Both the position numbers and the translations under genes were made by a program. Shown here one piece after another: positions 1-64,000 of a stretch of DNA of 64,000 nucleotides. Source of the DNA: Polytrichum commune. Its lineage: Eukaryota > Streptophyta > Polytrichopsida > Polytrichales > Polytrichaceae. Where the stretch lies: NCBI GenBank assembly GCA_950295325.1, contig OX485803.1:59783554-59847553 (forward strand). Reading direction: 5' to 3'. Below the pieces are notes generated by a model. The model saw nothing but the letters and a program-made list of their open reading frames with translations. It was not told the DNA's origin and ran no database searches. Within the stretch, counting starts at the first letter, position 1, and each line of letters starts with the position of its first letter.

Positions 1-24
1 GCTATGATGTTGAATCCGTATTTA

Positions 25-25
<1 letters not shown>

Positions 26-55
<30 letters not shown>
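26..55. repeat. (AT)n microsatellite
   Basis: Uninterrupted alternating AT of about 30 bases. Confidence 0.95.
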
Positions 56-59
<4 letters not shown>

Positions 60-664
60 GAAATAAAGTCATATGTGATAACTGTGATCACATCTATGTG
101 GTATGCATATGCATCTAGATCATTTATACAAGCTCAATTCTCAATTTAATTAATTTCCTATCATGTATGCTCATGTTGGAGTAACACCATAAATATTTAG
201 AGTATTTTCGGGCAATTTTGGACAATTTTTATGTCTTTTTCTTATATATCAAAAAGTAAACTTAAACCCCTCTGTATGACACTGAAAAGGGAATGCCCTA
301 GCGTCAGATTGTAGGAACTATTATAGAGCCTTGGTTGGACAACCAACTAGAATTGGACATGTGTGGAGGATAATCATAGGTCATAGCACTCTTCCAACCA
401 ACCACTTGTTGATTTATGATAAACTTATGGTACATGAAAATTACTAACCCCAACCTTTCATAGTAGTTGAAAGGTACTACAAAATATGCACAATCATAAA
501 ATCACCTAATTGAATGGGTCATTTAATTACTTGTGACCGAGATAATACCTCCCAAACATTTATACCCTCACCACACATGGTTCCCATGAGTCACACCAAG
601 TGTCATCCCTGTCAATTTGAGTAGAGGTGCAAAAGATAGAAGAGCCAGTCAATGAATATTCTCC

Positions 665-800
665 CACACTTTAAATGATCTCATAGACCTTCGCACTTGT
701 ATTCACTACTGAACACATGAGGGTGTTTGTCATTTTAGTACATAGTCCAATCTCATTATAGCACATGTGTTTGTGGTGTCCATTCTTAACTACAACAAGA
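665..800 (-). repeat. Dispersed repeat R1, partial copy
   Basis: Read on the minus strand it contains the R1 core: a GGACACCA-like block, then ACATGTG, then GATTGGACTA. The same order occurs in at least eight other places in the window. No coding content is visible. Confidence 0.6.
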
Positions 801-1428
801 GATTGTATTGCATGCACCTACCGAAACCGCCCCGAAATAGTATGTTCGTTGGAGGTTACTTTTTAAGATGATTTGACACCATAATGAACTTCAGTAACCA
901 TGGGCAAAACATTGAAAACAAGGGGCTAATTGCAAGATTGCCTTACCCTGGTATTATCTCGTATACATGGCCAATGATGGTTGGCTCTCCGACCAGGACG
1001 AAACTTTGGCTCTTTTCAGGCACCACTTTACATCAACAATCAATTGCAACTGGACTTCGCTTGAGAAGCGAGTTACTAACAACATATGTAACTGAATCTG
1101 ATTGGATGCCAAACTTTGACCCACTCCATAGACCACCCTAAATCTTTTGCCACAACGCAAAGCCAATAATTTGTACCACAAACATACAAGGGACTTCTAC
1201 ATGAATGGATAAAAGACATACTTGGAATCAACAATCCCTATTGCCTTCGCCATAATAACTTATAACTTATCACTCAAACAATATAAGTTATGCGTCCAGT
1301 TGAGAAGCGGGGCCACACAAGCTTTGTGGTCTATATGTTGTGACCCATGTTTGAGTTATTAATTTCTAAGGAGGACATTTGAGGCACTAGTTGATAATAT
1401 TCATATGAATGATTAGGGTAGAGGTGTT

Positions 1429-1586
1429 TACTACCGTAGGGTGTTGTCTCGTTCAACACAATATCACTAGTTCTAGGACTTTTTTTGACACATGTTGTAT
1501 CTACATTGATCAAGACAATGGTCAATCCAATGTGGAAATTAGCTTTCAACACTCAAAGTGTTGAATCAGACAACACCCTATGGTAA
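1429..1586. mobile_element. Fold-back (MITE-like) element
   Basis: The left arm (around 1431-1461) reads TAGGGTGTTGTCTCGTTCAA. The right arm (around 1556-1586) is its near-perfect reverse complement, so the unit could fold into a roughly 30-bp stem. It has no coding capacity. No target-site duplication could be fixed. Confidence 0.7.
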
Positions 1587-1589
1587 TGT

Positions 1590-3780
1590 TGCACTCATAT
1601 TTATGTACATCCAAATTGGTTGGTTAATTAACCCTCACAAAAATGTGTATTTGAACTACATATTTTCATTTTGGTCAAATTTGTTATAAGTGATCCTATA
1701 TGAAGTGCACTTTTCAAAATGATTGAATGCCTTCATGTTATTGAAGATTCAAGTTCAAATATGCAGCTTGGGCACCCTTAAATACAACTACGTACATTCT
1801 ACATTGATCATCAATGTCAAGTATGAGTATATTTTTATTTTATCCTTGATAGAAGATATTGTATAACAAAAAATTCAAACCCATGAATATATAAATTTGA
1901 AATTTGAACTTCGTGAGGCCCATATAAATTGTGTTGATGACCGTATATCGAGACCATGTTTCATATGAGTGTTTAAAACGAATACTTATGTTATTACTAA
2001 CTATCAAAACTAGTCATAACATCCCCATTATCAAAATAATAGTAAAAACTAAAAATATATTGCAAAATTGGGAGATCATAGCATAAAATAGCTATTTTTT
2101 CAACTGGTTTTCCACATTGATCCTTTGCGAGGATCTATGTGACCACTCAAAATCCATTTCACATGATGCTAGAAGACCTACTAACATTAACTATCCCGTA
2201 GTCCACCCACCAAAAATAAGTATTAAGCCCCTCTCCCCCCCCCCCCCCCCCCTTGTTCACTTGAACATGACTAGGAGAGGGTGAACGAACATAACACGTT
2301 GATGTAAATAGTCCCAACGTTCCTTATCATTATTTATTCACATGATGTTAGAATTTCATGGAAGCAATTACAATAGCCTCTTTATACATTTGTCAATGTA
2401 TTTGAAATTCTTTGTTAGCATTTTTGAGAATGTTAAGGGCCTTTTCAGTGCTTGAAGTGTCTATCACATGCATTTCTAATAAGTATCTTGGCACTTTTTT
2501 CCCCCATCATGGATTATTTTGGGTATGCATGTTTTATTCCAAGTGTCCATAGTTAACCCTTTACTACCCAAGGCTATGAAAGGTTGTCTTGAGTGCATTT
2601 CACTTGATTTTGTTTGTGGAATATTCCCAGGCAAGTTTTGAGGTGAAAATGGGATATATCTATAGGATCTTGAAACATGAAAGATGAACTATTTCCGGGG
2701 GGGAAATGGGCATCAAATGCCCTCTGGAATTCTCATAGTATAATTGTACACCGATTGTGGTAAATATTGTGGCCATATATACCATTATTACATGATGCTC
2801 ATGCACCTTACATGTGGCAACCCCATAGTATGGCCCACAACATACACCATCACACATGAAAATAATGTGCAACCCTTGTTGTAACACTTAGATCTTCTAC
2901 CACTCATCATGTTCCATTCTTTCACTCTTAGTTGCGGGTATCAAAGCTATTGAAATTGTGAATCCAAAGAACCTAACCTCATTCACTAAGTCCAAGAATC
3001 GAGGGAGAAAACATCAAAATTTGACATGAAGAGCATTTGATCCTTGAATGGTCACTACATCCAAATGGCTACCAATTAGGAGATGTGTGTGGTGTTTATG
3101 GAAAGAGCTTGTAACCTTTGCAAAAATGACTCGTAGTTTGAGAAAAATAAATGAGATTTGAAAGAAAGGTCTTCGTTTGAAGCAACCATAGGTGTTTTTG
3201 ATGGTAGGTTTTGGTGGTGAGCACCACTTTCACTAGGCTTGTGTTCACATCAAGGAGAGATAATCGCTTCGTTGAATAATTAGCAACACTAAATACTTAA
3301 TGCACTAAAGTTTTTAGTCCAACAAAAATAGTGCAATCTTCAACATGGACATTTGATGTCCAATATTATAGGTTGGTGGATAGTGTGCATCCACGATATT
3401 ATCCCCAATGTTTTAGGTTGAAAATGAGCTTCATTGGTGTATGCAATCAGGTTGCTTTCATGAATATTGCCTCTTTACCCATGCAAATTACTTTGGGACT
3501 AACTCATATTACAAAAACTTATAACATTGTTCATTCATCTGTATGGCATCAACAATATTAAATAATAAAAATAAAAGATGTTTTGATATTTTGGTAATAA
3601 GTATCTAAACAAATGTGGAATTTTGTTAAATTAGCATGGGGCAACCTAATTGCACATAGCAATGTAAATAGGAGGGCGCACAATGTTTACTATGACCAAA
3701 GTAGTGTGTGTGTGTAAGTGCGATTTTATAGAATTTGAACATATGTCTCTAACTACACTAATTATCCCTGTAAAACCACT
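1590..3780. other. Gene-free stretch
   Basis: No coding signal is seen. An 18-base poly-C run sits at 2235-2252. The rest is AT-rich, without recognisable genes or clear repeats. Confidence 0.55.
2235..2252. repeat. Poly-C run
   Basis: Eighteen consecutive C bases, preceded by CTCT. Confidence 0.95.
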
Positions 3781-5210
3781 TTTTGGGCTATCGCCTGGTC
3801 GAACGAAGCAATTTCAAAATTTTAATGAGATTCATCCGGCTATTGGCCACTGAAGACAAGGCAGTGTGAAAATGAATGGCTATCGCCGTGGTGGAAGCGG
3901 TTACTAGGCTAACCAACTGTCTCTCTCCCTCGGCACTATGAGGAGAGGGCAACCTAGGTAGAATTCAGGCTATTTTTCCATTTTTGTAAATCAGGCACAG
4001 TCTCACAGTGAAAGCAATAGGCTAGTGAAGGCGCCAACACTCAGTGATTGAGGTTGGGCGGCCAGTAGGCAACCCCAAGTGAGATGCTTGAGGGCATAGA
4101 TATAGACTTTTCTGAGCTGAGTGATTCGGACTCCGACACTACTTAAACTTTGACAGTGGAAGTAAAAGATGTTGTTCCAATGAGATATCTGTGATAAGCC
4201 TGAAATGCAAGTTGATGTTGTATGTGTATGAGCAATTGTCTGGAAATGGAATGTTGACAGGAATCTGTAAGAACTTGATAATTGAATACGAGTCAAGCGA
4301 GTAGTCTGGTGAGAAGTATCCAGAGAAAGAGAGTAGAGTTATTTTGTCGAAGAAGGAAATGAAAGACACATCAGGCACTAGGCCGGCGGTGAAATTGATT
4401 CTAAGTTTAATTCTGAGAGAGTAAGGACGGGGAAAGCCAACATTGTCTAGGAATAATGGCAGTAACATGTTAAGGGCAATAGCCGTCTGAGTGGAAGGTA
4501 CCTGACCATAAGGGCGTGGAAACTTGAGTCAGTTGTGAGAGCTAAGTTCAATCAGGAAGGAGTGAAGTTCAGAGTATGCATAGAAATTGGCATTGTCGAA
4601 GGCCAGGGCATAATCAAACTCTTAAGGGCAATAGCCGAGAGAACATTGAGAGGTCTGAAAGATAAGAACGGTTGTGCAGGTTGTGAGAGCCTTGGGCCAT
4701 CGTCGAAGAGCGTTAACCAGGCTATGACCAAAGAGACAGAGAGATAAAGCATTGGCGATGGGCAGTAACCAACTCGCCATTACCTGAGAGGCTGTGAGAG
4801 ATAAGGATGAGTCGCCTGAGAGGGGCGATTGCCTGGTAGTGAGTGAGATAATTAAATTAGGCCAAAGCATCAGAAAGGCAAGTAGTCAAAGTGAAGATTG
4901 TGAAGGTTGAGAGGCCTGGGATGGGCGAGACAACCTCCGAGAGAGACTAAGTGGCCATAGCCAGGTCCGAGGTAGGGAGCCTGAGAGACGAGAGTAGTCA
5001 TTACCCGGCAATACCGAGGTAGGATATCGCCAAAGTAGACCATGTTTACGAGAGGGAGAGATGAAGGCAAGGCGTCAGTAGCTGGTAGGCCATAGGCTGA
5101 CAGGCGTTACCTGAGGAAGAGGAGACGTTACCAGCAAAGAGTAAGGTTAATTCTTGTGTAAGACTGAGTAAAAGTAACAGATTAAAGCTTTAACACAGGA
5201 TATCGCCTAG
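3781..5210. repeat. Purine-rich block with recurring GGCNATNNCC motifs
   Basis: This block differs in composition from its flanks: it is rich in GAG and AGAGA and in words such as GGCTATCGCC, GGCAATAGCC, GGCGATTGCC, GGCCATAGCC and GATATCGCC. I count about fifteen at irregular spacing. Many are near-palindromic. No long frame or known domain is seen. It could be an LTR or a fragment of a large unrecognised element. Confidence 0.45.
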
Positions 5211-5740
5211 CTTACTATGCATTGCTTTATATATTGACAATGTGGGTGAATTTTAGATGAGTTGCCAGGTACACCGGAAGAACAAGATGATGGCTACTGG
5301 TTCCGCGACACGAACATGATGGTTGTAAGTTAATCGAAGAATTAATTAAATTGTTGAATTACGCAATTGAGATTCATGATGAGCAAAGACTATACGGTTA
5401 CTAAGACATTACCCCGGACTTTGTCCAGATTATGAGCCATTGACAATTTGCCGAGCTCTTGAGCTTCATAACTGACATAGGTCGAAAACCATAGAGTGAT
5501 AGAACACTTTCCTTTGAGATAGGACAGACAACACTCACGACTGAACCTACACATATGAACTAATAAGGATGGGAATTGAGAAAATAAGTTAAGATTGGAG
5601 AGCATAAATAATGAGAATTAACCATAATGTTATTAAGAACCTTAATCCAATGTGACATTAACCCTTATAGACACTAGCTCAGTCTTCCTGGAGACCTTGT
5701 TCCCTGGGTTTTTGTGGTTTTAAGAACATAGCAAAAACTT

Positions 5741-5935
5741 ACTACAATCCCATTTCATATGTGTTACTATTCGGAGTTACTCATGATTTGCACTTTTAGT
5801 AATGGAATTTAGTAGGTTGTTCGGACTTTATAGAAACATAAATGACTTTGTTTGGTAGAATATTTACATTCTCGTTAAATAGTTATAGCACAACATGTAA
5901 CTCTGAATAGTAACATGCACTAATTGGGATAATCA
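5741..5935. mobile_element. Fold-back element, family M1
   Basis: Inverted arms of about 50 bases contain TGTTACTATTCGGAGTTAC on the left and its near reverse complement around 5895-5920. The arm resembles the arm of the fold-back at 53,269-53,493 (ACCATTTGGAGTTATG), so I group them as one family. Non-coding. Confidence 0.65.
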
Positions 5936-6629
5936 ATGTAGCATTTTTCCTCAAGAAAATATAACATCGTATAAATTATGTTTTCACGCACCTAAATATT
6001 TTTGGTAATGATCAAGCCAATACATTATTTAAGGCCAACTTGATGGCCGCTTGTCATTAGGTGATTTGGCATCGCCCTGCTTATTATTGTCATTGTCTCT
6101 TCAACATTTAACTTAAAATGAGGTGAAGGTTGAATATTTGATGGCCACTTGTCAAGTTGTCATTGGAGACTTGGTGGCCACTTCCCAAAGTAAAAGGTCA
6201 ATCGAGACTCCCTCATTCCCTCTCACACAAAAAGATGAATTTCCCACTTGAGGCCGGTTCATGTGGGGTCCCAAGTCCCAAATCCCAAGTCATGTTAGCA
6301 AGTCCCAACATGGAGGCAAAGACCCAACTTTTGAGCCTCGAGACACCATTAAAACATGGTTAATTATCATTAAAGTCGGATTTTGATTATTTTATGCAAA
6401 ATATTTGTGGGGCTTGTGTTGAGAATTAGGTCTAGCTTTTTGCTCGACCCAACTCTCAGCACAAGTCCCAAGCCTCACTTCCCAAAAAAAACGTTGCCAT
6501 GTAGGTACCCAAGTGTTACTTGGAACCCCATGTAGAGTGGCAAGTCCCAACTTCCATGCTCTCAATGGTTGAGATTGCACGGATTGACTTCGATTGACTT
6601 TGATTGGGACTTAGGACTTGGAACCCCCA
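5936..6629. repeat. Non-coding stretch with repeated AAGTCCCAA words
   Basis: From about 6,240 to 6,625 the words AAGTCCCAA, TCCCAAGTC and ACTTGGAACCCC recur in both orientations. No gene is seen. This may be a decayed inverted-repeat element, but the boundaries are not clear. Confidence 0.35.
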
Positions 6630-6788
6630 TTACATTATTAAGCATTGTGCATTCGTTCATGTGGGCCCTGAGAATATAACCATGGGATGCCCCAATTCAT
6701 ATTAAGTCTGAATATGCACTAGGTTGGAGCATCCATGGTTATGTTCTCAAGACCCACATGAATGAATGCACACTGCTTAATAACGTTA
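6630..6788. mobile_element. Fold-back (MITE-like) element
   Basis: The two halves are inverted copies. The left half runs from TTATTAAGCATTGTGCATTC through ATAACCATGG, and the right half returns through CCATGGTTAT to GAATGCACACTGCTTAATAA. The stem is about 60 bases with a short AT-rich loop. It has no coding capacity. Confidence 0.8.
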
Positions 6789-7474
6789 TGCCGTGTGAAC
6801 CAACCCTTATACCACTAATTTGAAGACATGGGTGTAGAGACAACAAGGAGGAGATGCAATTTGTCGTGTGCCACATTCGTCGTATAGAACAATTATCATG
6901 GGCCATGTCAATACCCATCTTTAGTGAAGTTAGCATCACTTCATTGGATATTTCTCTCACCGTGGGTGCAAGGGTTAAAGGACGAATCTTACAAAGGAGA
7001 AACGTGTGGCCACACTTGAACATTGTGATAGGGATAGTCACACTAATTTAGACATGTTGAATGTTCTTGGCCAATAAGAGAGCATGTCGGAACACTATTC
7101 AACCGATACCAAGCGTTATCCTTCTTAGAAAATTATCATCCACCAAATCTCTACCATAACATTCACGCCTGAATTTGGAGCTTCCGTCACATCTCATGAA
7201 ATTAACCGGGTGCAATACCCTAGATGTTTCTTGAATTTTTCATGACGCCTTGAACAAGAAAAACTCATATATTTGATGGTGATGAATTCAAATTTAATAA
7301 TAATAACAATAATCATAAACCCTTTGTCTAGCAAGATATTGGGTTGGACAACATAGTCCAACATTAGCATGTGGTTGTAGTCCATGAGCGAAGAGACTCT
7401 TCATTTATGCTCGCTGCCTCCTTAGGAAGCCAAACTTTATATCTATCTAAGATAGATGTGTTTGATTCCAACAC

Positions 7475-7760
7475 AACAGTAATATGAACACCTTTGTTTG
7501 AGTGGTCTATGATTAGGTGTGGATCTAAAGTCGGACACCATAAAGACACGTGTTTAAAAGTGATTGGACTACATGTTCAAGATACGTGAACCATTCTAAA
7601 TTCAATGATCAACATGATTGGGGGGATATGTATGACCACTCAATGAGCACAAAGACTCTACCTTTTTTAATGAATGAGGTATTCAAACGAGCTTCAAAAT
7701 TTATGAAGCAAATGGCTACATGCGCAATTTGGATTCGCTAATCATCTAGTAGTGATTGCA
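7475..7760 (+). repeat. Dispersed repeat R1 copy
   Basis: Contains the ordered R1 blocks: GTGTGGATCTAA, GGACACCATAAAGACACGTG, GATTGGACTACATG, a segment ending GTATGACCA, and the terminal GATTCGCTAATCATCT. It aligns by eye with the copies at 14.2 and 55.0 kb. No coding content. Confidence 0.7.
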
Positions 7761-7799
7761 TGTTTCATATCCAGGGCACAAATGCTAGACATCCCATGA

Positions 7800-8225
7800 A
7801 GGAATTGTGCACAAGAGTCAGACAACTCCCAATTGAAGATCTTTGCGTTGGAGTTGGACAACTCCAACTAAGTGTTAGAAACCTCCCTTTGGAAGATCTT
7901 TGTGTTGGTGTTAGAGAGCTCCAACCAAAAGATAGGAATATGAGTTAGACAACTCCCAACAGATGGATGTTATTCATTGGAGCTAGATAACTCTCAAAGA
8001 ATAAATCTAGATGGAAATAGACAGTTCCAACTAGAAGACTGGATTAACGAATCTAGTTAAAATTAAATGGTTCTAACTATAAAAATGGATGAATGAATCT
8101 AGTTGGAATTAGATAGTTCCAACTAGAAGATTGGATGAATGAATATAGTGAAAATTAGATGATTCTAACCATAAAAATGGATGAATGAATCAAGTTGGAA
8201 TTAGATAGATCCAACTAAAAGATTG
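7800..8225. repeat. Minisatellite of about 46 bp, hairpin-bearing
   Basis: The word GGATGAATGAAT or a close variant recurs at about 8041, 8087, 8132 and 8179. Alternate units carry GTTGGAATTAGATAGTTCCAAC-like inverted halves, giving a higher-order period of about 92 bp. Units upstream to 7,800 are more diverged but keep the GTTGGA and TCCAAC halves. Confidence 0.7.
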
Positions 8226-8569
8226 TGATTGAGCCAAAAGATACAAAAGGATCATATGGTGAAATGGTCTATTTATATAGATAAGGAAGCTTCAATATAA
8301 ATTTATTAAGACTTGAAACTTCTAAAATATCTCTTAGATACTATGGATAAAGATGGATAAGATTAGGAGTGCCTTTGGGTATAAGAGAGAGCTCGGGGGA
8401 GGAGAGAGGATTATCTTTTGCCTTTCTCCTATGATCGGGTGGTTCGAGCCCATAGCAATCACAATATTGTGTTTGAGTTGTAAAGCTTCGTAATGTACAA
8501 AGTTTGAAAGTTCCTAAGACTAGTGCCTCAAGTACATTCATGATTGTATTATTCTCGTGTGAAACATGA
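8226..8569. other. Gene-free stretch
   Basis: Nothing recognisable. Short frames only. Confidence 0.5.
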
Positions 8570-8885
8570 ACGTGATAGAGAGGGAATTGTCGTATACAAG
8601 CGTGCCTCTCATTCATTCAACGTGAAATCCTTGAAATAGTATGCAACCCGAAGGCTACTCCTTAGTTGAATTGACATTGGAATTAGCTTCTTCTTTTTTG
8701 GGCACAAATTGAAAAATCAATTGCAAGGAATCAAAATACAAACACCCCGGGAGAACACATTGGAATTAACTTTAAAGATCTCAACTTATTTTATTGGAGG
8801 TCATTTAAGATAAATCAACGATAACCCTATTGGAGAGTCAAGTTTTTATGTTGGATAGATGAGAGACACACTCATATGTGATAGT
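8570..8885 (+). repeat. Dispersed repeat R3, copy 1
   Basis: Shares an ordered series of blocks with 30,755-30,972: AGAGAGGGAA, CTCATTCAT, GAAATAGTATGCAA, TTGACATTGGAAT and TTGATGTTGGAT-like words. Function unknown. Probably an old dispersed element. Confidence 0.6.
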
Positions 8886-8944
8886 TTCCTCGCTCCGGTT
8901 GGACAAAGTATGTTATTTTCTCATTCATAGTAATTCCAAGTTCG

Positions 8945-8945
8945 C

Positions 8946-9022
<77 letters not shown>
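8945..9022. repeat. (AT)n(GA)n compound microsatellite
   Basis: About 16 bases of alternating AT followed directly by about 60 bases of alternating GA. Confidence 0.95.
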
Positions 9023-9025
<3 letters not shown>

Positions 9026-10005
9026 CATTGTGAACATTGGCTAAATAGTCAAAGCTCGTTGGAGCATTGACTAAGCCTCCACCGGTTGTCAAGTAAGTTG
9101 AGAAAGGGAATGAACAAAAGAGAAAAGTTCATGGTGTGTCTCCAATGCCAAGTCCTTGACTCGGGAAAGACAATTTGCAAAGGACAAGTACGCTAAATAC
9201 TCCTATTAGTGTGGGTGGAAAACTAGCATGGAAATAACGCTTTAATTGTCTAGTCATGGTGGAAATAACACGTGTTCTAAGACCCTAGGTCTTCCCCACG
9301 CTCTTCCTCGAGGCTTTCAACCATCTCCTTATGTAATAATCACTTTACATCAAAAGTAGCATATAATTAAAACGTTCGCCCACATCCAGTTCCCAGAGAC
9401 CATTGAGTGTGGGTCACACTCAGTTCAAACTATGGTTTTGACGTGGGTTGAGAATTAATGTCACCCACATTAAATCTCAATATGAGATTTGATGTGAGGT
9501 CTAATACATGATTATTGCGGTTCACATTAATAGGACTATTTAGTGTAGTGGTGTGAGTTGGGAGCCTATGGGGAATTGACTCCCTTTATTATACCCGGTG
9601 GATGAAAGCAAGGTTTGAATTTCATGTGTCACCCCGATCTGTCCTCTTGAACCAAAACTAAAAAACTTTCAAAAACATTATGAGAATTCTTTATCTTGAG
9701 TAGTATGTTTCAATACGACTTATGTAGGTTTAGCCTTCAATATTCATCATCGACCCACACAAATGATCTTGTAATCATAGGTTGGGAACGTGAGACAATT
9801 GTTGTTTGCATGATAAGTCATGAAAGACACTCCTTTTTAATATTTCTCATCAACTTTAATGTCCACTCAAATTATACATATATCAAAGTTCAATTATTAT
9901 GACTTTCAATTCAAAGAGGTCCTAGGTTGATACCCTACTTCCTCCAACCTTCCTACATACTACAACCCCGGTTGTTCACTTACACTATGTCTTACGTTTG
10001 TTTGA
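9023..10005. other. Gene-free stretch
   Basis: No gene or clear repeat recognised. Confidence 0.5.
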
Positions 10006-10009
10006 AGAA

Positions 10010-12665
10010 ACGAGAAAATCCGTGACCAAAATTCGGCTAAATCTTTGAAGATGTTCAATGTTTCTTGGAGATTGTAATCCACCATTTTCCATGATAGTAA
10101 AGTATCTTTGAAGTGGGCCTCATGTCCTCTAATGGCTAAGCTATTGGGGAGGCTCTAATAGTAGTAACACATGCAACCCAACTTGACTTGACTCCCTCCG
10201 ACCAAATGTTGCGTTTGACTCACACTATGCGTGGCAATTGTTGCAAAGCACGAAAATTGGTGATGAAAATTTGGGCACGAAGTGGAAATGGTTCAATTTT
10301 TCCAAGAGGATGTCATCAACCATCATCATCATCATCATCATCATGGAGAGGTACAAGTGACGGCCCCGATTTCCCATGGCCCGGGAAGTTGGGATAACAA
10401 ACTTATCTTTGCATAACTTTCTCCAACCGAATGTTACGGTGTTTGTTTGTTTGTTTGTTTGAATAACTCACATTACGGTGTTTGTTTGTTGGAGATTGAG
10501 AAAAATGGATGATGAAAACTTGGCTAAACGTTTGAAGAAAATTCAATGTTTCCAAAAAAGGTGTCAAACACCAACATTGTTTATGGGGCACAAATGAAGA
10601 TAGTTCAATGATGTGTTTAAGTACATTTGGACAAATTTTGAAAATTTGGACTTTTTGGTTGCTTCAAATTTATTGGCGGAAACGTGCATAGATACTGAAG
10701 TTTTATTGGAGATATGTGAATCCGTAGTGATCACTAGGATATCAAGCTATTACTATATGACATTAAAAGTCATAATTTTAGTGCTAAATATGAGTAAATA
10801 AATGTCAACTAGTGAAAATACAATCAAAATAATTGCTATAATGTTATCATAATAAATTTGCATTTTCTATCAAAGGATCTTGCCATACAATCTTATCCTA
10901 GGATTCCATATGAGAACTCAACATGTTATAATTCAAGACTTGGACATAGTCCAATATTATTTATATCTAGTTTTAATTGCAAAAGAGAAACAACCGCCTT
11001 TTTAATTTTTCACTTTCTCAACCCACTCTCACACTGGATGGGGATTAGGAAAATATCCCAAGAGATGGACTATTCACATTCCAAATTATTCACAAATTAT
11101 AAGGATGCGAAAACATGTGTCTAGCACTGCACATGCTATCAAATTGGTTACAAAAACGAATGATTTCCGATGTATTTAATTTATATTTATATTTAATTTA
11201 TATTGAGTTCTCATCCCACTTTGCACACCATAACATTACACAACTCCTTGGTTGTGTGTTGTGGGACCAATACCACATGAGGATTGTTTGTCTTTCATCC
11301 ACGGATTCCTTCTTTATGAGGAGCACTCATGTTTTGTACTGTGAACTTTTCGACAAGCAATTGCAAATTATCAGAGTATTTTAATCACAACCTCTTTCTT
11401 TGGAAAGAGACCATCATGTGGTTGCTTAATACACTCCAAACTTTGTAACGTCGACCTCCTTAATATCACTCCTTCTCTTATATCCCGAATTGTAGGGAAT
11501 TGAAGTTCTCAATTTAAGTCCCCCTCCTTGTTGTCACATTTTCCTCCCAAAAATCATGGATTTCGACAACAAAATAAACCACCACAGAATTCAAACCACA
11601 TGCTCGCACACATGATGTTGTCATCATTATAATTAATGCCGATATTGTAATGTTGACTTTGTGTTATTTCATAGTGTCACACACTACACTAATTCCCTTT
11701 TATCATGCATCCATGTTAACAATATAAAACTCCTGAACGTCACGTGCACTTTGGTCGCCGCAAACGTGATATTACGGAATTTAGAGTGTAATGTTATCAC
11801 GGTCATAGTCCAACATGAATGATTACTTTGAAAACATATTCAATGCTTTTAACTTCCAAGAGGATGTCATCCATCCACTATCATCCTTTCATGGTGGGAA
11901 GGTTATAGTTGAGGAGCTAATAAGGGGCTCAGATATAGTGGTCACGTCCCAAGAGACAAGCTATCTGCCTTCCAAATTACCGACGAATTATAACAACATG
12001 AAAAAAATCAATATCAAAATCCAACACTGCATGCACTACACAAAAACTTTTGAAAAAGCCGAAATTTTTCTTACGGTTTATTTTTTAAAATAAAAATAAA
12101 AAACTAACAGATTTTGAACGACTTTCAAAGTCTTATCCTCTGTGCATGGCCATTGTCCAACATGAATGATAAAAATTTGGCTAACTAGAGTTTATGTAGA
12201 AAGTTCCTCAAAGAGGCTCAAAGAGGGACGGAACCGTGGGTTTAATCCTTCTTTGAGAATGCTTTCTATTAAGAGCTTATTAGCTCGTTGTGTGTTGGAG
12301 CATGTTTTGAAAGTTGGGTGAAAACTTTTGGTACCTCCTCTTCTCACCTCGAAAACTTGGAGAGAATCTTAGGATTTAAAATAGGGTATGCGCACGGGAC
12401 CCATTGTCCTAAATCTTGGATTGGCCTATGCAAATCAACTAGCTTGGCCCACCTATCCTAGTGGGACAAGCTAGAAAGTCGATCTTTAATAGCATGCCAC
12501 CACTCTTTGTGTATGATGACTTTGTGTTGATTCTCATAAACTCAGGGTGACTTTGTGACAAAACCTATGGTTTCACTTCCCAAATAACTTTGATGTTAAA
12601 AAGAATGATAATTTAATGCTTCCAAGAGGATGTCATCCACCATCATCTTTCATCATGGTAAGGCA
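10010..12665 (+). repeat. Cluster of degenerate repeats around CCAAGAGGATGTCATC
   Basis: The block AAATTTGGCTAA, then TTCAATG, then CCAAGAGGATGTCATCNACC, then a CATCATC stretch recurs in whole or part near 10,030, 10,300, 10,520, 11,860 and 12,610. An (ATC)n tract (about 10,312-10,345) grew from the CATC part of one copy, and a (GTTT)n tract lies at about 10,439-10,461. No reading frame is shared between copies, so this reads as a diverged local repeat rather than genes. Confidence 0.5.
12205..12475 (-). repeat. Dispersed repeat R2, copy 1
   Basis: Inverted relative to 35,105-35,345. Both carry the string of blocks for AGAGGGA, GAGCTCATTAGCTCGT-like sequence, ACCTC, CCTAAATC, GGCCTATGCAA and AGCTTGGCCCACC. 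Non-coding. Confidence 0.6.
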
Positions 12666-12699
12666 CCTAAGGTAGATGGGTCTTAAATGTCTACTTTTC

Positions 12700-13060
12700 T
12701 CTACTAGCCCACTTCTCATAGGATATTGACCATGTGATTATCATCAGATGGTTAGCACATCCAAATCGAGGTTGTAGTCACTTTCCTCACAATTTGTGAT
12801 GCTCGTGTGAACGTCTTATTCATTTTCAAATTGAAGATTCTCGTGCTCAGCAAGTGGTCATATTGGTCCCCCCCCCGGAATTATACTGACCATTGAACCT
12901 ATAATGGTTATCATATTTTAAACCCATAATCCAATCTCTTCAAAACACATGTCTTTCTAGTATTTGTTGTTGGAGCCACACAAAATCACATACCACTTGC
13001 ACATAAGTGTCTAAGTAAGAGGAGTAACCGAATTAGGCACGTCTACACTTAACACATAGT
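12700..13060 (-). repeat. Dispersed repeat R1 copy, inverted
   Basis: On the minus strand it reads from GTGCCTAATTCGGTTACT through GTGGCTCCAA, AGACATGTG and GATTGGATTA to GGATGTGCTAACCATC. It is the inverted partner of the copy at 14,185-14,510. It includes an eight-base C run near 12,870. Confidence 0.75.
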
Positions 13061-14184
13061 ACGAGTGACTTGGGCCCAAATTCTCCATGGCCCCCACAAG
13101 CCGGGGTATATTAATGGTAGCCTAGTAGTAAAGAAAGAAGGCTTGGCATTCTTGGTGTCTATGTAAATTTATCCATCATGAATGAAGGGCATTACGTTAT
13201 TCAGACACGTGGGTTAGTTTCATAACCCTAGAATATGTCAATTATATTATGTGGGCCCTTAGAACAAAGTGGGAATATTCGTTTACTAATCATACATTCA
13301 AGTTGAACTTGGAAATTTGGGTGGAGCTAGGGTGAGTTTCCATGTAGGCCACTTGCCCCAAGAGATTCTAGAAAATGATGGGTCGGAGGTGTTCACATGT
13401 ACTTAAACGCAAGCTGCCATCCAACCACATTATGGCGGTCTACTAGAATATGGAGGGTAGTGGATACATGCCGCTAGACTTCCATGTGCCCACTAAAGAA
13501 TCTTTAATCTACAAACGTCAGTCGCCTAAAGGTTTTGAAGACCGGTTTTAGAAGGAGGAGGAGGTTAGTAGTTGGGCCCAAATTTGAGAATGTGGGAGCA
13601 GCTGGTTGGAACCTACGAACCCTACCCACCATATTTCCTCTATATTTGGGCGGGTTTGTCCCTATTCACACTAGAATTTGGTGGGCGAGCAACCAACATG
13701 GAAACTCACCCTTATACTCTCGACACTATGCGCATGAATTATTGTTCATCCTAGGAATATTCGCAGGAACAATATTCATCCCAATATTATTCCCTGAAAT
13801 TATAATTCATAGCAACACTAGTATTGACAATACTGACACTACTCACAATATTCAAACCATTCAAACCTTAACTATTCATATTCGTACCAATGTCAATTTC
13901 TTCCTATTTTCCGAGTTCCTTCCCATGAAGGTAAGATAATGGAGGCCAATGTTAGATGCTAAATATAGAATGAAACACAACCATGCAGTTGAATAATATT
14001 ATGAGGCTCCAATAAAAAAATCCCCCCACAAGATCAAGGACAGAGTCATTCCAATCTCACTCCACTCCACTAATGCGGGGTCTTTGACTCTATTTTGTGG
14101 AGTCACATCTTCCACAAATAGTAATTTACATGATGTAATAGATTTCACTACGTCTTTACCTTTGCAAATGGATAAGTTTACGTA
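13061..14184. other. Gene-free stretch
   Basis: A 134-codon frame at 13,535-13,939 has no domain, a poly-Arg start and low-complexity Ile/Thr composition, so I do not call it a gene. Nothing else is recognised. Confidence 0.5.
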
Positions 14185-14510
14185 AGGTAGACGTGCCTAA
14201 TTCGGTTACTCATCTTAACCAAACACCCGTACTTGAGTGCTATGCGATTAGATGTGGCTCCAAGAACGGATACCAAAAAGACACGTGTTTAAAAGATATT
14301 GGACTACATGCTCAAACTATGATAACTATTGTAAGCTCAATAGTCAACACAATCGGAGACACTATACAACCACATAACGAACACGAGAATCTTCACTTTG
14401 AGAAAGAAGAAGACAACCCATATGAACCCTTAACATTATGAGGAAAGCATGGCTATGGCTTCGATTTGGATGTGCTAATCATCTTGAACTGATCGCATCT
14501 TAGGGGAGAA
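14185..14510 (+). repeat. Dispersed repeat R1 copy (near full length)
   Basis: Begins near GTGCCTAATTCGGTTACTC and ends after GGATGTGCTAATCATCTT. It is the best copy for judging R1 length (about 330 bp). No coding potential. Confidence 0.75.
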
Positions 14511-14785
14511 GTGAGGTAGTCGGAACAAGAAAACGGTAGAACCGTGAGGCTCTGTCCTTTGCTATGAAAGACTACAATTGTAGTTGATTACTTTGCTCAT
14601 GCCAATCCATGGCTATTCAATATACCAAACCTTTCTTGGATTTTGTGCACCTTCTTCTCAAATACGGATCAAGGATTGAAGCTACTCATTTATCACCCAA
14701 AATTTTAAAAAATAAATAATCAAGAACTGCCAAAATAACTATAGTTAACTAGATTTCTTTCAATGCATTTTAGGGAGCACTTGTA

Positions 14786-14816
<31 letters not shown>

Positions 14817-15215
14817 TATAGTTAACATCCACATTACATAAAGTGGACCAAAAATAACAAGAACAAGTAACGTCCAAGTGTGAACACAAAGTGGTTAGGA
14901 AATTTGCTCTTGAAACGAAGAAGTTGATGCATAGTCTCTGTCCTACAGACAGAGCCCATAAAGTAACCATTCAAGACCCATCTCTACCTTATTAGACACA
15001 CGAGCCCCTAGCCGGTAATAAAGAGATGTTCAAAGTACCCTGTTCTGACCCCCTCCCGACTACTTAAACCTGGGAAAAGCACTCTGCCAGATAACATCAC
15101 AACACCCAATCACTAACGAAGGAACCAAGGAACCCTGGAACCCTACCCTAGTGCCACTTAATATGAACCCTAAAAAAACACACTTTATCTACATACACAC
15201 ACATACATATATATA
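14511..15215. other. Gene-free stretch with (AT)n
   Basis: An alternating AT tract lies at 14,784-14,810. The rest carries no recognised gene. Confidence 0.5.
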
Positions 15216-15266
15216 CCCCCCCGGGACGGACTCGACTGACGAACCGGGGGGGGGGGGGGCGGGGGG
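15216..15266. repeat. Poly-C / poly-G hairpin locus
   Basis: Seven C bases (15,216-15,222) are followed about 24 bases later by 14 G bases (15,246-15,259), one C and six more G bases. The runs could pair as a stem, and the G run could form a quadruplex. Confidence 0.85.
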
Positions 15267-15950
15267 TGTCATAATAAAAGTCACTTACGTGCCGCTAGTA
15301 CATAGATACTGTGGGCCCAACAAGGGGAATCTCGACCGCCGGGTTCCCTACTAGGGGTTCTCATTCATTATGTCCTTTTGTACATGGTAGGGCATAGGCA
15401 TATCTATACTACTCAATACGTATCACTCGAACTTTGTCTCACTACGTCATACACCATAACATTACATAGATAAGGTAGAAATACCATTACCCGTGAAAAC
15501 AAGGTGATTTTATCGCATCCAAGATCTGGTCTCACAATCATGAGATAATTTCCCAAGATAGACGAGAAGGATTCATGAAGAATGCAAGTTGTTTCATATT
15601 TTTTTGTCCTATACAAAACATGCTACAATTTTTGAAAGTGGAAAGTTGTCCAACCCCCTATTCGTTCATTAGATTCTCCCTACACCGAACATGGTAATCC
15701 GCATTTTCATATAGAACATCGCCTAAATCAGTTACCTCATGAGTACATTAACACCTGACTCCCATTGGTACACTAAGTGTATACGCGCTGAAGTTGCCAC
15801 CGAGCCATGATTTGTTTTAGAAATGGCACTTCACCATTATGACGGCGGTCTAGTGCACGGCTAGAGGGTGGTTAATGGGTTATGGTATTTCTACCTTATA
15901 CTAGCCACACTCGTGGTCTAGTCGGCCCGCGGCCAGCCCTCCCCCTCCCG
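15267..15950. other. Gene-free stretch
   Basis: No gene seen. GC content rises just before the fold-back element. Confidence 0.5.
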
Positions 15951-16103
15951 GGAGTTGGTGCCGCCCATCAAGCAAAGATGGGACAAGCTCCCATCTAACA
16001 CCAACTGGCTGGATGCAGGGCATCAACTCGGGAGCTCCACGTCTAGCCAACTGATGTTAGATGGGAGATTGTCCCATCCTTGCTCAGTAATTAGCACCAT
16101 CTC
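15951..16103. mobile_element. Fold-back (MITE-like) element
   Basis: The left arm contains GATGGGACAAGCTCCCATCT and the right arm AGATGGGAGATTGTCCCATC, with outer TGGTGC/GCACCA and inner AACTGGCT/AGCCAACT pairs. The whole unit is an imperfect palindrome of about 150 bp with a loop near 16,025. Each arm also has its own small hairpin (GGGACAAGCTCCC). Confidence 0.8.
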
Positions 16104-16160
16104 GGGGGGGGGGGGGGGAGGACCGGTCAGGTTGACTGGTGGTTGGTTGGAACCCCCCCC
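16104..16160. repeat. Poly-G / poly-C locus
   Basis: Fifteen G bases (16,104-16,118) are followed by about 34 bases and eight C bases (16,153-16,160). This mirrors, in the opposite orientation, the arrangement at 15,216-15,266. Confidence 0.85.
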
Positions 16161-17829
16161 GGTGTGGCCCCTCTAAGAGTGGGTTTTTTGTTGTCTCTCT
16201 ACAAATAAAGGGGGAGAACATGGCCCATAGTTGAACTTGGGATGTGGGGACACATTAGTTGGTGACCAATCACTTGCGGGTAGTGGGCCCCGTGTTTTTA
16301 ACAACACCCTACTAATAAGGGTCACAACACTTGGTCGATGCGGATAGGGTAGTTTGTAGTGGGATGGTGGGTAAGAAGGAGGGAGGGTATGTTTCACACC
16401 CGATTCCAATTCATGCTAAGCTTGGGGTCTAGATCCGAACCTTGAGGTGTTGTGCCGACATCTAAATCTTGGGTGGTGTGGGCTCATGGAACATTGTGGC
16501 CGCCATGTGTAATGTTATGGAGCAATAAGTAGATGGTGATCATATGCAATGTTGAGATCAATAGAGCTCCCGGTTTGGGAAGTTTTTGAAAAGGAACACA
16601 ACTTGCCAAGTGAGTCCTTAGTAAGTTATTTAAAAGAGTGAGGAATAACACGGCCATGGTAATTTGTGACCGGCAAAATCATACAGCTTATCTTATTGGG
16701 AGGCTACACTAAACAATCTTATTTGTGTGGGCCATAATAATTGTTCTAGACCCCATGTTGCACTAAATATTGTATTTAGTGTCACTTACTATTTGGAGTT
16801 ACACAATGCTATATCTCTTTACATAGATTGATGTGAACTTTTACCAAGTGACTATGCTTCACAATCTAATGGACATGTTGGCGTCCAACGCGTTCTCCAT
16901 CTCCAATCTAACACCATGACCTACCATCTGAATTGAACCTATTTATCTTTGTCTTGTCACTGAAATTCACGCATTTCCAATCATCAATGGTTTAATTTTC
17001 ATACCTTTGAGCAAACCTCAAGCGTGCAATAACATGTTTATGACTCAAAAATGGTTTCCTTTGCACCCAATCCAACCTCTCTTAAAGCACGCCTCACAAT
17101 GATGTTAGACAACAACTTACATGTTTCAGTTCGAAGTTGTTTTGTCATCACAAACGCAACTCCAAGTCGACCTTCATTAACAAGAGTGACACAACGCCCT
17201 TCCTCTCAATCTGCAAGAAGCTTTGGATGCCCTCCTCTTTGTCTCTCAATGTTGCCCCCTACATCATTCCTCATATGCGCTACAGAAGCCCTATAGGTAG
17301 ATATAATTTACACCATGAGTTTATTTTATAAACTCTATTTTGTTTGTAAATTATGCCATTTATCAAAATATTGGAATTTTTACATAAATTGATAGTAAAC
17401 CATTAAAAAAACATTAACGACAACAATAGATTAGCAATACATGCAAATGAAATTCAATTGTACATGGTTGCGACACTATCTTGAAATAATTCATAACTAT
17501 TTTGAAAATTTCAATGACCACCCCAAGCTTGCCATCATCTAATTTTGATGTTTTTTTTGTTAATTGAGGCAACTTCTCATCCAATCCAAAGACATTCATT
17601 GAACCTCCAATACATTCTTTATTCTTTCAAATATAATAGACCCTACTTTAGTAACAAAAATGAGATATAACTGATATTTTCACCTACCCTATTTAAGATA
17701 TAATATTTTATGGGTCATTTAATCCAAGTTATAGTAATTCCAAAATTTGTATAATTTTGCTCTCTATTGACTTAAAAGTACCCTATATTTTCCTCATGTG
17801 GTTTAGTATTATTTCAACATTGACCTTCT
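16161..17829. other. Gene-free stretch
   Basis: No gene found. Sequence at about 16,725-16,830 contains TTAGTGTCACTTACTATTTGGAGTTAC-like words reminiscent of the M1 fold-back arm and may be a fragment of it. Confidence 0.45.
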
Positions 17830-18430
17830 CGTCCATGGATGAAGGGGTTACAATATCTACACACAAACCTTCTATAAGGTTGAGGGCTAGTCCATTTTGA
17901 TTGGGTTTCATTGAAATAATCGGGGATCTTTGATGACATCTCTGAATTTGAATCATCACAAAATAACCATTATACATGCTATAGAATGGTTTGATGTGCT
18001 TTCACCTTTCTAATGGGCGAAGTTGCTTAGACACCACAAATCCTTGGCCCATTCGCAAGTTGGTCTTGCATCAATACTACATATAGAATGAAAGTGATTT
18101 TCAAGTATGTAATTTGTTTTTCCATGCCACAAGAACACCCAGACTACTTCGTGCAGTCTCTATAAATTCGTTAAGCCTTGATGATGAGGTTACAATACCT
18201 ACTTAAAAATCCCCTATAAGGTCGAGGGCTAATTCACGGCGATTAGGTTTCACTGAAATAAGTGGGGATCTTTGATGCCATTTCCGAATTTGAACAATTT
18301 CAAAATAGTCAAATAACATGCTATAGAATGGTTTGATGTGTTTTCACCTTTCTAATGGATGAACTTACGTAGACACCACAAATCCTTGGCCCATTTGCAA
18401 GTTGGTGTTGCATGAATACTATAGAACACA
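17830..18430. repeat. Two-copy tandem duplication (period about 343 bp)
   Basis: Segments 17,832-18,085 and 18,177-18,424 align along their length: GGTTACAATA, CTATAAGGT, GAGGGCTA, GGGGATCTTTGATG, ATGCTATAGAATGGTTTGAT, CACCACAAATCCTTGGCCCA and GCAAGTTGGT occur in the same order in both. No conserved frame is evident. Confidence 0.85.
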
Positions 18431-18639
18431 ATGTGATTATTGGGTGTGCTACTTGTTATTCATGCCATGAGAACTAGGTTGCTTGGCACAAAGGGATGTC
18501 TTTGAAATTCTTTTGTGGATAAGGTTTCACTAAGATAGAGGATGCTAAGTCACTTTAAGCACTGTATATATAGAGCACTATATATAGATACACACAAATA
18601 TACGATTCTACATATCCTAGGAATTGTGAATGATTCCCC

Positions 18640-20400
18640 ATACCAATCATTAAATCTCTACAACTTCATAAATGGTTGACTACAAACGGTTATGTGTTTC
18701 TAAGTGACCAAGTAGGGAAACAAATACTAGGTACACCTATGGGCTTTCAATGCTCTCCTCTTTGATGTAATTTGTATCTCGTATCTTACGAGATTCAATC
18801 TATCTAAAGCCTTGCTAAACTTGGAAACACTAATATTATGTCTAAATTTAAGTATGCCTTTAGGTATATTGATGACTTATGTTGGCTTAATGTGGGTGAG
18901 GCTAGTTTATTCTTTGTTCCATACAACCAAGAGTCGTGGATAATCCGTTTTTCGCTTTACCCACTAGATAGAAGAGAGAAAAGAAAAAATAACGCCCATA
19001 AATAGGTACCGGAGTGAATGTGAGCATGTTAACCTGATGTTGATCACGGTTGTCCGTGATGCAACTTAAGGTATTTTACCTCTTTGAAGAGGTGGGCTCT
19101 GGTGGTGTGTTAGTAGTTTCCTAGTTCATTAAGATGAGGGGACGGGTGTTTGTTTATTGTCAAGTTTTATTTTGTTTAGGACAAGGTACGTGAGGTATTT
19201 GATGGTGTTTTGGTGTATATTTTTCATGAGAGTTTTAATGTTGGGTTTTGGGATTTTAAGGTTGGTAAGTTTCTTAATTGAGTGTTCGTGTATAGCTCCT
19301 CTTACTCCGGCCGTGATAGTAATGAGGGGGTTGGTTTTCCAACCCTTGCTTTGTAAGTTGTGAATTGATGGGCCATATTTGTTATGTTTACGTGCGAGAG
19401 CCTGGTTGAGGAATCTGTCATGGCAATATGTGAATTCAATGAGTTGAATTGTGAGTGTAGGGGAGGGTGCAATTGGTGTTTGTGTTTGGTTCGGGGCTCC
19501 TATTATGCAAAGGATGCATGGCCTCAGTTTAGCTTGGCATTGGCAGGCTTATTATGAGCATGTGCATTTAGGGAGCCACCATGGGATTGTTTGGTCTGGT
19601 GATTTGTTGTTGAAAGTGCCTACATTGGTCAATGTGAGGAACCTCGTGTTTTTGTTGGCTTGGAGCGATTGGGTGATGAGGTGTGTTGCTTTGTTGTGCC
19701 GTACTATTCTTAAACCTTTTAGGTATGGGTGTTCACAGTTTGATAATAGGTGTGGCCATGTGTCTCTGTCATTAAAATGGCACAGTGTGCAATTAGGGTT
19801 TTGATGTGTGAGGGGCTAGAATATATTGTTCTTGTGGTTACCCATGTACTGGGCATACCTGAATTTTAGGGTGGGAGTGATTTGGGCGTCTATCACGCTT
19901 TCATTTTTCCATAAGTGGTTACAAAGATTCTGATTTATTTGAGTATTGGATAACCATTTGTCCATGTATGGGAATTTGTGTTTGGCTGATACAAATTTTT
20001 GGTTTCTATGTTCTTTTGTTATAAATGTGTGAAGGTTGCAGATGGCCCCGTCGTGTGTGGCAGTTGGACAGCTTGCTAACTAGTAGGGGGTGGGGTGGGT
20101 TGTGTGTATCCGGGGCGTTACGGTTGGTTTTTCCTTAAGTGTTCCTTCATTGACTAGTGTATCGACAATAGACATTATAGAAATCAAAACTGAGGTATCT
20201 CAGTTTTCATTATCAATTCCCAATTTGGGCATCAAAGCTCATTGTATGAATGCCTTGATTAGTGTCACAGACGAAAAATCTAGATTGTTTATCATGCAGA
20301 AATTCGATAAACGTCATGATCTACCAGTCAAGTATTCACAGTATTTTCGGTTCAAATCAAACAATTCTTCAAGGAACCACATAATGTAATAATTTCACAC
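18640..20400 (+). pseudogene. Reverse-transcriptase pseudogene, split by a LINE insertion
   Basis: The left part (18,660-18,965) translates to GYVFLSDQVGKQ, then LGTPMGFQCSPL, then YAFRYIDDLCWLN. The last carries the Y-x-D-D catalytic motif of reverse transcriptases, and PMG-x-x-x-SP fits RT motif B. Two in-frame stops follow the SPL block and the EIQSI block. The right part (20,165-20,390) continues with IIEIKTEVSQFS and QKFDKRHDLPVKYSQYFRFK. The reading resumes exactly where the left part stops (after YPLD), so one gene was cut by the minus-strand LINE. The PMG/YIDD spacing suggests a non-LTR or Penelope-like enzyme; I cannot fix the class. Non-functional. Confidence 0.7.
18966..20160 (-). 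mobile_element. LINE 3' end (5'-truncated), nested insertion
   Basis: On the minus strand, near 19,157-19,340, it encodes NPLITITAGVRGAIHEHSIK followed by KLTNLKIPKPNIKTLMKN and IKYLTYLVLNKIKL, in one frame. The same signature (a G-x-R/I-G-x-IH block, then IKYLTY-VLN) recurs in the relics at 29,656-30,290 and 46,290-48,260. It corresponds to the region after the reverse transcriptase in a LINE-type element. More upstream coding sequence is degraded. Flanking TAGAT (left) and TAGAC (right) may be a short imperfect target duplication. Confidence 0.65.
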
Positions 20401-22400
20401 ACCGTACCTGTTCATTATTCATCCAACAAACCCAATAGTGGCTATGCAATAGATCCAAGCCTTGTTTACCACTCTTTCATCTAATGGCTTCCAATTAGCC
20501 AAACTGAAAACATATCATGATCAACTTTCTAACTGATAACCATTTTTCCGGCTATGAAGTTCAGTAAAGACAACCTTCCACTGTTACTACAAGGTATGTT
20601 ACTTTCCTTGTACTCTACTGTGTTTATCACATGGAGAATTGACGATTGTATGTTAGAATAAATACTTACAATTATCATGAGATTGAGGGCCACTTCACAC
20701 ACGAGCCAAGAGCCGTGACCATGAAATTCTGAGAGCCCAAAAGGAAGTGTCCAAAGGCCGTCCCAACACACCTCCAAAATCATGTAGTGTGGTCACGGAT
20801 CCTTGAGTGTAGTGTGAAGCCATATGTGATTAGGCCCTCAACCAAACGTTATTTTAATGAATTTCTATTCATGGGGGGTTTCACACATGATAAAGTAGAG
20901 TAAAGCAATGGTTGTGATCATTCAAAGTGCCGTGGTCTTCCTGGTTTTGTGTTAGACCTACGTCTAAGAGGTGGTTTTGGAAAATAATCCAAGTAACCAT
21001 GAAACATGATCCATTGGATGCCATGTAGGAAACTATGCAGACTTTACATCCATCTTGCATCACATACTCAGTTGGTCCCTCAAGCGTAGTCTGAAGCTAA
21101 CTTGGACCGGCTCCACCTTTTCCACCAATGAGAGTGCTTTGAAGTGTAATGGTCACAAGCTCTCAGTCTCATGTTTGAAGTGGCCCTGAGTGAGAGTTGT
21201 TATTAGAGGATTGGTATGCATATTGTGAGTGAATGCAAACCAACATCCACTCCTATATAGTTATGACCTACTAGGGGTTTTTGTTAGGTGGTCTCTCTCT
21301 CTATGCTTTGTTGTCTTATAAAACTAACATTAATCTATTTCGCAATAGTCTTCTTGAAAGAAAAAAAGAAAAAACTTCAAGCTCATTATAAATATACATG
21401 TACATGGAAGGTATTACACTTGCCATGAAAACAAACACACCACTATGATAGATGAAAAGGTAAAATAACCAAGGTTGCAGACGCAAGTCATGTCACTAAA
21501 CCATGGTCAAAATCTAGGGTTTATGGGAACTTACCATGATTAAGGTCTCCAATATAAACCTTGAACCCTAAATAAACTTCCCTTTTTTACCATTCACATA
21601 AGTGAGAGGAGGTGTTCATACTTACCGAGGCAGTAGATATGTGCTAAACATGGGAGAAGTTAGGGTAAACCACAAGAAGAATATTCTACTTGAAGTTACC
21701 CAATCCTGGCAAAGGAACATGTTTGAACACTCGTTTTTCATCTTGCAATGAGTGAAGTAGTTTGAAATACCACAATGCATTTGAAATTGTTAATGGCGTA
21801 TGACATGGATGACAATTGGGTTATGTTGTTATTTACCTCATGTACATGACTTATCCTCAAATATGTGGTGGTTGGTGGCATGGGCACATGTGAGGCATGC
21901 CATTCACACTTTCAACTCACATAATGATGTATTGTGCTCAAGAGTTTTTATACAATGTTATTGGATGAAGTTATTGGGAATTTGTACCATGGTAAGTGTT
22001 CCATTGGTAATGTTACATATGTCTTGTGGTGAAGCAAAGGATGTTTGCTTGAACTTCCAAGGTATTAGAAATTTATACTCAAAACCTTGTTGTTGGATAT
22101 CATTGAAAAACATAACCCCTAGGTATGGTAAACATTTTTACAAAGCAACTTAGCCTAATACACAAACATGTGGATACCTCACCATGCACATACTTAGCTA
22201 TATTTGAAACCAAATACACTCTACCATGCAAACAAATACTTTGTTACAAATGTGAATGTTGAAAAAGAAGTTGAAGGAGTTCATGGAAAATTCTCATCCA
22301 CCCACCCTTGCATTGCAATGAAGAAGAGTTTGAAGGGTTTGGCCTCTGAAAGTGGAAGTTCAAGCTTTGAAAAAAGTTTTGAGAAATGAGCTATCTCTGT
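20401..22400. other. Gene-free stretch
   Basis: A 117-codon frame at 21,800-22,153 has no domain I can defend. Otherwise AT-rich, with no gene or clear repeat. Confidence 0.45.
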
Positions 22401-22627
22401 GTAAGGCAGAGGGAAGCTATCTTATGAGCGATGAGCAGTGAGCGGTGAGCGGTGAGCAGTAACACATGAGCAATGAGCAGTAACATATGAGCAATGAATC
22501 CAAATTTAGTAAAGACACACGGGTTTAGGGTACACAACCAGAATTTTGACAAATTAATTGCATATTTTCAATTATAAATTGCCAGTATTTTAAATGAAGC
22601 ACACGTGAAAGGGCCCTATTGCCATGG

Positions 22628-23065
22628 ATCATTTAAAGCACTTTCAATTCATTGTTGATTTTTATTATAATAATCCAAACCAATACATGTCATTTATTGA
22701 CATCCTTATACATGTAGTTACAACCAACACTTGCACAACTACTCACATTCCACAACACCAGCAAGTTCAAGTAGGTGCATAACCTCATTATATGTATATG
22801 TAGGTGCCATAATTGTGAACCACTCAAACCGCTCACGGTTGGGTCGTAGTCTAAATAAAAATGAAGTTACTGAATCATTTGAAATACTTTTAGTCCATTG
22901 CTAATTTTTATTATAATAATCCAAACCAAAACATGTCATTTATTGACATTAAAATATATGTTGCTTAATAAAACACTTGCAATATTACTCACATTCTACA
23001 ATACCAGCAAGTTCAAGTAGTCGCATGACCTCATTATAGGTATATGTAGGTGCATGAATGAACTT
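22628..23065 (-). repeat. Tandem duplication of the SWIM gene 3' end
   Basis: Segments 22,628-22,820 and 22,877-23,065 are about 243 bp apart and align. Both encode, on the minus strand, a terminal APTYTYNEVM followed by LLELAG and the same end VECE-stop, then a shared 3' flank (AATAATCCAAACCA, ATGTCATTTATTGACAT). The outer copy is therefore a detached duplicate of the last roughly 25 codons. Confidence 0.85.
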
Positions 23066-24965
23066 GTCACTCTCGTAATTCACCTTACACAAAAATCTAA
23101 ACACATAATAAAGATGTTTATAATACACCAATTTTCCTTTCTTTCCCAATGCATGAGAGGACATTTTCGTGAAATCCGGGCATGTGCAATGCGAGATGTT
23201 GCCAATTGTGACATGGTAGGTGATATCCTCCTTGGAGACAATATTGATTATCACTCCAAAGCCCGGATATGGAATGGCAGTGACTCCAACCACATAGTAA
23301 TTTTCCATGAGTCCGGTGCTTTCCCATTTGTTTTTGTGATCCGCCAGCGGTGCTATTGGATTATGACGCACTGTCTTCCCAAACCTGAATGTAGGGTGGA
23401 TATCCGGGTTTGGTGGCATACAAAAATGCGAGCGAGGGATGGGAAGAGTTGCGATTGTTGAAAGCCTACAACGAGGGGACAATGTCTCCCTCTGCTGTAG
23501 TTAAAATTCAACATCTTCAAGTGCCAGAACCTCCTTTCTCGATAGATTGGTACCTATCTTCACCGGCCACGTGTTGGGTAATATAGGCCAATCCAAAACA
23601 TATTTCTTCTTACTGCCACTCACACAACGCTTGATATCGTCAAGGCAAAACCAAAATTCATATTCCACATTGTTGGGAGAGCAAAATTCCTTCATGAGCC
23701 CTTTGTATGTCGGAGCAGGTGTGCCATGTTTTCCAATCCGGACTTTGGTATTGCACATAGTCCCTGTAATGGCCTGCAGTGCCCAACATCGTTTGACTGA
23801 GTTGGGTGGCAATCTTGTAATGTGCCACTTAGAAGTAAGACAAACAGTTTCTAACACGGATGTAGTATGAGACACACTATGAATTGCAAACTCAACGATT
23901 CCTCTATGCGTCGACGAGTCGCTCGGGTGTTGGGACGATGAATGAAATAATTCACTTTGTCGGGTCGATGAGAATCACAATCAACACCCGGTGATAGGTT
24001 GAGTTTGCGTTTGGTGGAACCAAAAAACTCTGACCCTTCCAATGTACAATCTTTAGTGTTGACGTCTTCTGCCCCTCGATAAGACTTCGTGGCATCAACC
24101 AATATTTTTGGATCTCCACACCTGACAACTGCTTTGAGTTTCAAAGATGCCAAATAAGGACCTTTACCATCAGACCCCCTCTCAACCATGTCCGGTAATT
24201 TGCAATTTGCATGAAGGCATGGATCATGTCGTCGACTATAGTTTCATATAAACAAGTCATCTTGTTGCCGGATTGTTGGAGCCATTTTTTGTCTACAGTC
24301 TCTGCAAGGTTGCATGTTGGCATTTCCACACGTTCTTTTATTGTCATATCCTATGGACAACACACAAATATGAGGATAAGAAAATATAAGATATATATAA
24401 CAATGAAAGAAAAATGAATGACATTGAATAGTGAATTTTGATATGTACTTACAAATAGCATATGACCACCCCATTGTCTGTAACGAAAGTGCCAAAAACC
24501 CAACCACTTTGAAAGGCAAAGCAGATCTGGATGACAACCACCAAGAACGAATCACATGATACTTAGTCTCGGTGTCGTTCATTGTTTTCGCGTCTTTGTA
24601 ATCCTTGCATATTTGCTTATGTTGAAACTGCAAGAATGGTTTGATATAATTTTGGGTCACCTTATCCAAGCTCGCAGACCAATGGAAAAGACATGTACAC
24701 TTACGTGCAACCATGGAGAAATACGCCACACAATACAAAAAAGAAGAACAATCTTCTGAGGCGGAGATGGAGGTAGGTTATACGAACGAAATGGTAAGAT
24801 AATAACTTTAAAATCAAAATAAATTTGGAGGTATGTAATGTATATTATATTGTGCACGCCGAGAATACGATTCCAACGGTATATAGCATGAACAAAATGA
24901 TTTTGTTTTGCATGTTTTAGAGCCAAAAAACAATCAAAGCATCTTCGATCTTCTAAAATCTTCAA
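22985..24965 (-). pseudogene. SWIM zinc-finger, Mutator-like element protein (broken)
   Basis: Pieces in order on the minus strand: 24,740-24,450 (CLFHWSASLDKVTQ, IRSWWLSS), an intron with GTAAGT donor and CATAG acceptor (about 24,452-24,352), 24,350-24,180 (CNLAETVDKKWLQQSGNK), 24,189-23,870 (SEFFGSTKRKL), 23,875-23,504 (KRCWALQAITG) and 23,482-22,985. The last has a SWIM-like CTCPDF ending in YYKH: C99-x-C101 is present, but Y121 stands where the CxCxnCxH pattern needs Cys. A one-base slip in a G run near 24,180, a second shift near 23,870 and a TAA at 23,501-23,503 break the frame. SWIM domains bind zinc and nucleic acid and often end Mutator-type transposases. The upstream catalytic region is missing or unrecognisable. 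Confidence 0.7.
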
Positions 24966-26132
24966 AACATGAAGATTTTATGCAGGAAATCTAACCATGT
25001 TAATTTCAGTATACTTTAGCGATTTATGTAAAATTAACATCATCTCCAAAAATTCTCAAAACAATTGGAGTAAATGGCAAGGCTATAATCTATGCACTTG
25101 ATTTTTTGCGGAAATAAATTAAAATATTTGAAAATGTTATAGCAACTCCAGAAAGTGATTCAAATCAATATGCATTTCTCTTCCAAATGGGTAGCCGTTA
25201 ACGGCCACCCTTTCTATGATGCCAACTTCTGTGTTCTAGTTTAGGGCGGCCGTCAACGGCCACCCTTTGTATGATACTAACTTCTCTGTTCTAGTTTAGG
25301 GCAGCCTTTAACGGCCACCCCTTTTTGGGTTTCACTCTTCATTTAACAACATAATTTCTTTGAAATAAAATCATATATATACATATATTTCTTATGTTTG
25401 CTCCATCTAAAAGTGTGGCCGTTAACAACCACCCTTGGTTGCATCTCAGATTTATTGGTATATGTGTTTCTTTTTTCATGTATACACTCATTTCCGTCAT
25501 TTTTTGTCCTTCAACAAGGGTAGCCGTTAACGGCCACCCTTATTGAAAAATCAGATTATTTTCTATACATGTTTCTTTCTTCATGTATACACTCATTTCC
25601 TTCATTTTTTTTCTTCCAACAAGGGTGGCCGTTAACGGCCATCCTTATTGAAATTTCATATTCTTTTCTAAATGTGTTTCTTTTTTCTTGTATACACTGA
25701 TTTTCTTTATTTTTTTCCTCCAACAACGGTGGCCGTTAACGGCCACCCTTATTGAAATTTCATATTATTTTCTATATGTGTTTCTTTCTTCATGTATACA
25801 CCCATTTCCTTACTATTTTTTTCCTTCAACAAGGATGGCCGTTAACGGCCACCCTTATTGAAATTTCATATTATTTTCTATATGTGTTTCTTTCTTCATG
25901 TATACATTCATTTCCTTGATGTTTTGTCCTCCAACAAGGGTGGTCATTAACGGCCAATCTTATTGAAATTTCAATTTTTTTTGTATATGTGGTTTTCCCT
26001 TATGTATACTCTCACCTTTATAAATGTTTTTGCATATTATTTTAGTTTGCATATGTGATCTCTTTCATATGTATATATTTCTTTTAATTTGTTTTTGTGT
26101 TTCATATGGGTGATATTTTTTGTGCTTTAGAT
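24966..26132. other. Intergenic spacer between the two divergent element genes
   Basis: AT-rich spacer that must hold the upstream regions of both genes. It contains the palindrome array at 25,190-25,958. Directly upstream of 26,133, a T-rich tract ending in TTTAG looks like a splice acceptor, so a further 5' exon may exist. No other reading frame is seen. Confidence 0.5.
25190..25958. repeat. Array of GGTGGCCGTTAACGGCCACC palindromes
   Basis: Nine perfect or near copies of a self-complementary 20-22-mer centred on GTTAAC start near 25,190, 25,244, 25,299, 25,414, 25,518, 25,623, 25,728, 25,833 and 25,938. The last five sit at 104-106 bp spacing inside a tandem unit that also holds TTATTGAAATTTCATATT and ATGTGTTTCTTTCTTCATG. 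The first three are about 55 bp apart. The array lies in the spacer between two divergent genes. It could be a multi-site binding array or a simple minisatellite. Confidence 0.9.
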
Positions 26133-27733
26133 ATGAAAGTTGTATTTCTTTCTGAAGATCAATTGGAGTTGTAATTGCATGTATTTTTTAAGAAAGAAAT
26201 TGTGAACACATCTTCCCGTCTTGAACGGTTGAGGTATCAATCAAGGGCAAAATCAAAATTCAACGTTCCACTGTGTCCAATAGTTGCATTGCCCGTTGTC
26301 AGGCCTTTTTTGAAAAATAACATTATGAACCTGACTGCTCATTTTGTTGCTTGTGGTTATATGGAAGGCAATGGAATTTTTGACATAGCCTTGGAAAATA
26401 ATGAGGGGAAAACAATAGATGTTACCGATAGTATCATTCAATCATGAAGTGAGAATTGGGTACGGACAAATGATGTATTTGAAAAAATATTGCAAACTGA
26501 TGAGGATCTTAAAATTTTCTCTGGCAAAATGTTCATGGTGTGGGACGGAAATTACCATTTGCAAGCATGGTTGCATATTATTAATCGAGATCATACACAT
26601 GATCATACTTGACATTATGTTGTTGAAAGTATTATTTTATACGTCAAGGGAGATATTGCAACGGTAGCTTCACATGAAGTGAATTGGTAATTCCTTCATT
26701 CTTCTCTTTTTATTTGTTCGGTTCATTTGGTTTTCTTTTAAAAAAAAATTTATTGTATATATTTTTTTCTTCGCTTATCATTGGTTGTTTTATTTTGTCA
26801 GGAGGAAACAAAAATTCCATGTTTGTACGAATCTTGTTCATAAGCTTTTCCGCATTCAAAGCATTGATGTGCAACCATATTCATATTTTGAAAAAGTTAT
26901 CTCTAAAGAAGATCTTATTGCCGATGATGCCAAACAAAAATCGAAACATAGGACTTGGTTAACTTTGACTATTAAGGCTCTTAATGGATTTCTATACTAG
27001 GTTATTTTTTCTAAAATATTAGTTTTTCACGCATTTTTTTGTCTTGTATATATATATATATATTTATTTATTTTTCTATAACTATATGTTTTATTGCATC
27101 TTATTTTTATTATGTGTGATTTATGATACTCTTATATTTTTTTCCCTAGTGTAGCAAGAGTTGGGAGATGCTGCTGCTACTGCTCAAAGAAAAATTTATG
27201 AGAAATAGCATGATCATGCATATTGGACTTCAAGTGCAATGGATAAATTTGTTTTCAAAGCTGTTGAGAGGGTGAGATTGACTTTCCATTCGGAACTAAA
27301 GAAACATCTTCTCATTGCAGATTCTAAACATTCTCCTATGTTCTTAGAGCAGGTGAAGTCTCATTATGAAACTCACGATGAAAATCATGAGATGACTCAA
27401 GAAAAACTTTAGATGTTAGCAACTTCGGCAATGGATACATCTATGAAGATTAAGTGGCTTGAGAGGTGGAACAGTTCACCTGCTCTTCGTGGGACTCTCA
27501 AGTTTCCGAAACCAAAATTCAATGATATAGAGTTTCCTAAGTGGCTTCATAAAGCTACTTGATGGGCTCAGGTGATAATTTTTTGTCTATGTTTTTTATG
27601 TTTTTTAATATTTTTTCAATCATTCAATTTTTCTAATCTTTATTTTGTATTTGGCAGTTGGCTATTGAGACCGAGAAGCTCTTTGATGCTACTGTGGCTG
27701 ATATGCATGTGTCCATCAACTATCTTCCAGATG
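26133..27733 (+). pseudogene. Four-exon element gene with DGN-H-L motif (broken by stops)
   Basis: Exons fit 26,133-26,686, 26,802-27,000, 27,155-27,571 and 27,658-27,733. Each intron begins with GT and ends with AG, and the frame is kept across all three joins (phases 2, 0, 0). Exon 1 encodes LERLRYQSRAKSKF, then GKMFMVWDGNYHLQAWL; exon 2 TNLVHKLFRIQS; exon 3 WLERWNSSPALRGTLKFPKP; exon 4 TEKLFDATVADMHV. Seven in-frame stops occur (TAA 26,172; TGA 26,445; TGA 26,610; TAG 26,998; two TAG and one TGA in exon 3) but no frameshift. The VWDGN-H-L motif resembles the DGNHR-type block of ParB/sulfiredoxin-like folds; that link is a guess. I do not recognise the family. It probably serves the surrounding element. 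Confidence 0.6.
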
Positions 27734-28354
27734 GTTTGGATCCTTTGCCCATTATTTTTATTTTTGATATTTGATTTCCAAGAACTTCAACAATTTAAAC
27801 CTACTACCCGATTTATATCTACAATCCACTTTTGTTGTTCTTTATGTTTTGGACTTCGTAAATGTCACCTTCATGATGGTGTTATGATGTATTCAAATTT
27901 TACATTGATGTGTATTATAGTGAGACATTCTAACGTGCTACATTTGTTTTCAACATGAGTTTGCTTACACATTGTCTCCAATTACATAATTATTATCTCA
28001 ACAGTTGAATGTATATTAGTTCATTTTTAGTACAAAATTGTTATAGCAACATTCTCATTTGTTGTTCATTTGGGCTATAGACCCTTACATGTAATTCTAC
28101 AATCATAGGCCCCCAACGGATTTACAAACCATAACCGGGAAAAAATTGAAGGCTCACATGTTTACACTCGCATGCTCACATACTAGCAACCCCGAGTCGT
28201 GTACATATTGGTCTTTTTCATTGCTCACTACTTGCAATCTAGCATTCACATTGTTTGTCCTCCCCAATCTTCTTATTATTGAACCCTAAAAATTTGTTTC
28301 TTTAGGCCACGGTTATAGGATACTAGGGGTCCTATTACCAAATATTTTGTTTTC
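27734..28354. other. Non-coding 3' part of the element
   Basis: AT-rich, with no gene. Probably the 3' flank of the plus-strand element gene, up to the right inverted end. Confidence 0.45.
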
Positions 28355-28410
28355 TTCACCGCTCACAAATTACTGCTCATCGCTCACCGCTCACAAGATA
28401 GCACTCCCCT

Positions 28411-28956
28411 GTGAGGCATAGGATATGGAGAGGGGTATCTTGGTAAAAGGGTAATTTTATCCACCATAAGAGTAACACACCGTATCGTGAACATCATGAT
28501 CCAATATGTGCTCCTTTCTTCACATGGCATAAGCTTATGGGATGTGTATAGAAAATGGTGCAAGTGTAGACATGTGTAGAATCAACAATATACCATATTC
28601 AAAATAACAAGTATTTTATGTGGACTGAAAAGTACATTGAATCTCAAAACTAAGTTAATCAACAAAACAACAAAATTTCGGGAAACCATATCTGGAATAA
28701 TATTGATATTTTTGCCAAACCATAAATTGCGTCTAATAGGCAACCAAGTTGGCTATCATGCTTCCAAATTCCAGCTTGAGTATCATAGCAATGAGAGAGA
28801 AATTGCATTTCAGATTAACTTAGGTTTATAGACTAAGTTCTAGAAATGTTTTCATCACTCACCTTCAAATGCAAGAATAAGTTTGTAGCACCACCTAGGG
28901 CTCTTTCTCTCACTCCTAGTTAGTAATGTGGTTTCTTAGGACATTTTCTCTTACAG
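28411..28956. other. Gene-free stretch
   Basis: Nothing recognised between the end of the two-gene element and the Tc1/mariner relic. Confidence 0.45.
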
Positions 28957-29655
28957 TTGCGAAGGTTTTTTTTGCCCATGAGAGGATTACCAAAGGAGAG
29001 AAGGTTGAATCCTATAGCCTTGTTGCAACATGGGTGTAGCACATGTGAAGTGTCAAATTTGTTGAATATCTCTCAATCTACATGCACTAGGATTCATAGA
29101 GAGTGTGTTCCTTATGTGGAGACTTCAAGAGGAGGGCACCCAAGAAGCATCATCCATGTTCAATGACGAGTGTGTGTAAGAGCCAACACAATTGGTGGAC
29201 TAGATAATATTGTAGACGTGATGAATTGCTTTGAGTGAGCATTTGAATGTGGTAGTGAGCACCAACAAAATGAGGCATACACTCTATGAAGCATGTTTTG
29301 GGTCATTCAAGAAGTAGACAAAGTCATTGCTCACAACCAAGAACGTGTGTTGCATGTTGGAATTTGCCCAACATCATCAAGATTAGTCTATCCATGACTG
29401 GTATAGGGTGAATTTTAGTGATGACACTAAGATAAATCAATTTCATTTTGATGGCTGCACTTGGTGTGGGTGAGGGATGGGGAATCTCAATTACAAGCTC
29501 ATTAGATGAGTCAAACATGAAGGTAGTGCAAATTTTGCATGGGGTTGTATGACTTCCCGTGGCATGGGTTACATGTGCAAAATAGAGGTGAAGATGACAC
29601 AAGCTTCAAGATGCATCTTAGCGTTCTTCAAGATGGGGTCATGAAGACAGTTGAT
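28957..29655 (+). pseudogene. Tc1/mariner transposase relic
   Basis: The N-terminal 65 codons give a helix-turn-helix DNA-binding segment (LPKERRLNPIALLQHGCS, then LNISQSTCTRIHRECVPYVE), and the next frame starts RVCVRANTIGGLDNIVDV. Further along, frames give EFAQHHQD, then SIHDWYRVNFSDDTKINQF, where the first D after FS matches the first acidic residue of the DDE/D catalytic triad, then WGCMTSRGMGYMCKIE and VLQDGVMKT. Stops and shifts are numerous. The relic ends abruptly near 29,655, about halfway through the family's usual 330-350 residues, where LINE sequence begins. Terminal inverted repeats were not found. Confidence 0.7.
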
Positions 29656-30290
29656 ACATGCCTCCGCCTTCTCTCATCTTGCACCAACAAATACATCAGT
29701 GGTCTTCGTACGGACCACCACAGTAATGCAACCCACACCTTTGCAAATACACTGCTCTCCCACTCAAACTCCCGGCACTTCACATTAATCCACACCAATA
29801 TTTATAATGGCATTCACCCAGACAACACACTACCTTCATGGCTTTTAATATATTCTTGCTACCTCCCCCCAATGTAAATCCCTCGTGCGTCTTTGCCTAG
29901 ATGTTCTTTGCATTAAGGGGAAATCTCCATCTCACACAACCCCCTTTTTCCCATCACCCAATCTTAGTATCCAATTCATTGAAATCACATATTGTAATGA
30001 TATATTTCCAGATGTAGCCATCACCCGCAAACACGCCAAATATGATATCCTTATCCCACACCTTGACCAACTTGGTTGGCAAGCCATCCCACCCCTAATA
30101 ATTAGCGCTGGAATAATAGGAACAATTCACAACTCCTTTATCAATAAACGCAAGGACCTTAATATCTCTACATACAAAAATGAAACCACTCGTGCAATTC
30201 ATCTAACTTAACACCATCAAATACCTTACGTATATGGTCCTTAATGAACAAAAACCCAAAAACTGCCAGGCTCTAGTCCCCCTTGACTAA
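29656..30290 (+). mobile_element. LINE 3' end (5'-truncated)
   Basis: Encodes NATHTFANTLLSHSNSRHFT, then IQFIEITYCNDIFPD, RKHAKYD, LDQLGWQ, SAGIIGTIHNSFI and, after a stop at 30,209, IKYLTYMVLNEQKP. The TYCND-F, GW and G-x-IH blocks are shared with the relics at 19 and 47 kb. It abuts the Tc1/mariner relic, and one open frame runs across the join, which is coincidental. Confidence 0.65.
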
Positions 30291-31049
30291 ATTTTCCGCT
30301 ACTCGATTCCCATTCCCTTTTGGGTCCCACGTGCACATTCCATGATGCGGTTCCAAGAAATAGAAAAATAACTTACTTGGTAAAGAATGGTATCATAGAG
30401 GTCACTCTCTTTCACTCTAGTGCCGGAATGTAGGTTTCCCGTGAGATTCAAAAGGGTCGTCACCAATGTAGGATTGCCGTGTGGCAAAGACGTGATGTCA
30501 TAACGATGGAAGACATGAGGGCTCTCTAATTTTTTTGTCAAAGTAGAGAGCCCTCTACAATATTCTCACCTTGCAATGGTAAATTGACTTGTAACCCCAA
30601 AAGGTAATCCACACTAAGTATACCGACAAATTGGTGGTGCAATGACGAGACCACATGATTGGAGGTAACACCCGAATATATTCCCCTAGTGAGACTTTAG
30701 GAAGGAGTTTATAGTGTTCACGAGATTTGAGAAGTCCCACAAATTAAGTTTGGAGAGAGGGAAATCATCACACACAAGCTTACCTCCCATTCATCCAATA
30801 TAAAAGCCCTGAAATAGTATGCAATCCAAAGGTTGTTATTTTCAATAGCTTTGACATTGGAATAAGCTTCAAAGATCCTGAAGCGAGCTTAGTCCAAGTC
30901 ATTTTGAGATGAATTGGCGACAAACCTATCAATTAAGAGGGTCAAGTTTTGATGTTGGATGGATGATAAGAGGTACGTTCAAAAAGGTAGGATAGGTCTT
31001 AAGTAGCTCATTTTCTTAATCGGAACCCTAGATTTGATTAATTAGTATG
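30291..31049. repeat. Non-coding stretch with dispersed repeat R3, copy 2
   Basis: Positions 30,755-30,972 match the R3 copy at 8,570-8,885 in block order (AGAGAGGGAA, CATTCATCCAA, GAAATAGTATGCAA, TTTGACATTGGAAT, GATGTTGGATGGATGA). The rest holds no gene. Confidence 0.55.
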
Positions 31050-31260
31050 TGGTTCGATGAGGATCCAGGAGAAAACATCATAATGACACATGTCTAAAAG
31101 AGATTGGACTACATCTTCAAATACCAATAACTACTCTACACTCGGTAGTGAACACAATTGGAAGGACCTATGTATCCAATTAAAAAATCAACAAACATGC
31201 ACTTCCAATAATCATAACTAGATCACATGAGGTCTGATTTTGAATCCAATATTTGTAGAT
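31050..31260 (+). repeat. Dispersed repeat R1 copy
   Basis: Contains GACACATGTCTAAAAGAGAT, GGACTACATCTTCAAA and CACAATTGGAAGGACCTATG in R1 order. Confidence 0.6.
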
Positions 31261-32105
31261 GTTTCCTCATCAAAGACTTGCTAATGCAGCACGAGTTTTG
31301 TTATGATATAACTTGAATCGGTGGAAGTTGGAGAACATGAAAAACGACGAATCAAAGAACACCTCGTAACTCACTCGACATTTCCCTTGCTTGGCTTTCC
31401 ACATACAAGAGACTGCAAAAGAATGCATGGATTTGGTGGGTCCCCATACGAAGCATCAGTTGGATAAATCCATTCAGGCTATATAAGTAGAGGCTTTATA
31501 AAGATGACCTATTCAGGAAATAGGGAACTCGGGCCAAGTGTCCGGAGAGGTTTTTGGGCCTAATTGGTCGAATTCCTACTTTTTCCCAAGCCCAACCGGT
31601 TTACACCATGTTGTGATCTTTCGGTGTTTTTCTTTATTAATTTGAAGCATATTCCACAGATTCCTCTAAAATGATCAGTAGTAATTTCCACAAAGTCTTG
31701 CACTTCAACCATTTCATGATACGTAGACTACACTAAATAGGATATTTAGTGTTTGATTACATTTACTGTTGTTACCATCCTACCCTGCTCAACCCTAATA
31801 TTCAATCTCTTGATAATCAATGTTAGACATAAATGTGCCGCTACCTTCCCTACTACCACCTCCTTTATTATATATCCTTCTTTTCATATCCTTACCAACA
31901 CGAAATTCAAACATGTAACTTCCACATATAACCATAGTTGATATTTAGTGTTTGAGTTTACACGTGATGTTACTTACTTTCACAAGGTTATCGATATTTA
32001 GTGTATGCGTTTGTGTTTAGTGTATCCAACACTAACTAACTATCCTAGTTGGTGTAGCTGTAGTGTACCGACCCTCTCAACACATAATTCATATCCCTTA
32101 AGCTT
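31261..32105. other. Gene-free stretch
   Basis: No gene or clear repeat. Several ATTTAGTGT words at 31,735-32,020 resemble the end of the R4 elements. Confidence 0.45.
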
Positions 32106-32109
32106 ATTA

Positions 32110-32390
32110 TAATGGCCCCGCTTGGTGGCTGTCTGCACTCGGGCAGCCCGGTCAAAGTAAGATAAAATATTTATTCGGTCCGGAGGGTGAAAAGCTCAGA
32201 TGATCACCCAATCACATAAGTTCATGGGCTACAAATTATCAGACCTAGGGTGTGAGCCCGGGCATGCAAATATAATAAATGCTCAGTCAGCTCATACAGT
32301 GACATCATTTATGTTGTCGAGGTTGTGTGTAGGCATGGGAATTGAACCCTCTCTATACCCTCTATTAAGAGCTTCACTGATGCACCTTCG
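32110..32390 (-). mobile_element. tRNA-derived SINE-like unit
   Basis: On the minus strand a B-box-like GGTTCAATTCCCATGCC (about 32,331-32,347) follows, at about 35-40 bases, a tRNA-head-like GCATCAGTGAAGCTC. A roughly 200-base tail without coding capacity ends near AAGCTTATTAT. The layout fits a plant SINE. No target duplication or terminal A/T tail was fixed. Confidence 0.4.
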
Positions 32391-32554
32391 ACTTCTTTGA
32401 AGTTGTGTTGTTGGATGCTTTGCACATTGAGAATCGGAATTTTCTTAATTGGGTTATGGTCATCGGAAGTGCATGATTTTGGGTTTCTTGATTGAATATA
32501 TAGGTGCTTCCAGTTATGTTCATTGTTAGAGTGTGAAGTAGTTGATATAATTTA

Positions 32555-32665
32555 AAGACATGGTCCAGTCCCTTTTAAGCATGTGTCTTTGTGGTGTTTG
32601 TTCTCTGATGCCCACCTAACCACACAGATGTAGGTGTTGGATTGAGACGGGTTTACCAGTAGGGT
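32555..32665 (-). repeat. Dispersed repeat R1, partial copy
   Basis: On the minus strand, GGTGTTTG is bracketed by AGACACATGCTTAAAAGGGA and a GACTGGACCATG-like block in R1 order. Confidence 0.5.
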
Positions 32666-35104
32666 CCAAGCCCAAAGACACTCCAATATAAAGGTGATCT
32701 TATTTGGTTGAGGGAAAAGTTTTGGGAAGGCATGTGGTCGTATTGTGGACGTCCAAATACAATTGTGGCCATTGGATTGGATCAACATTTGTTTCATCCG
32801 ATTAGCGATTGTGAACAACAAAGATTGTCATTTCAAGTTTCATACTTAAAGTGAGATGAGGAGGGAAAAAAAATTGAAGGTCAAAGTGAGAATTATTTTT
32901 CTCTCCTAGTGATCATATAGGCCATTTCAACCCCTTTATTATTATTATTATTATTATTGAACCTAGAATAGTATTTGTATTCTAAACACATTTTCTAATC
33001 TCATCGTAACACGTCTATGTTTGGTGTATGTTATTGCATACAATCCTTGCCAAAAAAAACCACTCAAATTTAGGTGTCTAATTCTTAAGAAGAAGAGTGA
33101 CCCCATAGTTATAACGTATAAGGCCCACATATTAACCTCACATGATTTGTTAAGCACATGATCCATTAAGAACTCGTAACACTTTGATGCATGATGGTTG
33201 CTTGTATTTTCTTGTAGGAGTTGTAACTTCAAATAAGCACAATCCTATTTGCAAAGCTTTGAAGTGATGAGGATTTCCCCTACATGCTCTATATATACAT
33301 CTCTTATGTCAAGATTCAGGACCGTTCCCGTTATTAACAATCACTCGAAATACGAAACGTAGACTACGATCATGCCATCTGCGAGTTGGAGCATCAGGGT
33401 TGGCTACAGAGTGAGATCAAATTGTCCCGATCCTTCAAAACAAAAATGTCAAAACAAAACTACCTTACATTGGTATGGGCGGGTCGTATTTGCTCAAAAA
33501 GTGTCACATGTCATCATGTGAGTGGTTGGAACTTCTTAGAAGACGACTTGGCATTGGAATCGAAGTAGAGACGTGCTCAATTACACCCGAATGTTTGTGA
33601 GGAGTCGGAGGAGGAAGAATACAAAGAAACAACGAGGGAATAAATGACCACAACAAGAACAACAAAAAAGTTCCTATGAGGCCCACCAAGAGGGTTCCTC
33701 CGAAAGCAATAAAGGAGCAAAAGCCAAAAAAGCAAAAGCAAGCATCTACAACACTAGGTTCTTGATCCAAGATGACTGGTCCAACCAGTCGAAGACCACA
33801 AAAAGCAAGCCAACGATGTCGGGTCCAAGCACGGAATTGATCAACCAAAACGGGTTCCCAATTCCCAAAACTGATGGGCTATGGTGGGGCCTTAGTTACC
33901 ATCCCCACCCGAACACATGACTCGTCCCCTCTTTAGAGACAAATCAAAAGCAAAAGAACATGGAATCGGTATAACAAGCGAGGTGGAGTAGAACCACCTA
34001 TTCTCGATCGAGACCCCATCGGGAATCTATAGGGTGCCATAATTTGGATCATGATCAGGTTAGTTTCAGTGATGTCTTTCCATGGGTGGTTAGTTATAAT
34101 GAGGTTCCATGTTTCGTGGTTTTCAAGTCTCCGACTGCACATCTGGTATCACTGAGGATTCAGTAGGTGCCAAGACACATGCCCCCGGTTTTTGAATGCT
34201 AAAGTGAGGAAGGATTCGTCTTGAAATGAGCGGTTATGGCAAACTTTAGACATTGGTAATGTGTTCAGACCAACTTTTGGCTTCGAAAAGTTATGGTAAT
34301 TTCAATTTGAGGAATAAAATTACAAAAAATTTGCAATCCTCGTGGTTTCCATCTTCCTACATGGGGAAAATTTGCACCGCCTTGTACTTCTCCATACTTG
34401 GCACATAATCTCTTAAATGATCAGTTATGGGCACCTCTACTCTAGACGTGCCTCATAGGTATCTTATGGCTACTTCCAAGAGGTTCGGCCTCTTAGAATA
34501 GAGTTGTTCACAAAGTAAAGGGGATGAAACCATGGGTTGAGTCCCAAACCCTTCCGTTTTTTAGAACGAACACAAACTCACCCAAGTTTTCTTAATGCTT
34601 AAATTACCATACACAAAGAGTGGTGTCGGGTCATTAAAAATCGACTTTCTAGCTTCTCCTACTAAGGTAGGAAAACCAAAAATGGTGAATGACCACCCCT
34701 GGTGCACTAGACTAGGGGTAGAACGATTCTTGTGTGGACCCAAAATGGCTAATTATAAAAGTGGTGGCCTGAAAAGGATGCAGTGATAGGTGGGATGCAG
34801 TGATGGGTTGGATAGGTGTTGTTTCACATCACTTGCAATCACTTTTGGGTGCCATTGAGTTAACCAATTTGTGTGCATTCGTATGCAAAGTAAGATGTTT
34901 TGATTCTCAGATTAGGGAGACTCTACTATACAAGTAGGGGGTTTGGCTTACTTGCCGCTTTGGGGGAATGAAACTAATTATTTACATGGAATAAAATTAT
35001 GAAACAATTGGCATTCCTCATCATTTCCTCTACTCTATCTTTGAAAAAGATTGCACAAATTTCAAGCCACTTTTTTGTTGTTGTATCATCTTATTTTCAT
35101 TGTT
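32666..35104. other. Gene-free stretch
   Basis: Contains an (ATT)n tract at about 32,937-32,957. Short overlapping frames on both strands; no gene recognised. Confidence 0.5.
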
Positions 35105-35345
35105 TTTCCACATATCTACCTCAGGATGGGTGGGCCAAGCTAGCCTTGCATAGGCCGATCCGGGATTTAGGACAATGGACCCAATACACATACCCTATTT
35201 TAGATCCTAAAAATCTCTCAAGGTTTGAGAGGTGGAAAGTAGAGGTCCCAAATAGACTCTAGTACACGACGAGCTAATGAGCTCTTTATAAACAAAATTC
35301 TCAAAGAAGGATCAAACCCATGGTTTCATCCCTCTTTGAAAACTT
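35105..35345 (+). repeat. Dispersed repeat R2, copy 2 (inverted relative to 12.2 kb)
   Basis: Contains GGTGGGCCAAGCTAGCCTTG, GCATAGGCCGATCC, GGACAATGGACCCA, ACGAGCTAATGAGCTC and GGTTTCATCCCTCTTTG, the reverse complements of blocks at 12,205-12,475. Confidence 0.65.
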
Positions 35346-36289
35346 TACGGATAATTCTAATGTGCATGAAAAATATGGGCCGATTAGGAAATCTTGTGCA
35401 AACCCAATGTCATAAGAATGAGATAAATGCGACAAAATACTATTTTTGATTTTTTTTTTCCGACCATGTTTGGAAAGAGAATGACATCCGTTTCGAAACA
35501 AAAACCTATGGGGCACACACATAATTACTGAAGACTTCAATGTCCAAGCAATCCTAAAGACTAACATGCTCATTTCGCTTGTTACTTAATGATTCAAATA
35601 CACATGGTTAACCTTCTAGACTTCGTCCAAAAATTTATTAGCAAGCATGGGATCTTCTTAGGTAGTTATATACGTGTGTACAAAGTGGTTAGTGTGGAGC
35701 GGGTGTTGAACCTTGACTATGGGTAATTCAACCAAGGAGTTGTCACATTGATTCTTAGAAAGAACTTGAGGCATCCATAGTCAACCATGTCCATTTAACC
35801 GCTCACTAGGGTCATGTAATGCCAACATGGATGAACTCTATATTTTTTAAGTAACCAAAGTTAAAGTTTATGTGATGGCGGCTTATGATTGATCACCCTC
35901 ATAAGAGTTTTGATAATAATCATAGCCAAGAATTAGCATTTAGATGAGCGTTTATGGGTAAACCTAATATAAGAAGCCTTTATTGTAGAAGAATACTGAA
36001 CCATTTTACACCCGAAAGTAGGTGTTTGAATAAGACATGTCTACCTTATAGGATGGTGCACCTAGCCATGTGCCCTTACAAATGTAAACAACTCTTGAGG
36101 AAAATGTTGCATGTGGAATGCAGTAAAATTGATGCAAGACACCACATAATGCACTATAACCTGTACATTTTGCACAACATGATGCATTCACATGCCTCAA
36201 TAAAAACGAGGTGTATAAGTTTCTCAGGTGACCAAAGACAAGAAATCTAAGTAGTATAGTATAATAGGCACGTGGGATTTATATGTATT
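35346..36289. other. Gene-free stretch
   Basis: No gene recognised. A short R1-like TAAGACATGTCTACCTTATA lies near 36,032. Confidence 0.45.
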
Positions 36290-36625
36290 TCTCTCTACAC
36301 CCACTTCTTGTAGGATATGAAACACACATTTAGTGTAAGATGATTAGCAAATCCAAATAGTCATTTGCCTCCTAATTTTTGAGGTTCATACAAACACCTT
36401 ATTACTTATTACACGAAAATTTTCATATTCTTAAAGTGGTGATATAGCCCCCCTCCCAATCATGCCGACTATTAACTTATAATAGTTAACATATTTTGAG
36501 CACATAATCCGGTCTCTTTCTACCATATGTCTTTTTGGTGTCCGTTCTTAAATCTACACCTAATTGCAAACCACTTAAACACATGTGCCCAAATTATTGC
36601 TATGTTGGAATTAGGCATGTCTACC
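36290..36625 (-). repeat. Dispersed repeat R1 copy
   Basis: Minus-strand copy from GACATGCCTAATTCC (right) to GGATTTGCTAATCATC (left), with AGACATATGG and GACACCAAAAAGA between. It contains a short poly-C tract near 36,450. Confidence 0.7.
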
Positions 36626-38399
36626 ATAGACTACTTAAAGTGGCCTACATTGAACTAAAGCACCCTATATAAGTGGTGTGAGAGGCCGAGTCCCAAATCC
36701 ATTGACAATGGTCCAACCAGTTCTCTGGACCAAGCCTAGTGGTCCAACCAAATAAACGGCAAAAACGAGGGCCCAACTCCCCAACTCATGGTTGAGGTGG
36801 GCCAATCATTTGAACCAAAACAAACACCTTATCTATTTTGGTACCCTTAATTCTTCCCACATAATTGAATGAAAGAAATACGCTCACATTCAAAACAAAA
36901 AGAAACCCGGTACATCAAGCTCTCAAATCCAAAGGTCATTTAGGCCATTTGGTCTAATTGTTGTTCCCATAGACCCAAATGATTGGAGCAATTAAGGAGA
37001 TCAAGTGAAACCCCAAGCAATGGTTCCAACATTGAATTCAAAGCACATTCTCTACTTGCAACTTTATAAGGTATGTGGGTCTTATGTGGCCACTTTTCTT
37101 AAACAATGCCTACATTTTGGGACATTTTGGGAGTGTATGACATAACATATAGTCAAGAACATGCACTAAACTAACATTTGTCGTGATGAAGTAGACTATG
37201 TCCACAAAGTATGACATCATTCTAGGTTCGATTATTTACACAATTGGAAAGGTCTATGTGATCAATTAAAAAAAGAAGAGAAAAGGTTAATCCTTATTGT
37301 GACCTCTCATGAAATTGTATCTCAAATTTTATTATGAAACTCATAACATCAAGTTGTGTGATTTGTAGTTGCTAACGACATGAGACAATTCTTGATTAGA
37401 TCCAACCATCCAAAATATGTGTGAAGTGAAACCGCCCAAAATAGGAGCACATACCTTAGTACACCCGTCTTCAACAGTAAGAGAGCAAGAGAAGTTCTCC
37501 AATTTGAAGCAAAACAAAGTGATGCACCAAGCTTATGAATCCAAAGTGGAAGAGTCCAAGCAACCCTGCACGCCAATCCAAACGATCGCGCCAAGTAAAC
37601 AAACAAACAACGGGGGGAGCCCACTGTCCAGCCAATGGGCAACCAACACACCATCAAAACACCTTATCTGTTATGGGCCCATTAATGTACAACTAAAGGT
37701 GAACCGGACCTCAAGCATAGCAATGCCTAGGCATCGGTGGGTCGATTTTTTCTCTTCTCTCCATAAACAATAACAATATAAAAGAGGCCCAAAATCGATT
37801 AGGCGAGCCCAACGAGGGGGGGGGGGCAGAGGGTTATGCTATGGGAATGTCAGACACTTCCGTATCCCAGAATGCCACCTCAAATGCCAAAAGGTTATGG
37901 TTTTAGAAAGGGGGTCCAATTTACCATAATAATAGGGCAAAACAAAATAAGGAGGCGTGGGAGGTCTTTACCACTAATGATTGGTAAGGCCAGTCATGGG
38001 TCGACTCCAACATCAAACCCAAGTAAAAAGAAAGAAACTAATGCCAATGTTTGGAAGAAAAAAAAATTATTCATTGAGGAGAATGAGGCAAACCATCCTG
38101 GGTAACATAATTTATAACTACATCAACAATATCACACTATGAATAACTTCAAATGCACAAGTGGATGACAATAAGTTGCACTGGTTGAAACACTAGAACA
38201 TAAAACCAAACATTGCCTAAACTCTTGACACAATCTCCTCCTGATGCTTTACACTTGGAAGCACAACATGCCTTTTGACACTGTGTCCCCTAGTAAAAGG
38301 ATACATAAACACAAGGACTCAAGATTGCCCCCCCCCCCACCCCCACCCCTCAAAATGCATACAAACATAACCCCACAACAACCATTTGGGATATGCGCT
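36626..38399. other. Gene-free stretch
   Basis: A partial R1-like segment lies at about 37,180-37,330. Poly-G and poly-C runs occur at about 37,817 and 38,328. No gene recognised. Confidence 0.45.
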
Positions 38400-38850
38400 T
38401 GGGGTCGCGACTTCCGGGAGGACAAATGGAGGGCCCCAATGCCCATGATGCAAAAAAAGAAGAAACGAAAAAGGAAGCAGCTCTTTCACACCGGCTCCCT
38501 GGGTGACCACCCCCAGCGAGTACAAAAGTCCCACGCACATCAGCCATTGTCGACCGGGTCTTCCAGTCACCAACTCCCAGGAGGACAAAAACGACCAAAT
38601 CCCCCGGTCACAACACCCCGGCGACCACAACAAAAAGGGGGCCCACCTGGCTCCCACAAGCAGGCAGCGTCGACCGGATGTTCCGGTCACCGACTCGCAG
38701 GAGGACAAAACGAGGGCCCCCATCACCCGGGAAAAGCCGTAAAAGGAAGACAGAGGCCTCTGGGCACCGGCTCCGGCGGTGAGGCTCACGCCTTTGCGCA
38801 ACTGACACTGCTCAACTCCTGCTCGCTCGCTCGCTCGCTCTTCTAAGGCT
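38400..38850. repeat. GC-rich tandem repeat upstream of the DUF1639-like gene
   Basis: GTCGACCGG, TTCC, GTCACC and CAGGAGGACAAAA recur in order at about 38,548-38,588 and 38,669-38,710 (period about 121), with a weaker third match near 38,402. A (CTCG)n tract lies at about 38,822-38,840. The GC-rich stretch runs into a CT/GA-rich leader, so it probably overlaps the promoter of the downstream gene. Long frames here on both strands come from base composition. Confidence 0.55.
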
Positions 38851-39009
38851 TGCGACTCCAACACTCGCCTGGCCTGGTCTGGCCTCCCTTTCAAGCCTTT
38901 CTCAAACCCACACCACCCCAAACAAAACCAAAGCCCAGCAACAACAAAGCAACAAAAACCAACCCAACACCAAAACCACACCACAAACTCACACAACTCA
39001 CACAACACA

Positions 39010-39200
39010 CACACCTACCTCTCTCTCACACACACAGACAGACGAGAGAGAGAGAGAGACGAGGGAGAGAGGAAAGAGGGGAGAGACAGAACAGACAGAC
39101 AGACACACAGACAGGCCCAAGTCACGTTGTGGGAGAGGGGAGGAGAGAGGAGGAGAGAAGAGAAGGAGAGGAGGAATAAGGGAGGAATAAGGAGGGAGGG
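39010..39200 (+). promoter_or_regulatory. CT/CA/GA-rich leader
   Basis: CACACACACC, CTCTCTCACACA, then GAGAGAGAG, ACAGACAGACAG and a long GGAGAGGAGG stretch run up to the first ATG. Such tracts are common in plant core promoters and 5' untranslated leaders. No TATA box was found with confidence. Confidence 0.45.
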
Positions 39201-39245
39201 ATGGTGAGGCCATGCTTGGAGAGGCAGGGGGCCTTGGATTCTTGA
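39201..39245 (+). CDS. Short upstream ORF (14 codons)
   Basis: ATG at 39,201 reads MVRPCLERQGALDS and stops at 39,243-39,245, 56 bases before the likely main start. If the leader is transcribed as inferred, it could reduce translation of the main frame. It may be chance, and conservation is unknown. Confidence 0.3.
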   Translation: MVRPCLERQGALDS

Positions 39246-39301
39246 GGGAGACGCTCTGCTGGAGGCAGGGGCGACACAGGCAGGAAGAGGCCGAGTTGGA
39301 T

Positions 39302-42300
39302 ATGGCCGCTGCTGCTGCCACACCTGTTGATGCGGTATGTTACTATGTACCCATGTGGCTGGGCTAAGTAAAGGATCTCCTTGTGAATTGGACCCATGCT
39401 GCTTGTCTATGTGTTTTATGTGTTTTTATGTGTTCTGTGTATGTGCTTGTTTTGTTTTGGGGGGTTATGAGGTGGAATGAATTAGTAGTGTGGTGTGGGT
39501 ATGGAGTGTGGAGTGTGTGTGTGGGAGGGGGGGAGGGGAGGGGGGTCTTTTTCGATGAGGTGATGGTAGGTGAGGGGGTTGGGAGCTGCGGGAGTGGGGT
39601 GCTGTGGGGTTGGAATTGGGTTTGGGTGGGAAAGAATTCCATTCCGGTGGTTGCTATTGGGAATGCTGGTGTCGATTGGCAGGAGGGGACGTGGTGTGGG
39701 GGGAAGAAAGAGGTCATCTGCTTTTTGTTGGTTGCTGGATAGATGGATGGATGGATGGATGGATGCGTAGCAAGTGGGTGGGATAACAGGAGATGATGTG
39801 ACATTGGATAGTGGATGCCTTGTAATTCACTGAATTTTAAATGTGTGGTTAGGTTAGGCATGGCGTGTTGATGCTGTTTGTGTTGCTGATGATTAAGAGT
39901 AGGAGAAAAGAAAAGAAAAGAAGAAAGGCACATGCAAGTGGTGACGATTACATGTGTGTGTGTGTGTGTGTGTGTTCGGCGGTAAATGCAGCCAAGTGGA
40001 ACAGGAAGCCGGAGGGCAGTAGTGAGGAGCGAAAGATTTATGGAGTGGCAACGAGAACTCAGCAGGTCAGTGACAAAACTCAGTCAGTCGGTAGCTTGGA
40101 TTAGGCGAGTGCATTGCGTACAGCTGCAAGGTTGAGGTTTTCTTTTGATGTCAACCAAGAACGTGGGAATACTTCTTGGAGTCATTACCATAGAAAAGGA
40201 GCGAGAAAAGAGAGCGAGGGATTTATATATGGATTTTTACCTATGTTTGTGTGCATACATGAAACACATGTCCTTTCGTTTCTGTGTGTGTGTGTGTTTA
40301 GCTCGCGGGCCACATATGGGGGGCGGAAGCGCCAGGATGACAATGAGGTTATGGAAGGTGGTGGTGGCATGAGGATGTTCTGTGGTGGAAAAAGGTATTT
40401 CTTTAATTGATTCATCGTTGTAAAGTGATCTCTTAGACATGTAGGTATAGTGCACAATGATGTGCTGATCGGCCCCTGGGGTTAACTTCGAGGGTGATCC
40501 GAGCATCATGTGAGACCTAGTGGATGGCAATGAAGGAAAATCTATCTGCATGGGCGTGGGCGGAGTGTGCATGGTCGACATTGGATTTTGGGATTACCGA
40601 AATAGGGTGAAATGGACCAGATGACTTAACCCAACGCTGGGTTTGAGATGGGTTTGGAAACTGGGGTCTAGCTAGAGAATCTATGAATGTTGGGGGGATC
40701 AATAAAAAAGTTTGATCAGGGGTTATGGGATATTGAAGTTGGGGTTTGTGACGCTGTAGTTAGTTTTTGGGGCGGCTATTAAGCTTTTTGTTGCGTGTGG
40801 AGTATTGTGCTCCTTTGTGCTTACTCCAAAGAATGGATAAGTTTTGGAAGACATTTGAGCGACAAAGACAATGTGGAAATATGCCAAGACATGATGAGGA
40901 AGTTTCGGAAACTGGGCTCTATCTAGAGAAACTACAGTGTTCAGGGATCAATAGAAAAAAATAGGGGTTATTGAACTGTTGAAGTTGGGGTTTGTGATGC
41001 TGTAGTTAGTTTGTGGGAGGCTATTAGGCTATTTGGTTGGGCATGGAGGGTTGTGTCCCTTTGTGCTTACTCTAAAAAATGGATAGATTTTGGAAGGCAT
41101 TAGAGAGATGAAGACAATGTGAAAATGCTGAGACATGAGGGTTCAGAAACTGGGTTCTATCTAGGGAATCTATAGTGTTCAGGGACAAATAAAAGAAATT
41201 AGGGGTTATTGAATGTTGAAGTTGGGGTCTGTGACGCTGTAGTTAGCTTGTGGGAGGCTGTTAGGCTATTTGGTTGGGTGTGGAGGGTTGTGTTCCTTTG
41301 TGCTTACTCCAAAGTTGGTTAGATTTTGGAAGACATTCGAGAGACAAAGGCAATGTGAAAATGCCAAGACATGAGGGTTCAGAAAGTGGGTTCTATCTAG
41401 AGAATCTATAGTATTTGGGAATCAATAAAAAAAAATCAGGGGTTATTGAATGTTGAAGATGGGGTTTGTAATGTTTTTTTTGTGTGTGGAGTTTTTGTTC
41501 CTTTGTGCTTACTCCAAAGAATGGATGACTTTTGGAAGGCATTCGAGTGACGAAGACAATGTGAAAATGCCAAGACATGAGGGTTCGGAGGAGAGGGAAG
41601 GAGAAGGTGAGGAACCCACAGCAGATTCGCAGGGGGGAGGCGGTGGAGGCGGAAATGGAGGAGGAGGAGGAGGAGGTGATGCAGGTGCTGCTGCAAATCA
41701 AAGAGTTAGAGGGAAGAAACAACAACACCAGCGGCAACGGTCGGATGCGAAAAAACACCGAAAAGATAATAACGAGGGTGACCAAAAACAACAGCAGCGA
41801 AGTGCATTGACCACTATTAAAGACTCAGCTACACCTGCAGCAGAAGGTGAAGGGGGAAGGATGAGGAAATGTAAGCAGCAACAAGCCCCCCAAGTCAGTC
41901 CCGCAAGGCGGCAACAGGCCCCACAGGCACCCACACAACAGCAATTACCTCAACCCCTAGCTCGGAGGAGGCAACGGCGATTGCCTCGTTCTTTCACTCC
42001 TCCTAAGGAAGAAATTGAACGAGGCTTGCGATCTTTGACAAGGTAATTAACCATACTTTTTGCCTATCTACCTCCACAAGGCAATATGTTTCTCCCTGCA
42101 TACGAAGACCTCAACCAACTACACTAAACCTCTGACTTAGTGTGGCATTAAAATTGTCATTTGACACCCTCTCTAGTTGCCACCTTACAATTGCAAGACA
42201 ATTAATGTTTGTCGATGATCAATAGTGTGGGTCACACTAAATCAGATGTCTTTAGTGTACCTTATTGCCTTTCTCAGAAGGATGGAACCATGTAACTTTG

Positions 42301-44094
42301 AAGAGCGAGGAAAAACAAGAGGTCACATTTGTTCATCCTTGAGGGTTAGGGTTGTCCCTCCACATCCTGTCAGGATCTAAAGACTCATAAGACTCCTCTG
42401 CATATGCAGGTCTGGACTTGTGAGAGCAGGTGGTAACATAGTAACATTACTACTTCTGTAATGTCATCCTTTCATTTTTAATAATAGTATTTGATTGCAG
42501 ATTAATTTAGAACATTACCCAGCAGGTGTTGCCAGAGAAATTTAAGCAGTATTGATGTGTAGCAATCAAGTGCATATAGGTCGTTCCACTTTCCATCGTA
42601 GCTTGCTGGGATTGTACTCCTAAGTAAGGTTCTGTAAGCACAAAGCTGTGAATCTTCTAGCTTGTGTGGAGCTTTGTAAAGCCCTACTGCCGGGAAGCCA
42701 GATTCTCAGTTCTTATTTTCCCCAATCCTGCATGACTGGCACAAGTTCTAAGAGGAATCCGGCATAATACTATCAGTTTACTGTATAGTACAAGTTGTTC
42801 AATGGTGGGAAATAGATTTTTCTTTCAAGTAAAGTACAGGAGTACATTTACATAGGATCGATCTGTCTGTACTTGATTTCAGTGTAATGGATGCTTGGTG
42901 ACGCATGCTAGGGCTTGACACCAATGGAGACTCTTTGCTTAGTTTTGCACCTTTGAGTCTGCACTTAGATTATTGACTGTCATTATTAATGTAAGCTTGG
43001 CGTGGTACACAGTTCCTGCTACCAAGCTTTTCAAGAATGTTGTTTCCGTAGTAATGACATACACTAAGAGGATCATCCACAATGATCTGATACACCTAGT
43101 TGCCTTGATCCTGCATGGAAATATGTTTCTGGCTGGAAATAAGGCTCTTGTAAAAATGCTTGGAAAACAAACTACAAACAAGTTTTTGACACATCCTATA
43201 GGTGAGAGAAAGCTGTAGTTTGTGCTCGGCAACATCTAATCATGCATTCCAAGATATTGGTGTAAGATTTCAAGTAAGACCTCCAATGAAGACAATGACC
43301 CCATGGGTTAAGAGTCTGCTGGAGTTCATATTCTTGAGGGACTTTGTTTCAAACTCTTGAGAGATTCTGTTTATCAGTAATATTTTACTGTTTGCTCAAG
43401 GTTCTGAAGTACTGAACAAGATTTTATTGACTGGTATTATTTTACAGGAATCGCGGTAGTGAAGCTGTACAGGCTACAGCTACAGCAATGCCAATTAATA
43501 GCAACAAAGGGGCTACGAAGCGTTCAAAACGGGTTGCTCAGCGTTTGGCTAATGAGGAACCTGCTCCACCACCATTAAAGCTTCCAAAACTCCACATAGT
43601 ACTTACGCGCAAAGAAATTCAAGAAGACTGGATGAAAATCACAGGCCACAAGTACTCTGGGAAACCAAAGAAGTCAACACTTATCCAACGCGTACGTCTT
43701 CAATCTTAAGCCTTGGCCTAGCACACTGTCCGTCTGAAATTCAGACAATCTGAATATGTAGGAAACCCAAGTTCTTCACGTCATTTTGGAAGATATTTCT
43801 GGAAAAGAGGAGTTTGGAGCATCATTATTTTGTTCTGAATGGGGAAATCTTCTTCTCTGTTCTTGCAGGGTCTTGGTTTATGTACTTCCTTGACATGTCC
43901 ATCCTCAATCCGCTATCTCAACGAACCTCAATGTAAGTAATTTGCCTTTTCTTCTACTCTTTTGCTGAGTCAGTTTTTTTGTGTCTATCATTGCTATTAC
44001 GACATGCTACTCTTACTCTGTATGCTCAATGTTTACGCATTTTTAGTAATGGGAATCTTTTTGCCTCTTTTGTGTTTCAGGTGTATTGGTGTAG
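39302..44094 (+). CDS. DUF1639-like protein gene (5' exons uncertain)
   Basis: The 3' half is well supported. A coding exon ends at 42,042 (FTPPKEEIERGLRSLTR); exons 43,448-43,691, 43,869-43,932 and 44,081-44,094 follow, each with GT/AG borders and phases that match. The C-terminal reading is RKEIQEDWMKITGHKYSGKP, then KKSTLIQR, GLGLCTSLTCPSSIRYLNEP and QCVLV-stop. The EIxEDxxxxTGxK and PKK pattern resembles the plant DUF1639 family, whose function is unknown. The middle exon is low-complexity (Glu/Gly then Gln/Pro-rich). The likely start is ATG 39,302 (MAAAAATPVDA, GTATGT donor at 39,335), but the exons joining it to the 41.5-kb exon cannot be fixed; candidates lie at 39,990-40,065 and 40,301-40,394. 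Alternatively translation could begin at an ATG near 41,567. Confidence 0.5.
39738..39763. repeat. (ATGG)n microsatellite
   Basis: About six ATGG units in a first-intron-like region. A (TG)n tract follows at about 39,953-39,975. Confidence 0.9.
40645..41592 (+). repeat. Tandem repeat of about 240 bp running into a coding exon
   Basis: Units begin with TTGAAGTTGGGGTTTGTGA or a variant near 40,733, 40,979, 41,218 and 41,455, so the period is 238-245 bp, with a partial unit before the first. Every unit has a T-rich tract, then TTTGTGCTTACTCCAAAG and, in most, ATGGAT, which looks like a splice acceptor and exon edge. The last unit ends near 41,590, where the Glu-rich coding exon continues. The repeats therefore copy an intron/exon border of the DUF1639-like gene. 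Confidence 0.85.
42128..42262. mobile_element. MITE-like repeat R4, copy in intron
   Basis: Starts CTTAGTGTGGCATTAAAA and ends GGGTCACACTAAATC, so the ends are inverted (TTAGTGTGNC / GNCACACTAA). It shares GCAAGACAATNAATGTT and GATGATCAATAGTG-like blocks with the copy at 48.9 kb. It lies in an intron of the DUF1639-like gene. Confidence 0.65.
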
Positions 44095-46289
44095 CATTTT
44101 GACATGGATTTTTGTTTAGAGTGGTTCAGCATTGCAGGTCCCGTAAGGATGTGGTGACAAGGATTTATTTGCCTCAACAGTTCCAATAGTGAGCTGATAG
44201 TTTAATAGATTTGTCACAGCTTCATTCTTTTGGCTACCACATCAAATCATTGTTTGAGCCTCCAGTATTCAAAGGAGAAGCAGTTTGTACCATAGTACTG
44301 AATAATAATAGCGGAATTAGAGACATAGGCTCACTCACATGAAAAAATAGGCCTTCTAACAATGTTGATAGTCTGCACTTATGTCACTCTGGTGTGATTC
44401 ACATTCGACGAAAGGACGTCAATGCCCATGATAAGATGATCCTTGTTTTGTAACTATCCCTGCTCAAATGCGAGAACCGGCTCTTAGAGCTAAACAATGT
44501 GAACCTACCTGGCCCTGTATCTATATTGTAGTTCAGCTTAGTTGCGGCATCAGTCTTCCTAGTTTCAGTTTCTGAACATGGTCTCAATCATACTCAAGGC
44601 ACCCTTTGTTTGCTGTTGATCATTTTAAAGAAGGCTTGTTCATCACCATCACTCTTTATGTCAATGTGGAATTCAATGTCCGGTAAGAGCACTAGGTATC
44701 AGAGTGGCTCCTGATGGTCTCCATCTTTCACTCAACAGTTGTGTTTTTCATGCCCTTTGCCAACTTTGTGCTTCCCCCCCCCCCTTTAAACTATGCTTGG
44801 ATTGGTAATTAATGTGGACCCTACCATTTTGAACTCTAAACATCTAGGGGAAAATAGTGTGTGTTTCTAACCACACCATTTTTGTGGTTCAAGTGAATGT
44901 TGTGTGCCACATAAACTACCAAGTATTGAAAGTACTGTGCATTCCTTGAGATGATGCGTGTTTTTATTAACATTGAACTGCAAGTGAAAGTTGTCACTCT
45001 TAGATTAAATTTCATTTTCATATAGGAACCTAATACACACATATTATTCAATGACATAATGCTTTGTATTTTGTGCCTGAAATATTGCTTGATATAGGTC
45101 GACAAGTAAATTTTGATGTTAGTATGATATGCTGTAAGCCTTGCTAGGGTTCAATATATCAACTATATAGTAATGTAGCAATTTATGGGTATGGTGTGTT
45201 GTATTTAAAATTTATCAATATAATTGTAACCGGATGCCATATTTAGGATTTTAATATTACTATGATATACGATAAAGCTTTTAAGTGTCGTTTATTTTAT
45301 ACTTGGTGCTGAAATCATGTTTTAAGGATGACGTGTAAGTTAGCTTGACTTTGAACTATTTTGGAAAATGGAAAGCATCCACACTATTTTCCACAAAGGA
45401 AAGTAGAAATAGTATTCCTTAAAGCTTGTGCTTACCAGTACTGTAAGTCCCTCTATTAGCATGCTATAGTATTTACCAATTTCAGTGATTGAGGATAAGT
45501 TTATTCTTTTCTCTTAAGTCCCAATGATTACTGTTTGCTACAATGCAGCACAGAAAAATATGCTAACACTCAAGACCTATATGCTAATATTCTATATATG
45601 TATATGCTGATAATTATTGATAGACACTCGTTGAAACAAGAAACCAAAGACTGATTGGTGGGAGTGTTTTGAAATCTTCTAAGGTGGGCAGGTTTCAACA
45701 AACAAGTGCCCTTAAATGGTTTCTAGCACATAGTTACATATTTGATTCTAACTTTTACGGAAGATATAATGTGAGGAAATCTAGGAGGGGTGCTTTAACA
45801 ATCCATAGATATTCAGTTCGATTCTAGAAACTAAATTTTGTAACTCTCATGGTCTTCATTTGGATTTTTCAACCAACATATATTAAAACCTTCAAGAGCA
45901 GATTCAGACTGAATGTGGGAAATATCCAGGAATATTTGATGGAATATTGTCAATCCCACATAACGTTGTTATGAATCTGAACAATGTTATGTTGGTGGAA
46001 ATAAGAAAACCAATATTACAAAATCCCAAAAGGAAGGCAATGCCCTTACCCTAAAGCTTGGTAAAACATGATCAATGTAAAAGAGAATGGCCACCCATTC
46101 ACTTCGATGCTTGGAACATCAATGTTTATTTTGTTTTTATTTATTCATTCAAGCCTACTACACATGAATTCTTAAACATCACCAAAGCTTTGAGGGGGTT
46201 TTCATGACAAGATTTTTTCATTTTTATTTTTGATAATTTGATAATTTGACTAAATATCACTTCTAATAATCCAATAGAGAAAAATTCAT
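44095..46289. other. 3' flank and gene-free stretch
   Basis: The first few hundred bases are probably the 3' untranslated region of the DUF1639-like gene. A C run lies at about 44,775. Segment 45,910-46,005 (GTCAATCCCACATAAC, TTGTTATG) matches 60,215-60,280 (R5). No other gene is seen. Confidence 0.4.
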
Positions 46290-48260
46290 CAACAAACTAG
46301 CCACTCTAAACCTCACAACCCTCTCCCATACTACAACTCCCACCTCCCCCCACAAAAACCCCTCAAGCACACACATCTCCCCTCTCGGCATACCTCTCTC
46401 AAACATAACCACATTGAAAACAATCAAGTACTAAGATAAATGGAGTGCCCACAAACACTCCCACCACTTCAAATGCCACACCCACGATGCTCATTACAAC
46501 AAATGGATACCTCAAAAGGTATCATTAAACCTTGACAACATTTTAATCTGAACACAACCTTCTCCTCATCACAAAATTATCACAAACCACGAGACACAAA
46601 TCCATAACTACAAATTCCTCGCCACACAAAAAACCCCACAAACATAAGATAAAAGATACGTTTGCCCAAGCCTCACCATACTACCTTACACTACACACAC
46701 AAGAATGCAACCCACACAAAGATATCATCACAAACACACCTAGATTCCAAATCCACCACCATTCACCCAAATACACGATCATGAAGAGAATTACCAAACT
46801 TCCATAACACTGGATAGACTCTATTCACTAGAAGAAATCTTGTCCATTTCAACCGGCCTTGCGACTAGGCCATCACAACTCGCACCCAAAAAATGCATAA
46901 ACAAATCAATTTGGTTGGCAACCGGGGGGGCACCCTCCATGGGTACACCACGGGTACCTTCCGGGTGCCAACAAATTGATTTGTTTATGCATTTTTTGGG
47001 TGCACAAGTCGCGATGGCCTCGGTTGAAATGGACAAGATTTCTTCTAGTGATTGGTTATGGGAAAGATACTCCATAAACAAAACCAACCCCACCCTCAAC
47101 CTCAACCCACTTCCACAAGACTTCGCAACATAAATCCTACTACGAATCAACAAATATATTAAGCCACTTCCACAAAAACCACCAACTTCCATCTCCCCCC
47201 TACACAACTACCACACCCTCCCCCAAACAATCCTCGAAAACCTATCAACACCTTCCAACTAACATACTCATACTTCTCAAGCCTCTTAACATGTTCTACC
47301 ACATTCATACAACTCACCACACGAGAGAGACTAAATCTTTGGATATTTGGGCCATGCTTTCAACACACAATTGTCTGGCCATGGCTACATCCACATATCG
47401 ACATCGACCTCATCCCAAAGGTCATCAAGTGGCCCAAAATTGCACAACAAACTAACCCAAACAACACCACCATTATCGTCATTACACATGATGATTGGAC
47501 AAACAACAAAATTGATATTCTCCAAAAACCATATATATAGTTTCCACCATAACAATCCCCTTGGCATACCCTCCAATACACATCACCCCCAACTTTCCCC
47601 TTATACTACATCGCCACCGAACCTCTCCTCACCTCTATAATACATATCTCTCATACATACCTTCCTTCATAACTTTCTTAATTCCCTTCTAAACACATCA
47701 ATGCCAGTACCTATAATGACCGCCCACTAGACAACACTACCCCATCATGATTATTATTATGCACATGTTACCTACCATAATGCAACTGCCTAGCCTGCCT
47801 ACACCTAGACACCCTATGCCTAATAGGCATCCAACCAAATGCTAAACCCCCATTCACACCCAAACCCCAACACCAAAATACAAAACTTAGAATTTATACA
47901 CTGCAATGATAGATTCCATGAGGCCACCACCACCTACAAACTTGATAAATATGCAACCCCACAACCCCTCCTCACCCAACAAGGTGGAACCTTCTCCCCC
48001 TCATCATAATCACAGGCAGTATAAGAGGCTCCATCCACACACCAATCATTAAACACCTAACCAAACTTTAAATCCCCCAATACAAAATCAATAAATTGAT
48101 GAAGAACTTTTCACAAATAGCCATCCAATACCCTAACACACATCATACTCAACAAAAGAAAATTGGAAAAGAAACAAGCACCAATACTACTAAATCAAAA
48201 CATATTAATCATATTGACCTAGAACTAACAACAGATTCCACCTATTACCAACAGGCATAA
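46290..48260 (+). mobile_element. LINE relic, third copy
   Basis: C-rich, A-rich strand with decayed frames. Near 47,885-48,070 it gives EFIHCNDRFHEATTTYKLDK, KYATPQPLLTQQGG, and then, one frame over, PLIIITGSIRGSIHTPIIKH, followed by LTKL. This matches the TYCND-F, K-KY and G-x-IH order in the relics at 19 and 30 kb. Upstream, IKWPKIAQQTN and IVITHDDW may be the preceding part. Interrupted by the fold-back at 46,826-47,050. Confidence 0.6.
46826..47050. mobile_element. Fold-back element inserted in the LINE relic
   Basis: The arms are nearly 100 bases each: CACTAGAAGAAATCTTGTCC through CCCAAAAAATGCATAAACAA on the left, and the reverse complement on the right ending GGACAAGATTTCTTCTAGTG. The loop is GC-rich, with a G run and GGTACC-type words. 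ATT flanks both ends and may be a 3-bp target duplication. Arm identity is high (a few mismatches), so insertion was recent relative to the host LINE. Confidence 0.85.
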
Positions 48261-48897
48261 AGCCACTCCCACTCCCCATATCCACACGCCAATGGGTTGG
48301 GAGTAAGTGAACGGACACTGCATGTCGGTGGAATAAGTCATTGTTCTATTTATTGTTCAGATTTGAAGCAACATATCACCATACCTACATACACGAATGT
48401 GGTTAAGATGCGAAGTATCTCCCACAGGATGATGGCTTATCAATGTTGTGTCGGTCTCCTATTAGCCAAGAGCAAGGTCACACCCGCAAATTCCCACTTA
48501 CTGATAGTAGATTGGTTATATAATGAAGCATATAGGGAGTTGGATGATAATTTAAGCTTGATAGATAATTGTCATCTTCGATTCAATTAAACCAAACTTA
48601 GGACCATTGTCATCAAACGTGGACCTTCTTAGAACGCAAGTCTAGGACATTCAAGGATCTCACGTTGGTCAAGGCATTGGGGAAGGTTGGAAGACTCCAC
48701 ACTTTGGAGAATCAAATTATAGGTTCATTGAGCTTTGATAAGGTCGTGTTTGAGTCACATGTACATGTCATTTTGATTCCATATTTTGCACAATTTATTA
48801 GATCAATTGGATTGTTGAATCTCGGTTCCAACCTAAACACAACAGCCAAATGTTGGGCAAATGTTCAACTTTATTTCAACCTCTGCATTAAAAGTTT
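48261..48897. other. Gene-free stretch
   Basis: Frames of 97 and 79 codons at 48,297-48,590 and 48,665-48,904 show no domain I recognise. I cannot call either a gene. Confidence 0.4.
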
Positions 48898-49085
48898 GAT
48901 TTAGTGTGGCATTAAAACTGGTGCGCCATGTTAATCAAAGTGGTCTTCATGACTTGGCATGTAGCACCAAATGTCATGTGATACCCTCACATCTTGTCAC
49001 CTAGTGAGTGCAAGACAATCAATGTTGGTTGTTGATGAATAGTGCGGGCCACACTAAATCAAATCTTTAGTTTAGTCTCTATATA
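48898..49085. mobile_element. MITE-like repeat R4, best copy
   Basis: Begins GATTTAGTGTGGCATTAAAA and ends GGGCCACACTAAATC: 13-base inverted ends GATTTAGTGTGGC / GCCACACTAAATC. Internal blocks CTTCATGACTTGGCATGT and GACAATCAATGTTGGT are shared with other copies. Confidence 0.7.
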
Positions 49086-51243
49086 TTTGTGATGTTGATA
49101 GATTACTTACAGTTATTAGTTGGGGTGGATGAATAGTGCGTTACATGGCAAAGTACACCACATTGTGGGTGTTTTTCACTATTATTATGTTATAACATTA
49201 TAAAAACAAAATAAACATATTATTCAATAAAAATTTAGAGTAAGCAATGTGTTATGAAATAATAATACAACCTTCCACACTAATTATGCTCCAATCAACC
49301 ACTATGGACCACGCCATCTCAATCTTAAGGATGAATAGTGTGGGTATGCACAATCAATGTAACCCATTGGATTCAGATACATGAATGAAATGTGTGGGTA
49401 TTGTGCAGATTAGTGTGGTCCATACTTAATAACCTCAAGTAACTTAGTCCCAACGACAGCACTACTTTGAGCTTGCCAAGAGAGGGCCTCAATATTTCAA
49501 CAAAATTTATCAAGTCCGTTTTACACCAAAGAGGCACTTCGAGTGTCACAAATGACATTTGCTTGAGATCATGGTTGCATGTCTTTACACTCAACTTACA
49601 GGTCCATGACCACACAAAATCCAATTTTAATCTTCCATGTTATACCCTTTGGATCATCAGATGAGTTTCAAAGGCCCTTACAATTTCATGGTCATGGCAC
49701 TTAACCATGATGCCAAGTATCCCTTAACCATAGTGTCAAGTATCCCTCATAGCTAAAGCTCCCTTCTAGAGTGAGAGCTTGACATGTGAATCCCCAACCT
49801 ACAATCCTACATTCTTCGTAATTATGGGAAGGCCAACTGGTGGCTAATTGACGCCCACTAACACTTGTCATAGAATTGTGAATCGGGAAAGAGGTTAGGC
49901 AGATTGACACCCTAGCTACCAGCGCGTTGGTTGAGGACCCACTTGATAAACTCACAGTTGCCGGTGATATGGGGAAGCATGAGCTACAATGATCAAGCCA
50001 ACTGCTCTAGAAACGGAGGAATCATGTGCATAAAATGGAAGAATCCTGCGCATGAAAGGAGAACAATTCAAAGATCATTCCTGGCTCCACAATGCACTGG
50101 CACAAAGGCTGAGTAAAGTCATGCTGATGTCCAAGATGAAAAACAAAAAATCGGTTCCTCCCACACCACAACACAATGGTGTCTCCTTGTAGGGTTCAAG
50201 TAAATGTCATAATAGTGTAAGGTACAAATGCTCCGTAGGAGGAACCCACAAACACAATGGAAGACTTGCTAAGTAGAGAGGAAGATGTTCTAAGTTAGCC
50301 CTAATTTTGTCCATTTGTTCTGGCAGACAGAATAAGAGCGATGCACAATTTTTGCATAGATGATTGTGCCACATGTAGTTCATTGTGCCTATTTAGTGCT
50401 TGCCAGAGCTTCGTAGGACTGCTTTTCTGAACAGGATTCTTAAGTATGGGAAGCACCTCTGGTCACATCATGTTCAGTAGTATACCATTTGTAACAATGG
50501 TGATGAAGGGCAAAGTCTGGAGACATATGCAGTACATTCATTTTTCAGTTTAACCTGTATGAGAGCATTGTTTCCAAAGTGGGCCAAGGCCTTCATGCTT
50601 TCAAAGTTCCCATATCCAGCCTGTCACCAAATCTGGCCTAGGCTCAATTATTGCCAATGTGAATGCATATCAATAATGATACCTTCCAAAAGCACATATG
50701 TTATTGGCAGGTGAACCGTGAAATGCACAGCAATAGCTTGCTTCACCCAGAACCAAGCAGAAAGTGAAACTTTAGTCAAGAAGAATGAGAAAATGGCCAA
50801 CATCTACTGCAACCATTCAAGACGTAATGTGAGCTAACCCTAAATTGGTGAGATGCAAGTTTTTCCTGGGCAAAATCATAGTGCACCAACAACATTCATT
50901 GACTAATATCAGTGAGGGGGGTATATTTATGATGGACCATGAAAATAAGCAGAACTCATACCACCACAGATCATGACATTATTTCCAATGCAGCACCCTT
51001 GCAAGATGCATTTTGAATCCTCAAAAATCCTAGAAACCACTCAAAAAAACTGTGCATCTGTCCACTGCATCTGTTTACCTGGTGGAATGATAGACCTACT
51101 CCATCTACGTACTTTGAGACCTGAATACAAATATCAGCTGACTTCTTGTGGAATTAGGAACACCACAACTAAATGGACAGAAACCAATAAAAAATTTGAG
51201 ATTTCTGACTTCGGTGTCCATGTTACATTTGTAAACTGGCAGA
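49086..51243. other. Gene-free stretch and 3' flank of DHDPR
   Basis: No gene recognised. The part nearest 51,243 is presumably the 3' untranslated region of the minus-strand DHDPR gene. Confidence 0.45.
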
Positions 51244-54200
51244 TTACCGCATGTTCCCTTCACGTAATACATCAATCATATTGTACAGTTTCTTGTCAGC
51301 CTTCTCCTTGATCTGCACACAAATACATCACAGATCAGAATCCAAAACTCTCTTCACCCCAAACAAATACTGCACGCTATAGCTTTTTGTACATATATAC
51401 AATCAGCACAATCAGCACAATCAGCACCTATTGTTGGACATTGAACTTAGATACTGTCTGCAATCGATCTACAAGTTGGCCTCACTCAAGCGCAACATTA
51501 GATAGGCCCCCCAACACACAAATTTCAGGTACCTGGGATTAGCACAATCTGAAATTCACTCTAGCAGCATAAGCAGCTACAATTTACATCTAGTAAGGAG
51601 TTTTATTTGCTGATTTCACTTGGGAATGACAAAATTGCCAATCTGTTGAGTTTACATTAGCCAAAATTGCTCAACTTTCAGTTTGCTCCAACTGAAGCCT
51701 ATATATAACCGAAAGCCTTACAAGAGCCAAAAATGGGGTGACTAAAGAACACCATAACAAGAACCATGTTACCCGATATAATTACTGACCTTCTTTGAGA
51801 GAAATAGAACGGCATCAACAGTCCCTTGTGCATAGATTGATCTCCCACAGACATTGTGCTGGAATTCAAAGGCAACCCTGCAGCAGACAACAAATACAAA
51901 CAATTGCAATCCCTGCATTAATGATATTCCTCTAACTGCATAAACAGAAAAATGCAACCGTGTAGACAACACACACAAGTCAGTGGCTGCAGGGGGCTAT
52001 AATCAGTGTTTAACTGGTATCATCTTTTTTTCATACCACTTGCGTATATATAATGAGGAATTTCTATTTCTATAATACACGTAGAGTATGGGTATTTTAA
52101 GATATTTTTGCTTTTGATATCATTTGGGTCTATATACCATCCAAGAACCTTCATACCTAGGTAAAATCAACCTAGTATGAATATGGTATTAGTATGGTAT
52201 TGACCCAAATAATTACTTAGGTAGCCCAAGATTCCCTCATCTTGTGATACCCACAAAGTATCAATGTTTGTCATACTGGTTGGGTAGGTTCTTTGATACC
52301 ATTGCTGATATTCTGTAATGATACCATGCATTCACCTATATACCAGTCCAATAATTGGCTATAACCTCAAGAGTAGGCATAAGTAAGTTATACTTAACGC
52401 ACATGCCATCAGGTGAGACTACTCGGTATGTATGGAATGCATGCCCATTGATGTGCTCTTCAGGCACATTCATCTCTTCTATCTGCCTCTTAGGCTCCCT
52501 CACCATCTCAATCTGCAAACATTAGCCCCAATAGTCAGTGCTTAAGTCAAAAGAATTATTACCTACATTGTAGTCTAGGCTGCACCTTTCAGTTAAAAGA
52601 GAGCAATTATACATTCTTCTGGCATTGCTTTTGCAGATTGTCAACTAGGCCATTAATTTGTGCTCTGTGAATAATGCCTGCCAAATCACCACAGAAAGAG
52701 GCCAAGACATCATCATTTGGCAAACTGCACTTTAGAACCAGGGTGCTGTCACCAACCAACTATGTTACCTAAAAGACCTCAGGATGAGGATAAAGAGGAG
52801 ACGAAAGAGTTCATGACAACTCAATAGGGAATCAGCATTGCAACCAATAAAAGGACACATCTTGGCATAACTAGTCTCGATCTTCTCAATAAAATCATAT
52901 CATATAGTTTAGGATAGCACAAAGCTTAATGCATCCTGAAAAGCATTCAAGAGTGTGTGCGAGTGAGTGAGCAGAGATAGAGACCTCATCCATTTCAAAA
53001 GGGAGGCCTAATTTTTGGAAGCTCGCAATTACAGCTTTTGCTGTCCCTGATGTGTCGACTTTAGTGGACTGATGTGATTCTTTAACCTGCCAACATCCAC
53101 TACATATCAGCTTGTCTGTATAGAGGTGAATATGATTGATGAGCTAGAGGATTGTGCACATACTTGAAATTCAGCATCCTCATCATAGAGCAGAATAGAG
53201 ATGGCACATGTTATATGTTTTCTATCCTTTTGTAGCATAAGCGTTTGTACAAAAGAGCTAATTACACAACTACACTGAATTGTCCTATTAGTGTGGGTTA
53301 CCATTTGGAGTTATGCATTGCTATAACATTTCACTGAGCGTTTGATTTTTTACTCAAGTTACATAAATAGTTAGTATGCACATCAAAGAACATGATATGA
53401 CTTACTTGGTAAAAAAAGATAATGTCAGTAAAAAGTTGTAGCAATACATAACTTCAAATGGTAACCCACGCTATTAGGACAATTCAGTATAGTTTTAGAA
53501 TAGGTTACCAGTAGAATGAAGTTTGCAGGTTTAATTGAAAATAATGAAACATGGGAACCTGTAGCTTGTAGCCTGCAAAGGCACCTGGAAATTGCTCTGC
53601 CATGATAGACATCGCTGCTTGAAATGCTACCACCTGCAACAGAGGCACCTCTAGCCACGTCATAAGCTGGAGACATATAAACTCAAACAAACCAGATTTG
53701 CTTTGACCTCTTGAACCCCCTCGAAGGCCCAAGGGTTTTTTTCCTTAATGGTAAGATGGTCTAAACTAAAAGTCTCAATGACCTCTTAACCCATTTACCA
53801 GAGCTAAAGATTGATGGAAATGACCTAAAGATAAGATGTAGTTGTATTCACTCTTGTGATACAGAAGAAACTTATGTGTTTCATGAACTTGACGTCAAAA
53901 ATTAAACGATTTATATAGTATTAAAAGGATTTGTAACTTTGCATTATGAGGTTGAACCTATATTTAGAACAATTGCAGTGAGCATGTCACAATAATTGAG
54001 AACCGATACACACTAATATGTGAATAGTGACCAAGGGTACTACATACAGAAAGAAAACCAACACTAGCATATTCATTTGTACTTGCATCAGCACTGACAG
54101 CTGCTTTCTAATTATGAACTTAATAAGGGTCTGTGCAACCAGATATATGTCTTAGGCAGTATTGATGCAACAAGCCTTTTCTGTTCCCTTTCAGCCCATG

Positions 54201-56949
54201 ATGATATTCTTCCTCTCATGACTCCTGATTGAGATTGCAGGGGGTTTGAAATAGTAGAAGCAAGACACACCTGTTTCCCCATTTGTGGGGCAATGACCGA
54301 GTAGACCCCTGACTTCACAACATCATCAACTAACTTGTCACGGTCACCTCCAGTGGTGCCCATGACAAAGGGTAATCCTCGACTACAATAAAATTCGGCA
54401 TTACCTGCCAAATATACCAGTTTAGACTTGACTGTTGCACCAACAGCCTTCGTAAAAGGTAAAGGAACTGCAGATGAGCAGCTCTCGAACTCATATGTCT
54501 CCATAAGTCCTAAATAATCAATTATTAAGTTGTATCATCTCAACTTAGTGAGTGACTTTTGACATGTTTACCTCAACATTGAACAACATTGCAGAATCTA
54601 ACATCAAACGTGCAGATTGACCCAAGTGGTGCAAAATGTAGGTCGGACAAATAAGAGTACCTCATAGAAGGTTCTACAAAAGCAACATGATTCACTCTCT
54701 GGTAATAGAAGTTTGTCTTCATTATACACCACAAACCTTTACATTCATATATCAACACAGGTTTCACATAGATTGAATGATCAAACTACAACATTGAATC
54801 AATGCCTATCAAACACAGGATTGCAATTTTGCTCTTTTGATATTTCCAAACTTTAGCATTGCAAGACCCAAAAGGTTGAATTTCTGAGTGAATCAATGCT
54901 GAATGAATCATTAGCCAAAAGTTGAGTTAGCAGTGAAAGGAGTTTAAACCCTGAAGGGTAAGGTAAGCAGGCACAATTTGGTTACTTACCTTAAATAGAC
55001 ATCTATATTTGAGTGGTGTGTGGTTGGGTGTGGATCTAAGAACGGACACCAGAAAGACATATATTTAAAAGAGATTGAACTACATGCTCAAAAAATTTTA
55101 ACCATTCAATAGTCAACATTATCAGGGGAACCTATATGATCATTTAATGAAAGAAAATTTTCACCTAGAAAATGAATAAGTGATTCATTTGAGCTCCAAA
55201 GAATATGAAGAAAATGGCGATGGCACAATATGGATTTGCTAATCATCTCACACTAATTGTCTGTTTCATATCCTATGAGATGTGAGTGCAGAGCTAAAAG
55301 TGTCCATTTAAGGCCCGCTTACCTTAAGTATCAACACTAACTCAACATTGAACACCAGTCACTTGCGTTTTGAGATGTACAGGTTCAGAAGCTAACGTAA
55401 GCAGGCCTAATTCGGTTACTTACCTCAATCAGACACCTATATTTGAGTGGTGGGTGGTTAGCTGCAGTCCTCAGAACGGACACCAGAAAGACATCATGTT
55501 TTTAAAAGAGATTGAATTACATGCTCAGAACTTGTTAACCATTCTAGGCTCAACAGCCATCAACAGGATTGGGGGGACCTATGTGGCCTTCCTATGGCTC
55601 ACTGACAGTGGACTTTGATATTTCATAACAAATTGAGATTAGCTCCAGAACTTTCTGGGATTAATCCTGGCTTCTCCAAGTGCTTACATTCACGGATGCA
55701 GAGAAATTTCAACCTAAGTGAATCTGAGTAGTATGAGGTAGCAAACAGCAAAAAGTAATCAAATAAGGCCCATCTACCTTATGTGGCTATCAGAAGCTCA
55801 AGGATACAGAAAGAAAAGAGTAGACGGTGACTCACCATTCACAGCTGCAGGCAATGTGTAGTCCACCACAATGACATTGGGGTATTGCTGCAACACCTCA
55901 TCCATCACCCTCTCTCTGTCCCTGGAATCCACAGCCTCCATATCGATCCCTTGTATTGAGAAATTTCGCCCCAAGCCAGGTCCTGTCAGACATACAGGCA
56001 CCAGTTGCAAGCCAGCCCCCAACGCAGCCTCCGCCACTGCTCCCCCCATCTTCCCTGAGCAGTCATTCACCTGTCCAAATCCCATGGTGCAACATTTCAT
56101 TTCAGAGTTTCATAGTGTCGTCTTCATTTCCACACATCCCCAGCTCATCTCAGACCAAAAAAGCACTTGCATTGCACATGCAAAACGCATGGAAATCTAC
56201 CATCAAAGTTGCAACATTGCAACTCCCATCGTGCAACATTTCATTTCAGAATTTCATCGTGTCCTCTTCATTTGCATACACCCCCAGCTCATCTCAATCC
56301 AAAAGATCGCATGCATTGCGCATTCAAAACACATGGAAACTTATCATCACGGTTGCCACATTGCTACTCCCATCGTGCAACATTTCATTTCAGAGTTCTT
56401 CGAATCCTCTTCATTGCACACACCCTCAGCTCATCTTAGACCAAAAACCACATGCATTGGACATTCAAACACATGGAAACTACGGTTACCACATTACTAC
56501 TCCCGTCGTGGAACGTTTTATTTCGGAACTTCATTGTGTCCTCTTCATTTGCACACATCCCCAGCTCATCTCAAATTAAAAACCAGATGCATTGCACGTT
56601 CAGAACGCATGGCAACCTACCATCACGGTTGCCACATTGATACTCCCATTGTGCAATATTTCATTTCAGAATTCGTCTATCCCTCCTCATTTGCACACAT
56701 CCCCAGCTCAACTTGGACCAAAACAACACATGCACTGCGCATTCAAAACACATGGGAACCTACCATCACGGTTGCCACATTGCTACTGCTACTCCCCGCA
56801 GCTGCTCTTGCACTCATCGCCCTTTTCGCTTCCATCTTGCCACCGAATGCATTCCAAGAAGCAGCGAAGCTTTGAGGGTTGCGCAATCGGTTGGAAGTGA
56901 AGGTGGAGGGCAGAATTGACGACGAGAGAGCGCAATGTAGCACTGCCAT
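51244..56949 (-). CDS. DAPB: 4-hydroxy-tetrahydrodipicolinate reductase, plastid lysine pathway
   Basis: Reduces hydroxy-tetrahydrodipicolinate with NAD(P)H in the diaminopimelate route to lysine, normally in plastids. Eight exons: 56,949-56,764; 56,070-55,836; 54,404-54,271; 53,633-53,559; 53,086-52,985; 52,512-52,403; 51,877-51,790; 51,312-51,244. All borders are GT-AG and phases agree, giving 332 residues, close to plant homologues. Residues 1 to about 50 are Ser/Arg-rich, fitting a transit peptide. Then come the cofactor loop VNDCSGKMGGAV, PFVMGTTGGDR, APQMGKQV, AEQFPGAF, ESHQSTKVDTSGTAKA (substrate loop), PEEHINGHAFH, FEFQHNVCGRSIYAQGTVDA and the end YNMIDVLREGNMR. The cofactor loop has Asp (GAC) where homologues I recall have Gly (VNGCSGKMG). 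ATG 56,949 is chosen because it opens the transit-like segment. Confidence 0.93.
53269..53493. mobile_element. Fold-back element M1 in a DHDPR intron
   Basis: The left arm starts ACTACACTGAATTGTCC and holds GTGGGTTACCATTTGGAGTT. The right arm is its reverse complement with few changes, ending GGACAATTCAGTATAGT. The arms are about 57 bases. It lies in the intron between the fourth and fifth exons of DHDPR. Confidence 0.85.
55010..55600 (+). repeat. Two R1 copies in a DHDPR intron
   Basis: Copies at about 55,010-55,265 and 55,390-55,590 share TGGTGGGTGGTT-like sequence, GAACGGACACCAGAAAGACA, TTAAAAGAGATTGAA and TACATGCTCA about 375-380 bp apart. They are in the intron between exons 2 and 3, antisense to the gene. 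Confidence 0.75.
56080..56763. repeat. Five-copy tandem duplication of the exon 1/intron 1 border
   Basis: CAGCTCATCT or a close variant recurs at 56,141, 56,285, 56,427, 56,562 and 56,704 (spacing 135-144 bp). Most units also carry ACCATCACGGTTGCCACATT, which on the minus strand is the last coding bases of exon 1 and the splice donor (GTGATG followed by GTAGGT). Copies near 56,203 and 56,613 keep GT; the one near 56,339 has AT instead. The array fills intron 1. A long plus-strand frame across it is a by-product of the repeat. Confidence 0.85.
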
Positions 56950-56994
56950 TGCGATCAATCGTCGCAATATGAGATTGGGAGCAGAATCGATGCT

Positions 56995-57011
56995 CTAGGG
57001 TTTAGGGTTTA
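56995..57011 (-). promoter_or_regulatory. Double telo-box upstream of DHDPR
   Basis: Minus-strand AAACCCTAAACCCTA lies about 45 bases before the DHDPR start codon. Telo-boxes (AAACCCTA) are known in plant promoters and leaders of growth-related genes. Here the role is inferred from position only. Confidence 0.55.
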
Positions 57012-58877
57012 AGGATCCCCTGCAGGGCCTTGAAGGAGACCTAAGTTAAACTTCGAACTCTGTACTTGAATGCCCCACACATGCAAAATGCTTGGCACGG
57101 CCATCCACTACACTAAATTTGTGATTCTTATATAAGTAGTGTGGACTAAGGTGTGGTTTTTTTGCATAAACCAATGGGGTATGGGTGTTGGAAACAAAAC
57201 ATGTATTTTCATATCCGGCGGATCTTAGAATATTAATTGTCCCATGCTTGTTGGGTCAATTGATTCATTAGCACTATCTTAGGGTGGACCTGCACCAGGA
57301 TCCAAGACTAAAGAAACTCCAAAATTAAGCAATCTTATTGGTTGAGAGCAAAATGTTGGACCCAAAGACTTTATACAAGAGTCCAAAGTTTGGAAAAAAT
57401 GAAGCGGCAATGACATGGCATCACTTTCTTGCCAATTTTTGGCAGTCCCCATCCATGAAAATAGACTTCTTAGTTTGAGAGAATAGTTGTAAGTTCGAAA
57501 GTAAGGTCCTTTAAGGGGTGTTTTGTAGCCCAAGTTTCTTGGACCCCGACCTGTGTGAAAATCACCCTTAGTGCCCTTCTCTCATGCCAAGCAAATTGAG
57601 CAAAAAGGAAGAAACAAAATTATTCAAAATGTGAACATGTGGATTTCCCAAAAAGGGGCGATGAGAGAGAAGGAGGCTCCTAAAGAAACATTGTCACGTT
57701 TGCCAATTTCAATATGGTTTGGCTAAAACACTGACATCTTCATGGAGAAGGAGGGCAACGTCAAAATCCATATGTAAGCCCTCACAAAGTCCCTCTTGCA
57801 TGTACCACAACAAACATATTTGCAAAACCAGTGTGCATATTGCAAGCGAAAGACTCATTGGGTAAGCAATCCTTGTGGTGGAATGTATTTATGTCTGAAG
57901 ACATGTCTTGGAAAGGTTCATACACCTAGCCTTGTTTGGAATGGTAATGACCTCTTCATTTAATATGGCCATGTTATGTGCTTGAAAATGAACCAATCTT
58001 GTATATACCATATTGAATTACTAAATCAAGTGTCTACAATAGGGATCACTCAAGTGCATTAACATGGATAGTTTGTCACACGAGGCAATAAATGGGGAAC
58101 ATGTATGGGAGCCTGCTACATGATGGATGGACTTGGTCTATAATGGCCTAAATGATTGATGATTACATGAAAATGGCATAAATGACTAAGATGTTAGCTA
58201 ACTAGGAAGATCTCCATAAAGGAATGGTAGCATGTGGTAAATGTCAGAGGTCCACCATCTAGATTGGGATTATGAACAATTAGGTTTCCAAGAAAATAAG
58301 AATAAAAATCCTCAATAACAGATTTTGTGTTTTATTTGCAAGTTGTATTTGGGTAACGGAATAAAGCGGGATCCTAGCCAAATTTGGCAATGAAATAGAA
58401 AAATACCCATATATACATTGAAAATGGTCACGTCCAAAAACATGACCATCACATAATAAGATTTTTGGCATGTCGTTCAATTGTTGCCCAAGTCGGGCAA
58501 CCCATCAATTTTTCCCAATATGATTTTACAAGGACTAATCATACTAATAAGAGCATTGTTGTTTGGACAAAATTTAGGAAGCACGAGCTCTAGGGACAAT
58601 AGGCCAAGATTTTCCGGTTGAGAAACACAAAAGATCCCCATGAAGGGCACCCTGTGAAGACTTGTGTAATTTCAGCCATAATTGAGACCCCCCACCCCCC
58701 TTCCTAGCAACTTCGATTGTCAAATGGACTTTAATTGGGTGCATGTCAACTATTTGAAGAATCTTGTTGTCATATTGATGCAAGTCTTGGAAATTCTCAA
58801 CTCTCCCTCATAATTAATGCCTCGAACAAAAATCCATGCTCAATTCCAAATATGTATGTGACCCACATTGAATACAC
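57012..58877. other. Gene-free stretch (DHDPR upstream region)
   Basis: Contains the DHDPR promoter at its left edge. No other gene or clear repeat seen. Confidence 0.45.
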
Positions 58878-59060
58878 TGTGTATATGTGATTTAGTGTGG
58901 CATTAAAACCGACGTACGTTTTGTATCAATGCGACCTTCATGACTTGTCATGTGGCAACAAAGTGGTCGATGTCGTGTACCTTGGAGACACCTTATGACC
59001 ACAAGATCATTTGCATGGGTTGATGATGATTGGTGTGGCTGGCATTGAATTATAATTGGG
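58878..59060. mobile_element. MITE-like repeat R4, third copy
   Basis: Begins GATTTAGTGTGGCATTAAAA like the 48.9-kb copy and shares CTTCATGACTTGTCATGT. The right end has lost the matching inverted terminus. Confidence 0.55.
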
Positions 59061-60886
59061 TTATAGTGAAAGCCACCGAGAGTTACCTATTCCCTTCATT
59101 CCTTGCTTGTGTTGTTCAATCGATGTAAGCCACCTCGATTGAATGGGTCGTTACGGGTCAAACCCTAACCTTGGAGAAGCTCGGGATTTTGAAGCCCTTG
59201 ACCCCTAGGCTCAAGCATTTCTCATGTCATAACACCCCACGTATTTGCTATAAAATGAAGGTTGTGAGGTTTTTTTTTTTTTTTTTTTTTTAATACGTTT
59301 TTGAAGCAATTCAAATTGTTGGAATCGATTCAAAGAACGCACCCATTTGGTTGGTAACCTCAAGTACCCCAACATGATCAATTCAAGTTTAAAATTGAAT
59401 AACTTCGTCTTATATCAACATTACGTAGATTTGGGTTCAATGTTTTCCACGTGCAACGAGCACGTGTGGGATTTTGATGTGTTGAGAGATGAGAGTAAGG
59501 GCATGTTTACAAAAAAACCATCATGCCATGGCTCTTGAGAATCCTTGTATTCTCATTGGTCGAGAGTGTCATGGGCTCTTGTTTCAGGTTTACATGAGGG
59601 TAGTTTTGGACCAGAGTCCATAGCATATTCGGTGGATGAAAAACTCGCAGGGAATCCCACATGGCAAGTATGGATAACGTTGGCCGGGGTTGTAGGAAAA
59701 AATTTTAGGAGTGCTCTCGCAAGTAGGCCTAATGGAATTTGCAATGAGCATTTGCGGTAACACCAAGGATTTTGGCCCTCCAAAAGACTTTGGACTTAGT
59801 CCATGGACTTCTCTACGATCTCATCGAAAAAAGCGGGACACTGTGATCACTTAAGAGCCATGGCCTTTGGTGTAAACATGTTCTAAATTAGATATAATGT
59901 ATAGACAATTTAGAAAGGACGGTATTTTTTATTTTATTGTTTGAAAAGAACTATGAGCAAAATTTCATGTGGCATAATTTTTATTGTGGTCTATGTATCA
60001 ACTTCTGAACCGCATAAGGTCAACAACATCAAAAACTATAATTTAAAGTTCTTATATAAAAGATACATACAAATAGATACAAAAGAACTACCGGCGCTTC
60101 ATCTCACAAGTTTACATATCCCACATGAATTGTGGACACCTCTTGCAAATGATTTAGTATATACTAAAATGTATTGCCAACAATATGTGCAACATAACAT
60201 TATTTATGTCCATAATAATGGGAAATATTTTGTGGAATGTTGTCAATCCCACATAACATTGTTATGGATTTGAATAATGATATGAATGTGAATACATTAT
60301 ACTTGTTGATTGGGAATTTGTGAACTAGACAAATTTGTGGGAATGTCATAGGAAAGTCGTGTGGGGATTTCTTTAGTTATAATATTGAAACGCTTGAAAA
60401 ACTTTTGCCTCATTAGATAATTATCCAACACAACTAGGTAGTCTAATTTCAATTGATTGTCATGTGTTTTATGGATTTGGGTTCATGATCCTCTTTAAGG
60501 TTGAGGCATCTATAACTGATAAAATAAGAGAGTTTACATATGTTTAGGAGGAGTAATAGGGGGGAATCGCTTTTCTTGCAAAGAGAACCTAAATCTAACG
60601 AGAATGCCAACAAAATAAGGGCCAGGCCGCACCAAGCGGTGCTGGGCCGGGCACGGGTAAGAATAGTGGCTGCCCGGGAGCTCCTATTCGGACAGGGAGC
60701 CAACCCGGTACTGGAGCCGGGTTCCAGGACGGTGGCCGCACCGGCCGGTTCTCTACCGGATGCCTTGCGAACATTCATCCACGCGTTTCTGTAGCAACAG
60801 TCCATCCGCGAGACTCCACCGCTCCACGAGAGCTTTGCGCACAGTGCCCTCCGAACCCACACGCGCGCCGATCCGTGAGGACTGCG
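59061..60886. other. Gene-free stretch
   Basis: T run of 23 bases at 59,270-59,292. An R5 copy at 60,215-60,280 shares GTCAATCCCACATAACATTG with 45.9 kb. From about 60,600 GC content rises sharply, with several CCGG-type palindromes, probably the promoter and 5' leader of the next gene. Confidence 0.45.
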
Positions 60887-60942
60887 ATGGAGGTGGCGTC
60901 GGCGACCGCAATTGACAGTGAGCTTCGAGAACTCCAGTTCGG
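60887..60942 (+). CDS. Probable first exon of an unknown gene
   Basis: ATG at 60,887 opens MEVASATAIDSELRELQF, followed by a textbook GTGAGT donor at 60,943 (phase 2). It sits at the start of a GC-rich, CpG-rich island. I do not recognise the protein. It may join the terminal frame at 62.2-62.6 kb, but the obvious CAG acceptor at 62,261 needs a different phase, so at least one more exon or another site would be required. Confidence 0.35.
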
Positions 60943-62215
60943 GTGAGTGCTTCCCGCTTCTTATTTTCCGCCCGACTCTTTCGATGGCCGTGTCTGTGTG
61001 TTTGGGGACTTGTGCTGTGCTTGGTCTGTGCGCGGAGAGTTGTCCAGTCTGCCTACAAGCAGCCTCACAGCGGTTGCTGCAGAATTGGACTTCCCGCCCG
61101 CAGTGCGGCGAATCGCCCCGGGGTGCCCAGGGAAGCCCCACCCCCACATCTCCAATTGAAGAAAGTGTGGTTAGGGTTGGTCGTGGGGTCAGGGATGCAG
61201 GCCACAAATTGGCAGTAGCCACTCCCGAAAACGGCGCCGAGCTGCTTCGCAAGCGTCCGCGAGAGGCTGGTTGCAGCACGCGTCCAGCAAGCACCGAGTC
61301 CAGTTCACGTGCGCCGCTCGCAGGGAGGAACCAGAAGAAGGGCGGCCGGCAGCAATTCAATTCGAGGCCATGCCAGTGTGGGGCCGCAAACCTCCGCGAC
61401 TCTGGCACCGGTGCTCCAAATTGGAATTTAGCATGTCGACGATGATGGATTGGACAGGGTCCTTCGCAATTGCAGTATTTTTTTGGGGGATTTTTTTTCC
61501 TCTCCAAATTGTGCCGCAAGCGCGCTGGCATGGAGGATTTCAGTAGGCAGGCTGCCTCAGCGGTGGCATGGGCACAATGTCAACGTCCATTTCCCGCCCA
61601 GTTAGCAGTCTTTGGGCTGGGGCTTGGGGATTGGTGGTTTGCTCTGATTGTGCCGCTGCTGTGTTTTTATTGTATGTTCGCAATTTGAAATCCAGGATAC
61701 ATTCGTTGTCTCCCCTGAGCTGTCTTCAATTTTGGTGTCGTTGTGTGTTGGCATCGTCCTCTGTGTGCATGTGTTCATGGAATCTGTTGTGCACCCTCCT
61801 CCATTGTCTGTCTGTGTTCTTGCGTACTGTGCCCCCCACAGCGTCTGCCAGGCAGAGAGAGCTCACTAATTTGTTTGCGCCGAATGCACTGCCTACCTCC
61901 CCTGTTCCGCAGCAACTGTGACTGCCAGCGTCGAGCATACACACTTTGCACACACTTTGATTTGCTTGCATACCTCCAGATTGCAAAGTTGTGGATTACT
62001 GTATGTCTATTTGTTTCATTCATCAACGACTGTGTGTCTGTAGGGTGCAAGATTTTTGGTAGGGGTATAAACTTTTTTGTTACGCGTTCTATTCCCATTC
62101 ATTGGAGCACGATGCAGAATTTCGTCGAACCAAATTGGGTTCGTTTTTTAACGCGCTTCTGTGTCCTGGGGTGTTTGTTATGTGATTTTTCCTCTTCATT
62201 TGCTTTGCTGGTTTA
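60943..62215. other. GC-rich stretch, probable intron with undetermined exons
   Basis: Long frames run on both strands (for example minus 60,449-61,531), as expected from GC-rich composition. No recognisable domain. T-rich acceptor-like tracts at about 61,480 and 62,040 may mark exons, but none fits frame and phase convincingly. Confidence 0.3.
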
Positions 62216-62647
62216 GTGCTCGGTGTTCATGGATTGCCGATACATTGGTACTCTTTCACAGGTGAACTTGTGTGGAGGCGGCATGTGGGATTGCCCCTTC
62301 CTTCCAGACGTGCCATCCGCACGACGTGCATGGAACTGCTACCACTCGTAGAAATGTACTGTAGGTGGGAGCTCGAAGAGGATTGTAGTGACCTTTGGGC
62401 TCTCATGCGTCGTTACGATTCAGAACTGGAGTTGGAAACCCATGAATTGGGTCGCTCTCTTCTGTACATGCTCCGGAATGATGATGAGGGCTTGGATACT
62501 ATGCCCAGGCAGGTGCCTCTCGAGGCTCGGGTTAATCCTTTTAATGACATTCGTGAAAGATTGGCTGCGAGTGCCATAGCTATTAGCACTAGTAGAAAAT
62601 TTTGCGTCCGGATCAATAGAAAGGCGTTGGTCGCGGTTGTTACTTAG
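62216..62647 (+). CDS. Terminal coding exon, unknown protein
   Basis: The open frame ends at TAG 62,645. The likely exon begins at the acceptor TTTCACAG (62,260), giving ELVWRRHVGLPLPSRRAIRT, MELLPLVEMYC, an acidic stretch (WELEEDCSDLWALMRRYDSE), LGRSLLYMLRNDDEG, NPFNDIRERLAASAIA and FCVRINRKALVAVVT. It is rich in charged helix-type residues with no stop for about 128 codons. I do not recognise a family. It could be the 3' exon of the gene starting at 60,887. Confidence 0.35.
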   Translation: MLGVHGLPIHWYSFTGELVWRRHVGLPLPSRRAIRTTCMELLPLVEMYCRWELEEDCSDLWALMRRYDSELELETHELGRSLLYMLRNDDEGLDTMPRQVPLEARVNPFNDIRERLAASAIAISTSRKFCVRINRKALVAVVT

Positions 62648-62732
62648 GACGCGTTGACCTGGACATGATGTAACACAATTTTGTTGATTTTTTTTGTTGA
62701 TATGGTCACAAAAATATTTTTAAAAAAAAACT

Positions 62733-62734
<2 letters not shown>

Positions 62735-62773
<39 letters not shown>
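62735..62773. repeat. (AT)n microsatellite
   Basis: About 38 bases of alternating AT at the 3' side of the SINE-like unit. Confidence 0.95.
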
Positions 62774-62774
<1 letters not shown>

Positions 62775-62779
62775 CATTA

Positions 62780-62976
62780 AAAATTAAAAAATGAATAAAT
62801 GTCAGATCTGCAATTCCTAACCCCTCCCAAGTAACCCTCAACCTATACCTCACCTACAAGTATAGACTACCTACCACTCACATAGGTGGCAAGGGCAAGG
62901 CCAAAGGTGTCGGCCACAGGAATCAAACCTTGCACCTAGTGATACCCACACATGTGCCTTAACCACTAGGTCATCA
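62780..62976 (-). mobile_element. tRNA-derived SINE
   Basis: Minus strand: head GACCTAGTGGTTAAGGCACA (A-box-like), then about 30 bases later GGTTTGATTCCTGTGG (B-box-like), a non-tRNA body, and an AT-rich tail running into TTTTTAATTTTTAATG and the (AT)n tract. The spacing of the two boxes matches the internal RNA polymerase III promoter of plant SINEs. Confidence 0.6.
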
Positions 62977-63059
62977 CATCACACATGATATAAACGGAGT
63001 GTTTTAAACCTTTCTAGAATAAGGCCACTAATTTCTCTTTACTACCTACTTGATGTATA

Positions 63060-63560
63060 TATTTACAGTAAATATATACAGTATATAATTACAGTATATA
63101 ATTACAGTAAATATATACAGTATATACTTACAGTAAATATATACAGTATATAATTACAGTAAATATATACAGTATATAATTACAGTAAATAATTACAGTA
63201 TATAATTACAGTAAATAATTACAGTATATAATTACAGTAAATATATACAGTATATAATTACAGTATATAATTACAGTAAATATATACTGTATATAATTAC
63301 AGTAAATATATACTATATATAATTACTGTAAATGTCTACATATTTATATATTATATATTATATACATACATGTTACATATATTGTATACATATATTATAT
63401 ACATATATGTTACATATATTATATATATATACATATATATATATACATATATATATATATAATATGTTACATATATTATATACATATTATACATATTAAT
63501 ATGAATTCATATACATATACATATTAATATATTAATATATATATAATATTAACTATCAAC
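63060..63560. repeat. AT-rich satellite of TTACAGTA-type units
   Basis: From 63,060 to 63,340 the words TTACAGTAAATATA, TACAGTATATAA and TTACAGTATATAA alternate about twenty times with a 12-14 base period; the pair forms near-palindromes. From 63,340 to 63,560 it degrades into TATACATATA and ATTAATAT simple sequence. Confidence 0.9.
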
Positions 63561-64000
63561 TAATATAATATTTATAATATTTACACACCTTTGAATTCGT
63601 AATTATTTCCATACCCATACATTTACAAGACCATAAATTGCAAAAAATTAAAAAAAATTTACAATATTCCAATAGATCCTAGAATATTCCAAAAAGATTC
63701 CACATTTACTAAAATTTTGTTGATTTGATCATTGTACTATTCTAATCAACAAAAATGTAGGCAGTAAACTGTTGATTTTTACAAAAATTCAAAAATCAGT
63801 GAAATCGGTCATTGCAGTGCCCAGATCGACAAAGATCTGTTGATTTTTTGTTGATTTGGTCATGATTTTCTAGTAGTGTGGAGTTCTATCGGAGTCAACA
63901 ACCTCCGTAGCCCTCCCAAATATTGACCTCTTGCCAACAAACCCCTCCATCTCCGTGTACATTGCCTCGCTAAACTCTAAAGACATCCTCCTAGTCCTAG
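63561..64000. other. Gene-free stretch
   Basis: GTTGATTTTTTGTTGAT followed by TGGTCA occurs near 63,838 and also near 62,682, on either side of the SINE and satellite, so these may be remnants of one interrupted unit. No gene seen before the window ends. Confidence 0.4.

Follow-up and report, generated by a model that had tools for sequence, protein, structure and literature searches.

Within the window, i.e., the whole 64,000-nucleotide stretch of Polytrichum commune DNA analyzed here, lies a transposon copy in which the remains of two divergent genes flank an array of palindromes. Its features are as follows:

22400..22408, unstranded: left target-site duplication TGTAAGGCA, matching 28410-28418 at 8 of 9 positions; family length 10 bp
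22409..28409, unstranded: whole transposon copy, 6,001 bp, with ends common to related copies
22409..22498, plus strand: left terminal repeat, GAGGGAAGCTATCTTATGAGC... with GAGCGRT sub-repeats
22625..23053, unstranded: two copies of a 183-bp repeat, 246 bp apart, 83% alike (within-window repeat family D3)
22985..24717, minus strand: transposase gene remnant with the end of the DDE part and the C-terminal SWIM part, aligned to longer copies
23100..23218, minus strand: SWIM-like motif (CTC...KH), Pfam SWIM 0.023, below the cut-off
about 24351-24453, minus strand: intron of the transposase remnant, from alignment to longer copies
24717..24724, unstranded: left internal deletion junction; 3,368 bp of the longer copy C6 absent
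25189..26014, unstranded: array of nine palindromes, core GGGTGGCCGTTAACGGCCACCC, with a 55-bp period to about 25353 and a 105-bp period thereafter
26133..26686, plus strand: right gene exon 1, GNHR-type domain, ParB-like by eye; reads GNYH here
26802..27000, plus strand: right gene exon 2
27155..27571, plus strand: right gene exon 3
27658..27774, plus strand: right gene exon 4, shortened by the right deletion
27756..27759, unstranded: right internal deletion junction with a T-rich overlap of about 4 bp; methyltransferase-like part (about 2,265 bp) gone
28350..28409, minus strand: right terminal repeat, terminating in ...GCTCACAAGATAGCACTCCCC
28410..28418, unstranded: right target-site duplication TGTGAGGCA, matching 22400-22408 at 8 of 9 positions

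The limits of the element are exact, with 22409 and 28409 being the start and stop of 24-nt end patterns in related copies. The first-pass annotation had reported inverted ends about 6 kb apart, and our analyses confirmed them. Their arms measure 39 nt (82% complementary) and 31 nt (87%), and a local alignment of both ends scored 54, compared with a mean of 19.1 and a maximum of 38 in 400 random window pairs and a maximum of 36 in 300 shuffles. Two perfect occurrences of a 21-nt end pattern are present in the window, against 0.01 expected. Direct flanks of 9 bp had been noted as well; they are present, but the original register with 7 of 9 matches was superseded by one that is flush with the ends and matches at 8 of 9 positions. 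Under the family's strict 10-bp register, the window flanks match at only 2 of 10 positions because they are one base out of step.

Both genes are broken in the window. The left-reading gene, described previously as SWIM/Mutator-like, holds as a coding remnant from 24717 to 22985; the first approximately 620 of 1,167 transposase residues are absent, and the remainder shows frame changes and one stop. The SWIM profile PF04434 gave 0.023 and 0.087, both below cut-off. The transposase of longer members has a zinc finger-like segment, a DDE-like part and a SWIM-like C-terminus, and in C6 its frames of 712 and 455 residues contain no stops. This 1,167-residue C6 protein had no match to Pfam MULE, and DUF6208 (0.17) alone was listed at E up to 1. 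The right-reading gene has the four exons predicted for it, with GT-AG borders and no frameshift (1,287 nt, 428 codons plus stop), but it contains seven internal in-frame stops and its 3′ part is lost.

The window copy is a dead, non-autonomous internal-deletion derivative of a large DNA transposon family. We considered it as a complete element, which the longer copies C6 and L011 ruled out. C6 spans 12,395 bp between perfect 10-bp duplications (ccaactaagt on both sides), and compared with it the window copy lacks 3,368 bp on the left and about 2,265 bp from the right gene; the right gene of C6 is itself broken in exon 1. Longer members (about 12.4 kb) have ends of the form GAGGG...CCCC, 10-bp target duplications and two divergent multi-exon genes, the transposase reading leftward and a GNHR/methyltransferase-like protein rightward, with the palindrome array immediately ahead of the right gene. 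In L039, for example, the array lies at 5454-6117 and the right gene starts at about 6260. The same two deletions were found in 15 of the 22 copies examined (20 fetched, L029 and the window), with right-gene codon 160 reading TGA in 15/15 and codon 251 reading TAG in 14/15 window-type copies (one gap). Since junctions and fixed stops are shared while the duplications are each copy's own, these copies spread after the deletion. Most copies examined have thus lost the transposase start and the methyltransferase-like part together, yet still spread. The first-pass annotation did not foresee that the window copy is dead by internal deletion, nor that the second gene is longer and has lost its methyltransferase-like part here.

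A search of the moss's own genome (407.8 Mb) found other units with the same ends and both genes. Among 17 copies with both ends recognized, 12 had perfect 10-bp target duplications and two matched at 9 of 10 positions; L020 and L023 showed no clean duplication. There are 443 occurrences of the right end (control 0). At 60 of the 100 exact right ends listed, one or both genes stand in the expected place, and among the gene matches listed neither gene is near the other 40, two of which were later accounted for by a third right-gene class. The transposase lies divergent and upstream within 12 kb at 23 of the 150 right-gene matches listed (0.35 expected), and the other three arrangements occur 1, 1 and 0 times; at the remaining 127 there was no divergent transposase within 12 kb among the transposase matches listed. 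As a whole, the element proposed by the first-pass annotation, bounded by ends of its own and combining a SWIM transposase-like gene with a divergent spliced second gene and an array in between, passes the check suggested there and is supported by the exact ends and 10-bp duplications common to copies.

The array between the genes was also correctly recognized as GTTAAC-centered, with nine matches in the window against 0.63 expected in shuffles. Genome-wide, 332 sites with at most one mismatch were found (control 0), and 48 of the 50 exact sites listed are close to a family match. The 22-bp palindrome is conserved at 0.907 in array units and at 0.662 elsewhere, a contrast inflated because units were chosen by their match to the core. 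The stretches fetched for L042 and L052 contained no GTTAAC site, and hence not every right-gene class shares the palindrome.

In longer copies, the right gene encodes an N-terminal GNHR..AW domain and a C-terminal part that, judged by its sequence, is related to N6/N4 DNA methyltransferases, methyl transfer being a putative activity. The GNHR domain appears ParB/sulfiredoxin-like by a motif seen by eye only. Pfam, NCBIfam and PDB profile searches with six members gave no ParB match, PDB profile searches with alignments A1 and A2 gave chance-like matches only (eL24 0.014, SWT1 1.0), and the predicted fold of window exon 1 alone was uninformative (pLDDT 33.8). The methyltransferase part of C6 matched phrog_3008 (1.5e-5), phrog_6952 (2.6e-4) and phrog_67 (0.012), all named DNA methyltransferase, and N6_N4_Mtase was the sole Pfam family listed (0.0013). 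The N6_N4_Mtase matches of the C6 and L042 right genes are below the Pfam cut-off. The right protein of L052, an element with a right end as in the window family and an 86% identical transposase, exceeds it (5.2e-8, 33.6 bits against a cut-off of 26.7, profile positions 1-216 of 221); it aligns to the C6 protein with 29% identity over 278 columns (BLASTP 5e-25, a single comparison). Of the best 11 chromosomal PF01555 matches, 10 are located inward of one of the exact right ends listed, at a distance of 1.1-1.8 kb, and for 8 a divergent transposase lies 9.3-10.5 kb upstream. Pattern scans for prokaryotic and viral relatives gave 21, 41 and 66 candidate stretches, none of them confirmed, and a phage tblastn search gave one match with an E of 5.

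The canonical catalytic motif IV of N6/N4 DNA methyltransferases is [DNS]PP[YFW]. All eight rows of alignment A2 instead read A[DE][YI]P[DE]G, and L052 reads VDIPYG (DIPY), so that catalysis is putative and the enzyme may be inactive. The right protein could hence be a DNA-binding protein with a methyltransferase fold but without catalytic activity, serving at the palindromes solely as a sequence-specific regulator. The position of the palindromes immediately before the right gene and, with the reservation given above, their conservation would fit such a role. However, the motif-I region (D.T...G..IRAA) is retained in all four A2 rows that reach it, and L052, with D-I-P-Y-G and G-T-G, is near-canonical; we regard a dead enzyme as somewhat unlikely. 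More improbable still is that the element is an ordinary Mutator-like transposon and its second gene is host or passenger DNA that was captured and plays no part in the element's life. In favor of this, gene fragments are frequently acquired by Mutator-like elements (PMC6446971, in part), window-type copies spread although their right gene is not intact, and motif IV is degenerate. Yet right-gene exons occur at no fewer than 150 places (986 and 1,202 candidates), free of stops in about 127 of the 150 matches listed, and the divergent position and strand order recur in right-gene classes that share only 39-46% identity with the query. For L043-L044, the single pair whose divergence was suitable, dN of the methyltransferase exon is 0.029 and dS 0.561, as under purifying selection; within the window family, pairs of very low divergence have dN about equal to dS and show no clear constraint. 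An accidental neighborhood of several older repeats might be suspected from the decayed window copy alone with its imperfect duplication (8/9). It is refuted by duplications around whole units, and with many copies sharing exact ends, 10-bp duplications and gene order, it is hardly conceivable.

We consider it probable that the window holds a dead, non-autonomous copy of a cut-and-paste-type transposon family with a transposase and a divergent GNHR/methyltransferase-like partner gene. Deleted copies would be moved in trans by the transposase of full elements. The right protein may bind, and perhaps methylate, element DNA at the palindrome array and might thereby maintain the activity of the element's promoters or control its transposition, in the way that VANC serves VANDAL elements. 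Its role would likely be self-directed epigenetic control. Right-gene domains only 39-42% identical to a reference copy adjoin transposases that are 88-92% identical, which suggests that partner genes were exchanged between elements keeping the same ends and transposase. We may further speculate that one lineage with constant ends and transposase swaps its partner among a pool of GNHR-methyltransferase proteins that have diverged from one another, and that each class writes or reads a bacterial-type mark, N6-methyladenine or N4-methylcytosine, at its own promoter-region array (GTTAAC palindromes in the window's class); we hold this extended scheme to be unlikely.

Transposons with epigenetic enzymes are already known, i.e., TET/JBP in fungi, SET genes in oomycetes and VANC in plants (PMC12730594, in part). 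The element here resembles Mutator-like elements in its inverted ends, target duplications (8-11 bp there, 10 bp here), SWIM-bearing transposase (here SWIM-like, below the profile cut-off) and opposite second ORF, and plant MUDR groups include members with a second, antisense PMD gene; a GNHR plus methyltransferase-like partner is of a type absent from the description in the accessible parts of that source (PMC6446971). Unlike Mutator-like elements, its transposase lacks a Pfam MULE match. The second gene of VANDAL elements, VANC, is thought to act sequence-specifically on the silencing of its own element (PMC12730594, in part). A similar proposed effect may apply here, with the short palindromes as presumed targets. 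To our knowledge, VANC is not a methyltransferase relative and in this differs from the right gene. Fungal DNA transposons of KDZ and other lineages likewise combine a transposon with a DNA-modification-type gene, the TET/JBP dioxygenases (PMC12730594, in part), in contrast to the methyltransferase-like gene, different transposase and not fungus-specific setting seen here. Bdelloid rotifer N4CMT is also a bacterial-type, N6_N4_Mtase-kind amino-methyltransferase in a eukaryotic genome, but it belongs to the host, is fused to a chromodomain and silences transposons, whereas the gene here rides on one (PMC8885841, in part). In the open-access literature we found no report of a transposon with a GNHR plus amino-methyltransferase-like partner.

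If active, the right gene would introduce N6A or N4C marks into the control of eukaryotic transposons, and the GTTAAC palindrome array offers a testable site for this putative marking. Partner exchange between same-ended elements, if true, would be a new transposon route to escape silencing. Should both the exchange and the marking hold, the element would possess an epigenetic identity system of its own.

The element at window 22409-28409 is a real transposon. Its inverted ends lie where the first-pass annotation had placed them, and their score far exceeds those of random and shuffled pairs; the SWIM-type remnant on the left, the four exons of the right gene and the nine palindromes were likewise found at the positions it had proposed. 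The direct flanks were confirmed, with a correction: their best register matches at 8 of 9 bases, not 7 of 9, flush with the ends at 22409 and 28409. Genome-wide, the right-end pattern with at most two mismatches occurs 443 times, versus 0 for the control. An array probe (window 25000-26000) gave 124 match rows in the source genome (407.8 Mb, 64 contigs), with 40 of 101 candidates scored. The duplication test covered 20 of these loci (L-numbers) and the window: 17 copies had both ends recognised, three lacked one end, and L022 was left out of the count because its chosen ends were in the wrong order. A perfect 10-bp duplication flanks 12 of the 17 (L009, L011, L014-L017, L021, L024-L028), and 9 of 10 bases match in two more (L010, L013). 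The remaining three fall outside the 10-bp register, namely L020 (4/10), L023 (1/10) and the window copy (2/10 in strict register, 8/9 when shifted by one base).

Further repeats and an open frame were seen in the window:
7446-7772, 12665-13051, 14182-14484, 36293-36630 and 54958-55584, both orientations: dispersed repeats of ~300 bp, roughly 67-82% alike
28927-29166: open frame that includes a helix-turn-helix-like stretch, which we take to be reminiscent of Tc1/mariner transposases
40650-41589: tandem array of 237-bp units
56080-56787: tandem array of 144-bp units
Elsewhere in the genome, C53:24963-25762 and C2:19233160-19233959 gave identical match rows, which suggests that the region is duplicated or one contig redundant.

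The copy in the window arose by deletion from a longer form. A long copy on contig C6 (C6:16355261-16367655, 12,395 bp) has the same ends as the window family and ccaactaagt duplicated on both sides. Its left gene is open in both exons, which encode 712 and 455 residues with 0 stops, and the window remnant begins at about residue 621 of this protein. Relative to C6, the window is missing 3,368 bp in the left gene region, and its right gene is shorter by about 2,265 bp and has lost the C-terminal part. Among the 22 copies examined (20 array-probe loci, the window and L029), the window structure is present in 15; five (L011, L015, L019, L022, L025) have lost the right-gene start and kept a longer 3' part, and in L014 and L016 the right gene is reduced to 3' pieces. 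A stop at right-gene codon 160 is found in all 15 window-type copies and one at codon 251 in 14, with a gap in the fifteenth, although codon 251 sits at the assigned exon 2 border, which is possibly misplaced. Since they have these stops in common, window-type copies spread with their right gene already dead and their transposase gene truncated; they would have been moved by transposase supplied from other copies. The C6 right gene carries one stop and one frame change in exon 1, and hence no window-family copy examined is proven intact in both genes. Just outside the L029 copy, a stretch (123-918, minus strand relative to the element) resembles the left transposase gene at ~71% identity; genes related to this transposase are therefore common in the genome.

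The palindrome array lies directly in front of the right gene. With at most one mismatch, the palindrome occurs at 332 genome sites versus 0 for the control; 48 of the 50 exact sites listed are close to a family match, and the other two, at C4:19240424-19240933, have none nearby. Across 172 array units from 23 loci, conservation is 0.907 in the palindrome versus 0.662 in the remaining unit, the units having been selected by their match to the palindrome itself. The array is a predicted binding or methylation site. GTTAAC, the centre of the palindromes, is absent from the stretches examined of L042 and L052, two loci with diverged right genes, and the array is thus a feature of the window's class. 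Upstream of the L042 gene, 53-bp tandem arrays take its place; L042 1-4400 (C4:31543000-31547400) holds 53-, 75- and 84-bp tandem units preceding this other-class right gene. Eight copies (C1:4050355, C1:17189330, C1:42562598, C1:73646819, C2:21073759, C3:16475543, C3:58318625, C7:38234421) match the probe in one common broken pattern, which suggests that they form a young subfamily whose array is longer; in L029, one of the eight, the spacing alternates between 55 and 155 bp.

In the N-terminal domain of the right gene, P-L-C-R, G-N-H-R and A-W are kept in all six diverged copies aligned; the GNHR motif reads VWDGNHRLQAW in C6 and VWDGNYHLQAW in the window. Judged by eye, this domain may resemble the ParB/sulfiredoxin fold, a reading that we treat as a lead because searches of Pfam, NCBIfam and PDB returned no such match. 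The C-terminal part of the C6 right gene has matches to three families of phage DNA methyltransferases (1.5e-5 for the best) and, below the cut-off, N6_N4_Mtase (PF01555; 0.0013); the L042 version is weaker (N6_N4_Mtase 0.0053, phrog_3008 0.15). L052 matches PF01555 at 5.2e-8 over profile positions 1-216 of 221 and the C6 right gene at 29% identity over 278 columns (5e-25). The motif-I region is kept. Canonical motif IV is [DNS]PP[YFW]; at this position all eight rows of the C-terminal alignment have A[DE][YI]P[DE]G, and L052 has VDIPYG. By sequence, the C-terminal part is shown to be a methyltransferase relative with putative enzyme activity.

A genome search with PF01555 gave 118 matches among 121 scored, five of them over the cut-off: two chromosomal and three on the small contigs C10 and C12. 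The latter (C10:4592-5212, C10:15117-15353, C12:29682-30278) are strong matches and possibly bacterial contamination. The context test took in 25 matches. Of the 11 best chromosomal ones, L052 among them, ten are found on the inner side of a listed exact right end and eight have a divergent upstream transposase; the remaining 14 have 0 right ends and two transposases. The two chromosomal matches over the cut-off and most of the next best belong to transposons of the kind described here. Between L043 and L044, the methyltransferase exon has dN 0.029 versus dS 0.561, so it is kept by selection in this class, whose transposon membership is putative. Comparisons between classes give a dS of 1.8 or saturation, with dN at 0.29-0.44. 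Among L032-L038, dS is 0 to about 0.05 and dN about equals it in several pairs; these copies are thus recent, and constraint is not seen in them.

The nearest known kinds are Mutator-like elements whose second gene is antisense (PMC6446971), VANDAL elements, which carry VANC, and fungal transposons carrying TET/JBP (both PMC12730594). In the open-access literature, we found no report of a transposase paired with a GNHR/methyltransferase-like gene. The transposase gave no Pfam MULE match, and we therefore label the transposon Mutator-like in structure, with putative membership.

Linkage of the two genes was assessed on 150 listed matches per gene, from 1,202 right-gene and 1,849 transposase candidates. 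A divergent upstream transposase lies within 12 kb of 23 of the 150 GNHR matches listed, whereas the three alternative arrangements account for 1, 1 and 0; 500 random placements gave a mean of 0.354 and a maximum of 3 for the divergent-upstream arrangement. A methyltransferase-exon match follows downstream on the same strand in 65 of these 150. Among the gene matches listed, the 100 exact right ends listed have both genes in 14 cases, the right gene only in 37, the transposase only in nine and neither in 40; two of these 40 (C4:44110596, C1:33364591) are accounted for by the PF01555 context test. In five linked pairs (C2:1345069, C7:25890103, C2:42426009, C3:1700247, C7:34210568), the transposases are 88-92% identical to C6 and the GNHR domains 39-42% identical to that of L042. 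Identity to the window's GNHR domain is 39% in L050, one of the five, versus 77% in C6. At C1:16420999, C4:13143531 and C5:39490848, this exact right end also goes with right genes of 39-45% identity. The simplest reading of these comparisons would be that partner genes are exchanged between elements.
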